Virus record (IMG/VR): IMGVR_UViG_3300044678_002717
Span: 1-64,000 of that record
Length of the DNA stretch: 64,000 nucleotides
Direction: 5' to 3' (one strand)
Source: a virus
Position numbers and translations under genes: made by a program
The notes under the pieces: generated by a model
What the model was told of the DNA's origin: nothing
What the model saw: the letters and a program-made list of their open reading frames with translations, nothing else
Databases searched by the model: none
In this document: positions 1 to 64,000 of the stretch, one piece after another
How the letters are laid out: every line of letters begins with the position of its first letter
How positions within the stretch are numbered: the stretch's first letter is position 1

Positions 1-2240
1 GTACTATCATCAAAAATTGTTGTTGCAGGTATAAATTGTTTAATAAATGAGTTAAAAATATTATCTAAATTATCAACATATTTGTTTATATCATAAAAAT
101 TTCTTTTATTTGAGTTACTATTTGCATAATAATCATAATATAATTTACTTAAAGAAGGATAATGTGAACCTATTGCTGAATCTGTTACTTTTCTATTTTG
201 AGCATTTATAAATGTTGAATATATTTTATCAATATATTGTGCAAATGTCAGTTGAGTTGTATCAAAAATATTTGATTCTCTTTGAGGATATGTTGAAGAA
301 GTACTTCCTGTACTAGAAACAGGTACATTATATTGTTGATTAAAATTATAAACATCATATTCAATTGCTCTTGAAGAATCTATATTTATCGTTACTTCTT
401 TTGAATTAATTATTAATCTAGAATCATTTATATTATAATTTGTATTTCTTCCTGTTGATGAATGTGTACTAGCACTTTCATAATAAACCCAAGATTTTTT
501 ATTATCAACTACCTTTTTAAGAATAAAATTTGGTACATCTTCTTTTTGTGGAAAATTTTTTCTATAAAGATTTATAAAACTTTCACCACCATCTTCTGTG
601 CCATTTATTTGAAAATAAAAATCTGTGTAAAATCTTCGTGTATATACAAATGAATCCGAATAATATCTTGGACTTATTGGATAACCATCATTATCAGAAA
701 TAATTATGGTATCAGATTCATCAATAACATCTTCTTGTTCAGCCAAACGTGCTGCAATTGGAATGATTGTATCATCAATAACCGTAGAACCTTTAACAAC
801 AGGTGCATCAGCAACATACACATGCTCATCAAAATTAATTAATGCTTCAGGCGCACCAATAAAATTAAATATTGTTTCAATTGATTTTCTTGTTCCTTTT
901 GACTTTAAAAACCAAGATGTATTTATAACTAATCTTCTCCAAAGTTCAATGTCTACTTCAGCTAAAGAAGCTTCAATATCAGTATCACCACTTCTATCAT
1001 TTGCAAAAACAGAAGAAAGTAAATCTTTATCATTTATAATATTTTGTGCTTTCCAACCTAATGTTTTTGCGAGATTTTTTATTAAAACATCAGGTATGTT
1101 ATTTAATTTATCATAACTTACATTATTAACATACATTAATGAATCAATAAATATTTTTATTTCATCTATTTCTTTACCATAAATTTTTAATAATGATTCT
1201 GTTTTAAAAGAATTTGTGTTATCAAAATCTATTAAATTTTTTGGTATAAATTTTCTAAGAATTAAATTAGATTTATAGTCATCATATATATCACCAATAT
1301 TAAATAAATTTTCCAAAAACTCAACATAATCTAAAGACTCAGTATCCAAATTATAATTATCAAAACTTAAAGGAAATTTAAAATTATAAATTTGATAATC
1401 TAATTCATCATCATCATTAACTTGTGGTATTTTAAATTTAAAAGAATATTTTGGTGTTGTATTTTTATTTAAAAAATATCTTTCAAGTTCATTTAAAGAA
1501 TTATAAAATTTATTAAATTGAATATCATTTGGTTTTATTAAAAATGGTTCAGAAATATTTTGTGGAGCAGAATTTCCTGAAAATGGGTTTCCATTTATAC
1601 TAAAATATAAGTAAGATGAATTACTATTACTAAATCCTGTAAATCCATTTATACCATAATCTATATCATTTAATGTTAAAACATAATCTTCATATTTAGT
1701 TACTAAATTGTTTATAGTATTAGAAGTTAGACTACCATTGTTATAAAGATTTACAAAAAATGGGTTATCCAATATTGTTATTGGCGATTTAAATGTTGAT
1801 ATGTCATTAAATGAATCATATGTATAATCTAAAACATTAAAATAAGATATACCACTAACAAATGTATTAAAATATACACCTCCGGGAAATTTATTAATAA
1901 TGTTATTGATTGATAATCTAAATTTTTCTTTTAAAGACCCATAAGTAGCATAACTTGAAAGATTTTCTGTGTCTACGTTTAATTTTAATTTATTAGTAAT
2001 TTTAATAAAATCATCAAGTTCATTAAGATTACTAATTTTTAAATCACCAAGAGAAACATTTCTTTGAGTAATAATAAATTTATTTTCCTTTTTTATTTCT
2101 TCCCCTGTATTAAAAACAGTTGATAATCTAATACCACCATTAAAATATGTTGTTCCATAACTATCATTAAATATTGAAAAAGATGGTAAGTTTCTTTTAT
2201 TAACTGTTTCAAAACCAATGTATTTTATTTTTTTTGCCAC
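1..2240 (-). CDS. Baseplate/tail structural protein (3' end outside window)
   Basis: The minus strand is open from a GTG at 2238-2240 to the window edge, giving about 746 residues without a stop. A TAA lies directly upstream of the GTG, so no earlier start is possible. The stretch around residues 380-480 (LLKIYGKEIDEIKIFIDSL, then KNLAKTLGWKAQN, then SWFLKSKGTRKSIETIFNF) resembles tail protein I/baseplate-wedge proteins of contractile-tail phages, where a 'TKGT..S++.ifrl.G' segment is typical. The rest is N/Y/F/T-rich, as in its plus-strand neighbours. A late-type box (TAAATAGTT on the plus strand, 2257-2265) precedes it, back to back with the promoter of the next gene. The tail role is inferred from the motif and from context. 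Confidence 0.6.
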   Translation of the reverse strand, partial: MAKKIKYIGFETVNKRNLPSFSIFNDSYGTTYFNGGIRLSTVFNTGEEIKKENKFIITQRNVSLGDLKISNLNELDDFIKITNKLKLNVDTENLSSYATYGSLKEKFRLSINNIINKFPGGVYFNTFVSGISYFNVLDYTYDSFNDISTFKSPITILDNPFFVNLYNNGSLTSNTINNLVTKYEDYVLTLNDIDYGINGFTGFSNSNSSYLYFSINGNPFSGNSAPQNISEPFLIKPNDIQFNKFYNSLNELERYFLNKNTTPKYSFKFKIPQVNDDDELDYQIYNFKFPLSFDNYNLDTESLDYVEFLENLFNIGDIYDDYKSNLILRKFIPKNLIDFDNTNSFKTESLLKIYGKEIDEIKIFIDSLMYVNNVSYDKLNNIPDVLIKNLAKTLGWKAQNIINDKDLLSSVFANDRSGDTDIEASLAEVDIELWRRLVINTSWFLKSKGTRKSIETIFNFIGAPEALINFDEHVYVADAPVVKGSTVIDDTIIPIAARLAEQEDVIDESDTIIISDNDGYPISPRYYSDSFVYTRRFYTDFYFQINGTEDGGESFINLYRKNFPQKEDVPNFILKKVVDNKKSWVYYESASTHSSTGRNTNYNINDSRLIINSKEVTINIDSSRAIEYDVYNFNQQYNVPVSSTGSTSSTYPQRESNIFDTTQLTFAQYIDKIYSTFINAQNRKVTDSAIGSHYPSLSKLYYDYYANSNSNKRNFYDINKYVDNLDNIFNSFIKQFIPATTIFDDS

Positions 2241-2256
2241 TTATGATGATTTTATA

Positions 2257-2277
2257 TAAATAGTTAAGAACTATTTA
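2257..2277. promoter_or_regulatory. Divergent late-type promoter pair
   Basis: TAAATAGTT (2257-2265), AAG, AACTATTTA (2269-2277) form a perfect inverted repeat between two divergent structural genes. Each arm is the box that recurs 8-16 nt upstream of the first gene of late-type operons throughout the window. It resembles the T4 late -10 element TATAAATA in base composition, but the match is not exact. Promoter function is inferred. Confidence 0.6.
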
Positions 2278-2289
2278 TTAAAAAGTATC

Positions 2290-4650
2290 ATGAATTTTTT
2301 GAATTTTATAAAAACTAATAATAAAAATCATAAATCTGTAAGAATTAAAACCGATATAGGTGATAAATATCTTAATGTAAAATTAGACCAAACTTATGAG
2401 TCTTTAGATATATTATCTTTAAAAGTCTTTCAAAAAGATTTATATAGGTTATTTGATTCTGATTATGCAATTATTGTTGGTAGAGTAAATGGTAATCAAA
2501 ACACAGGAATACCAAATTGTAGAATATCTGTATTTATACCAAAAGATGAAGAAACTATAACTTCACCAACAAATTTAGAAGATATTAAAAAAATACAAGC
2601 AGCATCTTTATATACATATGAAAGTGTTTTTGATAGAGATGAAAATGGTAAAGTTTATAATTTACTACCAAAATATTCTAAAAACAGAAATTTTAATGGT
2701 TTCCCTGACAATGATTATGGAATTGGTGCAACACCTAAAACACCTGTTGGTACATTTCCTGAAAAAGAAGAAATACTAGCAAATGATAGTTTAGTTTATG
2801 TTTATGATAAGTACTATAAATATACAACTGTAACAAATGAAAGTGGTGATTATATATTAGTTGTACCTGCAAACAAAACTTTTACTGTTAATATGTCTTG
2901 CGATATTACAGATATTGGAAGATTTTCAACAATACCATCATTGCTTAAACTTCAAGGTTATCCCGATAATTTTTTTAAAAATGATAATACAACTATAAAT
3001 GATGATTTACCATTACAATCGTTACCAAATATTGACATACAAAATATACCTATAACAACAATACCGTTATGGTCACAAGATTCAGAAAATACAGAAGTTG
3101 GTATTAATAGACTAGATTTTAGTTTAAATAAAAAAATAGAACCATATGTAACAGTTATTGGAAATTACTTTACACAAAATAAAAGTTCTTGGTGGGGTGA
3201 TAGAATTAGTTTTAGACTTATACTTGGTTTAAGACATTTTTGTTTTAGAGCATTAGGAAGAAATTGGCAATGGAATTATGTTATTCCATTTATCAATATT
3301 ATGGTTTTTAAAAATAGATATTGTACTTTAAGAGGTGGTAAGGCAGAATATGACCCTTTTGATATAAGATTTATTCTAGCAGATACATGTGATGCTGCAA
3401 CAGCTAGAGGTACTTTAGGTGGTTCAGTAACTGATAGTTTATTTTTACAAAGACATGATAGGGGAAATATTGATATAAAAGTTTTCAGCATAAAAAATAC
3501 TTTAGATGAAAATCAATGTGACCAATTAAACTCATTAGGTACAACTAATGACCAAAATGCTGTTAATATATTAGGTCAATATAATACTGATACAGATATA
3601 GAGTTATTAGAGGAAAATAAATATTCAAAATTTATTAATAATGGTAATTTTATTACTTTAATTCCAACTAATAGAAAAAAAGTTATAACAAATGAAGAAG
3701 GCAATTTAATTGAAGTACCTTTTGATTCAGATAAAGGTATTTTTACTGAATTTAGAGGCTATTTTATTTGTACACATTTAGATGAGGTTGATAATCCTCC
3801 AACAAGAAATAGAACAGGAAAAATTAGATTAAAAATTCCACAAGAATTTGATTATAGACATAATCCATTAAGTTGGGTTTGGAAACATTTTAAATTTGAA
3901 TTTGGTGAGGTTTATAGCGTTGCTCAATATAATGAAGTAAGATTTGCTAATTTTAACCAAAATCAAGAAGCAGGTGATGATACTTTTGTTGAACCAAATA
4001 AAACTTCAGGATTTGATGAACAAACTAACATATTCTTTACAGGTATTATAAATGAAGATAATGAAAATATTGGCTATAGACCAAATAATAATTCCGATAT
4101 TGATTTTACATCTTTTTATAACCACATTACACTTTTAGGATTAGATAAAGATACTCCACCTGATGTCATTGATAACCCTAGTACAGGTGGTGGAGTTGAT
4201 TTAGATGCGCCTGAAGATACTAATATCTATAATTTTAGATTCTCAATAGAGGGTGATTCTCTTGATTCACCTATAATTCACACATTTACAGTTAGGAGAA
4301 CATATATTAATGAAGAATTAAATGAAGTTGAATTTACAGATATTATAATTAATAATATTTTAATTGAAAATAAACCCAATCCACTAAATTCATCATATAG
4401 CAGTTTTACTTATTTTATAACTAAGTCTAATAATTTAACACCTTTATATGAACAAACTTTAACACCTACTACAGTTACAGGTAATTTACCTGACCCAATT
4501 ATAATAACAAAAAATCAAATTTCTATTGCATATCCTGAATCCATATTTAGTACTTATCTTGGAGAATATGATGCCAAACTTGGTATTAAAAATACAATAA
4601 CAGGAAATGCAAATTATTTACCAATAAAAATTAGAGTAATTAGTCAATAA
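2290..4650 (+). CDS. Large tail/baseplate structural protein with Ig-like carboxypeptidase-regulatory fold
   Basis: 786 residues. Residues about 60-215 read like a carboxypeptidase-regulatory (Ig-like) fold: VGRVNGNQNTGIPNCRISV near the start of the segment and TTVTNESGDYILVVPANKT near its end, the usual 'G.P..v.V ... T...G.Y.l.vp' pattern. The middle is aromatic-rich (NRLDFSLNKKIEPYVTVIG, WWGDRISFRLILGLRHFCF). The C-terminal third contains a second beta-rich module. It heads a plus-strand operon running to about 10.26 kb and carries the AACTATTTA box at 2269-2277. The gene ends 2 nt before the next start. A baseplate or tail-spike role is inferred from size, composition and neighbours; no specific family was recognised. 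Confidence 0.6.
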   Translation: MNFLNFIKTNNKNHKSVRIKTDIGDKYLNVKLDQTYESLDILSLKVFQKDLYRLFDSDYAIIVGRVNGNQNTGIPNCRISVFIPKDEETITSPTNLEDIKKIQAASLYTYESVFDRDENGKVYNLLPKYSKNRNFNGFPDNDYGIGATPKTPVGTFPEKEEILANDSLVYVYDKYYKYTTVTNESGDYILVVPANKTFTVNMSCDITDIGRFSTIPSLLKLQGYPDNFFKNDNTTINDDLPLQSLPNIDIQNIPITTIPLWSQDSENTEVGINRLDFSLNKKIEPYVTVIGNYFTQNKSSWWGDRISFRLILGLRHFCFRALGRNWQWNYVIPFINIMVFKNRYCTLRGGKAEYDPFDIRFILADTCDAATARGTLGGSVTDSLFLQRHDRGNIDIKVFSIKNTLDENQCDQLNSLGTTNDQNAVNILGQYNTDTDIELLEENKYSKFINNGNFITLIPTNRKKVITNEEGNLIEVPFDSDKGIFTEFRGYFICTHLDEVDNPPTRNRTGKIRLKIPQEFDYRHNPLSWVWKHFKFEFGEVYSVAQYNEVRFANFNQNQEAGDDTFVEPNKTSGFDEQTNIFFTGIINEDNENIGYRPNNNSDIDFTSFYNHITLLGLDKDTPPDVIDNPSTGGGVDLDAPEDTNIYNFRFSIEGDSLDSPIIHTFTVRRTYINEELNEVEFTDIIINNILIENKPNPLNSSYSSFTYFITKSNNLTPLYEQTLTPTTVTGNLPDPIIITKNQISIAYPESIFSTYLGEYDAKLGIKNTITGNANYLPIKIRVISQ

Positions 4651-4652
4651 AT

Positions 4653-5300
4653 ATGGCATCATACACTAAAGCATACGCAATAAAAAATCAATGGTTAAAC
4701 ATGAGTTTATACTTTATAAATTTTATGTACAATACAAAAAAACCATTTAAAGATACAACAGTTGGTAAAATTTTAAAAAGTAAAGCATTTAGATATAGTG
4801 TTTATGTGCTTAGAGCATTACCATCACTTGCTTTTCCACCTTTGTTACTAGTTAATTTAGCACAAGCCTATGCTCTTGAAACAGCACAAGATTACATACA
4901 ACTTTGGGGAAATGTAAATGATGGTAAATATGTTTGTGGTTATATAACAACACCTGATAGATTAAAAGATAATAATGAATTATTAGGTGGCAGACAAAGA
5001 AACACAAAATGGTTAGCAAATGGTGATTATATCAAAACAACTTTTATTAAATTAGATAAAACTGATATTATTAGTTTTTTTGAAAAAGAAGATGTAGGTT
5101 TTTCAATTGAAAAAAATCTATTAAATTCACCAAATAATTATATGAGGCATACTACCAATAGTGGTAATATTACAAATCAAGAAAGAGAAAATAATGATGT
5201 TAATTCTTCAATTAATAACAATAATAATATAGTATATTTTTTAAAAGGAACAAATTTTAATGATATTATAATATATGCAATATCAACAAATTCAATATAA
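4653..5300 (+). CDS. Hypothetical tail-operon protein
   Basis: 215 residues, family not recognised. The N-terminal half has a hydrophobic stretch (residues about 50-77, ALPSLAFPPLLLVNLAQAYA) after a basic amphipathic region. The middle has GDYIKTTFIKLDKTDIISFF, a beta-rich segment, and the end is Asn-rich and low in complexity. The stop overlaps the next start as TAATG, so translation is probably coupled to the upstream and downstream tail genes. A structural role is inferred from position only. Confidence 0.55.
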   Translation: MASYTKAYAIKNQWLNMSLYFINFMYNTKKPFKDTTVGKILKSKAFRYSVYVLRALPSLAFPPLLLVNLAQAYALETAQDYIQLWGNVNDGKYVCGYITTPDRLKDNNELLGGRQRNTKWLANGDYIKTTFIKLDKTDIISFFEKEDVGFSIEKNLLNSPNNYMRHTTNSGNITNQERENNDVNSSINNNNNIVYFLKGTNFNDIIIYAISTNSI

Positions 5301-6784
5301 TGGAGCAGATAAAACCTGATAAAAGATATCTGTTAGCAGATAAGCAAAATTTAAATTTAAATATATCATTAAAAACAAATTTTAATGATGTCAATGAATT
5401 TAATAATACTAGAATTATATCATTATCAGAATTATTCACAAAAGAAAGAAATGATTCAAAAAATTATAGAATTTATGGTAATATAAATTATTTTTCTTTT
5501 TTAAGAAATAAAAAAACAAATCCATCCGATATTACAGATGTATTCAATGATGATTATTTAACTAATGGATTTAATTTAGAGGATTTTTTTGATTTAAAAA
5601 TTTTAAGATTATTACCAATTCAAACTTATTCAGGTAATACAAATACATTTGTAGAATTACTTACATCAATAACAAATACAAATGATTATAAATTAAGTTT
5701 TTTTGGATACAATAAAAATATTTATAATGAAAAAAATTATAATTTTAAATTTGAATCAAAATTTATTGACCCAAATGAAATAATTAAAATAAATGTACCA
5801 CCTAGTCTTGGTAGACCCGGATTATTAGAAAATTATATTTTTAATAATTATGTATATCTAGGTTTTATACCAAAACCAAGTAATTATTATAGTTTATATG
5901 AAAAAGTAATAGATAAAGATTATGTAAATACTTTAAATACAGGAACAACATATGGTTTTAATAAAACAGCATTTACATCAAACATAAATGAAATTGTAAA
6001 TTTAATAAACATTAATTCTAATTTTTCAAACAATGATTTTAATAAATATTTTATAGATAAATTAGAGATTTTTTTTAAAATTTATAATTTAAGCGTAGAC
6101 ATAGAAAATATAACTAGAAATTTAAGATTTATTAGAAATTATCTTGATATTGGAAATGGTGATTATAAAACAAAATCCTCATTAGATACACTAAATATGA
6201 GTGTTTTCACAGGAAATTCAATTTCTTTTGATAAAGAAAATTATAATTTTAGTGAAATAACTAAAAAAGAATATTTAATTAAATATCAATTAATAGATAC
6301 ATATGAAGGTGATAATACTTTATATTTGAATTGGAAATATAATAAAGGATACACAGCATTTACATATACAGAAACATTTTTATCATCAACAAACCCACTT
6401 AAAGTGGAATTAAAAATTGATTTTTGGTTTAAATTTAATCCTTTCTATAAAATAGAATTAAAAAAATACGACTCTTTAATTGATGAAATTTATAGTGGAA
6501 CAACAACAGATTTAATTCCACCACAAACAGCAATTGTAAATAATAATAGAATTATATGGAAAGATTTATTATTATATGGTGACCCCGATAATTATGATAA
6601 CCCATTTATAAATAATAACCATTATTTTTTTAATGATATTAATTTTTATTTGAAGCCTGACTTATCAGATAAAAATACATTTATATTAATTAATGAATTT
6701 TTATTAAGTTTTGGTAGTAATAATTATAATTTTAATAGAGAAAACATAACAATAAGACCACAAGGACCAAAAGAGATATGTTAA
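5300..6784 (+). CDS. Hypothetical tail-operon protein (494 aa)
   Basis: 494 residues, very rich in N, Y, F, I and K, as in the other virion proteins here. VPPSLGRPGLLENYIF (about residues 166-181) resembles FRPEINYAFKPYSNNIARPGIL in the next gene, which suggests the two share a short repeated motif (RPG[IL]L). It starts within the stop of the preceding gene (TAATG), and its end overlaps the next gene by 7 nt. The family is unknown; a tail or baseplate component is likely from context. Confidence 0.55.
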   Translation: MEQIKPDKRYLLADKQNLNLNISLKTNFNDVNEFNNTRIISLSELFTKERNDSKNYRIYGNINYFSFLRNKKTNPSDITDVFNDDYLTNGFNLEDFFDLKILRLLPIQTYSGNTNTFVELLTSITNTNDYKLSFFGYNKNIYNEKNYNFKFESKFIDPNEIIKINVPPSLGRPGLLENYIFNNYVYLGFIPKPSNYYSLYEKVIDKDYVNTLNTGTTYGFNKTAFTSNINEIVNLININSNFSNNDFNKYFIDKLEIFFKIYNLSVDIENITRNLRFIRNYLDIGNGDYKTKSSLDTLNMSVFTGNSISFDKENYNFSEITKKEYLIKYQLIDTYEGDNTLYLNWKYNKGYTAFTYTETFLSSTNPLKVELKIDFWFKFNPFYKIELKKYDSLIDEIYSGTTTDLIPPQTAIVNNNRIIWKDLLLYGDPDNYDNPFINNNHYFFNDINFYLKPDLSDKNTFILINEFLLSFGSNNYNFNRENITIRPQGPKEIC

Positions 6785-7587
6785 AAATTTTAACAAATTT
6801 TAGTAGTAGTACTATTTTAGATATTGATTTAAATCAAAATATTAGTTATATACCTAAAAGTGAATCAATAAAAAAATACATTAATACAGAAATAGAAAAA
6901 GTATTAAAAGATTCAATTTTAGAAGATAAAGATATTGAAATTATATCTTTTAGACCTGAAATAAATTATGCTTTTAAACCGTATTCCAACAATATTGCTA
7001 GACCGGGAATATTACAAGAAACATCATTTTATTTAGAAGTTGGATTTAGTTTAGATATGCTATTAACTAGTAATGTTTTTAGAAATGAATCATTTTATCT
7101 TTTTGATGTATATGATAACTATATTGATGGGAATCAAAATTTAATATCTAGAAATTTTTTAAAATTATCAAAAATAAATTTTACAACCGATATACAAAAT
7201 GATATAAATTTTAATTTGTCTACAATCCAAAAAGAATATACAAATATTTATATTCCATCGTATTATATAAATAATAATATTAATACTTTTTATTTTAAAA
7301 TTTGGTTTTTTAATGCAACAAACGGAAAGCTAAGATTTTTTGAATGTTCTCAAAATGAAACAGATAATTTAAAAAATTATTTTAAAATACAAGTCAATAA
7401 AAATGATAAAACATTTAAAATTTTAAATGGTGATTTAATTAATAATAATAACAATATTAAAAAAACTTATAAAATATCACAAATTATTGATATTGTTAAA
7501 GAATCAAAATTAAATGAAAATATAAATAATATCAAACCAATAATAAAACAACAAAAAACAATAACAACCGAAGGAAAATTTATATGA
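6778..7587 (+). CDS. Hypothetical tail-operon protein (269 aa)
   Basis: 269 residues, family not recognised. It contains an RPGIL motif near residue 78, shared with the preceding gene, followed by alternating beta-type hydrophobic stretches. The C-terminus is Asn/Lys-rich. It overlaps both neighbours (7 nt upstream, 4 nt downstream), which indicates translational coupling in the tail operon. Confidence 0.55.
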   Translation: MLKILTNFSSSTILDIDLNQNISYIPKSESIKKYINTEIEKVLKDSILEDKDIEIISFRPEINYAFKPYSNNIARPGILQETSFYLEVGFSLDMLLTSNVFRNESFYLFDVYDNYIDGNQNLISRNFLKLSKINFTTDIQNDINFNLSTIQKEYTNIYIPSYYINNNINTFYFKIWFFNATNGKLRFFECSQNETDNLKNYFKIQVNKNDKTFKILNGDLINNNNNIKKTYKISQIIDIVKESKLNENINNIKPIIKQQKTITTEGKFI

Positions 7588-7787
7588 TAGAATTAATTAC
7601 ATTTTTTTTAGGAACATTTATACCTAAATTCTTATTCTCAACATCAATCATCTACAATATATTTATAATATATACATTTCTAAAATGTATTAGAAAACAA
7701 GAAAAATTATCAGAAAATTTAACAAAAAAAGATAGTTTATACTTTTTCTTATCAATAAGCTATATATTTACTTATATTTTTATATGA
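7584..7787 (+). CDS. Small membrane protein
   Basis: 67 residues with two hydrophobic segments, residues about 4-33 and 48-67, separated by a charged loop (RKQEKLSENLTKKDS). The ATG lies inside the stop of the upstream gene (ATGA overlap), and the end overlaps the next start by 4 nt. It could be a holin or an assembly factor. Only the membrane topology is visible. Confidence 0.5.
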   Translation: MIELITFFLGTFIPKFLFSTSIIYNIFIIYTFLKCIRKQEKLSENLTKKDSLYFFLSISYIFTYIFI

Positions 7788-8269
7788 AACTGAAAAAAAT
7801 AATTGAAGAACTAAAAGATTACATTGTCCAAATTAATTTTGATGACTTTGTTGATATTTACATGTCATTTCCATCTGATTGGGATATAACACCATTTTTT
7901 GATGAAAATGAAATTTACATCTTAGAAAACCCTAAAAAAACATTTGAAGATAATGGTAAAAAATATAATATTTACCAATTTATTTTAAAATCTATAGAAC
8001 ATACAGATGAACTGTTTAATATTCTTATACAAATAAAAAATACTTTTTTAGAGAAAGAAAAAATGTTATTTGAATTAAATAAAAAAATTGAACAAGAAAA
8101 AAGAGAACTTGAAGAAAGTATAAATAAAAAAATTGATTCTCTTCGTGGAGTTCAGAAAAATAAGAAATCTAAAAATGAGATAATTGAAAGAATTGAAGAA
8201 GTTGAAGAGTTTAAAAACATAGATAATGCTATGTCTATTAATGAAATTATGACTAATTATAATAAATAA
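7784..8269 (+). CDS. Hypothetical protein with C-terminal coiled coil
   Basis: 161 residues. The N-terminal half is acidic and aromatic (FDDFVDIYMSFPSDWDITP). Residues about 85-125 form a charged heptad-like helix (FLEKEKMLFELNKKIEQEK followed by RELEES), so a coiled coil is likely. It overlaps the upstream membrane-protein gene by 4 nt and lies 6 nt before the neck-like gene. It may be a small morphogenesis protein; the family was not recognised. Confidence 0.5.
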   Translation: MKLKKIIEELKDYIVQINFDDFVDIYMSFPSDWDITPFFDENEIYILENPKKTFEDNGKKYNIYQFILKSIEHTDELFNILIQIKNTFLEKEKMLFELNKKIEQEKRELEESINKKIDSLRGVQKNKKSKNEIIERIEEVEEFKNIDNAMSINEIMTNYNK

Positions 8270-8275
8270 ATCATA

Positions 8276-9400
8276 ATGATTTTTAAAGATTCACAAGAGC
8301 AAGATAAACTTTATAGGCAAATTAGAGTATCATTAGGTGAACCTGTCCGTGACTATAGTGATTGGGTTACCGATGATGTTATTGAGACTTATGTTGAAAT
8401 GGCTATAGAGGATTACATTTCTTATTTGGATAATTGGTTAATTGAACAGCAATGGTCTTCATTGGAAGGTTTAAATATTAGTTCAGCTAATTTTGTTGAA
8501 GCATTTACAACCAAAACACTTGATTTTGAAAAATCATTTGCTATAGCATATGGAAAACAAACAGGTATTTCAAGTCTTGGTGAATGGGAATTAAAAAGTG
8601 ATTATGTAACTATTTCAGCTAATACTCAAGTTTATACAATTCCATCAGGAAGAGAAATAAATGAAATTCTTTGGTATACACCACCACAAATTGCAACTAA
8701 TATTCTTGACCCAATTGGTTTAAATGGTGCTTGGTTTGGCGCACCAACAGGATGGTATTATGGAAATACACCTGCACAAGCAATGCTACCATCATTTTCA
8801 TTAATTTTATCCACTATGGATAGATTACAAAAGAAAAAGATTATTCAAAGTGAATTATCATATAGGATAGCACCCGGACCAAATAAAACAAAAAAGTTAT
8901 TTTTATATCCAATACCGGGTAGTAGAGATGAAATAGTTGGTAAATTTGGTAAAACGGAAGATGGTGCTAAAGTATGGTATTTTTATTATGATACTTTTGA
9001 TGCTAAAGGAAGAGATTTATGTTTAGAAGAAAATGATGATGTAGTTAAACTTCCTTCAGATGTACCGATTAGAATTAAAAAATGGGATAATTTAAATGCA
9101 CCATCTAAAAATAAAGTAAGGAGGTTATCTGTTGCATATGTAAAAAAATATCTTGCAACTATTTGGGCAAAAACTTCAGGAAAGATTAAATTACCAACAA
9201 AAGATGAAACTTTGGAAATTGATTATAAATATTTTGCAGAAGATTATGATAAAGAAAAGGATGCTATATTTAAAGAATTACAAGAAGATTTAGCTGAATT
9301 TACATATCAAAAAATTATGGAAAAGAAAGCATCAATTGGTGAAAATTTAAATAAAGTATTACAATATACACCTGCACAAACTCAGATAATTTGGAAATAA
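8276..9400 (+). CDS. Neck (head-completion) protein, gp13-like candidate
   Basis: 374 residues. The helical N-terminus (QDKLYRQIRVSLGEPVRDY, then VEMAIEDYISYLDNWL) and the aromatic/proline middle (EILWYTPPQIATN, GAWFGAPTGWYYGN) resemble the head-tail connector proteins of T4-like phages that sit before a gp14-like gene. The C-terminal 60 residues are helical (YDKEKDAIFKELQEDLAEF). It is followed 3 nt later by a gp14-like gene, the usual gp13-gp14 order. The assignment rests on context and remembered family features, not on a decisive motif. Confidence 0.45.
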   Translation: MIFKDSQEQDKLYRQIRVSLGEPVRDYSDWVTDDVIETYVEMAIEDYISYLDNWLIEQQWSSLEGLNISSANFVEAFTTKTLDFEKSFAIAYGKQTGISSLGEWELKSDYVTISANTQVYTIPSGREINEILWYTPPQIATNILDPIGLNGAWFGAPTGWYYGNTPAQAMLPSFSLILSTMDRLQKKKIIQSELSYRIAPGPNKTKKLFLYPIPGSRDEIVGKFGKTEDGAKVWYFYYDTFDAKGRDLCLEENDDVVKLPSDVPIRIKKWDNLNAPSKNKVRRLSVAYVKKYLATIWAKTSGKIKLPTKDETLEIDYKYFAEDYDKEKDAIFKELQEDLAEFTYQKIMEKKASIGENLNKVLQYTPAQTQIIWK

Positions 9401-9403
9401 AAT

Positions 9404-9898
9404 ATGAACAGAACTTCATTTTATAATCAAAAAGATTTTGAGGCTGATATTAAGATGTCAAAAGACTATATTGATGAAGATATGGGTCTTACCATATATT
9501 TATATTCGGTTAATATAACAGCATCTAAAAAAGATATCTATGGCGAAAGTATGCCAAATGAAAAAGAATTTCTTGGACCATACAAATTGAGTGTATTTAT
9601 TTCAATACCACCATCAGAAAAGACAAAAATTGGTGGGCCTATGTTGGTTAATGAAAATGTTGAAACAGTTAAATTAGGTGTATATATTGATGAATTAGAT
9701 AAATTAGGTATTGATATAAAAAGAGGTGATTATATACTTTTTGATGATAACGATACTAAAAGATTTTACGAAATTAATACAATAACTAATTTTACAACAT
9801 CAAATCAAATGTATAACTATAAGGCTTTCTATAATGATATTACAGCTACATATGTAAAAGAATATAGATTGCCACAAAATCTTAAAAATTTACTTTAA
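9404..9898 (+). CDS. Neck protein, gp14-like candidate
   Basis: 164 residues. The segment DIKRGDYILFDDNDTKRFYE (about residues 109-128) resembles the 'GD.iyFp.....FEI.fv' motif of T4-type gp14 neck proteins. IYLYSVNITASKKDIYGESM earlier resembles their 'Lyge' region, where the neck protein states its interface with the connector. It follows the gp13-like gene after a 3-nt gap. It is shorter than T4 gp14, so homology is plausible but unproven. Confidence 0.45.
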   Translation: MNRTSFYNQKDFEADIKMSKDYIDEDMGLTIYLYSVNITASKKDIYGESMPNEKEFLGPYKLSVFISIPPSEKTKIGGPMLVNENVETVKLGVYIDELDKLGIDIKRGDYILFDDNDTKRFYEINTITNFTTSNQMYNYKAFYNDITATYVKEYRLPQNLKNLL

Positions 9899-9899
9899 T

Positions 9900-9971
9900 A
9901 TGGAAAATAAAAATTGTGGCTGTGGTAGTACTAAAAAACCAACAGTAATTGTAAAAAGACCTAGAAGATAA
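9900..9971 (+). CDS. 23-residue CxC mini-protein
   Basis: ATG at 9900-9902 and TAA at 9969-9971 encode 23 residues: NCGCGS near the N-terminus, then a basic tail (VIVKRPRR). The start is 2 nt after the upstream stop, and its own stop overlaps the next ATG (TAATG), the same coupling used across this operon, which supports real translation. The function is unknown; the CGC pair could bind metal. Confidence 0.45.
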   Translation: MENKNCGCGSTKKPTVIVKRPRR

Positions 9972-10264
9972 TGGAACACATATTATTATCATTATTTATT
10001 GGTTTCTGCTCTGCTCAGATAACCAAAGTAGCTGATTTTTCTTTTAATGAAGGAAATATATTAGATTGGTATTATATATTTTTATTAAAATATATTCAAC
10101 CTATATCAAAAAAATTAGCTAAACCTCTTGGAACTTGTATTAAATGCTTTTCAGTATGGGTTTGTTTTTTAATTTTTTTAATATTTACTATATACCTTTC
10201 TATACCTTGGTATTATATATTTTTGTCGCAAGGTATAAGTGCATTTATTATTTACAGAGAGTAA
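9971..10264 (+). CDS. Small membrane protein with CxxC
   Basis: 97 residues with hydrophobic segments at about 1-15, 30-41, 60-78 and 80-95. A CIKC motif sits between segments (KPLGTCIKCFSVWVCF). The 'LG.C..C...W' pattern is seen in several small phage membrane proteins of unknown role. It is the last gene of the tail operon and overlaps the 3' end of the convergent metalloprotease-like gene by 13 nt. Confidence 0.5.
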   Translation: MEHILLSLFIGFCSAQITKVADFSFNEGNILDWYYIFLLKYIQPISKKLAKPLGTCIKCFSVWVCFLIFLIFTIYLSIPWYYIFLSQGISAFIIYRE

Positions 10265-10650
10265 ATATATCTAGCATTATATTTTTTAACATACATTTTA
10301 ATTAACCTACCTGCGATAGCATTGGCGGTATCTTCTATTATACCACCAATATCGGGTATGCTACCATGTATCTTTCCTTGTAAATCTTGTTTTTGATGAA
10401 CAAGTTCATGTGCAATAGTTCTAAGTATATCGGCTATTTGTCTTCCTTCATATATTGCATATACGCATTTATCTTTTGGATTATAACCACCTGTAGTTAT
10501 ATTCAAATGATTTTTTTTATTCATTAAAAAAATTTGAATATCATTTGTAATTTTAAGTTCTTTTTTACAGAACTTTAAAAACCTTCCCATGACTTTAAAT
10601 TTCTTAGGATTCAAATCATGAATTTTTTTTGAATAAGATATTTTAATCAT
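10252..10650 (-). CDS. Zinc metalloprotease-like (HELVH) protein
   Basis: 132 residues. HELVH at residues 81-85 is a classic HExxH zinc site, and a glutamate in IGGIIEDTANA (E106) could be the third ligand, as in gluzincin-type peptidases. MNKKNHLNITTGGYNPKDKC upstream resembles the beta-strand edge of such domains. It is much smaller than most peptidases, so it is a minimal domain whose substrate is unknown. A late box (TTACTATTTA; plus-strand 10659-10668) lies 8 nt upstream of the start, so it may act in virion assembly or entry. Confidence 0.6.
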   Translation of the reverse strand: MIKISYSKKIHDLNPKKFKVMGRFLKFCKKELKITNDIQIFLMNKKNHLNITTGGYNPKDKCVYAIYEGRQIADILRTIAHELVHQKQDLQGKIHGSIPDIGGIIEDTANAIAGRLIKMYVKKYNARYIYSL

Positions 10651-10670
10651 TTTTATTATAAATAGTAAAT

Positions 10671-10700
10671 AAAAAAAGGGTGGAATAAATCCACCCCTTT
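10671..10700 (-). terminator. Rho-independent terminator of capsid gene
   Basis: Read on the minus strand, GGGTGG and CCACCC pair around a 7-nt loop (10678-10696) and are followed by a T-run (10671-10677). It lies just after the capsid stop and overlaps the late promoter region of the next minus-strand gene. Confidence 0.7.
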
Positions 10701-10720
10701 AATTTTTATTCTAAGTTAGA

Positions 10721-12517
10721 TTAAGCAATTGTATCTAATAAGAATTCGCTTGGACCTACAGTTGGTAAGCCTTGAACTAATACTTTACCATAGAACCTGT
10801 TATTAACAACTTTCTTCGCATAACGAGTCATGATACCCATTACAGGTTTGAAGTCAGCAGGGTTAATGGTTTTAGGCATAAGCATCAACGGAACATATGG
10901 AGCGTAGATGTAACCTGCGTGGAAGATTGAATCTCCTTTGTGTCCTACAAGAACAACACCTGCCGGAGCATAAGCATCAACATATACTGTGTATCTGTTA
11001 GCTACATTACCAACTTTTTCAATACCTAAAGAGAACTTAGTTTCTTCAGCAGCAGCGTTAGAAGCGTGGAAATATTCAAGGTCATTGAAAAGAGCAGCGA
11101 TTTCAGGAGAACATACAACCCAATTAGCACCACCACGAAGAGTATACTTCATGATACGAGCAGAGATTTGGTTAATCTTGGTAATCAAATCTTGGTTGTA
11201 ATCCTTACGAGTAATACCAAGCGCACCTGTAGAAGTGTTTAATCTTCTGTCATATGCACTATAGTCAAAATATTCAACATGTGAAGCAGATTTACGAAGG
11301 TCACGAAGGATTTCACGGTCAATTTCACCTGATACTACTTCAGAAAGAAGAGCAGTTAATTCAGCCTCAACATCAATTGAGTGGAATGCGTTAACATCTT
11401 GCTGAAGTTCAGGAGTGAAGGTAGCACCTAACATTCTCTTTTCAACAGAAACGTCAATAAAGTCAAAAGTGAAAGTTACTTGAGGAATGTTAGCATCTTC
11501 TTCCATAGAAGAATATGTTCTATAATTACCTGTAAAAGCAACTAGACCTGTGGCAGCAGTAAGCGGAGAGGCGGTGGTATAAAATGCATTTGCATCAACA
11601 CCATAAACACCTATGTTAGATGGAGAATCAAATAAAAGTTCAAGTAAAACATAACTATTACGAGTTGTTACACCTGCTGAAGTAGTTCTACCAACTATTT
11701 GCTGACCATAAACTTGCATTGGCATTCTAAATGGAATAGACTGACCTGCTGTAATTTTATAAGTAGAGCCAAGAGGTGAATCTAAATCTCTATTAGCAGT
11801 AACTTTAAGACCCATTAAGAATGATTCAGTATCAATTGGCGCACCAATTGGACCTTGTAATTTACCTTGGTTAGTAATTGAAAAACCTGTTAATCTAACA
11901 AGAATTCTTTGAGTAATACCTGCTGCACCTGAAATAGCAGAACCTGAAATAATCTGAAGTGCAGTATTAGCGGTAACGATTGTACCTTTAGTTCTATCAA
12001 ACAAACCACCATCATCATCAAGATTACTTCCACTATTGTAGAAAGAATCATAAAGAGATGTAGTTTGGAACTGAGTACCTCCTGTTTTTATGTTAGAAGA
12101 ATTGTAAGCGTTAGCAGCATTACTGTAAACACCATCAAATGGAGTATGAGCAGCACCAACAGAGTTATTAGTTCTAACAGAAATTTTAGGGTTAATGAAA
12201 TACAAACGACCAATTGGCATGTTCATAGCCTGAACTGATACGATTTCATTTGCAAGCAATTTTTGGAAAACACGTCTGATGATTGGAAACGCAACTGTCT
12301 CAAAAGAACCTGAAGATGTAGCATCTGTAGATTCGTTAATGAGATAAGAAGCTTGGTTCTCATACAATTGTGCAATGTTTTCTGCCATGTGACCTTCAAG
12401 GCCATCAAGCAATCCGAATTGATTCCACTTTTCGGTAATCAATTCACGTTGTTCACGAAGTTGCTTATACTCCTGACCAACTTTTCCTGAATTTAGGATT
12501 TCGGTAATTCCGTACAT
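10721..12517 (-). CDS. Major capsid protein, gp23-like, with cleavable propeptide
   Basis: 598 residues. The N-terminal 62 residues are helical (KQLREQRELITEKWNQFG, MAENIAQLYENQ) and end in SYLINE before STDATSSG. A leucine/isoleucine-X-glutamate site at about residue 62 matches the T4 prohead-protease specificity and the length of the gp23 propeptide (65). The rest has HK97-fold-like features: QELTALLSEVVSGEID in the spine-helix region, GGANWVVCSPEIAALFNDLE, and a C-terminal GYIYAPYVPLMLMPKTINPA followed by MTRYAKK typical of gp23. Codon use has more G+C than neighbouring genes, consistent with high expression. A TTACTATTTA late box precedes the start. Confidence 0.9.
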   Translation of the reverse strand: MYGITEILNSGKVGQEYKQLREQRELITEKWNQFGLLDGLEGHMAENIAQLYENQASYLINESTDATSSGSFETVAFPIIRRVFQKLLANEIVSVQAMNMPIGRLYFINPKISVRTNNSVGAAHTPFDGVYSNAANAYNSSNIKTGGTQFQTTSLYDSFYNSGSNLDDDGGLFDRTKGTIVTANTALQIISGSAISGAAGITQRILVRLTGFSITNQGKLQGPIGAPIDTESFLMGLKVTANRDLDSPLGSTYKITAGQSIPFRMPMQVYGQQIVGRTTSAGVTTRNSYVLLELLFDSPSNIGVYGVDANAFYTTASPLTAATGLVAFTGNYRTYSSMEEDANIPQVTFTFDFIDVSVEKRMLGATFTPELQQDVNAFHSIDVEAELTALLSEVVSGEIDREILRDLRKSASHVEYFDYSAYDRRLNTSTGALGITRKDYNQDLITKINQISARIMKYTLRGGANWVVCSPEIAALFNDLEYFHASNAAAEETKFSLGIEKVGNVANRYTVYVDAYAPAGVVLVGHKGDSIFHAGYIYAPYVPLMLMPKTINPADFKPVMGIMTRYAKKVVNNRFYGKVLVQGLPTVGPSEFLLDTIA

Positions 12518-12570
12518 AATTTTTTAAGTTTTTTAATTTAATTTAAATAGTAAGATTTTTTCTGTTTTTA

Positions 12571-14217
12571 TTATTTCTTACCAAAATTATAGTTAAGTAA
12601 TTGTTTAAACCTATTAGATTCATCATTTTCATTGATTAAGTTCTTTTCTCTAACAATTGCATTGTCAGTTCTATGAACTTTACCAACTTTGTTTTGTACT
12701 GATTCATTTAACATTGAACCATCTTTAACTATTTGCCTTTTTGCAAACTCATTTGTTAATGAGATATAGGTTTCTTTAATTTGTTCTTTAGTTTGTGCAT
12801 TTGCAAAACGATAAACAATTTCAGTTTTTTCGTTTTCTCTTAAAGGATTCTCAAGTAAAAACTTATTTACAAATCCTGCCTTTAATGCACTAATTGTTAC
12901 ATCGTATACTTTATTTTCAAGTAATTTAATTTTATTTACAAAACCTTCTTGAAGTTTTGCATTTTGTTTTTCAAGTTCTTTAACTTTTTCGTGAAGAGTA
13001 GACATTTCTTTCATTTGGTATTCACCTTCTTCTAAACCTCTAACTCTTTTAGGCATTGCTTTTTGATTTTGTAAAGAAATTTCAGTTGACATACTCTCTT
13101 CCACTTGGTCTTCATCTTTTTCAGAATAAAGCATTTCATCAATTACAGCATCTTCTTCCATGTATTTTGATTCTTCAACACCATCATCTTCAAGTATTGA
13201 TTCCATTTCCATCAATTCCTCCATTGTCATTTCGCTAAATGCTTCTTCAAGTTCATCAGTATGATAGTTATGTATATCACCTTTAAAATGTCTGTGTTTT
13301 TCTTGAGTACGATAAGCAGCACCTTGTTCACTAGAAGGTACTTCTTCATCTAAATCCATTTCAGAAAGCATTTCGTTAATTTCTTCATCGGTTAATTGAT
13401 AACCTTCTTCAGGTATATCAATTTCATACATGATTTCTTCATCTATTTCTTCATCACCATAATCATCACCACCTTTACGGACATCAGCATATGGTTCATA
13501 TTCTTTTTTAGGTTCATCAAAATATTGTTTTTCACGACTAGTTGGTTTATATTCTTTAGAACCTTTCATTCTCTGTGCAAATTCGTTATCAAATTTTTTT
13601 AATATCGGATTTTCTTCATCTTCAGGATAATTTTCTTCCATATAATCCTCTTCATAGTAATCTTCTTCCATATTATAATCTTCTTTAACAACAAATGAAT
13701 CTGACTCATCCATATTATAATATGCTTCAACTAATTTATTAAAACTAACATCTCTTAAATCTTTAAGAACTTCTTTTTTATTATTTTTCATATTTTTTGT
13801 ATTTCTAAATTTTGATTCTGCTATAACTTTTTCATCAACTTTTACTGACATGAAATCTTTTTCATCACCTTCTTCATCATCGAAGGTAATGTCTTCATCA
13901 TCTTCTTCCTCTTTATCTTCTTCATCACCTTCTTCCTCATCCTCATCATCTTCTTCCTCATCATCTTTAGAAGGTTCTTCTAAATCTTCACCTTCATCAT
14001 CATCTTCTTTTTTATCAGATGGTTTTTCTTCTTTGTCATCAGTTTTTTCTTCTTCAGCACCTTCTGAAATTAATTTTTCAAATAATGCAGCAGATTTTTT
14101 TTCAAGTAAGTCAGCACTTTCATTAATCAATTGCTCTTTGGCAAGTTCCAAAGATTCATTTTTAATATTTTCTAGTTCTTGCAAACTATCTTGTAATAAA
14201 GATTTTTTATTTTCCAT
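12571..14217 (-). CDS. Acidic prohead core/scaffold protein
   Basis: 548 residues, extremely acidic. Residues about 55-125 are almost entirely D, E and K, and later segments repeat EEDYYEEDYMEENY-type runs. The N-terminus is a helix with (L/I)XE sites (EQLINE, EKLISE) that the prohead protease could cut. It lies between the capsid and protease genes, the usual position of T4-like core proteins. Residues about 395-440 form a coiled coil (MKEMSTLHEKVKELEKQNAK). A scaffold that is degraded on maturation is the best reading. The late box upstream is of the ACTAATTA variant. Confidence 0.75.
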   Translation of the reverse strand: MENKKSLLQDSLQELENIKNESLELAKEQLINESADLLEKKSAALFEKLISEGAEEEKTDDKEEKPSDKKEDDDEGEDLEEPSKDDEEEDDEDEEEGDEEDKEEEDDEDITFDDEEGDEKDFMSVKVDEKVIAESKFRNTKNMKNNKKEVLKDLRDVSFNKLVEAYYNMDESDSFVVKEDYNMEEDYYEEDYMEENYPEDEENPILKKFDNEFAQRMKGSKEYKPTSREKQYFDEPKKEYEPYADVRKGGDDYGDEEIDEEIMYEIDIPEEGYQLTDEEINEMLSEMDLDEEVPSSEQGAAYRTQEKHRHFKGDIHNYHTDELEEAFSEMTMEELMEMESILEDDGVEESKYMEEDAVIDEMLYSEKDEDQVEESMSTEISLQNQKAMPKRVRGLEEGEYQMKEMSTLHEKVKELEKQNAKLQEGFVNKIKLLENKVYDVTISALKAGFVNKFLLENPLRENEKTEIVYRFANAQTKEQIKETYISLTNEFAKRQIVKDGSMLNESVQNKVGKVHRTDNAIVREKNLINENDESNRFKQLLNYNFGKK

Positions 14218-14252
14218 TTTATTTTATTATCTATATTTAATTAGTAAAAAAA

Positions 14253-14954
14253 TTAACCACCAATTATTTTTCTTATTGAATCATCATATTTTTTTACATT
14301 ATTGTTTATTTCTTCAACAGATTCTCTTAATGGTTCATCTTTTGTTTCTAAAAATAAATAAGCATTAGGTGTTGATGGTGTAGCAACAAGGTCAAAACAA
14401 ATTAATTCAAAATCATCTTGAACAATATTTTTTCCACCTACTTTTTTAACACTACCTAATCCTCTTGAAGAAATACCAAGTTTAAGATTTCTTTGTAAAT
14501 ACAATGCAATTTTATCACCGATTGTCCAACCAAGACCTTCTCTTAAAAATGAATCACTAACGATAATATCAAGAGTTCCATAAACTGCATTACCTGACCA
14601 CCAAGTTTTTGCAATTCTATGTGATATATTTTGTAAAGAAATTGTAACTGATTCGGGATGGTCTGCTTCATTAAGTGCTGCATTGTCGTTAATTAATTTT
14701 TGATATTCTTCTATTTGTCTTTCAAGAATTAGTCTTGGATAAACTCTACCGTTTCTATTTAAAACATCAGCCTCTTGAAGTTTACAATCAATATAGAAAT
14801 GACCATCAAAATCATCTTTTTTTGCTCTGATATTTAAATCTTCAAAAACTTTTTTATTATGGATTGTTAAATCATTACTAATGATACCTGCATCAGTTTC
14901 TACTAATAAACCATATCCTTCCTGCCCTTCTTTTAGTAGTTGTATATTAGTCAT
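14253..14954 (-). CDS. Prohead core protease, gp21-like (peptidase family U9)
   Basis: 233 residues, close to T4 gp21 (212). Family pattern visible: LNRNGRVYP (64-73), ALNEADHPES with the likely catalytic His99, ISHRIAKTWW (110-119), GDKIALYLQRNLKLGISSRG with the likely nucleophile Ser162 or Ser163, and LVATPSTPNAYL (189-200). It should cleave head proteins after (L/I)XE. Its start overlaps the stop of the upstream gene (TAATG). It is the probable processing enzyme for the recurrent N-terminal peptide found on several proteins in this window. Confidence 0.88.
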   Translation of the reverse strand: MTNIQLLKEGQEGYGLLVETDAGIISNDLTIHNKKVFEDLNIRAKKDDFDGHFYIDCKLQEADVLNRNGRVYPRLILERQIEEYQKLINDNAALNEADHPESVTISLQNISHRIAKTWWSGNAVYGTLDIIVSDSFLREGLGWTIGDKIALYLQRNLKLGISSRGLGSVKKVGGKNIVQDDFELICFDLVATPSTPNAYLFLETKDEPLRESVEEINNNVKKYDDSIRKIIGG

Positions 14955-15718
14955 TAATTATTTGAATTTAAATTTTTGATTTCAAAAAGTTTTGAAAAAT
15001 TATTTATAGCTGTTTCAGAATTGTATTCTAAAGTATCAATAAAATTAAATGTTTCAGTTAGAACTTCTGAACTAATATTATCTTTTTCTTTTAATAAAAA
15101 ATTTTTTGTTGATTTTTTATAATTTTCAAAAATAACTTTCTTATTTTTTTCATCACCTTTTATAAAAGTTGAAATTATTTCCATTTCATCTTGCTCAAGA
15201 TTTGAAAACTTTTCCTCTAATTTCTTTTTTGCTAAATTAAAAACATGACTAATTTTAAAATTATTATCAGATTTTTTTAATTGAGTTTCATCTTTTTTAG
15301 TTAAAGACTCAATTAAAAAATTTACTGATTCATGTAATTTATTAACATTAGTGATTTTTTTAAATACACTTTCGTTAATAACATTTTCAATATTTTTATT
15401 TAAATTAATTTTATCTTCTGATAATTCTATTTCTTTTAAATCAAACTTTTTAAGTTTTTTATTTTCTTTTAGTAAAACATCTTTGTCAATTTTGGATAAA
15501 GCTGAAATATTAGCTTCAATAAATCTTAATGATTCGTTATAATCTAAATTATGTTTTTTTAAATTCTCATAAATTGTGTATTCTAACATTAGAACAGGAG
15601 ATGATTTAATTGTTTTTAAAAACTCTTCATATAGTTTTTTATACTTGCTAGTATTTTCAATTAAATCTTGAGAATAAGCTTTATTTAATTTTGACTTGAC
15701 ATTACCAAAATTTACCAT
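14954..15718 (-). CDS. Hypothetical head-module protein (254 aa)
   Basis: 254 residues, lysine- and glutamate-rich and predicted to be mostly helical (ALSKIDKDVLLKENKKLKKF, KKLEEKFSNLEQDEMEIIS). It contains several (L/I)xE sites, so it may be a core component digested during maturation. It sits between portal and protease, overlaps the protease start, and has a TTTTACTATTTA late box. No family recognised. Confidence 0.6.
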   Translation of the reverse strand: MVNFGNVKSKLNKAYSQDLIENTSKYKKLYEEFLKTIKSSPVLMLEYTIYENLKKHNLDYNESLRFIEANISALSKIDKDVLLKENKKLKKFDLKEIELSEDKINLNKNIENVINESVFKKITNVNKLHESVNFLIESLTKKDETQLKKSDNNFKISHVFNLAKKKLEEKFSNLEQDEMEIISTFIKGDEKNKKVIFENYKKSTKNFLLKEKDNISSEVLTETFNFIDTLEYNSETAINNFSKLFEIKNLNSNN

Positions 15719-15752
15719 TTTTTTTAGTGTTTAATATAAATAGTAAAAATTA

Positions 15753-17558
15753 TTATTCTTTTATTAAAGTAGTTAATTCATTGGTCTTTTTAAATATTTC
15801 TTCACTTAAAAATCCTGCACCGCCACTTGCACCGCCACTTGCACCGCCACCTGCACCGCCACCTGCTTCAGGTCCACCGCCCATAGGAGGTGCGCCACCA
15901 CCCATTTCAGGCCCACCACCCATTGGAGGACCACCTAAAGGACCACCAAGACTATTATCAATTTGTTGTTGTTCACCACCTTGAGGTTGTGTTTCAACAT
16001 TAAATCCTGCATTTTTATACTTAATCATCTTATCCATTAGACCTGAAGATTTAAGTAACATACCTGCTCCTTTAACTTCTTCACCAATCTTAGATTCAAG
16101 CATTTGTTCTTGTAAGTCATTAATAATATCTTCTTCAGACATATGGAAGAATTTCTTTCTTGCCATCATTTCTGACATTGGTTTTAATCCTGTATTTTGA
16201 TTTGGTGTTGTAGCAGCCTGATATACTTCTAATTTAGATTTCCAAATTTCAAGTTGCAACAAATCTGATGCTGTTGATGGATTATTAAGTGATAATTTAA
16301 AATCATCAATATATGATTCATAATCACCACCAAGTAAACCTAAATGAATAATTGCAATTTTATTAAGTTCAGCAATCAATGCTTGTTGGATACGATTTAC
16401 TTTTCTTGCAAAACGAATATCAAGCATTGATAAGTTTTTACCTTCTCCTGATGCTTGGTCAGAAGAAAATCCAAGTAATGTTTTATGAATACCTAATCCT
16501 GTAAATAAATTATCACGAAGATAATTAATATCAGAAATTGCTTCAAGATTAGCTGCTCCCGGAAGTGTATCAACAAATTGTCCTGATGTATTACCTCTAT
16601 CAGCAATAAATATATCTTCATCCATTGATGCAATATTATATTTAAAGTTAATATCACCTGTTTTAGGGTCAACTAATTTCTTTTTCTTTACATTATTAGC
16701 AAATGCTTCAAGAATTTGTGGTACATCTTCAGGTGGAACATTACCAACAGGAACTTTATAAATTCTTCTTTCTGCTGCTCTTGTGATACGATAGACCATC
16801 ATCGCATCTTCCATCATAAAGAGTTGTTTATATGTTCTTCTTACTTTTTCATACACACTACAACCATATGGAAGTCTATCACCTACACCTAGCAATCTAA
16901 AATGAGCAATTTGATAATCCATATATTCTTCTTCACCACCTGAATTTGGGTCTTTATATTTGAAGAATGCTCTGAATCTATTTTTAGTATCATACTTTTC
17001 ATTTCTTTCAACAAACTGTGATGCAAGTTGTCTAAAATCTACAATACCATTTTCTTTTGATAATTCAAGAAATACAAAGTTATCACCAAATTGACACATA
17101 TTTCTACACCATTGAAATAAATGTGTATTAACATCCATAACTTTATAAAAAAATCTTTCAAGTTCTTTTTTAACCTTATCAGAAGAACAATAAATATTTA
17201 GAATTTGTCCATTATCACTTTTAGTTGTAGTTGCTTCTTCAGACAATAAATCTAAAGCTGCTCCTAAAATTGGATAACCATCCATTGATAGATAATCATA
17301 GTAGAGCATCATTCTACTAGATTCATACATCAACTTGCGTTGGTCATTACCTTTATCAATTTTAGTGCTTTGGGTTCTATAAAACTTTATAGCACCATCT
17401 TCTACTGCTGTTTTAATAGCATCATCTTGCGAGGCTGCTGTAATAAATTCTTTTTCTATTGGTGCTTCAAGTCTACCTTGTGTACTATCTAAAGCATCAG
17501 TTGCTCTTCTAAAGAAAGTATTAATATTTGAAAATAGACCTTTATTATCTTCTGCCAT
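15753..17558 (-). CDS. Portal protein, gp20-like
   Basis: 601 residues. T4-type portal features: YDYLSMDGYPILGAALDLLS (about residues 91-110), NMCQFGDNFVFLEL (about 155-168), YKQLFMMEDAMMVYRITRAA followed by ERRIYKVPVGNVPPED (about 249-284), and KNLSMLDIRFARKVNRIQQA. The portal forms the dodecameric ring at the packaging vertex and docks the terminase encoded just upstream. The last 75 residues are unusual: a G/P/M/A-rich repeat (LGGPPMGGGPEMGGG and similar) followed by a short helix. A late-type box (CTATTTA) precedes the gene. Confidence 0.88.
   Translation of the reverse strand: MAEDNKGLFSNINTFFRRATDALDSTQGRLEAPIEKEFITAASQDDAIKTAVEDGAIKFYRTQSTKIDKGNDQRKLMYESSRMMLYYDYLSMDGYPILGAALDLLSEEATTTKSDNGQILNIYCSSDKVKKELERFFYKVMDVNTHLFQWCRNMCQFGDNFVFLELSKENGIVDFRQLASQFVERNEKYDTKNRFRAFFKYKDPNSGGEEEYMDYQIAHFRLLGVGDRLPYGCSVYEKVRRTYKQLFMMEDAMMVYRITRAAERRIYKVPVGNVPPEDVPQILEAFANNVKKKKLVDPKTGDINFKYNIASMDEDIFIADRGNTSGQFVDTLPGAANLEAISDINYLRDNLFTGLGIHKTLLGFSSDQASGEGKNLSMLDIRFARKVNRIQQALIAELNKIAIIHLGLLGGDYESYIDDFKLSLNNPSTASDLLQLEIWKSKLEVYQAATTPNQNTGLKPMSEMMARKKFFHMSEEDIINDLQEQMLESKIGEEVKGAGMLLKSSGLMDKMIKYKNAGFNVETQPQGGEQQQIDNSLGGPLGGPPMGGGPEMGGGAPPMGGGPEAGGGAGGGASGGASGGAGFLSEEIFKKTNELTTLIKE
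15816..15945. repeat. GC-rich degenerate repeat in the portal 3' end
   Basis: Tandem degenerate units of the type GCACCGCCAC[CT]T and CCACCACCCAT encode the Gly/Pro/Met/Ala-rich portal tail. Base composition contrasts sharply with the surrounding AT-rich DNA. Length variation by replication slippage is expected. Confidence 0.6.
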
Positions 17559-17598
17559 AATTAATAAAATACGTTTTTCTTAAATAGATACAAATATT

Positions 17599-19377
17599 TT
17601 ATCTGACAAATATGTAAGGATTATTATTTATCTTTGGTGTTTGACGTTCAGGTATTTCAATACTATTACCATTTGTATACCAATCCTTTCCTTTTAGCAT
17701 ATCGTTCTTTCTTTCATAATTTGCGTCTTGACCATCTTGACTTAACATCTTCTTTTGGAATTCAGTATTTGCATCAGTAAATTCATCACCCTTTCTAATT
17801 ATTGCTGATTTTGCATAATTTAAATAAATATTAAATTCATTTCCAATAGTTTTTGAAAACATATAAACTGCAAACAACATACCTGTTGCAATCAATAAGT
17901 CATCATGCGCTGAACGCATATGGTCATATCTATTTGTACTATCATTAAATACAAATGTTTTAATTTCACTCAGTAATCTAATTGAATGAATTAATGCTTC
18001 ACCTTCTCTTAATCTTCTTTCAAATTCTCTAATTACATAATCACGAATTGCACCGCTTTTCATTGTAAATCCCGGTTGTAATTCACCTCTTTGTAAATTC
18101 TTTAACTGAATTTTTACATCATTTTGTCTTGGTCTATCGTAATGTATTTTTTTATATTTTTTATTAACCAAATATCTAATAACTGATATACCCCAACCTC
18201 CTGTAACATCAATAATTACATAAGCATTATTATATTTTTCTCCATATTGCAAACATAATTCACCCATTACTTCAAGCGGAACTCTTGATTGATATTCAGC
18301 TACTTGAACAAGTAACATATTTGCCATATCATTTTTAAATATTTGAATAGTAGAATAGTCACCATCACCACTACCTTTTGCAACGTCACAAGCTAAATAA
18401 TAATCATAACCAAATATTGGGTCTTCCCATATCCAAAAATGATTATCATATTCAGTTCTAATTGGTTCTTTACAAGTTTTTTCAATCCTCATAATGGTTT
18501 CCTCATCAACAAGGTTACCACCTGAACCTAAGAACTTATTTTCTAACTCTTGTGCAATCTTTCTTGGGTCATTATTGAATGTTTGACACATATCTCTAAA
18601 CCAAGAAGATGATGGTCTATAACCACCAACTCTTAATTGCATATATTTTTCAGGGTCTTTTTCCTCAATAAATTCATCACCTCTAATCCAAATTAAATCT
18701 TCATTATAACGAGGGTCTTCAAACCAATTGATTTCAACAACTTTAAAGTTATTTTTTCCTGTTCTTGCACCTTCATAACGAGCATAATATGTTGGGTCAA
18801 GACCTCTTGGTGTTGAGTTTAATATAATCTGACCACCTGCTGACATTGTACCTGATGCAGAAGACATAAATTCTTCACCTTCTTCAAGGAAGGCTGCTTC
18901 ATCAATAAAAAGTATATCAGGTGTAAAACCACGAAGACCATCAGCAGATGCTGCGAAAGCTTGTAGTGTAGCACCATTATTATAAATCTTAATTTCTTTT
19001 GTATCTGAATCGGTTGGTATTCTATTAAATATCTCTCTTGGTAAATTATTAATGATTGATGCTATTTGATAGAAGATACTTTCCTTTGCAAGTTTTAATT
19101 TGTTAGCTGCAACACCTACTTTAATATCTTTTCTAAAAACTAATGAATGTGCCAAATATAAACAAGTCACAGTTGTAATACCACCCTGACGATATTTTGC
19201 AACTAAAACTCTATTACTTGATTTATAAGTTTCTAATACTTGTATTTGTTGTGGTAATAATTGAAATGCCACAAACTGTTGTTTTTTCTTATCCCAAACT
19301 TTACAATATTTTTTTGCAAAGTACTCTATATCAATAGCGCACTTGGCATACTCCATCATCAATTCATTTTTGGTCAT
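17599..19377 (-). CDS. Terminase large subunit (packaging ATPase-nuclease)
   Basis: 592 residues, close to T4 gp17 (610). Adenine/Q-motif QLLPQQIQVL (39-48), Walker A-like KYRQGGITT (61-69), Walker B ILFIDEAAF (155-163), and coupling motif LNSTPRG (186-192). The RNase-H-like nuclease carries acidic residues in YYLACDVAKG (D331), VIIDVTGGWG (D390) and HDDLLIATG (D492/D493). It translocates and cuts concatemeric DNA at the portal. The gene lies directly upstream of the portal on the same strand. Start at ATG 19375-19377, after an ACTAATTA late-type box. Confidence 0.95.
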   Translation of the reverse strand: MTKNELMMEYAKCAIDIEYFAKKYCKVWDKKKQQFVAFQLLPQQIQVLETYKSSNRVLVAKYRQGGITTVTCLYLAHSLVFRKDIKVGVAANKLKLAKESIFYQIASIINNLPREIFNRIPTDSDTKEIKIYNNGATLQAFAASADGLRGFTPDILFIDEAAFLEEGEEFMSSASGTMSAGGQIILNSTPRGLDPTYYARYEGARTGKNNFKVVEINWFEDPRYNEDLIWIRGDEFIEEKDPEKYMQLRVGGYRPSSSWFRDMCQTFNNDPRKIAQELENKFLGSGGNLVDEETIMRIEKTCKEPIRTEYDNHFWIWEDPIFGYDYYLACDVAKGSGDGDYSTIQIFKNDMANMLLVQVAEYQSRVPLEVMGELCLQYGEKYNNAYVIIDVTGGWGISVIRYLVNKKYKKIHYDRPRQNDVKIQLKNLQRGELQPGFTMKSGAIRDYVIREFERRLREGEALIHSIRLLSEIKTFVFNDSTNRYDHMRSAHDDLLIATGMLFAVYMFSKTIGNEFNIYLNYAKSAIIRKGDEFTDANTEFQKKMLSQDGQDANYERKNDMLKGKDWYTNGNSIEIPERQTPKINNNPYIFVR

Positions 19378-19392
19378 GGGATTTTATTTTAA

Positions 19393-19830
19393 TTAGTCTT
19401 CAAACTTAATATCATTGTTTATCAATACTTCACGAACATCATAATATGAATCGCCATATCTAAAAACAACAAGATTTTTGTTTAATGAAGACATTTTTCT
19501 ATAATCCTCAACATACTCCCATGCTAACGCTACAACACCAAATACAGCATCAAGCATTCTAAATTCCCCTGAATCAACAATACAATCAAATTCAATTGAA
19601 TCTGATGTAACTTCCATTACTTTTTTAATGAATCCTTTTCTTGGTGGATAAACACCTAAATCACATATATCTTCCCATTGAGGACCAATACAATCATCAG
19701 GATTATTTGAAAATATAAATTCTAATTTTTGTGAACCATTATGCGTTTCACCAACAGGATTTACATAAACTAATTTTAAATTCTCTTCTTGAACCTTAAT
19801 AGGTTCGATATTGATATATTCTTTTTCCAT
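19393..19830 (-). CDS. Hypothetical protein upstream of terminase
   Basis: 145 residues. VNPVGETHNGSQKLEFIFSN and NPDDCIGPQWEDICDLGVYP followed by PRKGF (residues about 24-65) look like a compact mixed alpha/beta domain. No family recognised. The position, directly before terminase, would suit a small terminase subunit, but no DNA-binding helix-turn-helix is obvious. It ends 15 nt before the terminase start. Confidence 0.55.
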   Translation of the reverse strand: MEKEYINIEPIKVQEENLKLVYVNPVGETHNGSQKLEFIFSNNPDDCIGPQWEDICDLGVYPPRKGFIKKVMEVTSDSIEFDCIVDSGEFRMLDAVFGVVALAWEYVEDYRKMSSLNKNLVVFRYGDSYYDVREVLINNDIKFED

Positions 19831-19846
19831 AAATAAATAATAAAAA

Positions 19847-20257
19847 TTATTTCTTTTCTAGAAATCTAGTAAAGAAATCATCTAACTTCTTAGTGTGTTC
19901 ATTTAAGTTTTGAAGTGTTGCTTCTAACTTAGTAATAGCTTCCGTATTTTTTTGAATCATTAATTGAAACTTATCATTATTTTCTTTTTCAGTATCAAAT
20001 AATTCATCAATTAACTTATTCATTTTACTATCAGAATTTTCCAATATTGCTATTCTTGTTTTAATTTCTGATATATCATTACTTATTTTATCAAAAGTTT
20101 CATTTTGAGATTTTTTATTCTCTTCTAAACTATTGATTTTATTTTGCAAAACAGGAATTACAAATACATATGTTAATATAGTACCAATTATTGCAGACAA
20201 AGCTGCAAAAATAATCTGAGTACCCGATGGCATTATTTGTAATAACAACGCTAACAT
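19847..20257 (-). CDS. Single-pass membrane protein with long coiled coil
   Basis: 136 residues. Residues about 10-37 are one hydrophobic segment (TQIIFAALSAIIGTILTYVF), followed by some 95 residues of charged heptad helix (LQNKINSLEENKKSQNETFD, and so on). The topology resembles inner-membrane spanins or membrane-anchored assembly factors. It lies in the head operon, 1 nt after the next upstream gene's stop. The function is unproven. Confidence 0.55.
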   Translation of the reverse strand: MLALLLQIMPSGTQIIFAALSAIIGTILTYVFVIPVLQNKINSLEENKKSQNETFDKISNDISEIKTRIAILENSDSKMNKLIDELFDTEKENNDKFQLMIQKNTEAITKLEATLQNLNEHTKKLDDFFTRFLEKK

Positions 20258-20258
20258 A

Positions 20259-21335
20259 TTATTTTAATTTTCTTTTAATACTTTCAATCAAAATACTTCT
20301 TTTTCTTTTTTCAATTTCTTGCTGTAGTTGCTCTTTTAACAATTTTTTAGATTCTAATTTTAATTGTCTTAAAAGATTTTCATCCAATTTTTCAGTAGAT
20401 GGTTCTTCAGCAGGTACTTCTTCAGCAGGTACTTCTTTTTCGGTATCATTACTACTAACTTGTGAACCTTCTAACCTATCTTTAATTTCTTTAATATCAT
20501 CACTATCAAGTTTCTTTAAAGCATCACCCCAATAACCTAAAAGTGAATTAATAGTTGTTTTAATAAAACTACTATCATATTTAGTTTCATCCTTTTTAAG
20601 GTCAGTAATAAGTTCTTGGGTCTCACCAAGTTTACTTTGAATCTCATCATTTAAATCTTTTTCTTCTCCACCTTCAGGTGCAGCAGGTTCTTGACCACTC
20701 ATATCAGCAGCAGGTTCTTGACCACTTTCAGGTGTATCACCAATAGCAGGTAAAATTTCACCTGCAATATCTTTTGGTGTTTCTGCCCCTGTTTTAGTTG
20801 TATCAACATCACCACCCATTTCAGGAGCAGGTGTTTCAGCAGATGGCATTTCTTCACCACCCATATTATCAGCAGGTGCTTCAGGAGCAGGTTCTTCTTT
20901 GCTTTGTTTATCTAAATCACCCAAAAGTTTTTCCTCTGTATCACTTATTTTTTCTTCCAATTCTTCTTCTGATTCATTTAATAATCTTAATTTATGAGCA
21001 TTATTTTGTGCTTCACAAATAAAAGACATTTTATTTACAGCCCTATCAAAGGAATTAAATTTTTCAATACCAAAAGTAGCATTTAATCCATCTAAATGTT
21101 TAAAATCAGTTGGGTTTGTACTTCCATTTTTAGTAGTATATTTTAGATAATAGGTTTTATTTTCATGAATAATACCAAATGTTTTACCATCTAAAGTCTT
21201 TTGTGTTTTTAATAGAGAAGGTTTTAATTGAACCTTTTTATCGGCATCAATAGCTAACCTTTTAAAGTTTTCAGCAATCTGTTCTTTAGTTGCTTTTTCT
21301 CTACTAATTCTACTTGCGTCTGCTCTTTTAATCAT
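20259..21335 (-). CDS. Head-operon protein with P/A/E low-complexity middle
   Basis: 358 residues. The N-terminus is basic and helical (SRISREKATKEQIAENFKRL), then comes a small beta domain (KTFGIIHENKTYYLKYTTKN). Residues about 140-225 are a PAPE/GGEE-rich linker with repeated QEPAADMSG and QEPAAPEGG. The C-terminus is coiled (LRQLKLESKKLLKEQLQQEI) and ends in SILIESIKRKLK. A structural or core role is inferred from position. No late box is obvious, so it is probably read through from upstream. Confidence 0.55.
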   Translation of the reverse strand: MIKRADASRISREKATKEQIAENFKRLAIDADKKVQLKPSLLKTQKTLDGKTFGIIHENKTYYLKYTTKNGSTNPTDFKHLDGLNATFGIEKFNSFDRAVNKMSFICEAQNNAHKLRLLNESEEELEEKISDTEEKLLGDLDKQSKEEPAPEAPADNMGGEEMPSAETPAPEMGGDVDTTKTGAETPKDIAGEILPAIGDTPESGQEPAADMSGQEPAAPEGGEEKDLNDEIQSKLGETQELITDLKKDETKYDSSFIKTTINSLLGYWGDALKKLDSDDIKEIKDRLEGSQVSSNDTEKEVPAEEVPAEEPSTEKLDENLLRQLKLESKKLLKEQLQQEIEKRKRSILIESIKRKLK

Positions 21336-21363
21336 TTTATTATAAATTTTATTTTTTTATTTA

Positions 21364-21915
21364 TTAATATCTTCTTCTTTTACTTTCAGCTAAAGTACCA
21401 TCCATACTAGCTATTTCGCTGTTCATAGCTTCATCCCTACTCATACCACCTTTCAATTTTTTAAGTACATTATAATGAAACGCATCAATAAGCCCTTGTT
21501 TTGATGTTTTGTATTTCATCATCATTTTATCAAAGAATTTTTTACTATCAAGTTCATCTACAATACCATCAGCTATTGCCCTAACATTTCCACCTTTAGC
21601 AAAAATATTTGTAATTCCTTTCCAAATTTGTTTACTACCGGGTGCATTACCTTGAAAATCAGCACCTTGTCCAGCAGCACTATAACTACTTTCTTGTTTT
21701 AACCCTCTTTTATAGTTAATTTCTTTTTTCAACATTTCATTTTCTCTTTGAAGAGATTTAAGTTTTTCTTCAAGCATTTTGTGTTTTGTTTGTTTAAACA
21801 CTTCATTGAAATCAACTTCTTTAAATGATTCTTTTCTATATCCTTCTTTAATCAATTCTCTTTTTGCTTGAATAAAATTTTCAAAAACTAAATTGTATAG
21901 TTGTTTATTAGTCAT
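21364..21915 (-). CDS. Head-operon protein; N-terminal helix ending in LIKE site
   Basis: 183 residues. The first 24 residues form an amphipathic helix that ends in RELIKEG, a good (L/I)XE prohead-protease site, so it may be a further capsid-targeted protein, divergent from the MKKVRITESQ family. A coiled segment (LEEKLKSLQRENEMLKKEIN) follows. SYSAAGQGADFQGNAPGSKQ is low in complexity, and the C-terminus is basic. An AACTAATTA late box is upstream. Confidence 0.55.
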   Translation of the reverse strand: MTNKQLYNLVFENFIQAKRELIKEGYRKESFKEVDFNEVFKQTKHKMLEEKLKSLQRENEMLKKEINYKRGLKQESSYSAAGQGADFQGNAPGSKQIWKGITNIFAKGGNVRAIADGIVDELDSKKFFDKMMMKYKTSKQGLIDAFHYNVLKKLKGGMSRDEAMNSEIASMDGTLAESKRRRY

Positions 21916-21933
21916 ATCAATATTTTTTTATAA

Positions 21934-22941
21934 TTAGTTAGAATTTATGGAAAATACGTTATTTACTATTTCTTTTTTATCATCCTTAATAATATCAAAT
22001 ACTTTTTTGTTTCTTAATACTTTAAAAACTAAATTATTAACAGAAAATTCGCCTTCAGTTTGCGTAGCTTCTCCACGCTCCTTTTTAATTTTTTTAAGAA
22101 CCTTATTGTAATTATCAATTTTCTTCAATGAATCTTCCATCATTGATATCTTATTGAAGATATCTAAATATTTGTTTACTTTTTTAGTAATCAAATGTCT
22201 ATCAACATCAGGTAATTTGTACTTTGGTTTTTTAATCCATTTATTATTAAGTATTGAATACATTGCACCCTTACCAACTGTTTGTTCATTTATGTCTTGA
22301 ACATATATTTCAACAGGATATGTATCTATTTTTACATCATTTGATGATTCCCATGCTGCTCTTTTTTGTAAGAAATAATTCATTACAAAATCCGTATCAT
22401 CTGATATATCTTTATAGTCAATAACTATATGTAAATCAATATCTGAATTATCTGTGTAATTATAATTTGCTAAACTGCCTGTAAAAATTATATCTTTAAG
22501 TTTTACTTTTGAATCTAACTCTAAAGTTTTAAAATAATACTTACCAAGATTTAAAAGATTTTTTCTTATATTACTTTTTAAATGATTATTTAACCAAATT
22601 TTTGGGTTTAATTTTTTATGATATTCAATTTCAACATCTGATTTTAATTTAGATGGAATATTTTCAGATTCTATAAAAGATGTTTTTAAAGAATCAATAA
22701 TAGTTTCTTCCAACTTTGCTTTTTTAAGTTTTGTATAATATTTTGGATTTTCAGCCAAATGGTCCATTGCAATTTCCTTTGCTTGTTTTTTACTATCAGT
22801 ATGTTCTAATTCAGTTTTAATACCTAATTTAAGTTGTGATGTAAGTTCAGATGTCAAATCAGCAATAGAAATTTTATATTTTTTAGCATGTTTTTTAGCA
22901 ATCTGAGGCAATGTTAATTTATCTGCTTTACCACCTTTCAT
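21934..22941 (-). CDS. DUF5661-like domain fused to nucleotidyltransferase-fold domain
   Basis: 335 residues. Residues about 30-75 (LGIKTELEHTDSKKQAKEIA, then MDHLAENPKYYTKL) match the 'GxxxElEHT...A..iA.dHL.E.p.YY..L' pattern that I recall as DUF5661. Residues 153-173 (FTGSLANYNYTDNSDIDLHI) carry the GS-x(10)-DxD signature of nucleotidyltransferase folds, with D167 and D169 as metal ligands. The last 90 residues are lysine-rich helix. A catalytic function (nucleotidyl or AMP transfer) is inferred; the target is unknown. It is the most upstream gene of the minus-strand head operon. Confidence 0.6.
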   Translation of the reverse strand: MKGGKADKLTLPQIAKKHAKKYKISIADLTSELTSQLKLGIKTELEHTDSKKQAKEIAMDHLAENPKYYTKLKKAKLEETIIDSLKTSFIESENIPSKLKSDVEIEYHKKLNPKIWLNNHLKSNIRKNLLNLGKYYFKTLELDSKVKLKDIIFTGSLANYNYTDNSDIDLHIVIDYKDISDDTDFVMNYFLQKRAAWESSNDVKIDTYPVEIYVQDINEQTVGKGAMYSILNNKWIKKPKYKLPDVDRHLITKKVNKYLDIFNKISMMEDSLKKIDNYNKVLKKIKKERGEATQTEGEFSVNNLVFKVLRNKKVFDIIKDDKKEIVNNVFSINSN

Positions 22942-22999
22942 TTGAAATATCGTATTTTATACATATAAGTAGAAAAAAACTATTTATAATAAAAATATT

Positions 23000-23443
23000 A
23001 TGTTTAGATTCAATCAAAAGAAAGCAAACAGCGAAGTTGATGAAGTTAAGAGATTGTTAGCGATTACAAAAGGTATGAGAAGACCTAACAATTCAATTTC
23101 ATCTTCTTTTTTAAGAGAGGATGTTAACATGGGTGCAAACCCAAATCAACCTATGGATGGTTCAACTGCTCCACCTATTGATATGACAACTCCCGGTGAG
23201 ACAGCAGAAAGTGATGATATGAAAGATATTCAAAATGCAATTGAAACATCTGAAATTTCAGAAATAAATCCCGATAAAGTAAAAGGTACAGCATTAAAAG
23301 GAAAAATTGAATTTAATTTTGATAAAAATGAATTAAGTCCTAGCGTAGATATTGATGATGATATTGAATTAACTGCTGATGTTAATAAAATTATGGACCA
23401 AATAGAAAGTTATTTTGATATTTGGAAAAAAAAACCAAAATAA
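23000..23443 (+). CDS. Hypothetical protein (147 aa), late promoter
   Basis: 147 residues. Basic N-terminus, then a P/T/D-rich linker (NPNQPMDGSTAPPIDMTTPG) and an acidic C-terminus (SPSVDIDDDIELTADVNKIM). A good late box (AAACTATTTATAA) ends about 12 nt before the ATG. Its stop overlaps the next start (TAATG). No family recognised; it is probably a virion or assembly component. Confidence 0.55.
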   Translation: MFRFNQKKANSEVDEVKRLLAITKGMRRPNNSISSSFLREDVNMGANPNQPMDGSTAPPIDMTTPGETAESDDMKDIQNAIETSEISEINPDKVKGTALKGKIEFNFDKNELSPSVDIDDDIELTADVNKIMDQIESYFDIWKKKPK

Positions 23444-23775
23444 TGACAAAGTATAATTTATTAATTATTGTTCTTTTATTAATTGTAACAGGTATTCTTT
23501 CTTATTTTTTATATACAATAAACGATAAGACAGAAAAATATAGTGAAGAAGTACAAGTAGTTAAAAAAGAATCATCTGATTTTAAAATAAAATATCAAAC
23601 ACTTAAAAGAGTAAATGATTCTATGTTTGTTTTGATTGACAATCAAAATATAAAAATTATTACATTTCAACAAAAAATAAAACAATTAGAAAACGATGAT
23701 AAGAATTTTAAAAAATTTATTAGTACTATTGATGATAGCACCCTTTATAGGATACTCTCAGAAACTACCTACTAA
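23443..23775 (+). CDS. Putative inner-membrane spanin-like protein
   Basis: 110 residues from the ATG at 23443. An earlier in-frame ATG exists at 23422, but the TAATG overlap with the upstream stop is the coupling used throughout this genome. One N-terminal membrane segment (LLIIVLLLIVTGILSYFLY) is followed by a coiled-coil domain (VQVVKKESSDFKIKYQTLKR, FQQKIKQLENDDKNFKKF). That topology, with a signal-peptide gene overlapping the 3' end in another frame, resembles Rz/Rz1 spanin pairs. This is an inference from architecture. Confidence 0.5.
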   Translation: MTKYNLLIIVLLLIVTGILSYFLYTINDKTEKYSEEVQVVKKESSDFKIKYQTLKRVNDSMFVLIDNQNIKIITFQQKIKQLENDDKNFKKFISTIDDSTLYRILSETTY

Positions 23776-24139
23776 TACTTTAAAACCTGAATTATTTACA
23801 AAAGTAAACGGCATAACCATTTATGGGTTTAATCGTTCTCAAACAGAATTTCTTTTAACTGAAAAAAACTCAAAAGATATATGTGTTCAAAAAAGTTTAT
23901 ATAAAGATTCTATTATAGATTCTAAAGATTCAATAATCAAAGATTTAAATACTATTAATAAATCAACACAAACATTATTAGATACTTGTGGTTTTAGATA
24001 TGATAGAAGTGTTAAATTAAATATAAAACAAGAAGAAGAAATTAAAAAATTAAATGAGATTGTAATTAAAAAAAATATGGTAATTTCATTTTTTGGTGGA
24101 GCAAGTTTAGCACTTACTTTGTTCTTACTAGTTTTTTAA
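23696..24139 (+). CDS. Exported protein with C-terminal membrane segment, overlapping spanin-like gene
   Basis: 147 residues. An N-terminal signal peptide (ILKNLLVLLMIAPFIGYSQ) has probable cleavage near GYSQ. A periplasmic helix-rich region (SKDSIIKDLNTINKSTQTLL) and a C-terminal hydrophobic segment (SFFGGASLALTLFLLVF) follow. It starts 80 nt inside the preceding gene in a different frame, as Rz1 does in Rz. No lipobox cysteine is visible, so it is not a classical Rz1. It is convergent with a small minus gene. Confidence 0.5.
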   Translation: MIRILKNLLVLLMIAPFIGYSQKLPTNTLKPELFTKVNGITIYGFNRSQTEFLLTEKNSKDICVQKSLYKDSIIDSKDSIIKDLNTINKSTQTLLDTCGFRYDRSVKLNIKQEEEIKKLNEIVIKKNMVISFFGGASLALTLFLLVF

Positions 24140-24330
24140 ACAGCATCACTCCAAGTACCTTTTCTATTCCAAAGAACTCTAAATAAATTAGATAAGGTTT
24201 TCACGGTAACCTTTTTAATTTCATCTTCTGTAAACTTATCTTTTACAATATTTTTAATCTCTTTTTCGATAAAAGGTTTCAATTCTTTTACTATTTCCCT
24301 TTTTAAAGATTCCTGTTCCTTATTAGTCAT
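24136..24330 (-). CDS. Small charged helical protein
   Basis: 64 residues, lysine- and glutamate-rich helix (LKREIVKELKPFIEKEIKNI) ending in LWNRKGTWSDAV. An ACTAATTATAATAAA late-type box precedes the start. The gene overlaps the end of the convergent exported-protein gene by 4 nt. A C-terminal 'LW..r..W' tail on a helical stalk occurs in small phage structural proteins. Function unknown. Confidence 0.5.
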   Translation of the reverse strand: MTNKEQESLKREIVKELKPFIEKEIKNIVKDKFTEDEIKKVTVKTLSNLFRVLWNRKGTWSDAV

Positions 24331-24380
24331 TTAAAGTTTATTATAATTAGTTGTTTTGAACTATTTAATAAAAACCTTAT

Positions 24381-26522
24381 ATGGAAAATCAACAAATACA
24401 ATCTAATGATGTTGATACTAGAGTTAGTGGTTCTAAAAAGAAAACAAAAAAACGAGAATTTAAAAATCGTAAGACTTTTTCTTTGAAGGCTATGGAAGCA
24501 TTGGTTGATAAAGTTAGTTTTTTAAAAACTAAGTATGATGCTTTAGCGGTTAATGCTCAAGAAAAACTAGGTTATCATTATAATGAAATCTTGAACATTT
24601 TATTGTTTCATAAATATGTAAAAGGAAACAAAAAATTGTTTGATAATTATAAAAAAATAAAAGATGCAATAAATAAAGGTTACGAATTTAAAAAAAGTAA
24701 AAAAGTACAAGAAAATAAAATGGGAAAAATGATGAATGAGAGCAATGCTACGCATTTTGCTATTAACAAAAAAACTAACAAGATTTTAGAATCTTGGAAT
24801 TATGAAGGTTATGACCATAATGAACTAAAAACTTTTAAAAATGAATATTTTGCAAAAGATGTTAAAAAAAGTTACCCTTCTCTAAAAGAAGGTGATTACA
24901 TGGTTGTCACCAAATCAAACTTACACAAAAGAAATCTAAATGAAAGTTCTAAAGCAGATTGGCAAAAATATACCTATACACATTTTGCTTTATTAAAAGA
25001 AACAAATCATATTCTTTATGGATATAATTATGAAAATCATTCCCAAAAAGAATTAAATGAAAACAAAAATAATTACTTTTTAAATATTTTAACTGAAACT
25101 TATGGTTCTGAAATTCAACCTAAAGAAATAACTATTGTTAAAGCTGATAAATTAGAAAAGTTAGGCATTAAAAATGCTTTAAGTAAAAAGAATTGGGTTG
25201 GTTTAATTAATGAAGCGTATTGCGAAGATAAGATGGAAGAAAAACTTGATGAAGATATTCTTCAAGAAACTGAATCAGGTGGAGATGTTGGTAGTGCTTT
25301 TCCGGGAGGTGGTATCCCTGTTAAACCCGACTCTATGAGTTTAAAACCGGGTCAAAATATGTTTGACAAACCTGTTAACATGAGTTCTGCAATGGAAAAA
25401 GGTTTAAAAGGTTTTCAAAATTTTGGTGCAGGTAAAGCAAAAGGTAAAGGAAATATGAAAATTGATTATTCAACAGGTATTGTAAAACCTGATACTAAAA
25501 GACATGGAGCAGGTGGTGGAATTAAAGTAAATGAATCAACAAATAGTCTTATTGATTTAAATGCTTTAATGAATGATGAAATTGAATATAGAAAATCTGA
25601 AAGTCGCACACCTGAAAATAAATTTAAAAGTCCAAGTATTCAGTTAATCAGAGAAAATAATAGAGATTCTATTGTTGATTTCCTAATTAAAAATCAAGGT
25701 CGCTTACTTCCTGAAGTATATAATTTAAGACAATTTAATACAATGTCATTAAAAACTTTAAATGAACATTATTCAAAAGTAGTTAGACTTCTTGAATTAA
25801 ATGAAGAGGTTAAACCAAAAGCTTTAACTAATATTGACTCTCTAAAGAATCAATCTCAAAAAAATTCTAATTCTTATTATAAAAACGATGCAAGTAATAA
25901 AACAACTACTATGCTTGTTCAAAAAGGTGAAGGCGATGGTTTAGTATATGATAAAGATTCTAAACAAAGAAAAGATATACCAAAATATAAATATCAATCT
26001 GAACATCAAAAAGATTATCTTGAAAAGATTCATAGAGGTTTAGAAGATTTTGAACCTGAAAAAGGTCCAAATGGTGAAGTTGACCCTGTATGGTTAGCAA
26101 GAAAAGAAGCATTGATGTCAAATACCGAAGCAGGTAAAGAGGCTTTCAAAAATGCACAGAAAAGAATGAAAGCAAAAGATGATTACCATTTGAGAACTGT
26201 AAAACCTATCTTTAATCAAGATGACTTACCAAAAGTTAAAAAACAAGACAAGGTATTAAAAGAATCTAATTTTCAAGTAGTTAAAGAAAGTGGCATTTTG
26301 GACCAAATCCAATCTTTTTATATTGATGAAGATAATAGAAAAAAACCTGTTATATTTGATGCAAATAAACTCGTTGAAAGTTTTAACGAAAAAGAACTTA
26401 TGGGTTGTAAAGAATTAACTTATAAGGGTTTGGGTCAAACTCTAACAGAAGATTTTAAAAACAAAGTCTTAAACAAGAAACTTCTTTACTCTCCTGAAAG
26501 TAAAAAAGTTTACTTGGCATAG
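24381..26522 (+). CDS. 713-aa structural candidate with tandem duplicated domain
   Basis: Residues about 122-186 (ATHFAINKKTNKILESWNYE ... GDYMVVTKSN) and about 198-262 (YTHFALLKETNHILYGYNYE ... KEITIVKADK) are two copies of one roughly 65-residue domain. The first 100 residues are basic helix. The C-terminal half is charged with little hydrophobic core (about residues 440-640) and ends in a helical segment. A late box (GAACTATTTA) lies just upstream. No family recognised; a long virion or core protein is plausible. Confidence 0.55.
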   Translation: MENQQIQSNDVDTRVSGSKKKTKKREFKNRKTFSLKAMEALVDKVSFLKTKYDALAVNAQEKLGYHYNEILNILLFHKYVKGNKKLFDNYKKIKDAINKGYEFKKSKKVQENKMGKMMNESNATHFAINKKTNKILESWNYEGYDHNELKTFKNEYFAKDVKKSYPSLKEGDYMVVTKSNLHKRNLNESSKADWQKYTYTHFALLKETNHILYGYNYENHSQKELNENKNNYFLNILTETYGSEIQPKEITIVKADKLEKLGIKNALSKKNWVGLINEAYCEDKMEEKLDEDILQETESGGDVGSAFPGGGIPVKPDSMSLKPGQNMFDKPVNMSSAMEKGLKGFQNFGAGKAKGKGNMKIDYSTGIVKPDTKRHGAGGGIKVNESTNSLIDLNALMNDEIEYRKSESRTPENKFKSPSIQLIRENNRDSIVDFLIKNQGRLLPEVYNLRQFNTMSLKTLNEHYSKVVRLLELNEEVKPKALTNIDSLKNQSQKNSNSYYKNDASNKTTTMLVQKGEGDGLVYDKDSKQRKDIPKYKYQSEHQKDYLEKIHRGLEDFEPEKGPNGEVDPVWLARKEALMSNTEAGKEAFKNAQKRMKAKDDYHLRTVKPIFNQDDLPKVKKQDKVLKESNFQVVKESGILDQIQSFYIDEDNRKKPVIFDANKLVESFNEKELMGCKELTYKGLGQTLTEDFKNKVLNKKLLYSPESKKVYLA

Positions 26523-26523
26523 G

Positions 26524-26964
26524 ATGATGAATTTAAAAAATAAAGATAAAATATCAAAAGATAATTATTACCTTTTGTTTACAGAAAATGTAAACTATCA
26601 AAAAGTAGAAGTATGTAAAGAGTTTATGATTGACTATACTAAGTTATTCATAAACTCTTTTTTAGGTTTAGATGCTTTTGATAGTAAAGAAGATATTGAT
26701 AACTATATTAAATGGTGTTTTAATAAAACTTGTCAAGAATATAAAGAAATTTACAATTTTGATTTTTCAAATAATAGTAAATTATTATTATATATTAGAA
26801 CATATTCAAATGAAATAATTTCAAAAGAAATTGATTTAAATATGTTAATGGTAAAACTTTTACAACTTATAAAAGAAAGGTTTTATATTTATGAAAATAA
26901 AAATACTACACAATTAAAAGAATTTTTAAATTTATATTTTTTATTTTTTAAAACAAACATATGA
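26524..26964 (+). CDS. Hypothetical protein (146 aa)
   Basis: 146 residues, mostly helical and aromatic (CKEFMIDYTKLFINSFLGLD; LMVKLLQLIKERFYIYENKN). It follows the 713-aa gene with a 1-nt gap, has two adjacent ATG codons at its start, and overlaps the next gene by 4 nt (ATGA). No family recognised. Its place at the end of a structural operon suggests assembly. Confidence 0.5.
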   Translation: MMNLKNKDKISKDNYYLLFTENVNYQKVEVCKEFMIDYTKLFINSFLGLDAFDSKEDIDNYIKWCFNKTCQEYKEIYNFDFSNNSKLLLYIRTYSNEIISKEIDLNMLMVKLLQLIKERFYIYENKNTTQLKEFLNLYFLFFKTNI

Positions 26965-27230
26965 AAGCTAGATATTTTACTTACGACAAAACACAACCAA
27001 AAGCTGTTTATTATTTAACAGACATTAAACAAGAGTCCTACCCACATCATACTCCTGAAGAATTTTTCAAGGAACTAGAATCTAAATGGATTACTAATCC
27101 AAATGTTGTAATTGTTGATGATAGAGAAACTGCATATTCAAGTGGTGAAATTGAAATTTCTCAAATAGAGAAATATTTAGAAAAATTAGAAGAAATAAAA
27201 AAACAATTGGATTTGGATGATGAAATCTAA
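26961..27230 (+). CDS. Hypothetical protein (89 aa)
   Basis: 89 residues with a YFTYDKTQPKAVYYL beginning, then PEEFFKELESKWITNPNVVI and a C-terminal helix (IEKYLEKLEEIKKQL). The gene overlaps both neighbours (4 nt upstream, 14 nt downstream), which implies coupled translation. Unknown function. Confidence 0.5.
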   Translation: MKARYFTYDKTQPKAVYYLTDIKQESYPHHTPEEFFKELESKWITNPNVVIVDDRETAYSSGEIEISQIEKYLEKLEEIKKQLDLDDEI

Positions 27231-27423
27231 AGAAGAAAACGAAATTAATCTTCTTAAAGAAGAGGAATTAAAAGAAGAAGTTTTTTGGAAAGGATATTCA
27301 AATAAATTAAAAGAACAAATCCGTTCTGAAAATATTTTTGAAGAAGTTGAAAATTTTAAAAAAATTAAAAACAAAGAAAAAAATAATTTTTTTAAAAAAA
27401 TTTTGAAAACTTTAGGATTTTAA
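27217..27423 (+). CDS. Small charged helical protein
   Basis: 68 residues, almost entirely E/K/N-rich helix (LLKEEELKEEVFWKGYSNKL) with a basic end (KKILKTLGF). It starts inside the upstream gene in another frame. Composition and overlap suggest a real but uncharacterised accessory protein. Confidence 0.45.
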   Translation: MMKSKEENEINLLKEEELKEEVFWKGYSNKLKEQIRSENIFEEVENFKKIKNKEKNNFFKKILKTLGF

Positions 27424-27454
27424 CTTTATATTTATCACATAAACTTAAAAAATT

Positions 27455-27616
27455 ATGCCTGTCTCAAAACAAAGAAAAAATCAAAAGAAAAAAAGTTTGG
27501 CAAGAACATCAAGATTGAAAGATGATGCTAAAAGACTTTCTAAAAAATTCTTAGAGAATTATAGAAAAATTATGGAAGCAAGAAATCAATCTCAAAATCC
27601 TCAAACTGAAGAATAA
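27455..27616 (+). CDS. 53-residue basic protein
   Basis: ATG at 27455-27457 gives 53 residues: a very basic start (VSKQRKNQKKKSLARTSRLK) then a helix (KRLSKKFLENYRKIMEARNQ). Its TAA at 27614-27616 overlaps the next ATG (TAATG), which supports translation. It could bind nucleic acid; no family recognised. Confidence 0.45.
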   Translation: MPVSKQRKNQKKKSLARTSRLKDDAKRLSKKFLENYRKIMEARNQSQNPQTEE

Positions 27617-28695
27617 TGAATTTTATTAATAATATGGAATCACCTAAGTTTGATTTCCATGATATCGCTTTAGTACCATCCATTCTATCTAATATAGAAT
27701 CAAGAAGTGAAATCAATTTACCATTCCCACTTCCATTGGTTGCATCACCAATGAACTCTGTTCTTTCAATTAAAAAGAAAGAACGGTTTAACGAAAATTT
27801 CTTTTATCAATTGCTTGATGAAATGATTGTCTGTGTACCAAGAGGTTATGAATATAGTTCTGAAAATGAAAATTTAGAATGGGATGAATTAACCTTTAAA
27901 TCAATTTCATTACAAGAATTTAGATTGATTGAAACTAATCCTGAACATTTTGAAGGATTGATTAAAGAAAACAATGGTGTATTAGTTGATATAGCTAATG
28001 GTCATATGAAAAAACTTCTTGATTTATCTAAAATCTTTATTAATAAGTTTCCCAATAAACAAATAATGATTGGTAATATTGCTAATCCACATACATATGA
28101 TGCATTTGCTAAGATTGGTGTTCATTATTGTCGTATTGGCATTGGTGGTGGTAGTGTGTGTACAACTAGTGCTAATGCATCTATTCATTATCCAATGGCA
28201 TCATTGATTTATGAATGTAATAGTATAAGACAAGCAAATGCACATAAATCTAAAATTGTTGCAGATGGTGGATTTAAAAATTTTGCTGACATTATTAAAG
28301 GACTTGCTCTTGGTGCTGACTATGTTATGCTTGGTGGAATCTTAAATAAATGTTTAGATTCAGATTCTTATCCTTATCTTTGGAAAAAAATTAAAATAAC
28401 CAATATGTCTTTAGCTAAATGGTTATATAAAAATAAATTTTCTTTATATAAAAGACATGTTGGTATGTCCACAAAAGAAGTTCAAAAGATTTGGGGCAAC
28501 TATAAACTTAAAACATCCGAAGGTATTGCCAAATGGAATAAAATAGAATATACTTTTGATGGATGGGTTGAAAATTTTAACGATTATCTAAAAAGTACAA
28601 TGAGTTATTTAAATTGTACAAATTTGGAAGAATTAAAAGAAAAAGCTACCTTTGCATTTATTACTGAAAATTCATTCAGGAGATTTCATAAATAA
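27616..28695 (+). CDS. IMP dehydrogenase / GMP reductase family protein
   Basis: 359 residues forming a TIM barrel with the family motifs: FHDIALVPS (14-22), VASPMNSV (42-49), VDIANGH (124-130), MIGNIANPHTY (151-161), RIGIGGGSVCTTS with the catalytic Cys182 (173-185), KIVADGGF (213-220, with D217 and GG) and DYVMLGGIL (235-243). It has no CBS domains, so it is nearer GMPR in size. The sequence alone does not decide between making XMP from IMP and converting GMP to IMP. It is coupled to the small gene upstream and lies 5 nt before the DNA polymerase, so it probably tunes purine pools for replication. Confidence 0.8.
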   Translation: MNFINNMESPKFDFHDIALVPSILSNIESRSEINLPFPLPLVASPMNSVLSIKKKERFNENFFYQLLDEMIVCVPRGYEYSSENENLEWDELTFKSISLQEFRLIETNPEHFEGLIKENNGVLVDIANGHMKKLLDLSKIFINKFPNKQIMIGNIANPHTYDAFAKIGVHYCRIGIGGGSVCTTSANASIHYPMASLIYECNSIRQANAHKSKIVADGGFKNFADIIKGLALGADYVMLGGILNKCLDSDSYPYLWKKIKITNMSLAKWLYKNKFSLYKRHVGMSTKEVQKIWGNYKLKTSEGIAKWNKIEYTFDGWVENFNDYLKSTMSYLNCTNLEELKEKATFAFITENSFRRFHK

Positions 28696-28700
28696 CAATA

Positions 28701-31700
28701 ATGGCAGTAAAAGAAAAAATTACTTACAAAACATTTAAAGATGAAGAAATAGAAAAATTTTTAAATGGTAAAAATGTAAATCAAAAACATATTGTATGTA
28801 TACAAGGTAGTAATTACTCTAACGAAGTTTATTTAGTTATTGATGATAATGAAAATAAACAAAAATATAGTAAAAAAGATGAATATAGACCTTTTATATA
28901 TGTAAAAGATTTAGATAAACTTAAAATTCCATTTTATAAAGATAATCTTGAAGCAAAATTAGAAAATAAAGATAAATATAGAATTAGTTATAAAAGACTA
29001 AGAACTACTGACAACAATGGTGCTGTAGTTGATAGGCTTGAAAATGGATACAAATATATTTTTTATACAGATTCTGCTTATGGAATGAGAGATTTACTCT
29101 TATTCTTTAGACATGGTGGTATAGATATATTTTGGAAAAAAGATGAATCATTTACAACAAAACTTTTCATCCCCGAAATAAAAGGGGATGAACCTTTTAT
29201 TTATGATTCTGAAAATGAATACATAATTTATAATACTGTATCTGAAAATTATGAATTAATTATTAAAGATATTCATAAAGTTGTTTACAATTCAATACAA
29301 ATAAAATATTCAGGAGAATTTGAAGAAGAAAATATCATAGATGATGATAACGATTTTGATGATTTTATTGAAGAAAAACCTAAACAAAAAGAAAAGAATA
29401 ATCTGTTAAAAAAATTAGGATTATTTCATAATTATGAAATTTTTCATGATAACGATGTTTATAGAATTATTTTTAAAGATAAATTAAAAGCAGGTGAAAA
29501 AATTAGTGTAAATTATCAATTATCAAATAAAAATCTTTTTTATACTCTTAAACCTGAAGAACAATATTTAATACAAAAAGGTATTAGAATGTTTAATGGT
29601 TATAAAACTTATGATGATGTTCACAAATTTGTATTTGATATTGAAACCACAGGTCTTAATCCTTCTAAAGATAGAATATTTGCAATAGGTTCTAAAGATA
29701 ATCGTAATTTTGTTTCTATTGATTTTGTCAAAGAAATGAATAATGATGATGAAGAAAAAAAATTAATAATTAATCTATTTAAAATCATTGATAGACTAAA
29801 ACCTTCAATTATATTTGGGTATAATAGTGAAGATTTTGATTTTAATTTTATTCTTAAAAGAGCAGAATTATTAAATATTAATATTGAAGAATTAAAAACA
29901 ACATATAAAAATGATAAGTCAATAAGAAGATTAGAAAACTCTTCTTTAAAAGTTGGTAATGAAACAAAATATTATACCAAAACTTCAATGTATGGTTATA
30001 ATGTTTTAGATATTATACATGCAGTTTGGAAAACTCAAGCAATCAATTCTAACATGAAAGAAGCAGGTTTGAAATATGTCTGTAAATTTGCAGGTATTGC
30101 TAAACCTAATCGTATGTATGTTAAAAATGGTGCTAAGATTTATGAAATGTGGAAAGAAAATAAATTCTATATTAATAAATCTGAAACAAATGATTATGAA
30201 TTAATACCTGATGAATATCAAAATAATACAATATCATATCTTGAAATAAATCCTGAATATGATGAAATTATAACAGGTAAAAAAATTATTGAGCAATATC
30301 TTGAAGATGATTTGTGGGAAACATTGCAAGTTGATAAGATTTATAATGAATCAACATTCATGCTTTCAAAACTTCTACCAACAACATTAGAAAGAACAGC
30401 AACTATTGGTGGTGCAGGTTCATGGAATCTTATTATGACCGCTTGGAGTTATGAAAATAATCTTGCTATTCCTGTAACACCTAATAAAAGAGATTTTACA
30501 GGTGGTCTATCAAGAACATTTAAAGTTGGATATTTTGAAAATATCTACAAAGAAGACTATGCAGGTCTATATCCATCTATTCAACTTGAACATTATGTAT
30601 TCCCAAGACACGATGTAACTAATATCTTATTTAGATTATTGAGTTATTTTAAGTTTACAAGGGATAAATATAAAAAATGGGCAAAAGATGAAACTCTTCC
30701 TGAAGCAGAAAGAAAGTTTTATGATGCTCTTCAACTTCCAATTAAGATTCTTAACAACTCAAACTTTGGTGCATTTGGTTCTGAATATTTTAATTGGGCA
30801 GATTTTGATTGTGCTGAACGAATTACTTGTACAGGTAGACAATACCTTAGAAGAATGATTCACTATTTCATGCAGTTTGGTGCAATTCCAATTACTGAAG
30901 ATACTGATGGTTGCAACTTTTCTGTACCCGAATATACAAATATTGATTTAGATTTTAATGTATTATCTACACCAATTAAGATTGATGATTTAACATATGA
31001 ATATGAAGGTATAATATATAAGGGTGTTGATGCAATGGTTGAAAAATTCAATAATGATATTATTGCAGGTCAGTATATGAAACTTGATAATGATGGTATG
31101 TGGATATCTGCTGCTAACTTTGCAAGAAAAAATTATGCAAATCTTGAATACTCAACACTTGAAGATAAAAATAAAAAGAAAATATTTAATATACCAAAAG
31201 AATATTTAGAAAATGAAATTAATTATCTTGAGGAATACGCACAGAATAATAATTATTCGGGAGAACATATCAAAAATCTTAAAATTAAGAAATCCAAACC
31301 AAAGGTTACAGGCAATACAATCAAATCTAAAACCATGCCCGAATACATTGAGGACTTTGTTAATCAAGCGATAAAACTTATTCTGACAAACAAACCAAAA
31401 GAATTTATAGAATTTTATTATGAATACTTAACAAAGATTTATTGTAAACAAATTCCAATTAAAAAGATTGCATCCAAGTCAAGATTAAAACAAACTGTTG
31501 AAGAATACCAAAATAGAGGTACAGATATAAATGGTAAATCAAAAGCTAAACAAGCACATATGGAACTTGTTATCGCTAATAATATTAATACAAGTGGTAT
31601 GGACTTTATTTATTATGTAAACAATGGTACTGCCAAATCTCATGGTGATGTATCTATCAATAAAAAAACAGGAATGTACAATTCATATGTTATTACTGAA

Positions 31701-32333
31701 AAAGAATTAAAAGACAATCCCGATATGCTTGGTGAATACAATGTTGCTCGTTATGTTAATAATTTTAACAAGCGTGTAACTGCTTTATTAACCGTATTCT
31801 CTCAAAAAGTAAGAGATACATTAATAAAAGAAAAACCAATGGATAGGGAATATTATGGTGATAATGAAATTCAACTTGTAAATTTTGATAGAGACTCAAT
31901 CGAAGATTTCTTTTACTTAGAAGAAAAAGAAGTTAAGTTTTGGAATAGAACAGGACTTAGACCTGATGATATATTTAAAGAATTTAAATGTGATTATGAA
32001 TTAAAATCACAACAATACTATGATAAATATGTTGAAATTAAAGACAAAATGAAAAGATTAGGTATAACAAGTAGATTGAGAATGCAACATCAAAGATATA
32101 AGAATGATGATATTGTATTGTTATTAAAAAAGAGTTATACAATTGATAATATATCAATTGATTTAAATTATAGTAAATATCTTTCAAGTGAAAATGTTTA
32201 TTTACCTTTAAAAGGATATAAAGATTTATATACAATTTACAAACAAACTAAATCTAAAAAAATAACTGAAATAAATAAATTCTTTATTGCTAAAGTTATT
32301 GATGGTAATTTACAAATTATTAAACAAGTTTAA
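28701..32333 (+). CDS. DNA polymerase, family B (with 3'-5' exonuclease)
   Basis: 1210 residues. Exonuclease: ExoI VFDIETTGLNP (about residue 312), ExoII FGYNSEDFDFN (about 372), ExoIII-like EQYLEDDLWE (about 533). Polymerase: motif A EDYAGLYPSIQ (about 619), motif B KILNNSNFGAFGSEYF (about 682), motif C ITEDTDGCNF (about 731) with the two metal-binding acids of the DTD core. It replicates the phage genome. It is longer than T4 gp43 (898), with extra sequence before ExoI and between motif C and the C-terminus. The C-terminal end overlaps the convergent tail gene by 4 nt. Confidence 0.93.
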   Translation: MAVKEKITYKTFKDEEIEKFLNGKNVNQKHIVCIQGSNYSNEVYLVIDDNENKQKYSKKDEYRPFIYVKDLDKLKIPFYKDNLEAKLENKDKYRISYKRLRTTDNNGAVVDRLENGYKYIFYTDSAYGMRDLLLFFRHGGIDIFWKKDESFTTKLFIPEIKGDEPFIYDSENEYIIYNTVSENYELIIKDIHKVVYNSIQIKYSGEFEEENIIDDDNDFDDFIEEKPKQKEKNNLLKKLGLFHNYEIFHDNDVYRIIFKDKLKAGEKISVNYQLSNKNLFYTLKPEEQYLIQKGIRMFNGYKTYDDVHKFVFDIETTGLNPSKDRIFAIGSKDNRNFVSIDFVKEMNNDDEEKKLIINLFKIIDRLKPSIIFGYNSEDFDFNFILKRAELLNINIEELKTTYKNDKSIRRLENSSLKVGNETKYYTKTSMYGYNVLDIIHAVWKTQAINSNMKEAGLKYVCKFAGIAKPNRMYVKNGAKIYEMWKENKFYINKSETNDYELIPDEYQNNTISYLEINPEYDEIITGKKIIEQYLEDDLWETLQVDKIYNESTFMLSKLLPTTLERTATIGGAGSWNLIMTAWSYENNLAIPVTPNKRDFTGGLSRTFKVGYFENIYKEDYAGLYPSIQLEHYVFPRHDVTNILFRLLSYFKFTRDKYKKWAKDETLPEAERKFYDALQLPIKILNNSNFGAFGSEYFNWADFDCAERITCTGRQYLRRMIHYFMQFGAIPITEDTDGCNFSVPEYTNIDLDFNVLSTPIKIDDLTYEYEGIIYKGVDAMVEKFNNDIIAGQYMKLDNDGMWISAANFARKNYANLEYSTLEDKNKKKIFNIPKEYLENEINYLEEYAQNNNYSGEHIKNLKIKKSKPKVTGNTIKSKTMPEYIEDFVNQAIKLILTNKPKEFIEFYYEYLTKIYCKQIPIKKIASKSRLKQTVEEYQNRGTDINGKSKAKQAHMELVIANNINTSGMDFIYYVNNGTAKSHGDVSINKKTGMYNSYVITEKELKDNPDMLGEYNVARYVNNFNKRVTALLTVFSQKVRDTLIKEKPMDREYYGDNEIQLVNFDRDSIEDFFYLEEKEVKFWNRTGLRPDDIFKEFKCDYELKSQQYYDKYVEIKDKMKRLGITSRLRMQHQRYKNDDIVLLLKKSYTIDNISIDLNYSKYLSSENVYLPLKGYKDLYTIYKQTKSKKITEINKFFIAKVIDGNLQIIKQV

Positions 32334-35300
32334 TATTGGTCAGTTTGTGCATCCCTTACTGATGTAAACCTTTTATTATCTTTATATCTTCCACTATTAA
32401 ATGATGTATTAGCAATAAATGCGGAATCATTAGCAGTTTGAATTCTATCAATTGGACCTTTAAGAGATTGACCACCAAGAAGAGTTAAATCCATCGTTAT
32501 ATTACAATACAATGGAATAACACCCATTCCTTCAGGATTTAAATCCCATGTTGCTTCGCTTATATCAAAATTAATTGACCTTGCAATTGCTTTTGTATGT
32601 AAAAAATCACCATAACGAAGAATAAATACAGGCATTTTACCAAATACAATATTATTTACTTTACTATTATCTCCTAATTTAGATGGTCTTGTTAATTGAT
32701 GTAAAAATACATAACGCTTTGTAAAATCAAATGGTGTTTGACTATTAAATGAAGGTGTAAATACTTTTAATTTTTCATAACCAATAGGAAATTTATGGTT
32801 TTTTTTTAATTTATCAAATTTTAAACTTAATATAGGGTCACAATCTGCACCACTAGCAGGAAGAGTTGGATTAGATGGAGCAGGATTTATATTTATAGTT
32901 GTTGTTATTGGTGTTATAAGTTGACTTGTAAGTAAAGAAGATGGAAGTACAAATGGGTCTTCAATATATGTAAAATCAACAAGAGATGCTTTTCTTTTTT
33001 TAGCATATTTTATGTCGTGTCTTCTTACCATGATTTCATCAGATACAATTGATTCAAATATTGTATCTTTTTCCACCTTTTTGGTTTCAATTTTTATTGA
33101 TACTTTACAAAAACTATTTGTACCTTGTCTACTAGAGTGTGTAAAATTACTTTCAAATTCATAAGATTTATCTAACCCTATTCTTAATAAATAATTTTGA
33201 TTACTTTCTAATTCATCAAGAAAATCATTTATTTTTAATGGTGCAGTTAAACCTACAACAGGAAGAAAACTATCAAAAAATTGTAATTCATCATACAATT
33301 TTTTAGTATCATTAGTGGCATTAGGATTATCATTATTATCTGTTAATAATGATTCGATAAATCTTATAGCATGTATATATGCAATTTGTTTATTAGTATA
33401 TCCATTATCGTTTCTATTATTTGCAAACTTATCACATTCATCATTTGTAAAGTTTTCATCACCTTGCGTACAACTTATAGTCATATTAATTTCAGTAGAT
33501 GTTCTTAATAATTCATCTAATGTTTCTGCAAATATTTTTTGAATAGATGTTGCACTTATAACATTAGCAGAATCATCAGTAAATCTTTGATTATATGTCA
33601 ACCCTGATAATTCAATATTAGTAAACTCAGTATCGCCTGTGGCATCAAGTTTATTATCAATAGTTGTATAAACAGGGGAATCATTATAAATAAGACCTTG
33701 AATTCTTTTATCCCCATCCATTCTAAAAGGTTTAAAATAATAAAAAATATCTTTTTCTGTAATTCCTGAAAAATTAAAATTTTTAGGTTGATTTTTAATT
33801 TTTTTTGGTTTATTATTGCTAGTAATTGCTGCACTATTATTAAAAGCTTGAGCAAGAGCATTAGGATTAATAACAATAGGAGGTTGGGTTGTAAAAGTAA
33901 CAGACTGTGGCACAACTTGATTACAAGCATATATATAATTATAATAATTTTGTATTGTCGGAGCGATATTTTGTATATCGCTAACAGTATCAATTAACAA
34001 ACTAAATGATAAACTTAAATTTCTTGTTGTATTTTGATATGAATAAATTGGTTCAGGTCTTCCAAGAAAATTAATTTCAGACCAATTTACTTGATTATTA
34101 TCACTAATTTTTACATTATATGGAACAAACCACATCCATTTTCCACCATTTGGACCTATATCACAATCTTCAGCATTACCACCTGTAGCTAAATTTTCCA
34201 TTGTAAAGAAAAAATTTCTTTTTTCCTCCTTATCTGCTCCTGAATCATTAGGTGCTACTTTTGGTAATATGGTATCTTTTAATACTGAATGGGTTTCACC
34301 ATTACCATCAAATTTTATTACTTTATTATAATTATCATATTGGTCATAAATTGTAAATGTTCTACATTCTCCATTTCCCTTATAAAATTGTTTGCTATTT
34401 GCATATAATTCTTTGGTATTTTGAGCAATTGCTAAGTCTTCATTTTGTGCAAGTCTAGAAGTAAAATACACAAGACCTCTTTTAACACCAAATTTAGTAT
34501 TTATTGTAGAAGCAGATTTTGAATCATAATGATAAACATTACCTTCATTTAAATAACTATCTCTATTAGTAACACTAGGATTAGTTGTTTCTTTTCTTAA
34601 AGCAATAGAACTATTAGCCCTGTTAAGGGTGGCAATATAATCTAATTCTGTAGATAAATTACCAAAACCTTGTGCAACTTCTAAATCCTTTAATTCTAAA
34701 AGATAATTTTTTGTAAGTGAATTTATTTGTAATGGATAATTTTTAAAATATGATTTAGTATAAATTCCATAAATTGCGTTTATTTCATATAAACCTTGAC
34801 TATAATCAGGGTCAGAATTATCTATAAAATCTCTGTCATATGTATTAAAGAAAACCAAAGATTTATTTTCAAAATCAATTTTACTCGTGTTCTTAACATT
34901 ATAAGTTGAAAATACTGAATTATCATTTAATTGTAATATTTTTTCTTTAATCATATCACCTGAATAAAGATAATTTATATTAGACTCGTAATCTTGAATT
35001 GATATTATATTTTTATCTAATTTTTTATAAAGACCCTTTAAATAACTTTCATTATCAATATAACCAATTGTATTTTGTAAAAGTTTATTTGCAACAGATT
35101 TGTTTGGGTCTTTAAGAGGGTCTGTTATATAAGAATCTGCTCTTTTATATTCGGTATTTTTAAAAAATTTTCTAAAATTTGGTGTTAAATCAGTAGGTGT
35201 CGGTATTAAATCATCAAAATTTCTAGTTAATGCTCTTCTATTAAATTCAGTTACTAATCTTCTAGCACCTATTGTAACAATTTTACTATCAGCACTAACA

Positions 35301-35491
35301 TCAACAAGTCTTTCAATAATATCTAATGTATCGTTTGTTCTATAATCATAACCTGTTAAAGTTTGTAAAGCATTTAAGCTTTGAGTAACAGCATCACTTG
35401 TTAAATCATAAGCAGAATCTATTTTATAAAGATTTTTCTGTAATGATTCAGGTCTTTCAATATCTGCAATATTTAAAATTGGACTAGGCAT
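32330..35491 (-). CDS. Large tail/baseplate protein (1053 aa)
   Basis: The segment INFLGRPEPIYSYQNTTRNL followed by SLSFSLLIDT (about residues 480-510) has the look of tail-tube-initiator/LysM-type baseplate proteins, which usually carry 'GR.ep...y....R.isfs'. GVIPLYCNITMDLTLLGGQS near the C-terminus looks like the closing strand of the same domain type. The N-terminal half is helical and disordered. A CTATTTA late box lies upstream. It is separated from the other tail genes and sits convergent to the DNA polymerase. Role inferred. Confidence 0.6.
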   Translation of the reverse strand: MPSPILNIADIERPESLQKNLYKIDSAYDLTSDAVTQSLNALQTLTGYDYRTNDTLDIIERLVDVSADSKIVTIGARRLVTEFNRRALTRNFDDLIPTPTDLTPNFRKFFKNTEYKRADSYITDPLKDPNKSVANKLLQNTIGYIDNESYLKGLYKKLDKNIISIQDYESNINYLYSGDMIKEKILQLNDNSVFSTYNVKNTSKIDFENKSLVFFNTYDRDFIDNSDPDYSQGLYEINAIYGIYTKSYFKNYPLQINSLTKNYLLELKDLEVAQGFGNLSTELDYIATLNRANSSIALRKETTNPSVTNRDSYLNEGNVYHYDSKSASTINTKFGVKRGLVYFTSRLAQNEDLAIAQNTKELYANSKQFYKGNGECRTFTIYDQYDNYNKVIKFDGNGETHSVLKDTILPKVAPNDSGADKEEKRNFFFTMENLATGGNAEDCDIGPNGGKWMWFVPYNVKISDNNQVNWSEINFLGRPEPIYSYQNTTRNLSLSFSLLIDTVSDIQNIAPTIQNYYNYIYACNQVVPQSVTFTTQPPIVINPNALAQAFNNSAAITSNNKPKKIKNQPKNFNFSGITEKDIFYYFKPFRMDGDKRIQGLIYNDSPVYTTIDNKLDATGDTEFTNIELSGLTYNQRFTDDSANVISATSIQKIFAETLDELLRTSTEINMTISCTQGDENFTNDECDKFANNRNDNGYTNKQIAYIHAIRFIESLLTDNNDNPNATNDTKKLYDELQFFDSFLPVVGLTAPLKINDFLDELESNQNYLLRIGLDKSYEFESNFTHSSRQGTNSFCKVSIKIETKKVEKDTIFESIVSDEIMVRRHDIKYAKKRKASLVDFTYIEDPFVLPSSLLTSQLITPITTTININPAPSNPTLPASGADCDPILSLKFDKLKKNHKFPIGYEKLKVFTPSFNSQTPFDFTKRYVFLHQLTRPSKLGDNSKVNNIVFGKMPVFILRYGDFLHTKAIARSINFDISEATWDLNPEGMGVIPLYCNITMDLTLLGGQSLKGPIDRIQTANDSAFIANTSFNSGRYKDNKRFTSVRDAQTDQY

Positions 35492-35549
35492 TAATCTTTT
35501 TTCATAAATAGCGTATTTTATTTGTTATAGTAAATTTAAAAAAAAGTTT

Positions 35550-35557
35550 TATATTTG
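35550..35557 (+). promoter_or_regulatory. Leaderless-type TATATTTG promoter of thyX
   Basis: TATATTTG ends exactly 4 nt before the ATG at 35562. It matches the Bacteroidota -7 element TAnnTTTG; initiation 5-7 nt downstream would begin at or next to the start codon. Confidence 0.65.
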
Positions 35558-35561
35558 TCTT

Positions 35562-36200
35562 ATGAAAGCAGAACTCTTATCCCATTTTGGAAGTGACTTG
35601 ACCATAACTAACACAGCAAGAGTGAGTTATGGAAAACAAGTTGATGAATTTACAGAAAAAGATATTAAACTAATTAACTATCTTGTTAAACACGGTCATA
35701 CTTCACCATTTAGACATTGTAGTTTACAATTTAGAATTAATTGTCCAATCTATGTTGAAAGACAATTATTTAAACATCAAGTTGGTTGGGCAGCAAATTC
35801 TATTTCAGGTCGCTATGTAGACTTTTCTGATACATATTCAACTGTTACTGAATGGAGAAAACAATCCGCATCTTCTAAACAAGGTAGTGAAGGTACTGTT
35901 GAAAATCAATTAGCCTGTAAACATATTGAACAAAGAGTTATTGATACTTGTAGAGAAGCATATTCAATGCTTTTATCATTGGGTGTATCAAAAGAACAAG
36001 CAAGAACTGTCCTACCATTGAATTTAAATACAACATTTATTTGGACAGGTTCTTTTCAAGCATTTGTTCATCTTTGTAATCTTCGCTTAAAGCCTGATGC
36101 TCAACAGGAAACAAGAGAGGTTGTTGCTGAAATGCTTGAATGTGTAAAAAATATTGAAAATAATCCATTTCAGCATAGTCTTGCAGCATTTGGGTTTTAA
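35562..36200 (+). CDS. thyX: FAD-dependent thymidylate synthase
   Basis: 212 residues. The ThyX signature is present as KHQVGWAANSISGRY (71-85), with the family's RHR position replaced by KHQ and the conserved SGRY intact. TSPFRHCSLQFRINCPIYVE (47-66) and QEQARTVLPLN-type sequence (about 145-155) are also typical. It makes dTMP from dUMP with methylene-THF, FADH2 and NADPH. It is expressed from a TATATTTG element only 4 nt from the ATG. The MazG-like gene follows with its own identical promoter, pointing to a nucleotide-metabolism set. Confidence 0.88.
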   Translation: MKAELLSHFGSDLTITNTARVSYGKQVDEFTEKDIKLINYLVKHGHTSPFRHCSLQFRINCPIYVERQLFKHQVGWAANSISGRYVDFSDTYSTVTEWRKQSASSKQGSEGTVENQLACKHIEQRVIDTCREAYSMLLSLGVSKEQARTVLPLNLNTTFIWTGSFQAFVHLCNLRLKPDAQQETREVVAEMLECVKNIENNPFQHSLAAFGF

Positions 36201-36208
36201 AAAAATTG

Positions 36209-36216
36209 TATATTTG
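36209..36216 (+). promoter_or_regulatory. Leaderless-type TATATTTG promoter of MazG-like gene
   Basis: TATATTTG ends 4 nt before the ATG at 36221, the same geometry as upstream of thyX, the thioredoxin gene and the phosphoesterase gene at 41583. Confidence 0.65.
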
Positions 36217-36220
36217 AATT

Positions 36221-36772
36221 ATGAATAAACTAGAAAACAAAATTTCCTCACTAAAGGAATATCAAGAACTTGCTCAAAGAACTTGTGCTGATTTAGATAA
36301 TAAAAAACTTAATAATCTTCACATGAAGATGGGATTGATTACTGAACTTGCTGAAGCAATTGATGTATATAAAAAGAAAATTGCATATAAAAAGGATATT
36401 GATTATGTTAATCTTCAAGAAGAATTGATAGGTGATACTCTTTTTTACGCAGTTAACTATTGCAGAATCAATAAGTTAGCATTACCTGTAATGCCTGAAT
36501 CATTATGGGAAAGTCAAAAACCTTCATATACTGAAGAGCAATATGTAAAACATTTGATTGATTTATTAAAATTGGCAATGAAGCCAAAAAAAAATATTTC
36601 AATGATAATGATTAAAATATTTATTTTATCATATTATCTTAATTTTGATTTTTATCAATCGTTGACAAATAACATTAATAAACTTATGGTTCGTTATCCT
36701 GAAAAATTTGATACTAATAAAGCTGTCAATAGGGATTTAAAAACCGAAAGAAAAAGACTTGAGGATAAATAA
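36221..36772 (+). CDS. MazG-like nucleotide pyrophosphohydrolase
   Basis: 183 residues. LKEYQELAQRT (11-21), MGLITELAEAIDVYKK (37-52) with E42 and E45, and NLQEELIGDTLFYAVNY (64-80) with E68 and D72 reproduce the all-alpha NTP-PPase metal site. The family hydrolyses (d)NTPs to monophosphates. In phages it may cleanse dUTP/dCTP pools or lower alarmone levels. The C-terminal 80 residues add a further helical region (MIKIFILSYYLNFDFYQSLT) of unknown role. Confidence 0.7.
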   Translation: MNKLENKISSLKEYQELAQRTCADLDNKKLNNLHMKMGLITELAEAIDVYKKKIAYKKDIDYVNLQEELIGDTLFYAVNYCRINKLALPVMPESLWESQKPSYTEEQYVKHLIDLLKLAMKPKKNISMIMIKIFILSYYLNFDFYQSLTNNINKLMVRYPEKFDTNKAVNRDLKTERKRLEDK

Positions 36773-36979
36773 GTGAAATTAGTTACACTCAGTAGAATAT
36801 TAGGCAGACAAGGACTCATCAGAAATTTTAATTTATCAAAAATAAAAAATAAATTAAGAGAAGAAGATGAATTCACAAGTGGGTGTGTTTGCACAAATAT
36901 GGAAAGATATTATAATATTGATGAAAGAGACCAAAATAAAATTATTGATAAAAAAAGATATAGATATTTAAAAGTTTAA
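36773..36979 (+). CDS. Small protein, GTG start
   Basis: 68 residues from a GTG that directly follows the MazG-like stop codon. Basic N-terminal half (LSRILGRQGLIRNFNLSKIK), then GCVCTNMERYYNIDERDQ and a basic end. No family recognised. Adjacency implies cotranscription with the MazG-like gene. An alternative is that no start is used here and the open frame is chance. Confidence 0.4.
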   Translation: MKLVTLSRILGRQGLIRNFNLSKIKNKLREEDEFTSGCVCTNMERYYNIDERDQNKIIDKKRYRYLKV

Positions 36980-36986
36980 AAATCCT

Positions 36987-38375
36987 ATGAACAATAATCT
37001 TCGCTTCCCAATTTCTGAAATTGCTCAAGAACTTTATTTACGAATGGTTTTTTTTGCTAAAAGTGCAAATACCAATCATGACCATCAAGAAGGTGATATT
37101 ACTTTTATTGATGAACCAAATAAGTATGAGTTGAGATTTAATAATTATCAGAAATATTTAAAAAAGGGTAGTGATAGTGATAGTATTCATGCCACTTTCT
37201 ATAGTGCATTTCATCATGTAACAGAAAAAGGTCATTCAATTATTTTAACTCTTACTGAATTTAAAAGTAGAAGACTTTCTTTTTCAGGGGAACATCTTAA
37301 AATGAGAAAAGAAGGGTATGAATATTTTTGTTATCCATTTAAAAAAAATGTATCATTTGTTTTTATTTCACCAAGTGGTTCAATAAAATTTAATTTACAA
37401 TCATCAAATAAAGTAATATGGCTTTCATTGAGTAATATTAAAAATTTTCCTTTTAGTTATTTTGGTATTAATGATAGTGATGCAAAAATTAATCTTAGTT
37501 GTAAACTCTTATTTAATAATAAAAAAAATGAATGGTGTGAAAATCATATAAAAAGAATAACAAGTAAAGACGATATGTTTAGTTTAGCAACTAAAACCAA
37601 CTTTACTAAAACAATTTATGGTACTTGTTCTAATCTTCAACAGTTTATTAATAAAATTAAAACCATTGATGAACCCTTATCATATAAACAATTTAGTGAT
37701 TTGTCATTTGATGATATATATGAAATAATGTCAATTGCACCTATCTTTAAAAATCCTGTTAATTTTATTGGTAAATTTAAAGAGTTTAAAAAACTTTCAA
37801 ATAAAAGTTCTAATTATAGGACTTACTTTGATGATTTAGTTAAAATTGCCAATGAAACCGATAATAAGATTAATTTCTCATTGAATGAATCTAATATCAA
37901 AGAACAACATGATAAAATGTTATTGGAGAATCTTGATAAGATGAAAGCAAAACCAATTCATGTTGATGATAAATTTCTTGTCTTGGAAAATTATTTACCA
38001 AAAGAATTTAAAATTATTAAAACAGGTAAAGAACTTTTATTTGAAGGTCTTACTCAAAAACATTGCGTGAATAGTTATTCAAGTAATATCAATAGAGGTG
38101 AGTGTTGTATTATAACAACTCAATATAATGATAGAAGATATACTGCTGAAATTAGATTTGGTAAAAGTTGGCTTGCTGATGATAGTAAACCTAAATATAT
38201 AATAAACCAATTTAAGGGTTATGCTAATATATCAGCACCAAAAGCATTAGAAGCTGAAATAAATAGCATTATTGATATTGTTAATGAAAAAGAATTAAAG
38301 ATAAAAAAGAAAAAGGAGGTATTTAATACCTCCCATAATTATGAAGTTGTTGAATATATTGATAATCCTTTTTAA
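36987..38375 (+). CDS. PcfJ-like domain protein
   Basis: 462 residues. About residues 350-440 match the PcfJ-like pattern: LLFEGLTQKHCVNSYSSNIN, GECCIITTQYNDRRYTAEIR and KYIINQFKGYANISAPKALE (LxxEG..HCV.sY...i..g...I......YT.Ei......i.Q..G..N). PcfJ-type proteins are found on conjugative plasmids and phages; their biochemical role is not established. The N-terminal 300 residues are unassigned. The 3' end of the coding region contains a perfect hairpin that is better explained as the terminator of the convergent gene. Confidence 0.65.
   Translation: MNNNLRFPISEIAQELYLRMVFFAKSANTNHDHQEGDITFIDEPNKYELRFNNYQKYLKKGSDSDSIHATFYSAFHHVTEKGHSIILTLTEFKSRRLSFSGEHLKMRKEGYEYFCYPFKKNVSFVFISPSGSIKFNLQSSNKVIWLSLSNIKNFPFSYFGINDSDAKINLSCKLLFNNKKNEWCENHIKRITSKDDMFSLATKTNFTKTIYGTCSNLQQFINKIKTIDEPLSYKQFSDLSFDDIYEIMSIAPIFKNPVNFIGKFKEFKKLSNKSSNYRTYFDDLVKIANETDNKINFSLNESNIKEQHDKMLLENLDKMKAKPIHVDDKFLVLENYLPKEFKIIKTGKELLFEGLTQKHCVNSYSSNINRGECCIITTQYNDRRYTAEIRFGKSWLADDSKPKYIINQFKGYANISAPKALEAEINSIIDIVNEKELKIKKKKEVFNTSHNYEVVEYIDNPF
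38303..38333 (-). terminator. Terminator of the 38.4-39.2 kb gene, inside the PcfJ-like coding end
   Basis: A 19-nt palindrome (GGAGGTATT / AATACCTCC, 38315-38333) is followed on the minus strand by a T-rich run (38303-38314). It lies within the last 25 codons of the opposite gene. Confidence 0.65.
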
Positions 38376-38380
38376 TTAAT

Positions 38381-39241
38381 TTAAAATCCACCTTGGCTTC
38401 TTTTTTTACCCATAGGGTCGGTGTATATATCTTTTTCTCTATAAGGTTTATCTGACATAAAAGAAGATTCATTAATAACTGCAAAATTAATAGAAATATA
38501 ATCCATTCCATTTACATTAAAATATTCATCATAACCCCAATTAGAATAATTTTCTTCGGGATGTTCTGTTAATGCATAATTATTTGGATTTGCTGAAAAA
38601 AACTTTTCAATCCTATTTTTTATTTCAGGCACATTTAATCTTCTTAAAAACATAGCAACATTATAAGAATCATTTTTACCACCCCTAGTGTTTAATTTAT
38701 CACTTTTTTCTATTCTACCTAATAAATGAACTTTAAAAAATAAATGTTTCCTACCCTTTGTATTATCAGATGTAGAAGTGTAAATATGTCTAAATTCAGG
38801 ACTCACTTCTACTGATTTAACATCAAGACCTTGTAAATAATTTTCCAATCTTTTTGCTAACTCTATATCAGAATCTGTTACATCAATTTCACCTTTAGGA
38901 GAAAACATGCTATAACCTTTTTTTACAATAACTTCTTCTCTAATTATCCTTTTAACTAACCCTCTTAATTGAGATTCTCCAATAGTTGTCGTACCCATTT
39001 TTACTTTATCAGGTTGTAATAACATTGCATGAATAGTTGGTTTATCTGAATTTTTTATATCTCTATTTAAATCCATATTGTTTAATATTTGTACTGCTGA
39101 GAAATTATTTTTTATATTTTGAATTTCTTGTGGGTTAAATCCTTTCTTGGCTAATTCTGTATATTTAATTTCTACATTTTCTCTAATCATTTTTCTAACC
39201 AATCCTTTCAATTGGGATTCAGTAATTCTTACTTTTTTCAT
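38381..39241 (-). CDS. Internal-head-protein candidate with two targeting peptides
   Basis: 286 residues. It begins MKKVRITESQLKGLV and residues 19-21 are I-R-E, the shared 21-residue amphipathic peptide described in the findings. A second, internal copy (TTIGESQLRGLVKRIIREE, about residues 87-105) suggests that two modules are fused. The C-terminal domain (KHLFFKVHLLGRIEKSDKL; NYSNWGYDEYFNVNGMDYIS) is unassigned. The late box AACTATTTA is 18 nt or less upstream. Processing by the prohead protease into two mature products is inferred. Confidence 0.6.
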   Translation of the reverse strand: MKKVRITESQLKGLVRKMIRENVEIKYTELAKKGFNPQEIQNIKNNFSAVQILNNMDLNRDIKNSDKPTIHAMLLQPDKVKMGTTTIGESQLRGLVKRIIREEVIVKKGYSMFSPKGEIDVTDSDIELAKRLENYLQGLDVKSVEVSPEFRHIYTSTSDNTKGRKHLFFKVHLLGRIEKSDKLNTRGGKNDSYNVAMFLRRLNVPEIKNRIEKFFSANPNNYALTEHPEENYSNWGYDEYFNVNGMDYISINFAVINESSFMSDKPYREKDIYTDPMGKKRSQGGF

Positions 39242-39272
39242 ATAAAATTCTTATTTATTATAAATAGTTATT
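39216..39272. repeat. 57-nt direct repeat, copy 1 (targeting-peptide start + late promoter)
   Basis: This stretch is identical, base for base as read, to 39537-39593. It spans the first nine codons of the targeting peptide, the start codon and the ACTATTTA promoter, so promoter and peptide were duplicated together. Confidence 0.8.
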
Positions 39273-39562
39273 TAGTAACTTTTTTGTATTATTGGGTATA
39301 TTTGATTCCCCTTACCATCAGAAACAATAATAGTATCATTAGGATAATCTTTTTTTACATCCTCATAATAGCGAAAAACATTATTAGGATTTAGTGTCGT
39401 AAAACTTTTTTTACTTTCTTTTGCTGTGATAATATAAGGAGCAGGGTTACTCTTAACTAAATCTTCAATAGTTCTTTTAATTACATCCATAGTTAATTCT
39501 TCTTTAATTAATTTTTTAACCATTCCTCTTAATTGAGATTCAGTAATTCTTACTTTTTTCAT
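39272..39562 (-). CDS. Internal-head-protein candidate (96 aa)
   Basis: 96 residues. The N-terminal 21 residues are the shared peptide (MKKVRITESQLRGMV ... LIKE), with a leucine-isoleucine-K-E cleavage site at 19-21. The mature remainder of 75 residues (MDVIKRTIEDLVKSNPAPYI; YPNDTIIVSDGKGNQIYPII) would be a small packaged protein. It sits next to another gene with the same peptide, and both have identical promoters. Confidence 0.6.
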   Translation of the reverse strand: MKKVRITESQLRGMVKKLIKEELTMDVIKRTIEDLVKSNPAPYIITAKESKKSFTTLNPNNVFRYYEDVKKDYPNDTIIVSDGKGNQIYPIIQKSY

Positions 39563-39593
39563 ATAAAATTCTTATTTATTATAAATAGTTATT
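39537..39593. repeat. 57-nt direct repeat, copy 2
   Basis: Identical to 39216-39272. It contains the start of the 39272-39562 gene and its late-type box. Confidence 0.8.
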
Positions 39594-39624
39594 GTTTATA
39601 ATTCACCTTACTATTTAAATAAAA

Positions 39625-40329
39625 ATGTTTTTAAATAGATTACTAACCATTGTAATACCTTGTAAAAATGAAGGTCTTACAATAAAAAAAACATTATCAC
39701 TATTAAATCAACAATTTGATATTCATGGTGTTGATGTAATCATTGCAGATTCATCTGATGATAATATTACAAAACATATTATTGAGTCTGAATCAAATAA
39801 GAACATAAATATTAATATTGTAGAAGGTGGTTTACCTGCTATTGCAAGAAACAATGGTTCAGATTTTGTAACAACAAAATATGTTTTGTTTTTAGATGCT
39901 GATATATTTTTAGAGAATAAATATATATTACATAATATTGTATCTGATATAGATTTTAATAAATTAGATTTAGCAACTTGTAAAATAAGAACTAAAGATA
40001 TATACACTATTGTTTTTATTTTATTTGATATTATTCGTTCATTTATAATTAAAAAAACACCTTTCGCAGTAGGTGGATTTATGTTGTTTAATTATCAAAC
40101 ATTTAAACAACTTGATAAATTTAATGAGAATGATAAAATAGCTGAAGATTATCATCTATCAAAAAAAGTTAATCCAACTAAATTTAAAATCTTTAACTAT
40201 AAAACATTCACAACTTCAAGAAGATTTGAATCAAAAGGTATTTTTTATATGATAAAAATAATGTTATCTTGTTGGTTTAATAAAGATAATGAAGAATTCT
40301 ATAAAAAAGATTTTAATTATTTTAATTAA
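39625..40329 (+). CDS. Glycosyltransferase family 2
   Basis: 234 residues with a GT-A fold pattern: LTIVIPCKNEG (7-17), VIIADSSDDNIT (38-49), ARNNGSDFVTTKYVLFLDAD with the DXD metal site at 91-93, and AEDYHLSKKV (173-182) as the acceptor-side ED motif. It probably transfers a sugar to lipid, protein or phage DNA; the substrate cannot be told. The stop is directly followed by the ATG of the LpxH-like gene. TTACTATTTA immediately upstream indicates late expression. Confidence 0.78.
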   Translation: MFLNRLLTIVIPCKNEGLTIKKTLSLLNQQFDIHGVDVIIADSSDDNITKHIIESESNKNININIVEGGLPAIARNNGSDFVTTKYVLFLDADIFLENKYILHNIVSDIDFNKLDLATCKIRTKDIYTIVFILFDIIRSFIIKKTPFAVGGFMLFNYQTFKQLDKFNENDKIAEDYHLSKKVNPTKFKIFNYKTFTTSRRFESKGIFYMIKIMLSCWFNKDNEEFYKKDFNYFN

Positions 40330-41043
40330 ATGAAATTTAAAACCATCATATTATCTGATGTTCATTTAGGTTCAAAAGCATCAAGAACAAAAGATGTTTT
40401 AAAATTCTTAGATGAAAATACCTGTGATAGATTAATTCTAAATGGTGATATAATTGATATGTGGGCATTAAAAAGAGGTGGTAAATGGAAAGAATCTCAT
40501 TCAAAATTTATAAAGAAAATATTAAAAATAGCTAAGAAAAAAGAAGTTATTTATCTAATAGGTAATCACGATGATTTCTTACATAAATTCCAACCACTAC
40601 ATCTACCTAATATAAAATTATTAAAAGAATATATATTAACTGATTCTAATAATAAAAAACTTTATATCTTTCATGGTGATGTTCTTGATATTTTTATTAC
40701 TAAAATAAAATGGTTAGCTGTAATTGGTTCAATTGGTTATGATATAGCACTATGGCTTAATAGAATGTATAATTGGTATAGAGAAAAAAGAAATCTACCA
40801 TATTACTCAATTTCAAAAGAAATAAAAAATAAAATAAAAAGCGCAGTTAACTTTATTAATGACTTTGAAGACAATGCTATTAATTTAGCTAAATTAAAAA
40901 ATTGTGATATAGCAGTATGTGGTCATATTCATCAACCTGATTTAAAAGAAAATTATATGAACTCAGGAGATTGGTGCGAAAACTGCACAGCATTGGTTGA
41001 AACACTAGATGGAAAATGGGAAATATTTCATTTTCATAAATAA
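40330..41043 (+). CDS. LpxH-like metallophosphoesterase
   Basis: 237 residues. SDVHLG (9-14), LNGDIIDMW (37-45), IGNHDDF (77-83), IFHGD (113-117) and CGHIHQPD (about 195-202) are the calcineurin-type dimetal motifs in the UDP-2,3-diacylglucosamine-hydrolase-like arrangement. In bacteria such enzymes hydrolyse UDP-diacylglucosamine in lipid A synthesis or related nucleotide-lipids. Pairing with a glycosyltransferase suggests surface glycolipid remodelling, an inference from context. Confidence 0.75.
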   Translation: MKFKTIILSDVHLGSKASRTKDVLKFLDENTCDRLILNGDIIDMWALKRGGKWKESHSKFIKKILKIAKKKEVIYLIGNHDDFLHKFQPLHLPNIKLLKEYILTDSNNKKLYIFHGDVLDIFITKIKWLAVIGSIGYDIALWLNRMYNWYREKRNLPYYSISKEIKNKIKSAVNFINDFEDNAINLAKLKNCDIAVCGHIHQPDLKENYMNSGDWCENCTALVETLDGKWEIFHFHK

Positions 41044-41088
41044 AAAAGAAGATTGGTACGATGTATACCGTACCGACTATCTTTTAAA
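41044..41088. terminator. Bidirectional terminator
   Basis: GGTACG and CGTACC pair around an 8-nt loop, extended by AAGAT/ATCTT. The A-rich left flank and T-rich right flank suit termination from both strands, between the LpxH-like gene and a convergent minus-strand gene. Confidence 0.65.
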
Positions 41089-41103
41089 TGTTGATTAGTG
41101 AAT

Positions 41104-41538
41104 TTAGAAGTTAAACCCTTTTCTAAGTTGTCTTGAGTACCTTCTGTCTGTTGTTAAATATTTCCACAATTCTTCATTACTCATTCCCATAATAGGACTA
41201 GATGCACCACTCATTCTAGCATTTGTCCTTTGGTACTCATTTCGTCCTTTATTAGCAAGCCAAGAATTAATAATTTGTTTACCATCTTTACTTAATTGAT
41301 AAAGTTCACCATCTTGTGCAAAATCACTATCATTAATATCGGTTGAATAAGTCCAATAATCAGGGCTATACACAGAATCATCATCTTCATCTGAATAATA
41401 AGCATCAGTTCTACCTATATATGCTCTTTCAGTATCACTAAAATAATCTTCATTTATTAAGTTTTTTTTAGTTTCTTCTTTAATCATTTTTCTAATCAAT
41501 CCTTTCAATTGGGATTCTGTAATTCTTACTTTTCTCAT
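41104..41538 (-). CDS. Internal-head-protein candidate (144 aa)
   Basis: The start is ATG 41536-41538, where the shared peptide begins (MRKVRITESQLKGLI, ending M-I-K-E at residue 21). A longer frame exists, but it would run through the promoter. A second site follows (KKNLINE). The mature part is acidic, then polar (YFSDTERAYIGRTDAYYSDE; RTNARMSGASSPIMGMSNEE). The ACTATTTA box is 15-20 nt upstream, back to back with the TATATTTG promoter of the plus-strand gene. Confidence 0.6.
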   Translation of the reverse strand: MRKVRITESQLKGLIRKMIKEETKKNLINEDYFSDTERAYIGRTDAYYSDEDDDSVYSPDYWTYSTDINDSDFAQDGELYQLSKDGKQIINSWLANKGRNEYQRTNARMSGASSPIMGMSNEELWKYLTTDRRYSRQLRKGFNF

Positions 41539-41570
41539 ATAAATATTTATTTTTATATAAATAGTTATCA

Positions 41571-41578
41571 TATATTTG
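41571..41578 (+). promoter_or_regulatory. Leaderless-type TATATTTG promoter
   Basis: TATATTTG ends 4 nt before the ATG at 41583, like three other genes in the window. Confidence 0.65.
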
Positions 41579-41582
41579 CTTT

Positions 41583-42266
41583 ATGAAAATTTTTGCAATC
41601 TCAGATACTCATGGAAGGCATGAGCAAGTTCAAATACCTGAAGGTACTGATATGCTTATTCATGCAGGTGATTTTTCAAATACAAAACTTCCTGCAATGA
41701 ACCATAATGAAGTTAATTTATTTTTAATTTGGTTAGAAAAACAACCTGTTAAATATAAAGTCATTATTGCAGGTAATCATGATACTTCTATTGAAAGTAG
41801 ATTCATTACTAAAAAAGATTTTAAAAATAGAGGTATTATTTATCTTGAACATGAATCAATTGAGATTGAAGGAATTAAAATATTTGGCTCTCCATATACT
41901 CCTGAATTTCATAATTGGGCATTTAACCGTACAAGGGCTAAACTTGGAAAAATTTGGGATTCAATACCTGATGATACTGACATCTTAATTACTCACGGAC
42001 CTCCTAAAAGTATTTTAGATTCTGTTGAAAGAGGTAGAAACAATCATGAACATGTAGGTTGTTCCGCTTTACTTAAAAAAGTATTAAAAGTAAAACCAAA
42101 ATACATGATATTTGGTCATATTCATGACAATGGTGATAATTTAAACAATGGTATGTTTAAATTTAATGAATATAGAACAATCTTTGCGAATGTATCTTGC
42201 GTTAGAGATGGTAATAACTTACCATTTGTACACAATGGATATAGTTTTGATTATCCTCCTGCTTGA
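41583..42266 (+). CDS. Calcineurin-like metallophosphoesterase
   Basis: 227 residues. ISDTHGRH (6-13), HAGDFS (27-32), AGNHDT (63-68), LITHGPP and MIFGHIHDNG supply the dimetal ligands. A single-domain enzyme of this type could act on nucleotides or other phosphodiesters; the substrate is not predictable. It is expressed from a TATATTTG promoter 4 nt upstream, so it is not in the late set. Its end overlaps the convergent gene by 16 nt. Confidence 0.78.
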   Translation: MKIFAISDTHGRHEQVQIPEGTDMLIHAGDFSNTKLPAMNHNEVNLFLIWLEKQPVKYKVIIAGNHDTSIESRFITKKDFKNRGIIYLEHESIEIEGIKIFGSPYTPEFHNWAFNRTRAKLGKIWDSIPDDTDILITHGPPKSILDSVERGRNNHEHVGCSALLKKVLKVKPKYMIFGHIHDNGDNLNNGMFKFNEYRTIFANVSCVRDGNNLPFVHNGYSFDYPPA

Positions 42267-42628
42267 GTTTGAATATTTCTAAAACCTAAAGCGACATTTC
42301 TACCAGCAGTAGCAGTATTATTTTCTTCAACACTTGTTTTACTTGTTATAAAATTTATTATAGCAGTTAAATCATTTGCAGTTTTAATATTTTTTAGTTT
42401 AGTAATTAAAGGTGTATTTCCATTAGGTCCATTAATAATAGTTATAACACTTTGAGCAGCAGGAGAAACTTTTGGTTGTTGAGTTTGTTGTTGCCCTGTT
42501 TGAGGTTGTTGTCCTGTTTCAGACTCAAATCCACTAGTACCAACAGGTGTACTTCTAATTGGTTGTTCCATTAACATTTTACGAACCATTGCCCTTAATT
42601 GAGATTCTGTAATTAAAACTTTTTTCAT
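42251..42628 (-). CDS. Nested internal-head-protein candidate (125 aa)
   Basis: ATG 42626-42628 lies in frame inside the longer gene and is preceded by its own AACTATTTACAATAAA box. It starts with the shared peptide (MKKVLITESQLRAMV ... MLME at 21). The mature region is Q/T/P-rich (GTSGFESETGQQPQTGQQQT), then a small domain (VITIINGPNGNTPLITKLKN). This shorter product is probably a genuine separate gene. Confidence 0.55.
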   Translation of the reverse strand: MKKVLITESQLRAMVRKMLMEQPIRSTPVGTSGFESETGQQPQTGQQQTQQPKVSPAAQSVITIINGPNGNTPLITKLKNIKTANDLTAIINFITSKTSVEENNTATAGRNVALGFRNIQTQAGG

Positions 42629-43267
42629 CTTTTTTTTATTGTAAATAGTTGCTTTATTAAAATGTTCACTAATATTTTTACTCATATTAAATTTTTTCAC
42701 TTTATTAAGTGAAGCTAATATTTCTTCTTTATATGGTAAAACTAAAACATTATATACAAAAGCAATACTACCAACTATTTTTAATAATAATGATATATAA
42801 TCCGCAATATCTGTAAAAGAACTTGAAATAGTATTAATCATTCCATCGGCAACTAATTTATTTAACCATTCTGTTAATTTTGGTGTATTAGAATATATAC
42901 TAAGTATAAAATTAAAAATACATGCAACTGCTGATAATTTTAAAAGATTTTTAATATTAGCACTATTATTTATTTTACTTATAAAATTATCAATAAATTT
43001 TCCAAAACCTATAGTTTGTAATGTTGCCTTAACAGTTTGTGAAATACGTTTAATATTCGCTATTAATAAATCTAAATATTTGGTTAATAAAAAATTATTC
43101 TCTGCTTTTAATAACATATTAAAAAAAGAAACCAATTCCTTAATATTAAATATTTTATCAAAAAAACTAATATTATCTTCCTCATTTAATTGATTTAATT
43201 CCAATCTTGATAATAATACATTGCTACTTTCAATAAATAATTTTCTATGTTGTAACTCAGTTAACAT
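42251..43267 (-). CDS. Composite protein with internal targeting-peptide gene
   Basis: 338 residues from ATG 43265-43267, preceded by TTACTATTTA. An upstream extension would cross the promoter and both strands of the tRNA-Leu region, so it is rejected. The first about 210 residues are helical with hydrophobic segments (LLKLSAVACIFNFILSIYSN; YISLLLKIVGSIAFVYNVLV). The frame continues without a stop through a second ACTATTTA promoter and into MKKVLITESQLRAMV. The full-length product would therefore carry the targeting peptide internally (about residue 214). Confidence 0.5.
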   Translation of the reverse strand: MLTELQHRKLFIESSNVLLSRLELNQLNEEDNISFFDKIFNIKELVSFFNMLLKAENNFLLTKYLDLLIANIKRISQTVKATLQTIGFGKFIDNFISKINNSANIKNLLKLSAVACIFNFILSIYSNTPKLTEWLNKLVADGMINTISSSFTDIADYISLLLKIVGSIAFVYNVLVLPYKEEILASLNKVKKFNMSKNISEHFNKATIYNKKKMKKVLITESQLRAMVRKMLMEQPIRSTPVGTSGFESETGQQPQTGQQQTQQPKVSPAAQSVITIINGPNGNTPLITKLKNIKTANDLTAIINFITSKTSVEENNTATAGRNVALGFRNIQTQAGG

Positions 43268-43304
43268 TTTTTTATTGTAAATAGTAAATTTTAAAAAAAA
43301 GTCA

Positions 43305-43312
43305 TATATTTG
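43305..43312 (+). promoter_or_regulatory. TATATTTG promoter of the tRNA pair
   Basis: TATATTTG lies 17 nt before tRNA-Leu. It is the same -7 element used by thyX and the thioredoxin gene. Confidence 0.6.
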
Positions 43313-43329
43313 AATTGTCAAAACAATAT

Positions 43330-43413
43330 GTCGGGATGTTGGAATTGGTAGACAAGATGGACTTAAAATCCATTGGCAGCAATGCCGTGAGGGTTCGATT
43401 CCCTCTCCTGATA
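43330..43413 (+). tRNA. tRNA-Leu (anticodon UAA)
   Basis: 7-bp acceptor stem (GTCGGGA with TCCTGAT, two G-U pairs), anticodon stem ATGGA/TCCAT with loop CTTAAAA (anticodon TAA at 43364-43366), a long class II variable arm (GGC...GCC), T-arm GAGGG/CCCTC with TTCGATT, and discriminator A. CCA is not encoded. It decodes UUA, the expected preferred leucine codon in this AT-rich genome. Confidence 0.9.
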
Positions 43414-43420
43414 CATAACT

Positions 43421-43435
43421 CATTGATTATCAATG
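43421..43435 (+). other. Hairpin between the two tRNAs
   Basis: CATTGA-TTA-TCAATG forms a perfect 6-bp hairpin in the tRNA spacer. It may guide processing of the dicistronic precursor. Confidence 0.35.
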
Positions 43436-43446
43436 ATTTAAGATAT

Positions 43447-43544
43447 GGCCTTGTAAGTAAATGGATATACTGATTGCCTTCTCATTCCATTCTGAGGAAT
43501 GGAGAGAGAAGCAATTCTTCTAGGTTCGATTCCTAGCGAGGCTA
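43447..43544 (+). tRNA. tRNA-Arg (anticodon UCU) with a 26-nt anticodon-loop insertion
   Basis: Acceptor GGCCTTG/CGAGGCT (43447-43453 with 43537-43543), D-stem AGTA/TACT with GG in the loop, anticodon stem ATTGC/GCAAT (43473-43477 with 43511-43515), variable TCTT, T-arm CTAGG/CCTAG with TTCGATT. Removing 43483-43508 leaves the loop CTTCTAA, the standard tRNA-Arg(UCU) loop. The insert lengthens the anticodon arm into a nearly continuous hairpin of about 19 bp, with one bulged base and one mismatch. CCA is not encoded. Whether the insert is spliced is unknown. Confidence 0.75.
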
Positions 43545-43566
43545 CTATTTAAGATAAATATATAAT

Positions 43567-44064
43567 ATGAATTTATCAAAGAATCTTACACTTTTTGAAA
43601 TGACAAGAAGTGAAACAGCAAAAAGAAAAGGAGTTAGCAATGAACCAACTCCACAACACATTGAAAATATGAAAGTGTTGGCTGAAAAAATATTTGAACC
43701 AATTAGAAGACATTTTAATTCACCAATCTATATATCATCAGGATATAGAAGTGCTGCTTTAAATAAAATAATTCCCGGTGCATCCAAAACTTCTCAACAT
43801 TCTAAAGGAGAAGCGATGGACATTGATATGGATAATAGTGGTTCTAAAGTTACCAACAAAGAAATTTTTAATTGGATTAAAGATAATTTAGACTTTGACC
43901 AATTAATAGCTGAATTTAAACAAGGAAATGATTTAGGTTGGGTACATGTATCATATAATACAAATGGTACTCAAAGAGGACAAATACTAATTGCTTCTAA
44001 AGGAACATTTGGAACAAAGTATTCGCCATACACAAAAGAATTATTTCAAAAAATTTATGGATAA
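43567..44064 (+). CDS. Peptidase M15 (peptidoglycan endopeptidase, endolysin-type)
   Basis: 165 residues. YISSGYRSAALN (55-66), SQHSKGEAMDID with His78 and Asp85, and WVHVSY with His127 (125-130) give the M15 zinc triad. Such enzymes cleave peptidoglycan stem peptides and serve as endolysins. No signal peptide is visible, so a holin or spanins would be needed. A late box (ACTATTTA, 43544-43551) overlaps the last base of tRNA-Arg. A second M15 gene lies at 48.4-48.9 kb. Confidence 0.82.
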   Translation: MNLSKNLTLFEMTRSETAKRKGVSNEPTPQHIENMKVLAEKIFEPIRRHFNSPIYISSGYRSAALNKIIPGASKTSQHSKGEAMDIDMDNSGSKVTNKEIFNWIKDNLDFDQLIAEFKQGNDLGWVHVSYNTNGTQRGQILIASKGTFGTKYSPYTKELFQKIYG

Positions 44065-44695
44065 TATATGTTTCCTATATTGCTTGTTTGATAAAAAAGA
44101 TTGTAGAATAAGATATATTGGTGTATCCGTGCAACCTGAACAAAGATTTAAAAATCATCAATATGAAAGTAAAAATCCTTCTACAAGTAATTTGGGAAAA
44201 TCTAAATGGTTAAAAACTGTAAAAGAACTTTCTTACAAAATTTTATTTTCAGGAACTGAAAAAGAATGTTATCAGAAAGAAATTGAATTAATTTTTAAAT
44301 ATAAAAAGAAAAAAAATCTTGTAAATAGTACGGTTGGAGGTGATAAACCACCTAAATTAAATGAATTAGACCCAATACATTATAATAAGACAATTTCTAA
44401 AATTTCAGAAAAAGCAAAAAATAGAAAAGTTTCTGATATAACTAAACAAAAAATGTCTGAGACTCATAAAAAAATTCCTCCTATTTGGTTAGAATCAAAA
44501 GGTTGTAAAAACGGAAGAGCCTATTCTGTAAATCAATATGATTTAAATGGTAATTTTGTCAAAAAATGGGATTGTGCTAAAGATGCAATCAATGAATTAA
44601 AATTAAATAAAACCGCAATTACTGATTGTTTAAAAGGAAGACAAAAAACAGCAGGAGGTTTTATATGGAAAAAATATACCCCTTACAAAGCTTAA
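44057..44695 (+). CDS. GIY-YIG endonuclease with NUMOD repeats (free-standing homing type)
   Basis: 212 residues from ATG 44057, which overlaps the end of the M15 gene. A longer frame is open but would begin deep inside that gene. The GIY-YIG module reads LYCLFDKK...IRYIGVSVQPEQRFKNH with R30 and a catalytic Glu near residue 78 (YQKEIELIF). KQKMSETHKK is a NUMOD3-like helix, and YSVNQYDLNGNFVKKWDCAK through GGFIWKKY is a NUMOD1-like DNA-binding domain. It probably cuts unoccupied sites in related phages to spread itself. Confidence 0.78.
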   Translation: MDNICFLYCLFDKKDCRIRYIGVSVQPEQRFKNHQYESKNPSTSNLGKSKWLKTVKELSYKILFSGTEKECYQKEIELIFKYKKKKNLVNSTVGGDKPPKLNELDPIHYNKTISKISEKAKNRKVSDITKQKMSETHKKIPPIWLESKGCKNGRAYSVNQYDLNGNFVKKWDCAKDAINELKLNKTAITDCLKGRQKTAGGFIWKKYTPYKA

Positions 44696-45153
44696 TTTTT
44701 CTTTTTCTTTTTATCTGTTATTGGACCACCAACAACCCATGCATCACAGGTTCTTTTTGCAGCACATTTAAATTTTAAAAATCTGCAATAACCTAATTGA
44801 CCTGCATCAATTACATCATGTGGGTCTTCAGAATCTTCATCATCACCAATACCTTTAGCAATACAATCTAAAGTTTTTTTGGTAATATCAAATGCTGCAC
44901 AATTACCACAAATAGATTCCTTTGCTTCATTGATTGAATCAAGTTTCCACATCTCTGCTTTTTCTTTCCAAAACTTTGTATTTGGTCGATTAGGATTTAA
45001 TGGTCCATATCCTTTACTTTCAATAGCTTCTTGTCTATTTTCAAGATTTAAATCAATATCTTGTGTTGCAGGTGGACATTTAGAACTTTCTTCATTCATT
45101 TGAACAAAATTTTTAATATCTTTGTATTGATTTTCGCTAATAAAAATTTTCAT
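44692..45153 (-). CDS. Cysteine-rich protein (possible metal/Fe-S binding)
   Basis: 153 residues. Cysteines are grouped as CGNCAAFD...LDC...GYCRFLKFKCAAKRTCDAWV (residues about 82-140), suggesting a metal or Fe-S site. The pattern 'kCaA.RTC..W..GGP' seems familiar from T4-like marine phages, but I cannot name a family. The N-terminus (MKIFISENQYKDIKNFVQMN) is a diverged version of the targeting peptide and ends in M-N-E. A TTACTATTTA late box lies upstream. It overlaps the convergent endonuclease gene by 4 nt. Confidence 0.55.
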   Translation of the reverse strand: MKIFISENQYKDIKNFVQMNEESSKCPPATQDIDLNLENRQEAIESKGYGPLNPNRPNTKFWKEKAEMWKLDSINEAKESICGNCAAFDITKKTLDCIAKGIGDDEDSEDPHDVIDAGQLGYCRFLKFKCAAKRTCDAWVVGGPITDKKKKKN

Positions 45154-45182
45154 TTTTTATTTAAATAGTAAAAAAAACGTAT

Positions 45183-45190
45183 TATATTTG
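45183..45190 (+). promoter_or_regulatory. Leaderless-type TATATTTG promoter of thioredoxin gene
   Basis: TATATTTG ends 4 nt before the ATG at 45195. The divergent late promoter of the Cys-rich gene lies immediately to the left. Confidence 0.65.
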
Positions 45191-45194
45191 AGAT

Positions 45195-45485
45195 ATGAAA
45201 ATCGTTAACTCTGAAGAATTTAAAAATGCAATTAACGAAGATTGTATTATTGCATTTTCAACATCTTGGTGCGGTCCTTGCAAAATGTTAGCACCAACAC
45301 TTGAAACAATTACTGAAGTTCCTGTATATAAAGTTGATGCCGATTCTGAAGCACAATTATGTATTGAATATGGTATTAGGTCAGTTCCAACAATTATTTC
45401 CTTTAAAGAAGGAAAAGAATATAAAAGATTGGTAGGCAATCAAACCAAAACTAAAATTTTAGAAATGTTAGACTATGGATTGTAA
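45195..45485 (+). CDS. Thioredoxin
   Basis: 96 residues. FSTSWCGPCKMLAPTLE has the WCGPC redox centre (C26, C29). YGIRSVPTIISFKEGKEYKR has the conserved cis-Pro, and the length is typical. It may supply electrons to ribonucleotide reduction outside the window or act as an accessory subunit. The start is fixed by the TATATTTG element 4 nt upstream. A short gene overlaps its 3' end. Confidence 0.88.
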   Translation: MKIVNSEEFKNAINEDCIIAFSTSWCGPCKMLAPTLETITEVPVYKVDADSEAQLCIEYGIRSVPTIISFKEGKEYKRLVGNQTKTKILEMLDYGL

Positions 45486-45606
45486 AATAATTAATTTAGT
45501 AAAAGAAAAAGGAGAAGTCATTGGTGTTGTTATCCAAGTTGATAATGGGGATACACAATACTTAACAATAGAAGAACATAATATATATAATAAAAATGGC
45601 AAATAA
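45475..45606 (+). CDS. 43-residue protein between thioredoxin and Api92-like genes
   Basis: ATG 45475-45477 lies inside the last codons of the thioredoxin gene in another frame. It encodes 43 residues: KIINLVKEKGEVIGVVIQVD then a polar end. Its 3' end overlaps the next gene (ATG 45596) by 11 nt. Alternating strand-like residues suggest a small beta-rich fold. Unknown function. Confidence 0.45.
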   Translation: MDCKIINLVKEKGEVIGVVIQVDNGDTQYLTIEEHNIYNKNGK

Positions 45607-46159
45607 TTGTTACAACATTATTACCGTTGAAGGTAATATAGAAACACTTAATAAAATTAAGGATATAATTACACCTTTAGTTCAAAGTGGTTTGAATTAT
45701 GAAAACTATAAGGAAGTTTTTAATGGTGAACAAATCTTTATTGATTCTTATGAAGATTATGATTTTAAAGATGAACATCCAAAATGGTTTACTCCTGAAG
45801 AACCTTTTATTATTGATGAACAATTAATTATTCAAGGTGATTCAGCTTGGAGTCCTGTTACTGAATTTACAGGTATGATTAGTCATGTTTATAAAGTTAA
45901 TACAAGAATTGTTTATGATGAACAAGGTATGAACTTTGCAGGTGAACAAGAATATAATGAAGATGGTGTTTGCACTCTTGATGAAGAATATACTTATTGG
46001 GAATGGCAATTTAAAGAAGGTAACTTCTATGATGAATTTGAATATAGCGCAGAATATATGGATGACCTTGATGAATTCTTAGAAGAAAATAATCTTACCA
46101 ATAAAGTTGATATGGATAAAGTTACGGAAATTTGGAATCAATATCATAGCGAAGAGTAA
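45596..46159 (+). CDS. Api92/YubB-type ferredoxin-like fold protein
   Basis: 187 residues. MANNCYNIITVEGNIETLNK is the typical start of phage and plasmid Api92-like or DUF1281 proteins ('N.c.N.l.i.G'). QGDSAWSPVTEFTGMISHVY and EYTYWEWQFKEGNFYDEFEY continue the same pattern. The domain is thought to be a ferredoxin-like fold, but its role is unknown. The C-terminal 50 residues are acidic. Confidence 0.6.
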   Translation: MANNCYNIITVEGNIETLNKIKDIITPLVQSGLNYENYKEVFNGEQIFIDSYEDYDFKDEHPKWFTPEEPFIIDEQLIIQGDSAWSPVTEFTGMISHVYKVNTRIVYDEQGMNFAGEQEYNEDGVCTLDEEYTYWEWQFKEGNFYDEFEYSAEYMDDLDEFLEENNLTNKVDMDKVTEIWNQYHSEE

Positions 46160-46166
46160 GAAGAAA

Positions 46167-46313
46167 ATGAAGAATAATTTTTTCTTTGAATATAATTGGA
46201 ATATTTATAAGGGTGAATACAAAACCCTAAGAAAAGATAATGTTCTATTGATAATTTCCATAGTAAATTTTATAATAACTTTAATAAATTTATATCTACA
46301 TCTAACTAATTAA
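46167..46313 (+). CDS. Small membrane protein (48 aa)
   Basis: The start is ATG 46167, 7 nt after the upstream stop. Residues about 24-45 form one membrane segment (NVLLIISIVNFIITLINLYL) after a polar N-terminus. No family recognised. Confidence 0.45.
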   Translation: MKNNFFFEYNWNIYKGEYKTLRKDNVLLIISIVNFIITLINLYLHLTN

Positions 46314-46327
46314 ATAGAAATAAAAAT

Positions 46328-47146
46328 ATGAAAGAAGCATACCAATATCATCAGACAGTAAACAAACTAAGAACATTTTTCCAAAAGAAAAACTTCATTG
46401 AAGTACCAACACAATCTTGCTTATCAATCTTAGCAGCTTGTGAAAACCCTCACTCAATAACACAATTTGAATATGTCAATCAAATTTGGCCTCTTCCACA
46501 GACAGGGCAAATGATTTTGGAGGAAAGATTATTAACTAACCCAACTTGGGAAGGTTGTTTTTGTGTGTCAACATCTTATAGACAAGAAAAAAATCCAATC
46601 AAAGGTAGACATGAACTTATCTTCCCAATGTTTGAATTTGAATCTAAAGGTACAATGAAAGATATGCTTCAATTAGAAGCTGAACTTTTAGAACATCTTG
46701 GATTTGATAAACCAATCGAAGTAAATTATGATGATGTTTGTCAAGAATATGGTGGTGTTGAAATTCTTGAAAACGAACATGAAACAAGAATGTGGGAAGA
46801 AAAAGGTCCTGTGGTATCTTTACAAAACTTTCCATTAAGAACTAATCCATTTTGGAATATGCAACATAATGATAACGGAATCTTTAATAAAGTTGATGTT
46901 ATCCTTTATGGTCAAGAAACAATCGGTTCTGCTGAAAGAAGTTCTGATGTAGAAAAAATGAGAGAAATGTTTTATACCATTGAAAATGGAGCATACTCAC
47001 AAAAATTATTTGAACTCTTTGGAAAAGAAAGGGTAGAAAAAGAATTGGAAGATTTCTTCTCTCATGATTTCTTTGAAAGATTTGGTGGAGGAATAGGTAT
47101 GACTAGAATGGCTAGAGCATTAAAACTAAATGGTTCTATCATTTAA
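46328..47146 (+). CDS. Class II aminoacyl-tRNA synthetase-like core (AsnRS/AS-A related)
   Basis: 272 residues. Motif 2: CVSTSYRQEKNPIKGRHELI with Arg84, then FPMFEFES. LYGQETIGSAERSSDVEKMR resembles the AspRS/AsnRS-like active site. Motif 3: GGGIGMTRMARAL (253-265), with Arg260 contacting ATP. The anticodon-binding OB domain of true AsnRS (about 430 residues) is missing. Relatives of this core include asparagine synthetase A-type and EpmA-type enzymes, so it may activate an amino acid without charging tRNA. An AACTAATTA box precedes the gene. Confidence 0.7.
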   Translation: MKEAYQYHQTVNKLRTFFQKKNFIEVPTQSCLSILAACENPHSITQFEYVNQIWPLPQTGQMILEERLLTNPTWEGCFCVSTSYRQEKNPIKGRHELIFPMFEFESKGTMKDMLQLEAELLEHLGFDKPIEVNYDDVCQEYGGVEILENEHETRMWEEKGPVVSLQNFPLRTNPFWNMQHNDNGIFNKVDVILYGQETIGSAERSSDVEKMREMFYTIENGAYSQKLFELFGKERVEKELEDFFSHDFFERFGGGIGMTRMARALKLNGSII

Positions 47147-47156
47147 AAAATAAAAA

Positions 47157-47354
47157 ATGATTTATTATATTATATTATTGCTATTAGCATTAATTGTAAC
47201 TGCTATAGGTATATTGGTTATTAAAGTTGCCATTGAAATGTATGAACAACTTTATTGGCATAAACCTAAACCTTCATTTAAACAAGAAGCTAAAAAAAGA
47301 TACCAAAAAAAATATGCAACTAAAAGAATTAGAAAATCTACTAGAAAAGTATAA
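47157..47354 (+). CDS. Small membrane protein with basic tail
   Basis: 65 residues. Residues about 3-27 are hydrophobic (YIILLLLALIVTAIGILVIK). The C-terminus is basic (KKRYQKKYATKRIRKSTRKV). It lies 10 nt after the synthetase-like gene and overlaps the next gene by 41 nt. Function unknown. Confidence 0.5.
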   Translation: MIYYIILLLLALIVTAIGILVIKVAIEMYEQLYWHKPKPSFKQEAKKRYQKKYATKRIRKSTRKV

Positions 47355-47619
47355 AGCATTTTCAGATAAATTATCAGAACTCTATGACCTAGGTTTTGAT
47401 TTCTATGAAGGTAAATTTGAACTAATGTCAGATGTGGAAAAATTATTTGATATTACAATAGAATCTCACTATAAAAAAGAAGGTGTGGATTGGATTAATT
47501 GGTTTATCTATGAAAATGATTATGGAAAAAATAAACTAGAAGCTAAAGATGGAGATGAACTAATTTGCTATGATGTAAAATCATTGCATGAGTACATAGA
47601 GAAGTATCATAAGAAGTAA
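47314..47619 (+). CDS. Hypothetical protein (101 aa)
   Basis: The start ATG 47314 (MQLKELENLLEKYKAF) is chosen because the frame upstream is a shadow of the membrane-protein gene. The sequence includes HYKKEGVDWINWFIYENDYG and a C-terminal LICYDVKSLHEYIEKYHKK. The 'W+nWf+yen..G' segment is common in small T4-like phage proteins of unknown function. Confidence 0.5.
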   Translation: MQLKELENLLEKYKAFSDKLSELYDLGFDFYEGKFELMSDVEKLFDITIESHYKKEGVDWINWFIYENDYGKNKLEAKDGDELICYDVKSLHEYIEKYHKK

Positions 47620-47643
47620 CTAATTATATAAAATTATTATATA

Positions 47644-48444
47644 ATGAAAAAGTTAAGAATCACAGAATCTCAATTAAAAACAATTGTAAAGGGCATTATA
47701 AAGGAAGAAAGAAAAAAACAAATAATTAAAGAAGGAATTCTTTCAGGAGGGTTAGATAAAATAAAAAATGCAATATTGGATTCACCATTGTTTGATAAAC
47801 TAATCAATACAATTGTGGCTAACATGACTCCTAAAAACATTCAAATGTTTAAGATGATATTTAATCTACAGGAGAGTGTAGGTGGTCCATCTCTTGAATC
47901 GATTATGACAATGGTTCATAAAAAGAATCCTGATAAGAATCTTACAGCAGCTATGAATGAAGAGCAAGCTGCAATAGATAAAGAATCACTTGAAGGCAAA
48001 GTTGTAAATTTAGTAAGAAATGTAACAGGTTTAAATCTATTAGCATTAGGAGGTTTACCATTAGGATTATTAATCAATTCAATTATTAATCTTGGCCCAT
48101 ATGCATTTGGTAGTTTTTTAGGACCATTGATTAGCTTGATAGCATCATTGATTATTCATGGTATATCTAGAAAATTAATTGGTGTTAGTAGTGATGAAGG
48201 AATTATTGGCGAAGAATCTCAAATTATGGAAATGAGTAGAGATGATGTCAACTTAAAAGCAATACTTGCAAAATATGATAGTTCTAGTGAAACAACACAA
48301 AAGGCAATAGCTAATATGATACTTGGTAGTTTTGATAGATTAAACTTTAATCCAAAAATGGCTAGAGTTAAAATCTATAAAGAGTTAAGAGATATGGATT
48401 ATCAGGAAATATCAGGTATAAGAAAAAGATTAAATATTAGATAG
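47644..48444 (+). CDS. Internal-head-protein candidate with membrane-active segment
   Basis: 266 residues. It begins MKKLRITESQLKTIV and ends the shared peptide with I-I-K-E at 21. A second site (KKQIIKE before GIL) follows ten residues later. Residues about 125-175 are strongly hydrophobic (LLALGGLPLGLLINSIINLG; SFLGPLISLIASLIIHG). The rest is helical. An AACTAATTA box lies upstream. If packaged and ejected, it could insert into the host membrane. Inference only. Confidence 0.6.
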   Translation: MKKLRITESQLKTIVKGIIKEERKKQIIKEGILSGGLDKIKNAILDSPLFDKLINTIVANMTPKNIQMFKMIFNLQESVGGPSLESIMTMVHKKNPDKNLTAAMNEEQAAIDKESLEGKVVNLVRNVTGLNLLALGGLPLGLLINSIINLGPYAFGSFLGPLISLIASLIIHGISRKLIGVSSDEGIIGEESQIMEMSRDDVNLKAILAKYDSSSETTQKAIANMILGSFDRLNFNPKMARVKIYKELRDMDYQEISGIRKRLNIR

Positions 48445-48856
48445 TCTTTAATTGAAAGTGCATTCCATCCTTTCTTTTCCATAAACCGCCCCAATCAAAT
48501 CCTGCATCTGTAAAACATTTTACAAAACCATTGCTAAACTTTGGTGTTTGATTTAATCCATTTTCAAAAGCATTAAAATCAATAGCAACTCCCCATGAGT
48601 GTAAAGACATTGAATTTAATCCTCTCTTTTTTCTTATATTAAAACATCCATCAAAAGTTTTTAACTCTGATACATATCCTGTATCAATTAAATTTTTAAA
48701 AGCATTTGATAAAGGATTAATCATATCCTTATTGCAATATATCTTTTTTGGAATCAAACCTATTTCTAAATTGCTTGGAACATCCCATAATACCATACAA
48801 GAATTTGTCTTTGATGGCTGACCATACTTTTTTAAACATTGCTGACTTGTTAACAT
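48437..48856 (-). CDS. Peptidase M15-type endolysin (second copy)
   Basis: 139 residues. LNSMSLHSWGVAIDFNAFEN (80-99) with His86 and Asp93, and GGLWKRKDGMHFQ (123-135) with His133, form the M15C-type zinc triad. It resembles L-alanyl-D-glutamate or D-Ala-D-Ala peptidases. It has no signal peptide and is distinct from the 43.6-kb M15 gene. A late box (AACTATTTA) lies upstream. It overlaps the 3' end of the convergent gene by 8 nt. It might be a virion or lysis enzyme. Confidence 0.8.
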   Translation of the reverse strand: MLTSQQCLKKYGQPSKTNSCMVLWDVPSNLEIGLIPKKIYCNKDMINPLSNAFKNLIDTGYVSELKTFDGCFNIRKKRGLNSMSLHSWGVAIDFNAFENGLNQTPKFSNGFVKCFTDAGFDWGGLWKRKDGMHFQLKTI

Positions 48857-48966
48857 AGATATATATTTTATATAAATAGTTTTATTTTACATTTTGTAAA
48901 GATACTATTTTACAAAAAAATAAAATTTTGTAAAAAATTTACACTATTTACATAAAAGAATAGTAT

Positions 48967-49752
48967 ATGAAAATTTGTAAGAAATGTTTAAACCCAAAAG
49001 ATGAATCAGAGTTTGGTGTTGATAAATCCAAAAAAGATGGTTTATCAATCTATTGTAAGGATTGTCAAAAATTAATTAGAGAAAAATATAAAGGTAAATA
49101 TGACCATAATGAATATTATGAAAAATATAAAGATAAACGAAAAGAATATTACCAAGAAAACAAAGAAAGGATAAAAGAATATTATCAAGATAATATAGAA
49201 AAGAAAAAAGAATATGGAAAACAATATAGAGAAGAAAATAAAGAAAAAAGAAAAGAAAAATATAAAGGTAAATATAAATACCCTTATAAACCTAGAAAAT
49301 TAACAGAAGAACAAAAATTAAATAAAAAATTATACGATAAGGAATATAAACAAATTCACAAAGAAAGATATAATCAATATAGAAAAACATATAAAAAACT
49401 AAAAAAAGAAAATGACCCTGTTTATAAACTAAAGGAAGCGTGTAGAAAATCAATCTATATGTCCATTAAAAGAAAAGGTTTTTCAAAAGAAACAAAAACC
49501 TATGAAATATTAGGTTGTAGTTATGAAGAATTTAAAACTCACATTGAATCGCAATTTGAAACTTGGATGAGTTGGGATAATTATGGTTTATGTAACAATG
49601 AATTTAATTATGGATGGGATATAGACCACATTGTTCCTTGTGCTTCTGCTACAACAGAAGAAGAACTTTTAAAACTTAATCATTATACTAATCTTAGACC
49701 ACTATGTTCTCACATTAATAGAAATATTAAAAGAGATAGATTGGATTTTTAA
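48967..49752 (+). CDS. HNH endonuclease with N-terminal zinc finger
   Basis: 261 residues. CKKC (4-7) and YCKDCQ form a four-cysteine zinc knuckle. Residues about 45-145 are repeats of K-E-Y-Y with N-K/E-E (basic helical linker). WDIDHIVPCASATTEEELLK and HYTNLRPLCSHINRNIKRDR near the C-terminus are the HNH active site. It is probably a free-standing homing-type nuclease. A late box (ACACTATTTA) lies about 18 nt upstream. It is the last plus-strand gene before the early region. Confidence 0.78.
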   Translation: MKICKKCLNPKDESEFGVDKSKKDGLSIYCKDCQKLIREKYKGKYDHNEYYEKYKDKRKEYYQENKERIKEYYQDNIEKKKEYGKQYREENKEKRKEKYKGKYKYPYKPRKLTEEQKLNKKLYDKEYKQIHKERYNQYRKTYKKLKKENDPVYKLKEACRKSIYMSIKRKGFSKETKTYEILGCSYEEFKTHIESQFETWMSWDNYGLCNNEFNYGWDIDHIVPCASATTEEELLKLNHYTNLRPLCSHINRNIKRDRLDF

Positions 49753-49870
49753 AACGAAAAATTTATAAAAAAAATTTTTAAGGTGGCATTGTTTTTCTAA
49801 ATAAAAAAGTTACACAAGAATTTTTTACAAAATTTTTTTTAAATTGGAAACTAAAAATTGTAGCCGATAC

Positions 49871-49960
49871 ATCTTTGTAGCCCCCACACCTATAGGGGGG
49901 TCGGGAGGGGGGTGGCTATAGGGGGATACAGGGGGAGGGGGTATACCCCCCCTCAAAGAT
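49871..49960 (-). ncRNA. G/C-run structured RNA candidate
   Basis: Bounded by inverted arms ATCTTTG (49871-49877) and CAAAGAT (49954-49960). The plus strand has six runs of three or more G within 60 nt. GGGGGTATACCCCC (49937-49950) is a perfect palindrome. A canonical early promoter (TTTG at 49982-49985, 20-nt spacing, TATCTTTG at 49954-49961) faces left into it. No significant reading frame is visible, so a non-coding transcript or a replication-related structure is inferred. The 3' end is unknown. Confidence 0.5.
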
Positions 49961-49985
49961 AAGTAATAGTTTTGAGACTACCAAA
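49954..49985 (-). promoter_or_regulatory. Early promoter of the G/C-run element
   Basis: TTTG, exactly 20 nt, TATCTTTG on the minus strand. This is the same spacing as the small-RNA promoters at 54.2 and 59.9 kb. Confidence 0.6.
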
Positions 49986-50021
49986 TTTATTTTAAAATAA
50001 ACTTACATAAATCTTACATAC

Positions 50022-50049
50022 AAAAAAAGCAATCATTGCTGATTGCTTT
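50022..50049 (-). terminator. Terminator overlapping the stop of the zinc-finger gene
   Basis: AGCAATC/GATTGCT hairpin followed on the minus strand by a T-run. The TGA of the gene at 50033 lies inside the hairpin. Confidence 0.65.
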
Positions 50050-50446
50050 TAATAAGACCATGTCTTTGCAATACCTTTTCATTCCATTTCCAATTGGTTT
50101 TTGATTTGGTATTCTTATTGAAAGAACTATTCCCAAAGTTTACGAATACCTGATTGGTATCGGTATTGTATTCCATTGCTGTATTTTTGTACAGATTAGC
50201 ATCCCATTGCCAAATCGAGAAAAAGGAATTAGAAAAATCAATTGCTTTGATTTCCAAAACACCATTTTCAGAAATCCTTGTTTCGGTTACTTGAAACACT
50301 TTGTAAATGTCTTTTGACTTTTTAGCATTTGGATTAACCTTGGTAATGCAAGACCAACCATATGGCTTGCCATTGAAGAAATGTGGCTTAGTAAGTTCTT
50401 CGCCACACATGGTACAAAAACAAAAGGAAGAAGCGGAGGTCTGCAT
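50033..50446 (-). CDS. Early protein with CxxC zinc motif (137 aa)
   Basis: The start is set at ATG 50444-50446, because upstream codons would lie across the promoter (-7 TACCTTTG at 50487-50494). FCFCTMCGEELTK and YGWSC near the N-terminus suggest a zinc ribbon. The rest (DIYKVFQVTETRISENGVLE) is mixed alpha/beta. The leader carries a TGTCAC/GTGACA hairpin (50468-50480). No family recognised. Confidence 0.55.
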   Translation of the reverse strand: MQTSASSFCFCTMCGEELTKPHFFNGKPYGWSCITKVNPNAKKSKDIYKVFQVTETRISENGVLEIKAIDFSNSFFSIWQWDANLYKNTAMEYNTDTNQVFVNFGNSSFNKNTKSKTNWKWNEKVLQRHGLIKSNQQ

Positions 50447-50467
50447 AGTGCGAGGGGGTAAAAGTGC

Positions 50468-50480
50468 TGTCACCGTGACA
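50468..50480 (-). promoter_or_regulatory. 5' leader hairpin
   Basis: A 13-nt palindrome TGTCAC-C-GTGACA sits just after the predicted transcript start. A sister copy at 52937-52949 keeps the pairing with changed bases. Confidence 0.5.
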
Positions 50481-50653
50481 ACAATACAAAGGTAGTAAAA
50501 TAAATTGAATTTGCAAGTGGTAAAGCAAAATTTATTTAAATTATTTTTTCCTTTCATAATCGCTATATAACGAATGCAAACCTTAAATGGTATCAAAGTA
50601 TCAGTTTAATATTTGCTTTGATTATACGCAATGTTTTATAAGTGAAAGAATAC

Positions 50654-50683
50654 AAAAAAAGGCAACCATTTCTGATTGCCTTT
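50654..50683 (-). terminator. Terminator
   Basis: AAGGCAATCA/TGGTTGCCTT hairpin with T-run, downstream of the gene at 50707. Nearly the same hairpin recurs at 59009. Confidence 0.7.
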
Positions 50684-50706
50684 CCTGTTTTGCTTTGCCA
50701 GCAACC

Positions 50707-50940
50707 TTACTTACACATTGCTTTCAGTTCAGCTTTGATTGCTTTGGCTTTTTCGCCTTTCCAAGTTGAAGCATTGCATAAGAAATACAACACAACACTT
50801 TTACCACTATCAAAGTAATAGTCATCGGTAATGTAGGTTAATTGCGCCATAGCGTCTAAGTAAGGCTTTGCAGCAAAGTTTACCTTTGCCCAATCTTTGC
50901 GGATTTCAGAAGCGATTTGATAAAGAGGTCTGTGTGTCAT
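50707..50940 (-). CDS. Conserved mobile-element protein (77 aa)
   Basis: The pattern PLYQIASEIRKDW...YLDAMAQLTYITDDYYFDSG...VLYFLCNASTWKGEKAKAIKAELK is familiar to me from small proteins of Firmicutes and Bacteroidota phages and plasmids, but no function is known. Promoter -7 TATCTTTA at 50967-50974. Early expression is likely. Confidence 0.6.
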   Translation of the reverse strand: MTHRPLYQIASEIRKDWAKVNFAAKPYLDAMAQLTYITDDYYFDSGKSVVLYFLCNASTWKGEKAKAIKAELKAMCK

Positions 50941-50999
50941 AAAAGTTATTTATTTTGATTACGAAGTAAAGATATAACGAATATATTTAATTTGCAAAT

Positions 51000-51230
51000 T
51001 TAATTTAAACTATTTTCAAATTCGATTTCCGCACATTGAAAATCATCATCCGATATATATTCAACTATTTTTCCGTCACGCATATAGTATTCCTTATTAG
51101 GTTTAGAAATTATAGTTTGTGTAGGTGCTTTGAACCAATCCTGATTTAATAACCAATCCTGATAAGATTTAGGTGTTGATAAAAAATCCTGACCTTTATA
51201 TTTTCCGAATGCTAATTTGAAATTATTCAT
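51000..51230 (-). CDS. DUF3820-like small protein
   Basis: 76 residues from ATG 51228-51230. LAFGKYKGQDFLSTPKSYQD then WLLNQDWF is the 'fGKYKG......p..Y..Wl' motif found in DUF3820 and in tails of exonuclease X-type proteins. -7 TACCTTTG at 51267-51274. The longer open frame crosses this promoter and is rejected. Confidence 0.55.
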   Translation of the reverse strand: MNNFKLAFGKYKGQDFLSTPKSYQDWLLNQDWFKAPTQTIISKPNKEYYMRDGKIVEYISDDDFQCAEIEFENSLN

Positions 51231-51337
51231 GTTTTTTTGTGTTAGTGTTTCTTCCTGATGACAATACAAAGGTAGTAAAATAATTTGAATTTGCAAGTGG
51301 TAAGCGAAAATAAATTAAATTTTTTTTCTTTTTTTTT

Positions 51338-51402
51338 AAAAGACAAGCTACCCCCGATTAACCTTCCCTTCTTTTCGGGCTTCTACCATAGTGTTTCAAC
51401 GG
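51338..51402 (-). ncRNA. Small RNA family, copy A
   Basis: Promoter TTTG, 20 nt, CACCTTTG (-7 at 51408-51415). The core matches the other copies: AGAAGCCCG, GGGAAGGTTAATCGG and GGTAGCTTGTC. Only a short T-run follows, so termination is less clear. No reading frame fits. Confidence 0.6.
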
Positions 51403-51447
51403 CATAACAAAGGTGGCAAAAAGAAATGAGAAATGCAAATTTATTTT

Positions 51448-51480
51448 AAAAAAAAAGGTAGCCATTTCTGACTACCTTTG
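51448..51480 (-). terminator. Terminator
   Basis: AAGGTAG/CTACCTTT hairpin with an A-run on the plus strand (T-run in the transcript), after the gene ending at 51495. Confidence 0.7.
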
Positions 51481-51494
51481 AAAGGCTTTTTGGT

Positions 51495-51968
51495 TTACCC
51501 TACCTTAATGATATTGCTTTCTTTCGGGCAAATTACCAAGGTGCTTTTACCCATTTTTTCAGCATCAGAAGCGGTAAGGTAGCTTTTAAAGGTTTCCTTA
51601 CTGATTTCCACACCATCGGCAAAGTATTGAACTTTGAGGTGGCAATTTTCAGTCGGGTAAAGCCGAATGTACCTATTGCCGTTGTGGGTAATTGTGTAGG
51701 GAAAGTGTTCCCATACACCCCAAGGTAAAGAACCAACTTCGCCCCTTGTACCATCGGCAATGCCTTCAAGTACAGGTTTTAGGTTTGCATAGTCAATACC
51801 TGCCCTAAACACACCTTCTGTGCGCTTAGTAAGTTTGACTTCTTTGAAAGCCGCTTTTGGCTTTGCTTCGGAAACAAAGGTAGCGTTAATAAACTGACCT
51901 TTGCAATTAAAGAAGCGTTCTGCCACTCCCGACAGACCGCTTGGCACTTGGAGTGTTTCGTTTTCCAT
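51495..51968 (-). CDS. Hypothetical early protein (157 aa)
   Basis: 157 residues with higher G+C than most neighbours. It contains GVFRAGIDYANLKPVLEGIA, SLPWGVWEHFPYTITHNGNR and a C-terminal SYLTASDAEKMGKSTLVICP. No family recognised. -7 CACCTTTG at 51973-51980, leaving almost no leader. The compositional shift may reflect recent acquisition. Confidence 0.55.
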   Translation of the reverse strand: MENETLQVPSGLSGVAERFFNCKGQFINATFVSEAKPKAAFKEVKLTKRTEGVFRAGIDYANLKPVLEGIADGTRGEVGSLPWGVWEHFPYTITHNGNRYIRLYPTENCHLKVQYFADGVEISKETFKSYLTASDAEKMGKSTLVICPKESNIIKVG

Positions 51969-52050
51969 AAGACAAAGGTGAGAAAAAGTAACGAGAAAAA
52001 AAAGTCTTTTTTTGCAAAAAACTTACATTAAATCATGTAAGGTATTTTAA

Positions 52051-52117
52051 AAAAAAAAGGGCAAGCTACCCCCGATTAACCTTCCCTTGTTTCGGGCTTC
52101 TGCCACCTCGATGATGA
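52051..52117 (-). ncRNA. Small RNA family, copy B
   Basis: Promoter TTTG, 20 nt, TACCTTTG (-7 at 52123-52130). The core GCAGAAGCCCGAAACAAGGG is followed by AAGGTTAATCGGGGGTAGC and a strong T-run. The 5' segment (CATCATCGAGG) differs from copies A and C. Confidence 0.65.
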
Positions 52118-52162
52118 CAATACAAAGGTATGCATTTCCAATGACATTTCCAAATTTAATTT

Positions 52163-52192
52163 AAAAAAAAGGACTGATATAAATCAGCCCCT
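52163..52192 (-). terminator. Terminator
   Basis: GGGCTGAT/ATCAGTCC hairpin with T-run after the gene ending at 52213. Confidence 0.65.
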
Positions 52193-52212
52193 CAAATTTG
52201 GTTTTCTCAGGA

Positions 52213-52419
52213 TTATCTTGTAAAGATAAATCCGTTGTGGATTGGATGCCAAGCACCTGTTTTCCGCACTAAGGTTTTTACACCTTGGCAAGTAATAAAG
52301 CATTCAGTTAATTGGTTGTTTTGGATATACTTTACAACCTTTGCTTGGGTTTCAGTCATTGACTTTGCCTGAAGTGTGAACCTTTTGCCGTTATCGAATT
52401 GAAGTTTGTAAGTGAACAT
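52213..52419 (-). CDS. Hypothetical early protein (68 aa)
   Basis: MFTYKLQFDNGKRFTLQAKS followed by MTETQAKVVKYIQ and LVRKTGAWHPIHNGFIFTR looks like a small beta-alpha fold. -7 variant TACCTTCG at 52444-52451. No family recognised. Confidence 0.5.
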   Translation of the reverse strand: MFTYKLQFDNGKRFTLQAKSMTETQAKVVKYIQNNQLTECFITCQGVKTLVRKTGAWHPIHNGFIFTR

Positions 52420-52484
52420 ATCTTGTTGTTTTTAATTGATATGCGAAGGTATGTGTTTTCAATGACATTTCCAAATTTAATTTA

Positions 52485-52514
52485 AAAAAAAGGGTAGCCA
52501 TTTCTGACTACCTT
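52485..52514 (-). terminator. Terminator
   Basis: AAGGTAG/CTACCCTTT hairpin with T-run after the gene at 52537. Confidence 0.65.
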
Positions 52515-52536
52515 GCTGATTGCTTTGCTTATCAGA

Positions 52537-52914
52537 TTAAATGAAATCTGATTTCTCTTCCCATTTCTTTTGGGCAAAGGCATTGCCTTCGATATCATCA
52601 TTGGCAACCACCAAACCTGTAACTTTGGTTCTTCCTTCGCCAAATTTGGCTTCCCAAAGGTATGCATTGGCTTCCACAATCCTTTCGTTTGAGAAAGCCA
52701 CACCGCATTTGTAAATGCCATCTGACTCAGGTGGCATACCATACCACTTGAATTTATCCCAACCACCAAGGGTTGATGATTCGCTATCTAATGTGCCGTG
52801 CAAATACACCCAAGGTGTATAAGACAAAACAACAAGGGTATTCTTACCAAAGGTAGCCATTGGTTCGCCTGACTCCATTAGAGTAGGGAAGATTAATTTA
52901 GGGGAGTTTGACAT
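52537..52914 (-). CDS. Hypothetical early protein (125 aa)
   Basis: 125 residues: LIFPTLMESGEPMATFGKNT, GWDKFKWYGMPPESDGIYKC and LWEAKFGEGRTKVTGLVVAN. A tryptophan/glycine-rich globular protein with no recognised family. -7 TACCTTTG at 52956-52963. The leader hairpin at 52937-52949 is shared in form with the 50033 gene. Confidence 0.5.
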   Translation of the reverse strand: MSNSPKLIFPTLMESGEPMATFGKNTLVVLSYTPWVYLHGTLDSESSTLGGWDKFKWYGMPPESDGIYKCGVAFSNERIVEANAYLWEAKFGEGRTKVTGLVVANDDIEGNAFAQKKWEEKSDFI

Positions 52915-52936
52915 ATGCGAAGGGGGTTAAGAGTGC

Positions 52937-52949
52937 CATCACCGTGATG
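52937..52949 (-). promoter_or_regulatory. 5' leader hairpin (compensated copy)
   Basis: CATCAC-C-GTGATG. Two base pairs differ from the 50468-50480 copy and both sides changed together. Confidence 0.5.
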
Positions 52950-53005
52950 ACAATACAAAGGTAGTAAAATAAATTGAATTTGCAAGTGGTAAGTGAAAAT
53001 AAATT

Positions 53006-53034
53006 AAAAAAAATGGAAGTATTTCTACTTCCAT
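53006..53034 (-). terminator. Terminator
   Basis: Perfect 9-bp ATGGAAGTA/TACTTCCAT hairpin with TTTC loop and T-run. Confidence 0.7.
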
Positions 53035-53055
53035 TCTGATTGGGTTTGCTTTAGG

Positions 53056-53349
53056 TTATTCTATTTCAGAAACATCGTAACCCATTTCTCTTAGCTTTTC
53101 GATAATGCAGCGAGGCAAGGCAAATACACCATCGTAATCAACGATTGTCATTCCTTTAAACCATATGCCACCTTCAGCATACCATTCATCACCTCCGGTC
53201 TCTACATCGTATATTTCAAACCAACCATAATCATCGGAATTGATTCCAATGGTAACCTGAAGTTCGATATCGTTTTGCTCTTTAATTGTGCCAAACGAGT
53301 TTTCAAGTGAAAGACTTTCGGTGGCGATAAATTCAATTTCCATTTTCAT
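53056..53349 (-). CDS. Hypothetical early protein (97 aa)
   Basis: Start at ATG 53347-53349 (MKMEIEFIATESLSL); codons upstream are promoter sequence. DDYGWFEIYDVETGGDEWYA then EGGIWFKGMTIVDYDG is acidic and aromatic. -7 variant TACCTTCG at 53376-53383. No family recognised. Confidence 0.5.
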   Translation of the reverse strand: MKMEIEFIATESLSLENSFGTIKEQNDIELQVTIGINSDDYGWFEIYDVETGGDEWYAEGGIWFKGMTIVDYDGVFALPRCIIEKLREMGYDVSEIE

Positions 53350-53427
53350 AAGTGTTATTGTTTTTAATTGATATGCGAAGGTATGTATTTTGAATGAGAC
53401 TACCAAATTTATTTTAAAATAATTTCC

Positions 53428-53622
53428 TTATACCATTTGCTCTAACATATACCGAATGCTTTCAAGTTTATCTCTTTCTATATCAATTTCTCCACAAGAG
53501 GTTTGTGCAATCCAAGTATTGCTTCGATATTGTTTCATTATATTTACTTCTTTCCCATTTACTATGGTCGTATAATCACCACCACCTTGCTTGTATGTTT
53601 TTTTGAACTTTAGAGATGCCAT
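53428..53622 (-). CDS. Hypothetical early protein (64 aa)
   Basis: Start ATG 53620-53622. Basic start (MASLKFKKTYKQGGGDYTTI), then WIAQTSCGEIDIERDKLESI. -7 variant TACCTTCG at 53649-53656. A longer frame reads back through the promoter into the lipoprotein gene and is not supported. Confidence 0.5.
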   Translation of the reverse strand: MASLKFKKTYKQGGGDYTTIVNGKEVNIMKQYRSNTWIAQTSCGEIDIERDKLESIRYMLEQMV

Positions 53623-53686
53623 TGTTTTTGTTGTTTTTAATTGATATGCGAAGGTATGTATTTTGAATGAGACTACCAAATTTATT

Positions 53687-53836
53687 TTAAAATCTTTTTG
53701 GGCCACTACACCTTGCTGAATGGGTTTGATTCCAACCACGCTTATGTGGATTCTTTTGAGCATGGTAACCGATTCTATTATCCACCGCACAAGATGCAAG
53801 GCAAACAAGGATTAAAAGCGCAATTATGTTTTTCAT
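53687..53836 (-). CDS. Small lipoprotein (49 aa)
   Basis: MKNIIALLILVCLASCAVDN is a signal peptide with lipobox LASC, so Cys16 would be lipidated and the basic 33-residue remainder exposed. The stop TAA lies inside the TTTTAAAATAAATTTGG element of the next promoter. The start overlaps the upstream gene's stop. A surface role such as superinfection exclusion is possible but unproven. Confidence 0.55.
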   Translation of the reverse strand: MKNIIALLILVCLASCAVDNRIGYHAQKNPHKRGWNQTHSARCSGPKRF

Positions 53837-53955
53837 TTTACCGCAATTAAGATGATTTTACAAATGATTATAAATATTCCGAATGAAATACCCACAAAAG
53901 TGAATGCATCATAAAACATATTCATTCTACGCTGTTGTTTAAAGAAGTCTTCCAT
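53833..53955 (-). CDS. Small membrane protein (40 aa)
   Basis: MEDFFKQQRRMNMFYDAFTF then a hydrophobic segment of about 20 residues (VGISFGIFIIICKIILIAV). It overlaps the lipoprotein gene start (ATGA), forming a two-gene unit. The promoter is present but with a degenerate -7. Confidence 0.5.
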   Translation of the reverse strand: MEDFFKQQRRMNMFYDAFTFVGISFGIFIIICKIILIAVK

Positions 53956-54007
53956 TGTTTTAGTATTTAATTTGATGTGTGAAAGATTTGATATTTCCAA
54001 ATTTATT

Positions 54008-54115
54008 TTACCAAGGTTCTATTTGACCAATATATTCAACAAATTTAATAGCTGTGTAGCACAACATACCAACAATGGCAATGACTACAAGGGTTTCGAT
54101 TAATGTCTTTTTCAT
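54008..54115 (-). CDS. Small membrane protein (35 aa)
   Basis: MKKTLIETLVVIAIVGMLCY then TAIKFVEYIGQIEPW. One hydrophobic helix or an uncleaved signal. -7 TATATTTG at 54139-54146. The stop lies at the edge of the next AT-rich promoter element. Confidence 0.45.
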   Translation of the reverse strand: MKKTLIETLVVIAIVGMLCYTAIKFVEYIGQIEPW

Positions 54116-54190
54116 ATTCTTAATGTTTTAATCTGATACAAATATAAGTGAAAGATTTGAGACTACCAAATTTATTTTACTTCAAACATA

Positions 54191-54212
54191 AAATTTATTT
54201 TAAAATAAATTT
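54191..54212. repeat. 22-nt perfect palindrome between divergent early promoters
   Basis: AAATTTATTTT and its reverse complement AAAATAAATTT abut. The right half is the upstream part of the small-RNA copy D promoter; the left half mirrors it toward the minus strand. Confidence 0.6.
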
Positions 54213-54241
54213 GGAAATATCATTTCCTTTGCATACATTTG
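54210..54241 (+). promoter_or_regulatory. Early promoter of small RNA copy D
   Basis: TTTG (54210-54213), 20 nt, TACATTTG (54234-54241). A textbook Bacteroidota-type promoter on the plus strand in a minus-strand region. Confidence 0.7.
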
Positions 54242-54247
54242 TATTGT

Positions 54248-54318
54248 CTTACAGCGAATGGGGCAGAAGCCGGAGAAAACGGAAGGTTCATCGCAGGTAA
54301 CTTGTCCTCTTTTTTTTA
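54248..54318 (+). ncRNA. Small RNA family, copy D
   Basis: Core GCAGAAGCCGGAGAAAACGG then AAGGTTCATCGCAGGTAAC and CTTGTCCTC before a T-run (54310-54318). The short stem is CCG/CGG here versus CCC/GGG in the other copies, a compensatory change. It converges on the gene at 54342. No reading frame fits. Confidence 0.65.
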
Positions 54319-54327
54319 TATATGGGC

Positions 54328-54352
54328 AAAAAAAAATGCCCTTAGAAGGGCA
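54328..54352 (-). terminator. Terminator containing a stop codon
   Basis: TGCCCTT-CT-AAGGGCA hairpin with a T-run on the minus strand. The TAA of the 54342 gene is within the loop region. Confidence 0.65.
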
Positions 54353-54485
54353 ATTCAATCTTTTCTTCGATTGTCAGAGGGCTTTCTTCGATTTCCTCTG
54401 TGGCTTCCCTGATTAGGTTTCTTGCCATTTCCATAATCATTGCCTCATTTTCAAGTTCTTCGATGCTGATGCGATAGTCTGTCAT
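54342..54485 (-). CDS. Small acidic early protein (47 aa)
   Basis: MTDYRISIEELENEAMIMEM followed by an E-rich helix (REATEEIEESPLTIEEKIEL). -7 TACATTTG at 54508-54515. Unknown function; the acidic helical character is typical of small phage inhibitors, but nothing specific is visible. Confidence 0.45.
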   Translation of the reverse strand: MTDYRISIEELENEAMIMEMARNLIREATEEIEESPLTIEEKIELPF

Positions 54486-54545
54486 AATTGTTTTGTTTTT
54501 GATGATACAAATGTAATACGGATTTCTGATATTTCCAAATTTAAT

Positions 54546-54779
54546 TTAAAATTTTGTTTCAGCATAAAACTGCTCATAAGCGTGTGTATATTTTTTATCA
54601 TCAAAATAAACATCACCATAACCCAATCTAACACCAAAGGTAATTGCCTTTGCGGTTTGAGCATTCTCATAAGGTTTGATAAATTGTTTGTAAAAATCTA
54701 AATCAGATTGAGTAATTTGCCGACCATTATCTAATGATTTCTGAATTTCGCTGATGATAAGTTCTACTGCTGTTGTCAT
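54546..54779 (-). CDS. Hypothetical early protein (77 aa)
   Basis: Start ATG 54777-54779. Helical N-terminus (TTAVELIISEIQKSLDNGRQ; TQSDLDFYKQFIKPYE) then GVRLGYGDVYFDDKKYTHAY. -7 TACATTTG at 54803-54810. The longer frame begins in the promoter and is rejected. Confidence 0.5.
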   Translation of the reverse strand: MTTAVELIISEIQKSLDNGRQITQSDLDFYKQFIKPYENAQTAKAITFGVRLGYGDVYFDDKKYTHAYEQFYAETKF

Positions 54780-54835
54780 AATTGTTTTTGTTTTTGATGA
54801 TACAAATGTAATACGGATTTCTGATATTTCCAAAT

Positions 54836-54946
54836 TTATTTAAAAAAACTTTGGATAATTAGTGAAGCCACAAAGGTCAGGAACATATTCCGTAAAGCCT
54901 TCTTTTGGTCAGATGGCATATTCATTAGGTCTTGAATGTCTTGCAT
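54836..54946 (-). CDS. Small early protein (36 aa)
   Basis: MQDIQDLMNMPSDQKKALRN then hydrophobic MFLTFVASLIIQSFFK. Its stop overlaps the TTTG region of the next promoter. -7 variant TACTTTTA at 54972-54979. Confidence 0.4.
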   Translation of the reverse strand: MQDIQDLMNMPSDQKKALRNMFLTFVASLIIQSFFK

Positions 54947-55012
54947 TTTGTTGTTGTTTTAATTTGATAATGTAAAAGTATGGCAAAGATTTGATATTTC
55001 CAAATTTATTTT

Positions 55013-55041
55013 AAAAAAAAGGACTGATATTTATCAGCCCT
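55013..55041 (-). terminator. Terminator
   Basis: GGGCTGATA/TATCAGTCC hairpin with a T-run after the DUF932 gene. Very similar to the terminator at 52163. Confidence 0.7.
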
Positions 55042-55063
55042 TCAGATTTGGATTTGTCAGGAT

Positions 55064-55936
55064 TTATGCTAACAAGGTAGCAAGTTCATTTACCAACTTG
55101 AAAGCATCATCGGTTATCTTTTGATTACCACCTAAAAGGTTTCCATAGGCATCAGTACTGAACTTTTTGTGGGTTGTGAAGTGTGTTACTCCGTTGAATG
55201 CACCGAATAAGTTCATTCCCAAATCATTGGTTTCCCTTGTAAAGGATTCCATTAGGTCTGCTTTGCGCCTTCCGGTTGATGATGGCAAGATATTCTCTTT
55301 CAGCAACTTTTCATCAATGTTGAGAAGTCGGTTTGCAAGGCCATCCAAAATGGCATGGTCAATTTCAATTTCGGATAGCTTTTTGAGTTGCAATGCTTCC
55401 CTTTCCTTTTCTTCCCTGAAGCCTTTTACAAGGTCAATAAACATTTCAATTCGGAAGTCTTGATTCTTTGTATGGCGAACCTTCAGACCTTGCATAACCC
55501 TGCCCCAAGCATTGTGGCAACGAAGTAGAATGTTTACAGAACCCACAAAGATTGGTGTTGTACCATTGTGGGAATTACCGAAAACAAGGTAGTTTTCTGA
55601 TGGCAAACCCAAATGTTTGTGTACCATATCATCTGTTGCTTTCAGATAGGCAAGTACCTTTTCACCTTCCCTGAATTCAGCAAACCCTTCCAAAGCATAA
55701 CCACTTGCTTCAGACAATTTGTAAGCATAATCTACAAATGCTGAATTCTTTGTTTCCTTGTAGGTTGCATTGGTCAGGTGCAAGGTTCTACCATTGTCAG
55801 ACCTTTTCAGGGCAACATAATCATCTTCAGGTACATATAGACCTGCCTTGTTGATTGTCATTGGTGTATGCCTTTGAACTTCCCAATTTAAAGAATCCTT
55901 AAAATCCTTTACTGCATTACTTGTGCTTTTTGCCAT
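55064..55936 (-). CDS. DUF932 phage/plasmid-like protein
   Basis: 290 residues. LGLPSENYLVFGNSHNGTTP (about 109-128) and FVGSVNILLRCHNAWGR (about 130-146) are the DUF932/TIGR03299 signature found on phages and plasmids. LKVRHTKNQDFRIEMFIDLV and RRKADLMESFTRETNDLG follow. No biochemical role is established. It is the largest gene of the early region. -7 TACCTTTG at 55971-55978; higher G+C than its neighbours. Confidence 0.72.
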   Translation of the reverse strand: MAKSTSNAVKDFKDSLNWEVQRHTPMTINKAGLYVPEDDYVALKRSDNGRTLHLTNATYKETKNSAFVDYAYKLSEASGYALEGFAEFREGEKVLAYLKATDDMVHKHLGLPSENYLVFGNSHNGTTPIFVGSVNILLRCHNAWGRVMQGLKVRHTKNQDFRIEMFIDLVKGFREEKEREALQLKKLSEIEIDHAILDGLANRLLNIDEKLLKENILPSSTGRRKADLMESFTRETNDLGMNLFGAFNGVTHFTTHKKFSTDAYGNLLGGNQKITDDAFKLVNELATLLA

Positions 55937-56008
55937 AATTGTTTTGTTTATTATTTATTGTTTGATGATACAAAGGTAAACGAAAGATTCGACAATTCCA
56001 AATTTATT

Positions 56009-56251
56009 TTAAAATAAACTAATATGAGTGGCTTGTACTTCTTTCCACAAAGAAAGGTGTAATTTACCCAATACTGATAAATTAACACAATTTGGACTTT
56101 CATCAACTTTAATAGTTTCATTATCTTTGGGTAAAGAAATGTAACCAAGGCAATCTTTTGGGTTGCTATAAAGACTTATGGAATAATCACTTTCCATAAT
56201 TGCATACCTTTCGATTACTGACTGAGGGATTTGACTTAGGATGTTTTGCAT
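56009..56251 (-). CDS. Hypothetical early protein (80 aa)
   Basis: MQNILSQIPQSVIERYAIME, then SLYSNPKDCLGYISLPKDNE. Mixed fold with no family recognised. -7 TACATTTG at 56277-56284. The stop TAA lies in the AT-rich element of the next promoter. Confidence 0.5.
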   Translation of the reverse strand: MQNILSQIPQSVIERYAIMESDYSISLYSNPKDCLGYISLPKDNETIKVDESPNCVNLSVLGKLHLSLWKEVQATHISLF

Positions 56252-56295
56252 AATTGTTATTGTTTGATTACAGAGGCAAATGTATAATGAATATT

Positions 56296-56490
56296 TTAAT
56301 TTTCCAAATTTATTTTAAAATCTTTGCAAAAAAGTTCAAACTCTTTATTTGGGTCAATCTTTTCACCCAATCCAAAATAATGAATCAGATACTTTGCAAA
56401 GGCAATCTGAATGTTCCTTACTTCCTGATTAGGATTTACCATTGCATCTGATAGATGCGACTGAATAACCATGCTGACTTGTACTTTCAT
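56296..56490 (-). CDS. Hypothetical early protein (64 aa)
   Basis: Start ATG 56488-56490. MKVQVSMVIQSHLSDAMVNP, then IQIAFAKYLIHYFGLGEKID. The last six residues are encoded by the promoter of the next gene, so gene and promoter overlap. -7 TACATTTG at 56517-56524. Confidence 0.5.
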   Translation of the reverse strand: MKVQVSMVIQSHLSDAMVNPNQEVRNIQIAFAKYLIHYFGLGEKIDPNKEFELFCKDFKINLEN

Positions 56491-56573
56491 ATTTTCTTGT
56501 TGTTTGATTACAGAGGCAAATGTATAACGAATATATTTAATATGCAAATTTATTTTAAAATATTTTTATATAT

Positions 56574-56642
56574 AAAAAAAAGGACAAGTTACCCCCGATT
56601 AACCTTCCCTTCTTTTCGGGCTTCTGCCATAGTGTTTCAATG
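56574..56642 (-). ncRNA. Small RNA family, copy C
   Basis: Promoter TTTG, 20 nt, TACCTTTG (-7 at 56649-56656). The 5' part AAACACTATGGCAGAAGCCC is nearly the same as copy A, then GGGAAGGTTAATCGGGGG and AACTTGTCC with a T-run of eight. Confidence 0.65.
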
Positions 56643-56689
56643 ACAATACAAAGGTAAGTAAAAGAAATGATATTTCCAAATTTATTTTA

Positions 56690-56722
56690 AAAAAAATTCC
56701 CTCCGAAATTCAGAGGGAATTT
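56690..56722 (-). terminator. Terminator
   Basis: TTCCCTC/GAGGGAA hairpin with a T-run on the minus strand, after the gene at 56749. Confidence 0.7.
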
Positions 56723-56748
56723 TCAAATGAATCATATGTCCTAAACTT

Positions 56749-57012
56749 TTACATTTCCAATAGCTTTTGAATTGCTTCTTCAATTTGTTCTTCTGACTGC
56801 CAACCAAGTATTTCATCGTGTTCTGATAGCATAATAAATTCGGGATTTCCTTTATGCCAAGCAGCCATTTCAAATGAATTTCTGCCATTGCCATACAATC
56901 CTGTTCCTCCCACAATGGAAATCATTATTCCGTTTGGTAGTTCGTGCAATGCCTGTACTGCATCGGGCATCTTATTTGCGTGGGGCTTGAAAACTAAATC
57001 TTGAAATGTCAT
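56749..57012 (-). CDS. Hypothetical early protein (87 aa)
   Basis: MTFQDLVFKPHANKMPDAVQ, then ELPNGIMISIVGGTGLYGNG and FEMAAWHKGNPEFIMLSEHD. The C-terminal helix is EEQIEEAIQKLLEM. It resembles small single-domain phage proteins with a central beta-sheet; no family recognised. The promoter -7 is degenerate (TAATTTAC). Confidence 0.5.
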   Translation of the reverse strand: MTFQDLVFKPHANKMPDAVQALHELPNGIMISIVGGTGLYGNGRNSFEMAAWHKGNPEFIMLSEHDEILGWQSEEQIEEAIQKLLEM

Positions 57013-57075
57013 ATGTTTTTGTTTTTTGATTACGATGTAAATTACGGAATAATAATCGAGAATTGCAAATTTATT

Positions 57076-57399
57076 TTAAAATTTATTGAATCCTTTTTCT
57101 TCGTACTTTCCTGCCAATGTTTTAGCAACCAAACCACTAACAGCAAAACCAAGCGGAATCCAAATCATCGTTTTTTGTGTTTTACCTAAATGGTAACCTA
57201 ATATTGCACTTGCAAAAGCACCTGCAACAAGACCATCACCAATGCCATTTAAGACCTTTGCTTTGGTAAGGTTTAATTTGATTTCCCTTTGTACTGAATC
57301 CTTTCTTTGCTTACAAGGGTTCATACAAGTGTTGTAATTGGTTTGAGCCATTGCTGAACCCGAAACCATTAGTGCGAATGCTATTAGTGTTTTTTTCAT
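57076..57399 (-). CDS. Exported early protein (107 aa)
   Basis: MKKTLIAFALMVSGSAMAQT is a signal peptide (cleavage at AMA-Q). Mature part: CMNPCKQRKDSVQREIKLNL, then hydrophobic Gly/Ala-rich GLVAGAFASAILGYHLGKTQ and MIWIPLGFAVSGLVAKTLAG. Two membrane helices are possible. Superinfection exclusion or envelope modification is conceivable. -7 TACATTTG at 57404-57411. Confidence 0.55.
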   Translation of the reverse strand: MKKTLIAFALMVSGSAMAQTNYNTCMNPCKQRKDSVQREIKLNLTKAKVLNGIGDGLVAGAFASAILGYHLGKTQKTMIWIPLGFAVSGLVAKTLAGKYEEKGFNKF

Positions 57400-57443
57400 A
57401 TGACAAATGTATGTAAAATTAAATTAAATTCCAAATTTATTTT

Positions 57444-57470
57444 AAAAAAAAAGGGAAGATTTCTCTTCCC
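57444..57470 (-). terminator. Terminator
   Basis: GGGAAGA/TCTTCCC hairpin with nine T on the minus strand, which run into the AT-rich element of the next promoter. Confidence 0.72.
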
Positions 57471-57475
57471 AAATT

Positions 57476-57655
57476 TTATTTTGTTTTCTCTGTTAAATTT
57501 AATAATTCTAATACTTCTTCAATTTGCATTTGCAAATACTCCTTTGTAATGATGGAGTTTTTAGGAAAGTTTTCCTTTTCAATAAGGTCAATGTAATGAC
57601 CTAATGCTTGACCAATCACATACTTGTGAAACCCTGTTAATGCTACTTTTTTCAT
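57476..57655 (-). CDS. Small early protein (59 aa)
   Basis: MKKVALTGFHKYVIGQALGH, then ENFPKNSIITKEYLQMQIEE and a helical end. -7 TACATTTG at 57682-57689. Unknown function. Confidence 0.45.
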   Translation of the reverse strand: MKKVALTGFHKYVIGQALGHYIDLIEKENFPKNSIITKEYLQMQIEEVLELLNLTEKTK

Positions 57656-57720
57656 TTTGTTTTTGTTTTAATTTGATGTTACAAATGTAATACGAAGATT
57701 TTAATTTTCCAAATTTATTT

Positions 57721-57752
57721 TAAAATAAATGGGCTGATTTTTCTCAGCCCAA
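57721..57752 (-). terminator. Weak terminator
   Basis: GGGCTGA/TCAGCCC hairpin, but only a broken T-rich tract follows on the minus strand. Confidence 0.5.
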
Positions 57753-57765
57753 TTTAAGTTATTGA

Positions 57766-58263
57766 TTATGAGTGCATATCAACAAACACAAACCAAATTT
57801 TGTCGCCATCGGTTGTTGAATGTGTTAGGTCTGTAAAACCGCATTCATCATATTTGTAAGAAAAGAAACAATCATCTTTCATACAATCAAAAGGATTTTC
57901 TCTAAATGGATGTGCTTCGGATAAATGCTCCGCATACTTTGACAATGACCATAGTTCGTGTGAATCCCATTCAGTTAAATTAAAGTTGCCTTCTGCAAAT
58001 TTATCTTCTGCAATTTTACCATACCAACTTGATTTAATCCATCCATTCACACATTCATTGATTTGCTCAATGGTAGCAATATCGGTATCTTTGGGTTGGT
58101 ATCTTCCATCCCCTGCATTGTAAACTTCATTATCTTCCGATACTGCACCACATATAGTTCGCCAATTATTTTCATTACCGAAATCCATTATTAGGATTTC
58201 AACTTCTTTACAAGCCTGTTCTCCCGAATCAGCTTTTACTTTTACTAAATGTAAGTTATGCAT
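57766..58263 (-). CDS. Hypothetical early protein (165 aa)
   Basis: MHNLHLVKVKADSGEQACKE, then MDFGNENNWRTICGAVSEDN and NAGDGRYQPKDTDIATIEQI. An acidic, tryptophan-rich C-terminal half. The opening 'HLV.V.A.s..eA...v' is the style of small ferredoxin-like domains in phage early regions. -7 TATCTTTG at 58284-58291. Confidence 0.5.
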   Translation of the reverse strand: MHNLHLVKVKADSGEQACKEVEILIMDFGNENNWRTICGAVSEDNEVYNAGDGRYQPKDTDIATIEQINECVNGWIKSSWYGKIAEDKFAEGNFNLTEWDSHELWSLSKYAEHLSEAHPFRENPFDCMKDDCFFSYKYDECGFTDLTHSTTDGDKIWFVFVDMHS

Positions 58264-58303
58264 ATTGTTTTTTGATTACGATACAAAGATAAGTAAAAGA
58301 AAC

Positions 58304-58459
58304 TTAATATCCAAATTTATTTTGATTTCTTTTTTGCTCATTGCGGTCATACTTCTTTTTATCCTTACCTACCTTTGTGGTAAAACGAGAATCCAAACCC
58401 GAATCCCTTTTAAGGATTTCCCTTTTGATTTTGCCGTAATTGATAGTGTTACTTGTCAT
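58304..58459 (-). CDS. Small basic early protein (51 aa)
   Basis: MTSNTINYGKIKREILKRDS, then FTTKVGKDKKKYDRNEQKRN. The last residues (NKFGY) are encoded by the next promoter's TTTGG region. Strongly basic, so nucleic-acid binding is possible. -7 TACCTTTG at 58482-58489. Confidence 0.45.
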   Translation of the reverse strand: MTSNTINYGKIKREILKRDSGLDSRFTTKVGKDKKKYDRNEQKRNQNKFGY

Positions 58460-58530
58460 TTTGCTTTTGTTTTTGATGCTACAAAGGTAAGTAGGATAAA
58501 TGAGAAAAACAAATTTATTTTAAAATAATT

Positions 58531-58725
58531 TTAGTCTTCAATCTTCTTTTCAAGTATGTAAAAGAAGTAACAGACAATTCCCATTGGTATTCCCATTACA
58601 AACCAAATGATTGCGAACATATCCCAATTAGGTTTTGCACCTGATTCTTCTGCAAACTTTACCATTGTGGGAAGTAAGAGCCACAAAGCCATTATTGTGA
58701 ATGATAAATAAGTGAACTTTTTCAT
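58531..58725 (-). CDS. Small membrane protein (64 aa)
   Basis: MKKFTYLSFTIMALWLLLPT, then MFAIIWFVMGIPMGIVCYFF: two membrane helices with a short loop. Start ATG 58723-58725. -7 TACATTTG at 58753-58760. Confidence 0.5.
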   Translation of the reverse strand: MKKFTYLSFTIMALWLLLPTMVKFAEESGAKPNWDMFAIIWFVMGIPMGIVCYFFYILEKKIED

Positions 58726-58785
58726 AATTGTTTTTTGATTTTGATTACGATACAAATGTAAGTGAAAGTTTTGACAATTCCAAAT

Positions 58786-58962
58786 TTATTTTAATTTATT
58801 TTTCTCTTTTAATTCCTCCATTAAAAGAATCAAAAATAAAATAAATGAGAATCCAAATATAAAACTCATTACAATAATATTTCCAATATCCTGAAGGCAA
58901 AAAAGAAAAAAGGATGAGGAAAGACAAGCCATACCAATAAGAATCAATGCGATGTTTTTCAT
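58786..58962 (-). CDS. Small membrane protein (58 aa)
   Basis: MKNIALILIGMACLSSSFFL, then VMSFIFGFSFILFLILLMEE with a charged tail. Two hydrophobic segments. -7 TACCTTTG at 58970-58977, with a very short leader. The stop lies in the next promoter's AT element. Confidence 0.45.
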   Translation of the reverse strand: MKNIALILIGMACLSSSFFLFCLQDIGNIIVMSFIFGFSFILFLILLMEELKEKNKLK

Positions 58963-59008
58963 AATGTTACAAAGGTAAGTAAAAGATTTTAATTTTCCAA
59001 ATTTATTT

Positions 59009-59040
59009 TAAAAAAAAGGCAACCATTTCTGATTGCCTTA
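59009..59040 (-). terminator. Terminator
   Basis: AAGGCAATCA/TGGTTGCCTT hairpin with a T-run, almost the same as at 50654. Confidence 0.7.
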
Positions 59041-59066
59041 TTCTTAAAGTCTACTTTTATTTTAGA

Positions 59067-59468
59067 TTAAAGTTCGTTTGGGGCTGCTTCTTTAACAATC
59101 ACACGAAGAACCGAAGCATTGAGGCGAGAGCCTTCTCTGTTCACCGCATCAATCACGATTGAGAATGCGATGTTTGAGAACCTTTTCTTTCCCGAAAGGA
59201 TTGCATTGGCAATAGCACCATTAACCAACTTATCCTTACGAAGCGGAAAATCGGAGTGAGGGAACGAAATTTGCGCTTTGCCATCATTGGCTTGTGCGTA
59301 ATCAATCGCAGCCTTCATCTTGTCGAACACGGCTTGTACTGCCGGACTTAGGGTTTTTCCACCCCTTGCTGAACGGATGTTTTCATCAAAAGATTGAACT
59401 TCGATGTTTGCAACTTGTGCGGTAACCTCTCCCGATTCCTGCACATTAGACTTAGATTTGTTTGACAT
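59067..59468 (-). CDS. Hypothetical early protein (133 aa)
   Basis: Start ATG 59466-59468. SFDENIRSARGGKTLSPAVQ, VFDKMKAAIDYAQANDGKAQ, NAILSGKKRFSNIAFSIVID. The DNA is richer in G+C than its neighbours. The C-terminus (NREGSRLNASVLRVIVKEAA) is basic. No family recognised. -7 TACCTTTG at 59496-59503. Confidence 0.5.
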   Translation of the reverse strand: MSNKSKSNVQESGEVTAQVANIEVQSFDENIRSARGGKTLSPAVQAVFDKMKAAIDYAQANDGKAQISFPHSDFPLRKDKLVNGAIANAILSGKKRFSNIAFSIVIDAVNREGSRLNASVLRVIVKEAAPNEL

Positions 59469-59543
59469 AATCTTTATTGTTTTTGTTTGATGATGCAAAG
59501 GTATGTAATTGAAATGACTTTTGCAAATTTTTTTTCAACTTTT

Positions 59544-59816
59544 TTAATTCATGCAAATTTGATTCATTTTGGTTGCCCAAAACTTGGCAACAAATTCCCA
59601 AACCATATCCGCATAATAAGGAGTACCATTGTCGCAAAGGAAATAGTAAATATCATTTTCAGTAAACAGATTGAAATTATCTGTAATGTATTCTCTGATT
59701 ACTTCTTTGGTATTCCAATCCATAAAGGCAATGGATAAAATGTTTTGAGCATTGTCATAATTGACTTCGATGATTCCACCGATTACATACTCTCCAATTC
59801 TGAATGTCTTTTTCAT
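59544..59816 (-). CDS. Hypothetical early protein (90 aa)
   Basis: Start ATG 59814-59816. MKKTFRIGEYVIGGIIEVNY, then FMDWNTKEVIREYITDNFNL and a helical C-terminus. -7 TACCTTTG at 59837-59844. A longer frame crosses the promoter and is rejected. No family recognised. Confidence 0.5.
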   Translation of the reverse strand: MKKTFRIGEYVIGGIIEVNYDNAQNILSIAFMDWNTKEVIREYITDNFNLFTENDIYYFLCDNGTPYYADMVWEFVAKFWATKMNQICMN

Positions 59817-59909
59817 ATCATTTGTTTTTGATAAGACAAAGGTATGTAATTGAAATGACTTTTCCAAATTACAATGAAAAATAAATGAAATATTTTTTTT
59901 TAAAATAAA

Positions 59910-59941
59910 TTTGGAAATATCGAATCTTTCACTTACTTTTG
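59910..59941 (+). promoter_or_regulatory. Early promoter of small RNA copy E
   Basis: TTTG (59910-59913), 20 nt, TACTTTTG (59934-59941); the same geometry as at copy D. Confidence 0.7.
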
Positions 59942-59947
59942 TATTGC

Positions 59948-60019
59948 ATTACAGATGATGGTGTAGAAGCCCGATGCAAGGGAAGGTTCATCGCCTGTAA
60001 CTTGTCCTTACTTTTTTTT
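59948..60019 (+). ncRNA. Small RNA family, copy E
   Basis: ACAGATGATGGTGTAGAAGC, then CCGATGCAAGGGAAGGTTC, ATCGCCTGTAACTTGTCC and a T-run (60012-60019). The 5' CAG.GATG can pair with CATC.CTG in the distal loop, a possible pseudoknot. It converges on the gene at 60087. Confidence 0.65.
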
Positions 60020-60029
60020 AGTGCAATGC

Positions 60030-60062
60030 AAAAAAAATTCCCGACACTTTTTTGTCGGGAAT
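60030..60062 (-). terminator. Terminator
   Basis: TTCCCGACA/TGTCGGGAA hairpin with a T-run on the minus strand. A second TGTCGGGAA follows just to the right (60070-60080). Confidence 0.72.
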
Positions 60063-60086
60063 CCTAAATTTTGTCGGGAATGATTT

Positions 60087-60371
60087 TTAAATCATCCTCA
60101 AGAAATCCGATGGATTCCAATGACCATTCTCTTTTTTGAAAGTCTCAAGCATCTTCTTGCAGGTTTCGTGGCTATCCTGATTGCGAAGGTCATGGCGATA
60201 GTCATCAGAACCCACAAACTCAATCCATTTCAAACATAGCTTTGTGAAGGACTGCTGCAAAGTGCGATGGTCTTTGCCCATTTCGGTAATAAAACCCTGA
60301 TGGTCAGAAGAAAATGAATTTACGAAGTTTGACATTTCGTTTGCGAGGTGTTTTGCTTTATTGTTTTCCAT
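60087..60371 (-). CDS. Hypothetical early protein (94 aa)
   Basis: Start ATG 60369-60371. All-helical: KAKHLANEMSNFVNSFSSDH, TLQQSFTKLCLKWIEFVGSD, KKMLETFKKENGHWNPSDFL. It could be a small helical bundle. -7 TACATTTG at 60393-60400. No family recognised. Confidence 0.5.
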   Translation of the reverse strand: MENNKAKHLANEMSNFVNSFSSDHQGFITEMGKDHRTLQQSFTKLCLKWIEFVGSDDYRHDLRNQDSHETCKKMLETFKKENGHWNPSDFLRMI

Positions 60372-60432
60372 ACTTGTTATTGTTTGATGATACAAATGTA
60401 AATAAAAGATTTTAATTTTGCAAATTTATTTT

Positions 60433-60462
60433 AAAAAAAATGGGAGGAACAATGTCCTCCCA
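60433..60462 (-). terminator. Terminator
   Basis: TGGGAGGA/TCCTCCCA hairpin with a T-run on the minus strand. Confidence 0.72.
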
Positions 60463-60469
60463 AACAATG

Positions 60470-60772
60470 TTAAGCATTTAAAAGTGCAAGAACTTCTGTT
60501 TTACCTTGCAAACAACTTTCTTCATTAAATCCTCCAATATGCCATTCAATCTTTTCATTCATTTCCAATGGTCTGTATTCTTTCCAATCATAAATTGTAA
60601 ACACATCACCACTTTCGGTTTCTAAAGTAAAATCAAAATTTGATTTATCACTCCCATCATTATGAGAATAAAAAGAATTTGGGAAAAGGTCAATAAGTTG
60701 TTGAGGTGTTGCTTTAAATACAACACTATAAAAACTTGTACCACCTGCTGATTTTTCTGTGTGTTTTGCCAT
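60470..60772 (-). CDS. Hypothetical early protein (100 aa)
   Basis: FYSVVFKATPQQLIDLFPNS, then FDFTLETESGDVFTIYDWKE, YRPLEMNEKIEWHIGG. The beta-rich middle and 'YDWKEYR' loop give a compact fold, but no family is recognised. -7 TACATTTG at 60798-60805. Confidence 0.5.
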   Translation of the reverse strand: MAKHTEKSAGGTSFYSVVFKATPQQLIDLFPNSFYSHNDGSDKSNFDFTLETESGDVFTIYDWKEYRPLEMNEKIEWHIGGFNEESCLQGKTEVLALLNA

Positions 60773-60835
60773 TTGTTTTTTGATTTTGATTACGATACAA
60801 ATGTAATATGAATTTTTGACTTTTGCAAATTTATT

Positions 60836-61048
60836 TTAAATAAATAAACTAAGTTCTTGTAACTCACCAACATTACCTTCCAAGTGCATACACATTAATG
60901 CATCATCCATTGTAGCATTTTCGTATTTGAAAGATGATTCTGCCAAATCTACTTTAAGGAAATTCTTAAAAGTATCATCCCAAGAATTGTATAAAAACAA
61001 ATCATTGGTGTGTGTGTAAAAACCAATTACTTTAATTTCTTTTTTCAT
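60836..61048 (-). CDS. Hypothetical early protein (70 aa)
   Basis: Start ATG 61046-61048. MKKEIKVIGFYTHTNDLFLY, then NSWDDTFKNFLKVDLAESSF and an acidic end. -7 TACATTTG at 61073-61080. The stop lies in the promoter element of the next gene. Confidence 0.45.
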   Translation of the reverse strand: MKKEIKVIGFYTHTNDLFLYNSWDDTFKNFLKVDLAESSFKYENATMDDALMCMHLEGNVGELQELSLFI

Positions 61049-61112
61049 TTTGTTTTGATTTTGATTACGATACAAATGTAATATAAGTTTTTGACATTTC
61101 CAAATATATTTT

Positions 61113-61144
61113 AAAAAAAATCCCTCCGAATATCAGAGGGAATT
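61113..61144 (-). terminator. Terminator
   Basis: TCCCTC/GAGGGA hairpin with a T-run, closely similar to 56690. Confidence 0.7.
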
Positions 61145-61175
61145 TAAAACTAATATATTATGTTGATTATCATCT

Positions 61176-61469
61176 TTAATCGCCAAAATAATTTAGGCGA
61201 AAATGTTTTTCATCACCAATAGTTTTGGAAATAAAGTTTACTTCCTTGCCATATTGATTTGTTCCTTTATATGCAATGAGCCAATTAAAAGAATGTTCTT
61301 TTAGTTCTTCATCAATTAGTTTTCTCACTTGACCTGCAATTTCAATAGGGAATACAAGTTCTGTAATTCTTTTTCCTTGCACAAGATTGTTTTTAATTGA
61401 ATCCATTGCAATTTTAAAATGATGCTGAATCATTAAATCTTCTGCTGATTTGTTAAATTTTAAGTCCAT
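61176..61469 (-). CDS. Hypothetical early protein (97 aa)
   Basis: MDLKFNKSAEDLMIQHHFKI, then VFPIEIAGQVRKLIDEELKE, HSFNWLIAYKGTNQYGKEVN. It sits 5 nt after the 61475 gene and shares that gene's promoter (a two-gene unit). No family recognised. Confidence 0.5.
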   Translation of the reverse strand: MDLKFNKSAEDLMIQHHFKIAMDSIKNNLVQGKRITELVFPIEIAGQVRKLIDEELKEHSFNWLIAYKGTNQYGKEVNFISKTIGDEKHFRLNYFGD

Positions 61470-61474
61470 AGTTT

Positions 61475-61642
61475 TTATTTTTGTTTTAATTCTTTTTCAA
61501 TCCATTCAATGATTGTTATCATATCATCAAAAGATTCTCTACCTTCTTCTGTTGTACAATCCCAAGTACCATTCAATCCTTCATTGCAACTCATTTTGAG
61601 TACGGCAAGTAAGTCAAAAACTTTTTTCATATTATTTTCCAT
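61475..61642 (-). CDS. Small early protein (55 aa)
   Basis: Start ATG 61640-61642. MENNMKKVFDLLAVLKMSCN, then TTEEGRESFDDMITIIEWIE. Helical. -7 TACATTTG at 61668-61675. First gene of a two-gene unit with 61176-61469. Confidence 0.45.
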   Translation of the reverse strand: MENNMKKVFDLLAVLKMSCNEGLNGTWDCTTEEGRESFDDMITIIEWIEKELKQK

Positions 61643-61708
61643 ATTTTTTTGTTGTTTGATTATGATACAAATGTAAGTGAAAGTTTTGAGATTTCCAAAT
61701 TTATTTTC

Positions 61709-61741
61709 AAAAAAAATCCCTCTGAATTTCAAAGGGATTTT
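61709..61741 (-). terminator. Terminator
   Basis: AATCCCT/AGGGATT hairpin with a T-run on the minus strand. Confidence 0.65.
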
Positions 61742-61777
61742 ACCTAAATAATCAATGAAAAAAACAACAATTAAACA

Positions 61778-62035
61778 CTATATCTTTCCAATGTTTTCAA
61801 GTACATAGTCTTGAACAAAGTCATCAACTTGATTCTTAATGTCATCATCTTCCAATATAGATTCATCACCATTAACAACTTCCCAATTTATTTCGGTAAA
61901 ACCAAAATTGGGTTCATCATCATACTTGACATTGAGTTCCAAATCATACTCATTACCATCTTTTTCAATGGTTAGGTCAAGACCAATTACAACCAATGTG
62001 CTAATCACATCTTTGTTTGTTACTTTAATATTCAT
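61778..62035 (-). CDS. Acidic early protein (85 aa)
   Basis: MNIKVTNKDVISTLVVIGLD, LTIEKDGNEYDLELNVKYDD, then an acidic helix (ESILEDDDIKNQVDDFVQDY). Strongly acidic beta-plus-alpha protein; DNA mimicry is conceivable but unproven. -7 TACCTTTG at 62056-62063. Confidence 0.5.
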   Translation of the reverse strand: MNIKVTNKDVISTLVVIGLDLTIEKDGNEYDLELNVKYDDEPNFGFTEINWEVVNGDESILEDDDIKNQVDDFVQDYVLENIGKI

Positions 62036-62088
62036 TTTGTTTTTTGATTATGATGCAAAGGTAAAAAGAATTTCTGACATTACCAAAT

Positions 62089-62274
62089 TTATTTTACTGA
62101 TATTTCTAATACTTCTTGAAATGATGTTTCACAATCAAAGCAATCAAATTGCCCATACAATTCATTATCGAATTGACCAAGTGTTAATAAATCTTCGTTA
62201 ATTGCTAATGGTTGGTAGTCAGTCATCCTGACATTTGTGCTACCACAAGACTTGCAATGAATTTTCTTTTCCAT
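62089..62274 (-). CDS. Four-cysteine zinc-ribbon protein (61 aa)
   Basis: CKSCGSTNVR near the N-terminus and FDCFDCETSF near the C-terminus give the two CxxC knuckles of a zinc ribbon. It follows the 62287 gene by 12 nt and shares its promoter. It might bind nucleic acid or a host protein. Confidence 0.55.
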   Translation of the reverse strand: MEKKIHCKSCGSTNVRMTDYQPLAINEDLLTLGQFDNELYGQFDCFDCETSFQEVLEISVK

Positions 62275-62286
62275 TTTTAATTAAAT

Positions 62287-62502
62287 TTAAGAACCACTAC
62301 TCATTAAAGCTGAATTGATTCTATTTGAATCAGCATTGTTTCTTTTCTTTCTTGCTTCTTCAATATGGTCTTTACAACCACCAATGAAAACTGAATTAAT
62401 AGCATCAGCAAAAGCAGGTGTATAGACAAAATACTTCTCAATGTCTTCTGACTTGCAGACACAACATTGAACAACATTACCATAATAATTTGTTACTTTC
62501 AT
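62287..62502 (-). CDS. Cysteine-containing early protein (71 aa)
   Basis: VVQCCVCKSEDIEKYFVYTP, then GGCKDHIEEARKKRNNADSN. CCVC and the later C/H could form a partial zinc site. First gene of a two-gene unit with the zinc-ribbon gene. -7 TACATTTG at 62523-62530. Confidence 0.5.
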   Translation of the reverse strand: MKVTNYYGNVVQCCVCKSEDIEKYFVYTPAFADAINSVFIGGCKDHIEEARKKRNNADSNRINSALMSSGS

Positions 62503-62555
62503 TTTGTTGTTTGATTACAATACAAATGTAAAACGAATTATTGACTTTTCCAAAT

Positions 62556-62876
62556 TTATTTTACTAATTCATTTAAAATAATATCTTGAATTTCAAATTC
62601 GGTTTCATCATCAGTATCAATGCAGTTCTTTACAAAACCTTCTTGAACTAATTTATCTACAATCCTAATGGCAATATCTCTGCAATCATCAAGAAACTTT
62701 TGTGCTTCTTTTTCAGTAGCGAAATACTTTCTATTAGGTGTATGTAATTCAAAACTTACATCATCCCAACAAGAACAAACTATTTCACCATTGTCAATGG
62801 TATAATAATCATCACCTTCATCAATCCACAAACCTTTTCTTCCATAAAAGGAAGGGATAAAACCTTGCTTCTCCAT
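62556..62876 (-). CDS. Hypothetical early protein (106 aa)
   Basis: FIPSFYGRKGLWIDEGDDYY, CSCWDDVSFELHTPNRKYFA, then helices (EAQKFLDDCRDIAIRIVDKL). It starts 2 nt after the 62879 gene ends, so the two are cotranscribed. No family recognised. Confidence 0.5.
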   Translation of the reverse strand: MEKQGFIPSFYGRKGLWIDEGDDYYTIDNGEIVCSCWDDVSFELHTPNRKYFATEKEAQKFLDDCRDIAIRIVDKLVQEGFVKNCIDTDDETEFEIQDIILNELVK

Positions 62877-62878
62877 TT

Positions 62879-63070
62879 TTATTTTAAATAAGGTGATGAA
62901 TCTGATGCTACATTTAGTATTTGGTCTACACCTTGCTCTGCAACAAGTTCTTCAAGCATTGGCTTGGTGTATGTTTTGTAAACTAAATCTTCTGCTTCAG
63001 AAGGCGAGTTAGCTTCAATAAGCACTTCAGCGTGATAAGTTCCGGTTATCCAAACTCTGTAAGTTTCCAT
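62879..63070 (-). CDS. Small ferredoxin-fold-like protein (63 aa)
   Basis: METYRVWITGTYHAEVLIEA, NSPSEAEDLVYKTY. 'Y.V...g.y...v.i.A.s..eAe.lv' is the common opening of small beta-alpha-beta phage proteins. -7 TACATTTG at 63096-63103. First gene of a two-gene unit. Confidence 0.5.
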   Translation of the reverse strand: METYRVWITGTYHAEVLIEANSPSEAEDLVYKTYTKPMLEELVAEQGVDQILNVASDSSPYLK

Positions 63071-63134
63071 ATTTTTTGTTGTTTTGATTACGATACAAAT
63101 GTAAAACGAATTTCTGACTTTTCCAAATTTATTT

Positions 63135-63163
63135 TAAAAAAAATGGGGGAACTTAATCCCCCA
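63135..63163 (-). terminator. Terminator
   Basis: TGGGGGA/TCCCCCA hairpin with a T-run on the minus strand. Confidence 0.72.
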
Positions 63164-63171
63164 AATTTAAT

Positions 63172-63600
63172 TTAATTTTCTGATTCTTCTTTCAAAGCCT
63201 CTTGATACATTTCTTCGGTTTTGTCATTGTGTTCTATAATAGAAATGATTTCATCTTGAATTTCATCGAAGTATTCTTCAATTTGATTTTCCACATATCC
63301 CTTTAAGGAACAAGCATCAACTTCATACGAATCAACTTCAATGGTATTTCCATATCGAATTTCAAATTCAAATTCGTTTATATCAAACATATCCGAATCA
63401 TTGAAATCTACATTGCGAATTGTTTTAAGAATACCATCTTTGATTTTGTTTAACCATTCCTTTGATGGATAACCTGCTTTGGTTTCTTCAACCTTTGGCT
63501 TTTCTTCAACCACCATATTAAGGCAGTTGATTACATCATCTTTGGTAAAAAGGCTACCAAGTGAATTTTGAACTTGAGAAATTACTTCTTGTTTTTTCAT
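63172..63600 (-). CDS. Acidic early protein (142 aa)
   Basis: MKKQEVISQVQNSLGSLFTK, DDVINCLNMVVEEKPK, then FEFEIRYGNTIEVDSYEVDA and an acidic helical end. It resembles small phage proteins with an N-terminal helical pair. -7 TACATTTG at 63629-63636. Confidence 0.5.
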   Translation of the reverse strand: MKKQEVISQVQNSLGSLFTKDDVINCLNMVVEEKPKVEETKAGYPSKEWLNKIKDGILKTIRNVDFNDSDMFDINEFEFEIRYGNTIEVDSYEVDACSLKGYVENQIEEYFDEIQDEIISIIEHNDKTEEMYQEALKEESEN

Positions 63601-63661
63601 TTTGTTTTTTGTTTTAATGATTATAGGACAAATGTAAGTGAAAGTTTTGAAACTACCAAAT

Positions 63662-63985
63662 TTATTTTAAATAATCTGCAATAAATGAAAGTTCATTTAC
63701 GCTTAGTACATAACAACTAAAGAAGCCACTTTCACCAAAGTTTTCACCAAGTGCTTTGCCGTGAAAATGAATACTTTCACCAATTCTTTCAACTGCAACA
63801 ATAGAATAACGAACAATTTCATCATATCTATTTTCACAACTTACTTGTGGTAATTCGGTAAGAAGCCAATCATCTTCACAATTTTCTTCTGAAATTAATT
63901 CAATTTTTTCACCATCCTTTAATTTAGTAAGGATGTAGTCTTTGATTTCTTGCTCAAGAGCAATAACTTTTTCTGAGAAATTCAT
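63662..63985 (-). CDS. Hypothetical early protein (107 aa)
   Basis: MNFSEKVIALEQEIKDYILT, ELPQVSCENRYDEIVRYSIV, FHGKALGENFGESGFFSCYV. Mixed alpha/beta with no family recognised. Its promoter lies beyond the window edge. Confidence 0.5.
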   Translation of the reverse strand: MNFSEKVIALEQEIKDYILTKLKDGEKIELISEENCEDDWLLTELPQVSCENRYDEIVRYSIVAVERIGESIHFHGKALGENFGESGFFSCYVLSVNELSFIADYLK

Positions 63986-64000
63986 TTTATTTTTGTTTTA

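Follow-up and report, generated by a model that had tools for sequence, protein, structure and literature searches.

The tagged genes of the window

The window analyzed here comprises 64 kb out of a 73.6-kb IMG/VR virus record. Five of its genes have in common a 21-residue N-terminal peptide, hereafter called the tag, and a sixth copy is internal to the product of gene 38381-39241. Gene calls throughout are simple open reading frames (ORFs). The tags, the genes that carry them and one diverged leader are listed here.

39179..39241, minus strand: tag 1, MKKVRITESQLKGLVRKMIRE, N-terminus of gene 38381-39241
38381..39241, minus strand: tagged gene, 286 aa, made up of tag, cargo A, internal tag and cargo C
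38936..39001, minus strand: internal second tag, KMGTTTIGESQLRGLVKRIIRE, in the 38381-39241 product between its two cargo modules, boundary from comparison with the relative G026
39500..39562, minus strand: tag 2, MKKVRITESQLRGMVKKLIKE, N-terminus of gene 39272..39562
39272..39562, minus strand: tagged gene, 96 aa, cargo relative in G026 fused after an internal tag
41476..41538, minus strand: tag 3, MRKVRITESQLKGLIRKMIKE, at an inner ATG (41538) of ORF 41104-41571
41104..41538, minus strand: tagged gene, 144 aa, residues 1-142 84.5% identical to a tagged G026 protein
42566..42628, minus strand: tag 4, MKKVLITESQLRAMVRKMLME, at an inner ATG (42628), with the motif ACTATTTACAATAAA immediately upstream
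42251..42628, minus strand: tagged gene, 125 aa from the inner start, G026 counterpart matching residues 1-34 only
45091..45153, minus strand: MKIFISENQYKDIKNFVQMNE, a short leader of gene 44692-45153 that resembles the tag but has diverged, with similar leaders in relatives
47644..47706, plus strand: tag 5, MKKLRITESQLKTIVKGIIKE, N-terminus of gene 47644..48444
47644..48444, plus strand: tagged gene, 266 aa, G026 match limited to the first 34 residues

The grouping of these five genes by their N-termini had been proposed in an earlier note on this DNA, and it was confirmed both by sequence and by a position-specific scoring matrix (PSSM) built from other phages only. The window copies scored 24.5-30.9 bits in four cases, and 9.2 and 8.5 in the last two, compared with a top score of -11.3 among 20 shuffles of the window ORFs; no reversed ORF sequence scored above 10 bits. 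These scores, together with the absence of any match in IMG/VR for the reversed form of the search pattern described below, confirm that the window peptide is real and not a product of chance. The closing I/L-X-E motif is present at residues 19-21 in all five N-terminal copies, and both the internal copy in the 38381 product and the diverged copy in the 44692 gene proved to be real. The interval previously given for tag 1 (39182-39241) was one codon short.

Translation starts were revised in part. The 5' end of ORF 42251-43423 (minus strand) overlaps a tRNA-Leu gene at 43330-43414 (plus strand), the inner start at 42628 has its own promoter-like motif, and the related G026 gene begins at the same place; the inner ATG proposed earlier is thus well supported as the true start of the 42251 gene. 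The tag of the 41104 ORF likewise lies at an inner ATG, which the earlier note did not mention. Behind the false 5' end of ORF 42251-43423 stands a leader-like sequence, MLTELQHRKLFIES, with the ACTATTTACAATAAA motif. This sequence continues in the reading frame of the tagged gene; two cassettes thus seem to have been fused, with the promoter motif translated as TIYNKK.

Past the window in the same record (L177), two regions on the minus strand, 71460-71837 and 72218-72850, have diverged leaders (MKYLITEKQLKTLRKYMKSFINE and MKLILTEKQLKWLKAFLLLKE), and short MK.IITESQ-type leaders are found in many relatives. The product of 47644..48444 contains a long hydrophobic stretch that is probably a membrane segment; long hydrophobic, probably membrane-spanning stretches also occur in tagged cargos of L058, L017, L023 and L102.

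Sequence, boundary and selection

The earlier reading covered a local variant, MKKVRITESQLKGLVRKMIKE, of a family that mostly reads MKKIIRLTESDLTRIVKRVIxE. A short basic start is followed by T-E-S-[DQE]-L, which opens an amphipathic stretch, and the tag ends in [V/I]-I-X-E. By the 22-residue numbering, there is almost no variation at T8, E9, L12 and the final Glu, the hydrophobic positions are L12, I15, V16, V19 and I20, and the basic ones are 14, 17 and 18. From known capping patterns, T-E-S-[DEQ] flanked by hydrophobic residues looks like a helix start. AlphaFold models placed a tag helix at residues 8-23 and 7-25, with low confidence there, and modeling the 38381 product by itself gave a poor result (pLDDT 43.6).

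The C-terminal boundary of the tag is sharp. Among 206 N-termini collected without requiring the residue, Glu occupies the last tag position in 184, and the position two before it is hydrophobic (I, L, V, M or F) in 95%; this set includes largely the same loci as the main pattern set. Conservation is gone from the first column after the Glu. No significant match over the tag was found in Pfam or PHROGs for the window's tagged proteins, and among 108 proteins scanned against these collections no family occurred in more than two. Alignment to a known unrelated domain, which would have refuted the original proposal, was therefore not observed in either collection.

A repeated N-terminus could also arise as a by-product of promoter-region recombination driven by DNA homology, with no function at the protein level, and approximately 58 bp of promoter plus tag DNA are indeed identical between the neighboring genes 39241 and 39562. 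Tags across phages, however, differ largely synonymously, with synonymous changes making up 47% of codon differences between tags versus 3% directly behind the tag, from which we infer that selection on the tag acts at the protein level. The protein pattern is also kept over at least 119 IMG/VR stretches. We regard recombination alone as scarcely credible.

Distribution of the tag

IMG/VR was searched with a degenerate DNA pattern that fixes the T, the E and the last Glu. At least 155 matches were returned in at least 119 stretches, and all matches listed are open in frame. In 129 of the 155 matches listed, the nearest Met lies exactly six residues ahead of the L of LTES. A previous, too strict pattern had recovered only two stretches. 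The check in related phages advised in the earlier note thus reveals a family far larger than the local variant. Large contigs carry 4-15 copies of the tag each.

Bacterial and archaeal genomes (84,980; 257 Gb) yielded seven matches. Some are plain tags located on contigs of MAGs, and three of those contigs are labeled Bacteroidota or a Bacteroidota family. A tblastn search of 50,697 phage records with the bare 22-mer returned nothing; short queries are weak, and absence from isolates is unproven. For two whole window proteins no homologues were found in IMG/VR, and for the 38381 product none were found in isolates. The tag was not found in the T4-like phages immuto and Mel-JY01 or in two huge phages, and it is not used by all T4-like phages. 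The tagged phages look like one broad group of T4-like phages. Their hosts are likely Bacteroidota, given the MAG labels, the Flavobacterium host of one of the nearest isolates and similar published phages. Freshwater Bacteroidetes phages that encode bS21, with genomes of up to 331 kb, resemble the tagged contigs in their clustering of terminase, portal, prohead protease and capsid genes (PMC9723584). These may be relatives, and their identity with the tagged contigs is not established.

Association with head genes

The window also encodes the components expected of a T4-type head.

14253..14954, minus strand: S77 (T4 gp21-type) prohead protease, the proposed cutter (Pfam PF03420, E 1.9e-24; PHROG head maturation protease)
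10721..12517, minus strand: Gp23-type major capsid protein (Pfam PF07068, E 4.1e-68)
12332..12343, minus strand: LINE|S at residues 59-62, where the capsid protein is predicted to be cleaved (from LINE|[AS] in relatives and comparison with T4 gp23)
12571..14217, minus strand: scaffold-like acidic protein with LINE and LISE motifs (from sequence and its position between the protease and capsid genes)

The scaffold-like protein had no Pfam or PHROG match. LINE|[AS] is found in the capsid proteins of 14 tagged relatives, and the counterpart in T4 gp23 is SFLTE|AE, cut after LTE. By sequence, the predicted capsid site is of the same [L/V]-I-X-E kind as the end of the tag, as the earlier note had recognized when it placed a gp21-like protease and a capsid protein with such a site in this window.

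S77 was detected in 21 of 39 tagged contigs searched, including all seven of at least 280 kb, and Gp23 in all six tagged contigs of that size searched for it. Among the first 27 tagged contigs, Gp23 scored above the cut-off in exactly the 14 with S77. In 16 control contigs chosen by an unrelated 15-mer, S77 was present in three and the tag in none. IMG/VR contigs are mostly fragments, and we read the 18 tagged contigs without S77 as fragments of large contractile-tailed phages; this fits with the lack of any HK97-type capsid found in them and with the tail sheath present in five. The co-occurrence of tag and S77 is in part a matter of shared ancestry.

Membrane or nucleic acid binding is known for basic amphipathic helices. 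The tag might accordingly direct proteins to a site in the infected cell, such as the membrane, the DNA or a phage compartment, or have a regulatory role, and carry no head signal at all; that some cargos are hydrophobic in part, such as the 47644 product, would be in keeping with this. Such a function leaves unexplained the terminal Glu, the link to S77 and Gp23, and the exchange with T4-type leaders described below, and we consider it improbable.

A late-promoter-like motif

The motif TATTTA[TA] stands ahead of 108 of 147 tagged genes versus 356 of 1088 ORFs without a tag. Its usual distance upstream of the ATG is 20-25 nt, at about 22 nt for the start codon of the tag. Two copies in the window precede adjacent tags.

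39563..39588, minus strand: late-promoter-like motif, CTATTTATAATAAATAA, before tag 2
39242..39267, minus strand: late-promoter-like motif, same as before tag 2, before tag 1

In G010 and G026 the motif also precedes terminase, tail sheath and tail tube genes (read from their N-termini), and in the Flavobacterium isolate immuto it precedes the annotated portal gene. Among large contigs, the capsid gene has its own copy in only 2 of 14, one of them G026, so the link to virion genes rests on the other genes. The motif marks virion genes generally, tail genes included, and does not single out the head interior. Identification with the T4 TATAAATA late promoter was rejected: the orientation is wrong, the sense strand reading TATTTATA, and we therefore use the term late-promoter-like only.

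Cargo diversity and module exchange

What follows the tag differs from protein to protein, as had been claimed for the window: clustering of 140 cargos gave 99 groups, of which 76 have a single member, and tagged partners in G026 share only residues 1-34 in two cases. Known domains occur in few cargos (LysM, PG_binding_1, OmpA-like, UPF0227 and annexin), and most cargos have none.

The core genes of the window phage and G026 are conserved, with 97% identity in the terminase and 89% in both the protease and the portal protein. Two pairs of tagged genes match over their first 34 residues only. In a third case, G026 joins two modules through an internal tag, and the relative of the second module is a separate tagged gene in the window. 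With core genes conserved and tagged partners swapped or re-fused at tags, the unit of exchange is, as inferred from these alignments, the tag plus its cargo. A PDB fold search with the exchanged cargo domain gave no match.

The PHROG 7595 cargo

One cargo family, PHROG 7595 (labeled HVA1 in some records), was found with the tag, with other leaders and without a leader. In 69 of 80 IMG/VR homologues, a phi-X-E motif ([LIVMF]-X-E) lies right before the conserved A-E-Y-Q-G-R, and the parts upstream are unrelated and range from 14 to 928 residues. In phage C48C1, which is T4-like and encodes S77, the leader of this cargo is MKKFKQYIDE and the junction reads LTE|AEYQG; S77 is also present in HTVC008M. 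Kolga and CRP-902 gave no S77 match; their versions of the protein begin MAKYQG and MATYKG, respectively, which is to say at the junction. In an AlphaFold model of a tagged member, a tag helix (low confidence) is joined by a disordered linker to an ordered domain, which starts immediately beyond the predicted cleavage point. The position of the HVA1 domain directly after phi-X-E suggests that it may be released by the head protease. As a caveat, PHROG 7595 homologues mostly carry other leaders, and 8 of 14 large contigs tested for S77 had none. A second cargo (YMFFSNL) has another leader in a huge phage.

The tag could instead be an uncut assembly or docking helix for another part of the virion (tail, baseplate or neck) or for a late complex. 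The late-promoter-like motif is found before tail genes too, and cargos with peptidoglycan-binding, LysM and OmpA-like domains could have a place in tails or in lysis. Cleavage is nevertheless the better fit for a final Glu that is fixed and beyond which conservation ends, for the matching site in the capsid protein, and for cargo homologues that begin at the phi-X-E junction in phages lacking S77. Cutting after Glu is, moreover, a known habit of such proteases (PMC5694885). An uncut helix appears unlikely on this evidence but retains some support.

In L375-L454, many phage proteins that are unrelated to each other were seen to have PHROG 7595 / HVA1 as their C-terminal module, which follows phi-X-E directly in almost every case. 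A small module, EKCWKGYTQKGMKTMFGKRYPNC, often follows [LI]-[TN]-E (L025, L035, L036, L057, L095, L177, L180 and L378) and sometimes stands in one chain with HVA1; chains of several modules around it are possible.

Comparison with known head-targeting signals

In T4, internal proteins reach the core by means of a capsid-targeting sequence (CTS) that is 10-19 residues long; in the case of IPIII the first 10 residues are enough, and the residues for targeting and processing are separable (PMC3012670, PMC5694885, PMC9026906). T-even internal proteins are diverse, and the CTS alone is conserved among them (PMC3012670, PMC9026906). Like the gp21-cut CTSs of IPI, IPII, IPIII and Alt, the tag is N-terminal and short, ends in phi-X-E and is borne by otherwise unrelated cargo; like T4, the tagged phages have an S77 protease and Gp23. 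Unlike the T4 CTS, the tag is 21-23 residues long, marks 4-15 genes per large record and lacks experimental proof. The T4 leaders of gp24 (MAKINELLRE), Alt (MELITELFDE) and gp22 (MLKEQLIAE) are shorter and do not have the TES[DQE]L...KR pattern.

The propeptides of the giant-phage proteins SPN3US gp53/gp54 and phiKZ gp93 have Glu cleavage motifs, have been compared to T4 CTSs, and include the same 15-residue N-terminus on two diverged paralogues (PMC5694885). They differ from the tag in being limited to two related paralogues and in having another sequence and A-X-E or S-X-E specificity. In P1, the N-terminal 30 residues of DarB bring a foreign protein into the capsid, but unlike for the tag, no consensus common to the Dar proteins was found (PMC9024508). 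The main text of the bS21 study mentions no motif (PMC9723584), and we found no description of the motif or of similar tags in the open-licence literature; one may exist elsewhere. The kind of signal is known. For this particular family of leaders we found no account, nor for how long they are, how many unrelated proteins bear them or the part they appear to play as a platform for exchange.

A model for the tag

Taken together, the data make it probable that the peptide is a cleavable capsid-targeting propeptide, serving as an interchangeable address label, with packaging and cleavage both inferred. This is in essence the modular signal first proposed from the window, and it remains the best reading of the sequence evidence. 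It draws on S77 and Gp23 in the same genomes, the matching capsid site, the sharp Glu boundary and protein-level selection, and further on the common late-promoter-like motif, module exchange at tags and the cargo that, in two S77-negative phages, starts at the junction. For tagged phages, neither virion proteomics nor cleavage data were found.

As we propose it, tagged proteins would be made late in infection, and the tag helix would dock onto the assembling prohead core, so that formation of the Gp23 shell encloses the cargo. The S77 protease would then cut after the final Glu of the tag, just as proposed for LINE|S of the capsid protein; the mature cargo would remain with the DNA and be injected at the next infection. 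Internal tags would come from the joining of two units, each of tag plus cargo, and would likewise be cut, and near-identical promoter-plus-tag DNA would let neighboring genes recombine and swap cargo.

More broadly, large T4-like Bacteroidota phages may use one standard cleavable leader and its promoter as an open cargo-loading code, under which many unrelated and rapidly swapped proteins are packaged, some of them in chains of several modules that are separated at internal tags or phi-X-E junctions, and by which the injected set could be read from sequence. We hold this wider proposal to be only somewhat better than an even bet.

Without isolates and mass spectrometry, it is usually not known which proteins travel in a phage head and are the first to be injected. 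A recognizable leader would allow the head proteins of a large uncultivated phage group to be listed with nothing but sequence, and many candidate early-acting proteins, with roles in anti-defense or cell-wall entry, would follow. For protein delivery, the tag would also be a packaging signal ready for use.

A second N-terminal pattern, [LI][ST]EEEK.RI..LH-like, was observed on several genes of G010 (L187-L203), at 44761, 66050, 126638 and 314821. These genes also have the TATTTATA motif, and the pattern is perhaps another leader family.

Follow-up and report, generated by a model that had tools for sequence, protein, structure and literature searches.

Apart from the unexplained cases of the Lak megaphages, bacteria and their phages are not known to have small tRNA introns spliced by proteins. 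In bacteria, the intervening sequences of 23S rRNA are hairpin inserts in a structured RNA that are excised by RNase III. As for the Lak megaphages, the main text of Devoto et al. (2019; PMC6784885) describes enigmatic, highly conserved tRNA introns and gives no mechanism there. In the BHB that defines archaeal introns, the splice sites lie in two 3-nt bulges on either side of a 4-bp helix (PMC4090602), and the T4 enzymes Rnl1 and Pnkp rejoin tRNAs that have been cut in the anticodon loop (PMC3400036).

We describe here a tRNA-Arg(UCU) gene whose anticodon loop is interrupted by a 26-nt insert. It was found in the window, that is, the whole 64,000-nt stretch of viral DNA analysed, which is part of a 73,599-bp virus record (G000). 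We propose, with a probability of about 0.6, that the insert is a mini-intron excised from the tRNA, perhaps by a double-strand cut and a ligase. The initial annotation of this locus had correctly called such an insert unusual for bacteria and phages, and had left four options, a spliced tRNA, a working long-armed tRNA, a decoy for anticodon nucleases or a dead gene; the first turned out to be the best of them, and the last is unlikely in view of the conservation and compensatory changes described below.

Results

A tRNA-Arg(UCU) gene interrupted between positions 36 and 37

A covariance-model scan (cmscan, RF00005) delimited a full-length tRNA exactly at positions 43447-43544 of the plus strand, with a score of 46.3 bits (gathering threshold 29); no arm was missing and the anticodon loop contained an insertion, which bore out the tRNA-Arg(UCU) with all arms that had been read from the letters. 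ARAGORN in its normal mode did not detect this gene, and when introns were allowed it found the 26-nt insert and mistyped the tRNA as Leu. The gene measures 98 nt, or 72 nt without the insert, and has insert-free homologues (L110, L112-L115, L212). According to the sequence and the RF00005 alignment, the 5' exon (43447-43482) comprises the acceptor 5' strand, the D arm and the 5' strand of the anticodon stem (ATTGC, 43473-43477), and ends with the loop nucleotides CUUCU, the anticodon UCU lying at 43480-43482. The 3' exon (43509-43544) starts with A37 and A38, followed by the 3' strand of the anticodon stem (GCAAT), a 4-nt variable loop, the T arm, the acceptor 3' strand and A73. The anticodon loop therefore reads CUUCU, 26 inserted nt, AA; the fold is complete, UCU occupies positions 34-36 and the D loop contains GGA with A20.

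The insert, CATTCCATTCTGAGGAATGGAGAGAG, occupies positions 43483-43508 and lies between tRNA positions 36 and 37. It is missing in the homologues, identical in L130 and L119, and part of a helix that covaries across families (see below). Its borders were set by alignment to the insert-free homologues and are unambiguous, since no base can be slid across them; they coincide with the 26 nt after UCU proposed at first. An ordinary tRNA-Leu(UAA), identified by both ARAGORN and cmscan at 43330-43413 of the plus strand, adjoins the gene, and this Leu-Arg synteny is found in three related records (G002, G004 and G012).

Several other features surround the tRNAs. The predicted start of an ORF on the minus strand (42251-43423) overlaps tRNA-Leu on the opposite strand, and its true start is probably downstream of the predicted one. 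A GIY-YIG/NUMOD homing-endonuclease-like ORF (43991-44695) lies just downstream of the tRNA cluster and an M15 peptidase, and is a possible mover of the tRNA region. Finally, positions 46328-47146 encode a 272-aa protein with a class II (D, K, N) tRNA synthetase domain, of which the same family is present in G002.

The insert is shared by diverged relatives

Looking at related phages, we found tRNA-Arg both with and without the insert, as the initial annotation had suggested checking. In IMGVR_3300011113_000664 (G002) the same tRNA is present, identical at 98/98 nt, within an identical block of 102 nt that ends just outside the tRNA and beyond which the flanks diverge. In IMGVR_3300045999_009520 (G004) the tRNA-Arg that follows tRNA-Leu in this slot has another body (identical at 49/75 exon positions) but contains, at the identical site, an insert identical to that of the window at 26/26 positions. 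The same slot of IMGVR_3300017761_005873 (G012) is occupied by an insert-free tRNA-Arg with the loop CUUCUAA. Degraded and unconserved copies, which had been named beforehand as evidence against the element, were thus not what the relatives contained. Because the terminase gene of the window has diverged from those of G002 and G004 at 16-20% of its 4-fold sites, 26 unchanged insert sites are unlikely by chance (0.003-0.012 per pair), and this conservation would be difficult to account for other than by selection or recent transfer. The insert and the anticodon stem seem to have been exchanged together between two tRNA-Arg lineages. An assembly artefact was ruled out, the insert being present in independent contigs.

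The window phage has a T4-type Gp23 capsid protein and a T4-type terminase. Among cultured phages, the Flavobacterium phages vB_FspM_immuto come closest in the terminase (29.6% aa identity), and the host is therefore probably a member of the Bacteroidota. The 170-kb G002 encodes a protein with a poly(A)-polymerase head and RNA-binding domains, as in CCA-adding enzymes. Two observations concern the tRNA clusters of these relatives. Between tRNA-Arg and the next tRNA, G004 (L004:5215-5327) and G002 (L006:5419-5528) contain a 113-nt structured non-coding stretch, 96% identical between the two, absent from the window and from G012 and without a match in Rfam. The third tRNA of the G002 cluster (L128, G002:48184-48274) has an 18-nt anticodon-loop insert and a CUCAA start, and its arm folds no better than chance.

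A class of inserts in phage tRNA-Arg(UCU)

We then searched IMG/VR for tRNA-Arg(UCU) genes having a TGC/GCA anticodon stem and an insertion of 12-42 bases, with a pattern that left the last bases of the insert unspecified. In complete tRNAs this pattern returned the window type and three further families, the first in a 222,006-bp record, the second in two records (221,116 and 233,234 bp) and the third in five metagenomic contigs, and the inserts of all four families end with AG. The records above 220 kb correspond to Aeromonas phages PX29, Ah1 and Aeh1. A second pattern, which required AGAAG, added L181, L183/L185/L187, L190 and L191. This brings the total to eight insert sequences of 25-30 nt without evident mutual similarity, all located at 36/37 of tRNA-Arg(UCU) and all ending with AG, a terminal dinucleotide that the second pattern imposed. 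In every tRNA body of the class the GGA with A20, the recognition base of ArgRS, has been kept.

In GenBank the Aeh1 gene (AY266303.2, 114904-115008) is labelled tRNA-Glu and the PX29 gene (GU396103.1, 101162-101261) a two-piece tRNA-Lys; the insert-bearing tRNA-Arg of Ah1 and AsFcp_2 is left without annotation. Phage tRNA-Arg genes are thus overlooked or typed wrongly. Aeromonas phage phiAS5 has an insert-free homologue of the PX29 tRNA-Arg, and comparison of the two reveals an exact presence/absence of the insert. The Aeromonas phage genomes have 22-25 tRNAs each, and such an insert was seen only in Arg(UCU). These phages share a second long tRNA of about 118 nt, conserved in Ah1, PX29, Aeh1 and phiAS5 (L206, L207, L208 and L209), with roughly 45-50 nt and internal hairpins inserted around the anticodon loop. 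In phiAS5 (L209, G080:181304-181421) and Ah1 (L206, G084:85245-85361) this tRNA-like gene has two T arms, with two GGTTCGA loops.

Since nearly all the larger records contain a T4-type Gp23 gene (G000, G002, G081, G083, G084, G088, G091, G092 and G093), the class seems to be tied to the T4 superfamily; the insert-free relatives G012 and G080 have the gene too, and neither the 120-kb record G094 nor several short contigs showed it. Outside phages, the exact insert core was absent from bacterial chromosomes, the architecture pattern restricted to TGC/GCA stems gave five matches and no tRNA among 84,980 species, and no such tRNA was found with the two patterns in bacterial and archaeal genomes. 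Of the other U34 isoacceptors, Thr, Ala and Gly were covered; the same architecture was found neither among the matches listed for a Thr/Ala pattern nor among those examined for a Gly pattern. A tRNA-Thr(UGU) on the minus strand of L277 (at about base 919 of the reverse complement) has a 36-nt anticodon-loop insert with 3-nt bulges on opposite strands; its architecture differs from that of the Arg class, and its isoacceptor is the same as that of one reported Lak intron.

The insert is predicted to extend the anticodon arm and mask the anticodon

The arm of the window tRNA (43473-43515) folds with -20.7 kcal/mol (z -4.5 relative to dinucleotide shuffles), in agreement with the nearly continuous hairpin described at first, and the predicted register of the extended arm has a probability of 0.98-1.0; only 1/2000 composition shuffles of the insert were equally stable. 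The 5-bp stem is followed by a bulged C32, the pairs U33-A38 and U34-A37, C35 paired with the last G of the insert, U36 paired with A, and then the hairpin of the insert itself. The initial annotation had also drawn the tip as a 5-bp stem with a 7-nt loop displaying a second UCU, and had taken it for a nested, duplicated anticodon arm. This idea was not supported: folding favours a tip in which an 8-bp stem is closed by a UGAG tetraloop, without display of UCU, and the tips of most other insert families lack UCU.

All folded arms follow a common plan, with an anticodon stem of 5 bp (4 in Aeh1), a bulged C32, and the pairs U33-A38 and U34-A37. In every family the plan continues with C35 paired with the last insert base, a G, and U36 with the last but one, an A, before the insert's own hairpin. 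The exon junction has 8-9 bp below it and 8-11 bp above it in the predicted folds of every family, for a total helix of 18-20 bp, and the anticodon is paired with the insert in all of them. We aligned ten arms without gaps, the hairpin tips being trimmed. In this alignment 91.9% of the cells were paired (compare with 70% in shuffles), 11 of the 16 arm pairs were changed on both sides, and the covariation score of 0.59 (0.18 in shuffles) was reached by none of 500 shuffles. Sliding the partner by one column reduced pairing to 37-42%. Columns 11-17, which are pairs inside the insert, were constrained by neither search pattern. A chance hairpin was ruled out by the shuffles, the covariation and the recurrence. 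What the families conserve is that the original anticodon pairs with the last bases of the insert.

Two known types of intron were tried and rejected. An archaeal BHB intron does not fit an insert arm that is a continuous helix with a single bulged C32 and a 1x1 mismatch, and to our knowledge archaeal splicing machinery is not expected in a bacterial host. Group I introns require a U at the exon end and a G at the intron end, and the insert has both. That it is a group I remnant is nevertheless extremely unlikely: it is only 26 nt long (25-30 nt in the class), U36 is paired with A instead of forming the U-G wobble required in P1 at the 5' splice site, and Rfam gave no match to the group I catalytic core, either in the window (gathering threshold) or in L004-L006 (E up to 5). 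Moreover, phage group I introns have been reported only in protein genes (PMC3984707).

An anticodon loop broken by an insert, the typing of the Aeh1 gene as Glu and the three pseudo-tRNAs listed for Aeh1 (PMC1524935) could be taken to indicate a dead or decaying tRNA gene. Such a gene would hardly have intact arms or be 100% conserved across diverged genomes, and because of the compensatory changes a pseudogene is very unlikely.

The burial of the anticodon in a helix, common to all families, would also suit a long-armed tRNA that is never spliced and serves as a decoy, or as a nuclease-proof form, against host anticodon nucleases aimed at tRNA-Arg; indeed, phage tRNAs with altered anticodon loops are thought to resist host tRNases (PMC10264068). 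We consider this unlikely, since the tips have no anticodon-like sequence in common, close relatives have insert-free versions, and the body keeps all tRNA features, including A20, which an unspliced decoy would not need. In addition, the gene is the sole tRNA-Arg detected in the 73.6-kb record and AGA is the main Arg codon; as AGA and AGG make up 87% of the Arg codons of the window, there is a clear demand for tRNA-Arg(UCU) in the phage.

A small selfish hairpin settled in the anticodon loop of tRNA-Arg(UCU), either tolerated or, like the intervening sequences of 23S rRNA, cut out with the ends left unjoined, might explain why an identical insert occurs in two different tRNA bodies and why eight unrelated inserts share one site, and archaeal tRNA introns likewise move between tRNAs (PMC4090602). 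This explanation is quite unlikely: decoding is not to be expected from an anticodon loop with a nick, the scans of other isoacceptors did not show the architecture among the matches listed, and the conserved pairing of the anticodon is more than a mere hairpin would need.

Proposed excision of the insert

If the insert is a mini-intron, the precursor would be cut exactly at U36/i1 and G(i26)/A37 to give a 72-nt tRNA with the loop CUUCUAA, reading AGA and AGG. We think it likely that the insert is excised to give a working tRNA. Before processing, the anticodon would be locked in the helix (U33-A38, U34-A37, C35-G, U36-A), so that the precursor could not decode. A double-strand-specific endonuclease, most simply host RNase III, would cleave the 18-20 bp arm halfway along on both strands, the tRNA halves would be held together by the anticodon stem, and the nick would be sealed by an RNA ligase, of the T4 Rnl1 type where it is phage-encoded and otherwise from the host or of an unrecognised kind.

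The junctions, after U36 and before A37, are fixed by the insert-free homologues and staggered by 2 bp in a continuous helix; the predicted cuts would leave 2-nt 3' overhangs on the tRNA side (C35 U36) and on the hairpin side (A G). RNase III products have 5'-P and 3'-OH ends with 2-nt 3' overhangs (PMC3386247), and this enzyme is suggested by the junction stagger, which matches the geometry of its products in all families, although the stagger follows from the helix being continuous at this site and is thus no independent clue, suggesting the enzyme without proving it. With 5'-P and 3'-OH ends, direct joining by a 5'-3' RNA ligase would be feasible. RNase III would have a rather short substrate in a helix of about 19 bp, except if the D stem stacked underneath, and the bulged C32 and the mismatches next to the cut could hinder the enzyme. 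The RNase III and ligase route is thus put forward tentatively. At less than even odds, T4-type phages may possess a tRNA splicing system new to bacteria, in which an anticodon-masking hairpin intron of 25-30 nt is released by double-strand cleavage leaving 2-nt overhangs (RNase III or an equivalent) and the tRNA is sealed by a tRNA-loop RNA ligase.

The search for an RNA ligase or endonuclease elsewhere in the genomes, also proposed initially, succeeded in part. A T4 Rnl1-type ligase was found in three of the five lineages with large records, and three lineages with the insert (the Aeromonas phages, G090-G092 and G093) show matches to both Rnl1 and AAA_33 (Pnkp-type kinase). On the other hand, no Rnl1, Rnl2-type ligase, RtcB or AAA_33 kinase was recognisable in the window clade (G000, the 170-kb G002, G004 and G012) or in G094, Pfam scans of 103 G002 proteins gave no RNA ligase among the families listed, and RNase III was found in none of the phage records searched. 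In the window clade a host or unrecognised ligase would thus be needed, and this missing ligase is the weakest point of the splicing proposal. Ligase and insert do not track each other, since the insert-free phiAS5 has the same ligases.

The same co-occurrence would be expected if a dedicated phage or host endonuclease removed the insert, leaving 2',3'-cyclic phosphate and 5'-OH ends for healing and sealing by Pnkp and Rnl1, as after PrrC. Pnkp and Rnl1 genes are, however, common in T4-type phages anyway, no candidate nuclease was found, and the window clade records have neither a Pnkp-type kinase nor Rnl1. We regard this alternative as doubtful; it is nonetheless a serious rival as to the enzymes, the Pnkp/Rnl1 pathway being established for anticodon-loop breaks (PMC3400036).

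Discussion

The class described here has a consensus architecture and members in cultured phages (Aeh1, PX29 and Ah1), which makes splicing, the enzymes and anticodon masking directly testable. If the proposed splicing system is real, phage RNA ligases would serve in tRNA splicing as well as in repair. In the open-access literature we found nothing on the Aeromonas cases or on an Arg(UCU) class.

The T4 Pnkp/Rnl1 repair that follows PrrC also seals a broken anticodon loop, but it repairs host damage and removes no insert (PMC3400036). The group I introns of bacterial tRNA genes interrupt tRNA genes and have the same exon U and intron G ends; they are hundreds of nt long with a ribozyme core (PMC3984707), whereas the inserts of our class are hairpins of 25-30 nt. 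The intervening sequences of 23S rRNA share the hairpin and, for the predicted cuts, the RNase III geometry, but are located in rRNA and are not re-ligated. Archaeal and eukaryal tRNA introns, which a splicing endonuclease cuts (PMC4090602), resemble the Arg class more closely, being short, located in the anticodon loop 3' of the anticodon, able to extend the arm and mobile between tRNAs; they sit, however, at 37/38, in contrast to the 36/37 position established for the Arg class by alignment to L110, L113 and L114.

The Lak introns remain to be considered. In both cases a small insert in a phage tRNA is conserved in relatives, typically identical across cohorts, and present in some relatives and absent from others. 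According to the main text, the Lak introns are found in tRNA-Thr(TGT), Tyr(GTA) and others, and one insert is tRNA-like, whereas here the target is Arg(UCU) of T4-type phages. That text, with which we compare by description only, describes neither a common architecture nor a pairing of the anticodon. What the class adds to the known phage tRNA introns is an architecture that can be defined, one target tRNA so far, a phage lineage and cultured representatives.

Follow-up and report, generated by a model that had tools for sequence, protein, structure and literature searches.

The last 16 kb of the window (the whole stretch of DNA analysed here, 64,000 nt long and part of a 73.6-kb IMG/VR virus record) carries the sequence AGAAGCC-N9/10-GGAAGGTTNATCGNNNGTARCTTG at five intergenic sites, three on the minus strand (A, B and C) and two on the plus strand (D and E). 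With up to three mismatches allowed, the 24-nt core pattern gave five zero-mismatch matches in the virus record, and the reversed pattern, run as a control, gave none. At the sequence level, the view that the five sites are genes for small RNAs is well supported. A first-pass annotation had also found five copies here; the pattern matches fall at the same places and on the same strands, with predicted ends within 2 nt of the earlier ones. The genes and their promoters are:

51338..51403, minus strand: small RNA gene A; predicted +1 at 51403, core AGAAGCC..ATCG at 51355-51384, 8-nt loop in helix P2 (described below), weak T-run
51408..51439, minus strand: promoter of A, TTTG-N20-CACCTTTG, with the box one base off
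52049..52118, minus strand: small RNA gene B; predicted +1 at 52118, core at 52073-52101, T-run at 52049-52058; placed by pattern, promoter geometry and model match
52123..52154, minus strand: promoter of B, TTTG-N20-TACCTTTG
56574..56644, minus strand: small RNA gene C; predicted +1 at 56644, core at 56596-56625, T-run at 56574-56581; placed by pattern, promoter geometry and model match
56649..56680, minus strand: promoter of C, TTTG-N20-TACCTTTG
54246..54317, plus strand: small RNA gene D; predicted +1 at 54246, core at 54265-54293, CCG/CGG stem, T-run at 54310-54317; placed by pattern, promoter geometry and model match
54210..54241, plus strand: promoter of D, TTTG-N20-TACATTTG
59946..60019, plus strand: small RNA gene E; predicted +1 at 59946, core at 59965-59993, T-run at 60012-60019; placed by pattern, promoter geometry and model match
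59910..59941, plus strand: promoter of E, TTTG-N20-TACTTTTG

The transcript extents are predictions that run from the inferred +1 through the T-run, and they give RNAs of 66–74 nt for the five window copies. Gene A matches the covariance model of the family at 77.6 bits, copy A having itself been used in building the model. It had been claimed that most copies end in a strong T-run, and this is the case for B, C, D and E (runs of 8–10), the run in A being poor. Gene B also has a terminator-like hairpin at 52057-52073.

A flavobacterial transcriptome places the TAnnTTTG promoter box at -12 to -5 (PMC9723704), and the +1 of the window copies was predicted by applying this position. In all five, a spacer of exactly 20 nt separates TTTG from the box downstream of it, and a G, 17–19 nt before AGAAGCC, is the predicted +1. 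The first-pass annotation had assigned each copy its own TTTG-20-TAnnTTTG promoter, which is exact for B, C, D and E, whereas A has a one-base variant, CACCTTTG. Counting the relatives described below, a sigma-A promoter of the form TTTG-20-[T/C]AnnTTTG is present in all seven copies that have such a promoter, and the predicted +1 is in each case the first G of a 5' hairpin, P1.

The window virus encodes a T4-type head set (capsid, portal, terminase and protease), and its host group is the Bacteroidota. The last 16 kb of the window consists of small genes, nearly all on the minus strand. The strict pattern TTTG-N20-TAnnTTTG is matched 28 times there, compared with about 0.3 times in dinucleotide shuffles; 25 of these promoters are on the minus strand (0.17 in shuffles). 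Many genes of this region have a near-perfect Bacteroidota promoter, a short A-rich leader and often a terminator, and positions 50000-64000 show a one-gene-one-promoter layout, in which many of the small genes on the minus strand each carry a near-consensus sigma-A promoter. At the edge of the early block, at 49840-49955 (minus), a strict promoter precedes, in place of a gene, some 100 nt that are extremely rich in C and G (AGGGGGGGTATACCCCCTCCCCC...GTGGGGGC). This stretch might form a structured RNA as well, or serve as a signal for replication or packaging. Two protein-gene leaders, at 51230-51275 and 52915-52965 (minus), start with TATTGTCATCA, as the small RNAs do, and one of the two also carries GAAACACTA. 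The shared start suggests that a promoter is copied or shuffled together with the first bases transcribed from it.

The genes neighbouring the window copies have separate promoters of their own. D and E are oriented opposite to the local gene direction, and are the two copies that had been described as transcribed against the genes around them. Apart from one inside a coding gene, no strict promoters other than theirs lie on the plus strand of the region, so that D and E appear to be independently transcribed against the local genes. The early timing of the RNA genes is suggested by the host-type promoters and the gene content; unlike this label, one copy in a related virus, L011, adjoins late-type genes.

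Pattern scans over 2.9 million viral contigs, in which exact patterns miss diverged members, added six copies to the family, from three other large viruses (170, 178 and 464 kb), giving a total of 11 copies in four viruses. Four of these are in the 170-kb contig IMGVR 3300011113_000664 (L053), whose capsid protein is 79% identical to that of the window virus; the 178-kb contig (L011) and the 464-kb contig (L019) have one each. The 170-kb virus has orthologues of many of the neighbouring genes, with their order shuffled, and its early genes use a different promoter, TGTAAG..TTTGATATATTA. It is this very promoter that precedes three of the four RNA copies, the fourth being without a visible promoter; the copies face the neighbouring genes head-on, and their flanks differ from those of the window copies. 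The copies in L011 and L019 have a sigma-A promoter with 20-nt spacing, and their P1 loop, UGAAACACU, is also that of window copies A and C. The promoter change is also seen in the protein genes of the 170-kb virus: at 25-44 kb, early-gene orthologues are driven by TGTAAG..TTTGATATATTAAGG, sometimes right at the ATG, which amounts to a switch of promoter class between two viruses whose capsid proteins are 79% identical.

No convincing copy was found in 34 further contigs with related capsid genes (many of them fragments; four weak matches apart), among which is a 129-kb contig whose capsid is 76% identical. On the basis of this patchy occurrence across viruses, the RNA element looks accessory and exchanged between viruses. 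The remaining viral pattern matches (L012-L018, L020-L023, L025-L035, L069 and L164-L169) were judged to be chance, as no promoter or 5' hairpin was seen at them and they are mostly GC-rich or coding-like; weak matches in the 464-kb virus likewise look coding.

These arrangements make it very improbable that the sequence is a cis-acting leader, attenuator or riboswitch for a downstream gene. The copies are intergenic, and A, B and C are codirectional with their neighbours, as such an element would be, but D and E are oriented away from the surrounding genes, the copies in the 170-kb virus are head-on to genes, the neighbouring genes have separate promoters, and most copies end in a T-run.

The eleven copies support three helices: P1 at the 5' terminus, P2 (CCN/NGG) and P3 (GGUU/RRCU). 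The secondary structure is conserved, with two-sided changes in P1 and P2. For P2, it had been noted that the small stem CCC/GGG becomes CCG/CGG in copy D; this compensatory change is real, and the relatives add CCA/TGG, the third pair being C-G, A-U or G-C. P1 is a predicted hairpin that begins at the predicted +1, and is an addition to the structure given earlier. It can be drawn in 11 of 11 copies, with its last base directly before AGAAGCC, and its sequence differs even between copies of one genome. Single P1 helices are mostly within the range of shuffled leaders, and the argument for P1 is therefore its shared position and covariation rather than the strength of any one helix.

For P1 and P2 together, 97% of cells over the 11 copies are paired, compared with at most 45% when slid, nine cells are changed on both sides and no shuffle is as high (four copies were entered without P1, because leader lengths differ); with P3 added, 96.4% are paired, compared with at most 52% when slid, although the structure was derived from the same eleven sequences, several of them close, so that the slid control favours it. 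With RNAalifold by itself only P2 is recovered, the probable reason being the poor alignment of P1. P3 shows changes on just one side, by way of G-U pairs, and is thus compatible with the data rather than proven by two-sided changes. The first-pass annotation had instead drawn a longer helix, GGAAGGUU:AACUUGUCC, in competition with the CCN/NGG stem. Its outer GGA/UCC extension does compete, but the inner GGUU/RRCU is compatible with that stem. Only the inner part is fully kept in the relatives, so that the proposed competition is not general; the outer part is absent in some relatives, shows no two-sided change, and was rejected.

No copy departs from AGAAGCC, from the G, A and AA in the loop of P2, from GGAAGGUU, from AUCG or from a G located four bases further on, and the flanks AGAAG and AAGGUUNAUCG are nearly invariant.

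A very small protein gene or a leader peptide is a further reading, and over the core 9 of the 11 copies are indeed open in the frame GAA GCC, with many of them giving E-A-R-x-K-G-R-L-I. However, this frame is without a common start codon, one inserted base breaks it in copies A and C, its invariant codons lack synonymous variation, and the A-rich leader plus ATG that is typical of the mRNAs of the window phage is absent. No reading frame is common to all the copies, as had been claimed, and a peptide is as improbable as a cis-acting leader.

A DNA element, such as one used in replication or recombination or an insertion cassette, with an incidental promoter and no use as RNA, could account for dispersed copies in both orientations, and hairpins P2 and P3 might fold in DNA as well. 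This too is improbable, if less extremely so. The promoter and T-run are strand-specific, the +1 is fixed at the first base of P1, P1 and P3 contain many G-U pairs, which are well tolerated in RNA only, and both the flanks and the promoter are different in the 170-kb virus. The promoters, terminators, covarying helices, absence of a coding frame and six additional copies in three viruses all agree with the original proposal of a free-standing family of small non-coding RNAs. Comparison between the sequences thus supports the gene units, their strand and promoter geometry, the helices, the non-coding nature, the spread over four viruses and the patchy occurrence.

Rfam 15, at both gathering and permissive thresholds, gave nothing relevant, the only matches being to tRNAs elsewhere in the window. 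At 43330-43544 (plus), Rfam calls two adjacent tRNAs (43330 and 43447), while ARAGORN calls only a tRNA-Leu; the second, at 43447, may be unusual, and an open frame on the opposite strand (42251-43423) overlaps the first. A blastn search of INPHARED and PLSDB with the core and flanks found only T-run or chance matches. The lack of an Rfam match is in keeping with the free-standing RNA family proposed at first. A pattern scan of GTDB gave six matches, all judged to be chance in GC-rich DNA. A resemblance of GGAAGGUUAA to 23S rRNA was not significant (p ~0.09 for the core). The covariance model, run over 395+45 Bacteroidota genomes, gave a best score of 28 bits, and the weak matches, mostly coding-like, were judged to be chance. 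The host thus seems to be without a close model of the RNA, while divergent models would escape this search. The literature searched gave no account of small RNAs encoded by phages of Bacteroidota.

Several known systems are comparable. The small RNAs of Flavobacterium psychrophilum, for example Rfp18, are likewise short independent transcripts from TAnnTTTG promoters, several of them with strong predicted structure (PMC9723704). They are bacterial genes, and are set apart from the phage RNA by the Bacteroidota genome search rather than by direct comparison. To other phage-encoded small regulatory RNAs (PMC12197685) no sequence relation was found, the evidence being the Rfam and phage-collection searches. 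Pseudo-ToxI of phage PhiTE, a type III antitoxin mimic, is likewise a short non-coding RNA encoded by a phage; in it, one transcript carries 36-nt pseudoknot repeats in tandem, with a recognisable likeness to the host antitoxin, and its action depends both on how many repeats there are and on the binding of a host protein (PMC3475682). The window RNA differs in that its genes are dispersed and hold a single unit each, its hairpins number three, and no host model for it is known. RNA anti-CRISPRs (Racrs; solitary repeat units; PMC10651486) are likewise solitary small RNA units with their own promoter in phage genomes. They resemble a CRISPR repeat, whereas the window RNA, with up to five copies, is unlike the repeats of 29 Cas9-type Bacteroidota arrays.

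The last two systems raise the question of whether the RNA mimics a host defence RNA, either a CRISPR repeat or tracrRNA (as an RNA anti-CRISPR) or a type III antitoxin. This would be a special case of a decoy. The precedents in other phages (PMC10651486, PMC3475682), the same layout of a free-standing promoter and small RNA, and the accessory, patchy occurrence are all in its favour. Against this, similarity to the repeats of the 29 Cas9-associated arrays and to their flanking DNA and tracrRNA regions is not above that of shuffles (for the Cas9 type only), the copies have no tandem units, there is no Rfam match, including to any known antitoxin family, and the covariance model found no host relative. 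Mimicry of a defence RNA is therefore quite unlikely as an explanation, an antitoxin mimic like pseudo-ToxI being one possible form of it.

Most characterised bacterial small RNAs work through pairing. The main rival to a decoy is that a conserved host RNA is the pairing partner: the invariant AGAAG or AAGGUUNAUCG would be a seed for trans-acting antisense pairing with a conserved host mRNA, or another host RNA, and would alter the use of that RNA during infection. In favour of this, the invariant segments are partly single-stranded. They are nevertheless largely inside or adjoining P2 and P3; moreover, complementarity to 31 promoter-defined phage mRNA starts is not above that of shuffles, and pairing with the 3' end of 16S is no better than in shuffles. 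We consider antisense action unlikely, though clearly less so than mimicry of a defence RNA.

The explanation that we prefer, with somewhat less than even confidence, is that the five are paralogous, sigma-A-promoted small-RNA genes whose fixed module titrates a conserved host partner as a decoy. Each RNA of about 66–74 nt would be transcribed singly from its host-type sigma-A promoter, probably soon after infection. It would begin with P1 at its first base and end in the P3/terminator hairpin and a U-tract, and these end hairpins most likely protect it. Between them would lie the near-invariant module, consisting of AGAAG, the hairpin CCN-GANNNAA-NGG and then AAGGUUNAUCG. A conserved partner in the host, probably a defence protein or one that binds RNA, is most likely what the module binds, and the repeated genes would raise the dose of RNA.

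A protein partner, and hence a decoy, is favoured because the module is partly helical and near-invariant while P1 differs within a genome, because complementarity to the phage's own mRNA starts is within chance, and because the occurrence is patchy across different viruses. Phage decoy RNAs also have precedents in pseudo-ToxI (PMC3475682) and the RNA anti-CRISPRs (PMC10651486). The four or five copies per genome in two of the viruses (the 170-kb and window viruses) also speak for a decoy, but the other two viruses have a single copy, so that dosage is not a general feature. Further against a decoy, no RNA known to be decoyed is like the module, for which about 440 Bacteroidota genomes gave no relative and the Cas9 repeats and flanks no likeness, and antisense pairing with a conserved host RNA would equally keep the sequence invariant.

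More tentatively, the RNAs may represent an undescribed class of phage decoy, stable, multi-copy and early, exchanged among different Bacteroidota phages, fitted in each with that phage's own promoter, and acting to disable a conserved factor of the host that binds RNA or serves in defence. The RNA looks like a new viral tool for host manipulation. A module that is strictly conserved in four large viruses, and is not found in the bacteria searched, points to a single shared host partner, and knowing this partner could bring to light a host factor, or a defence system, that phages of this kind need to disarm.
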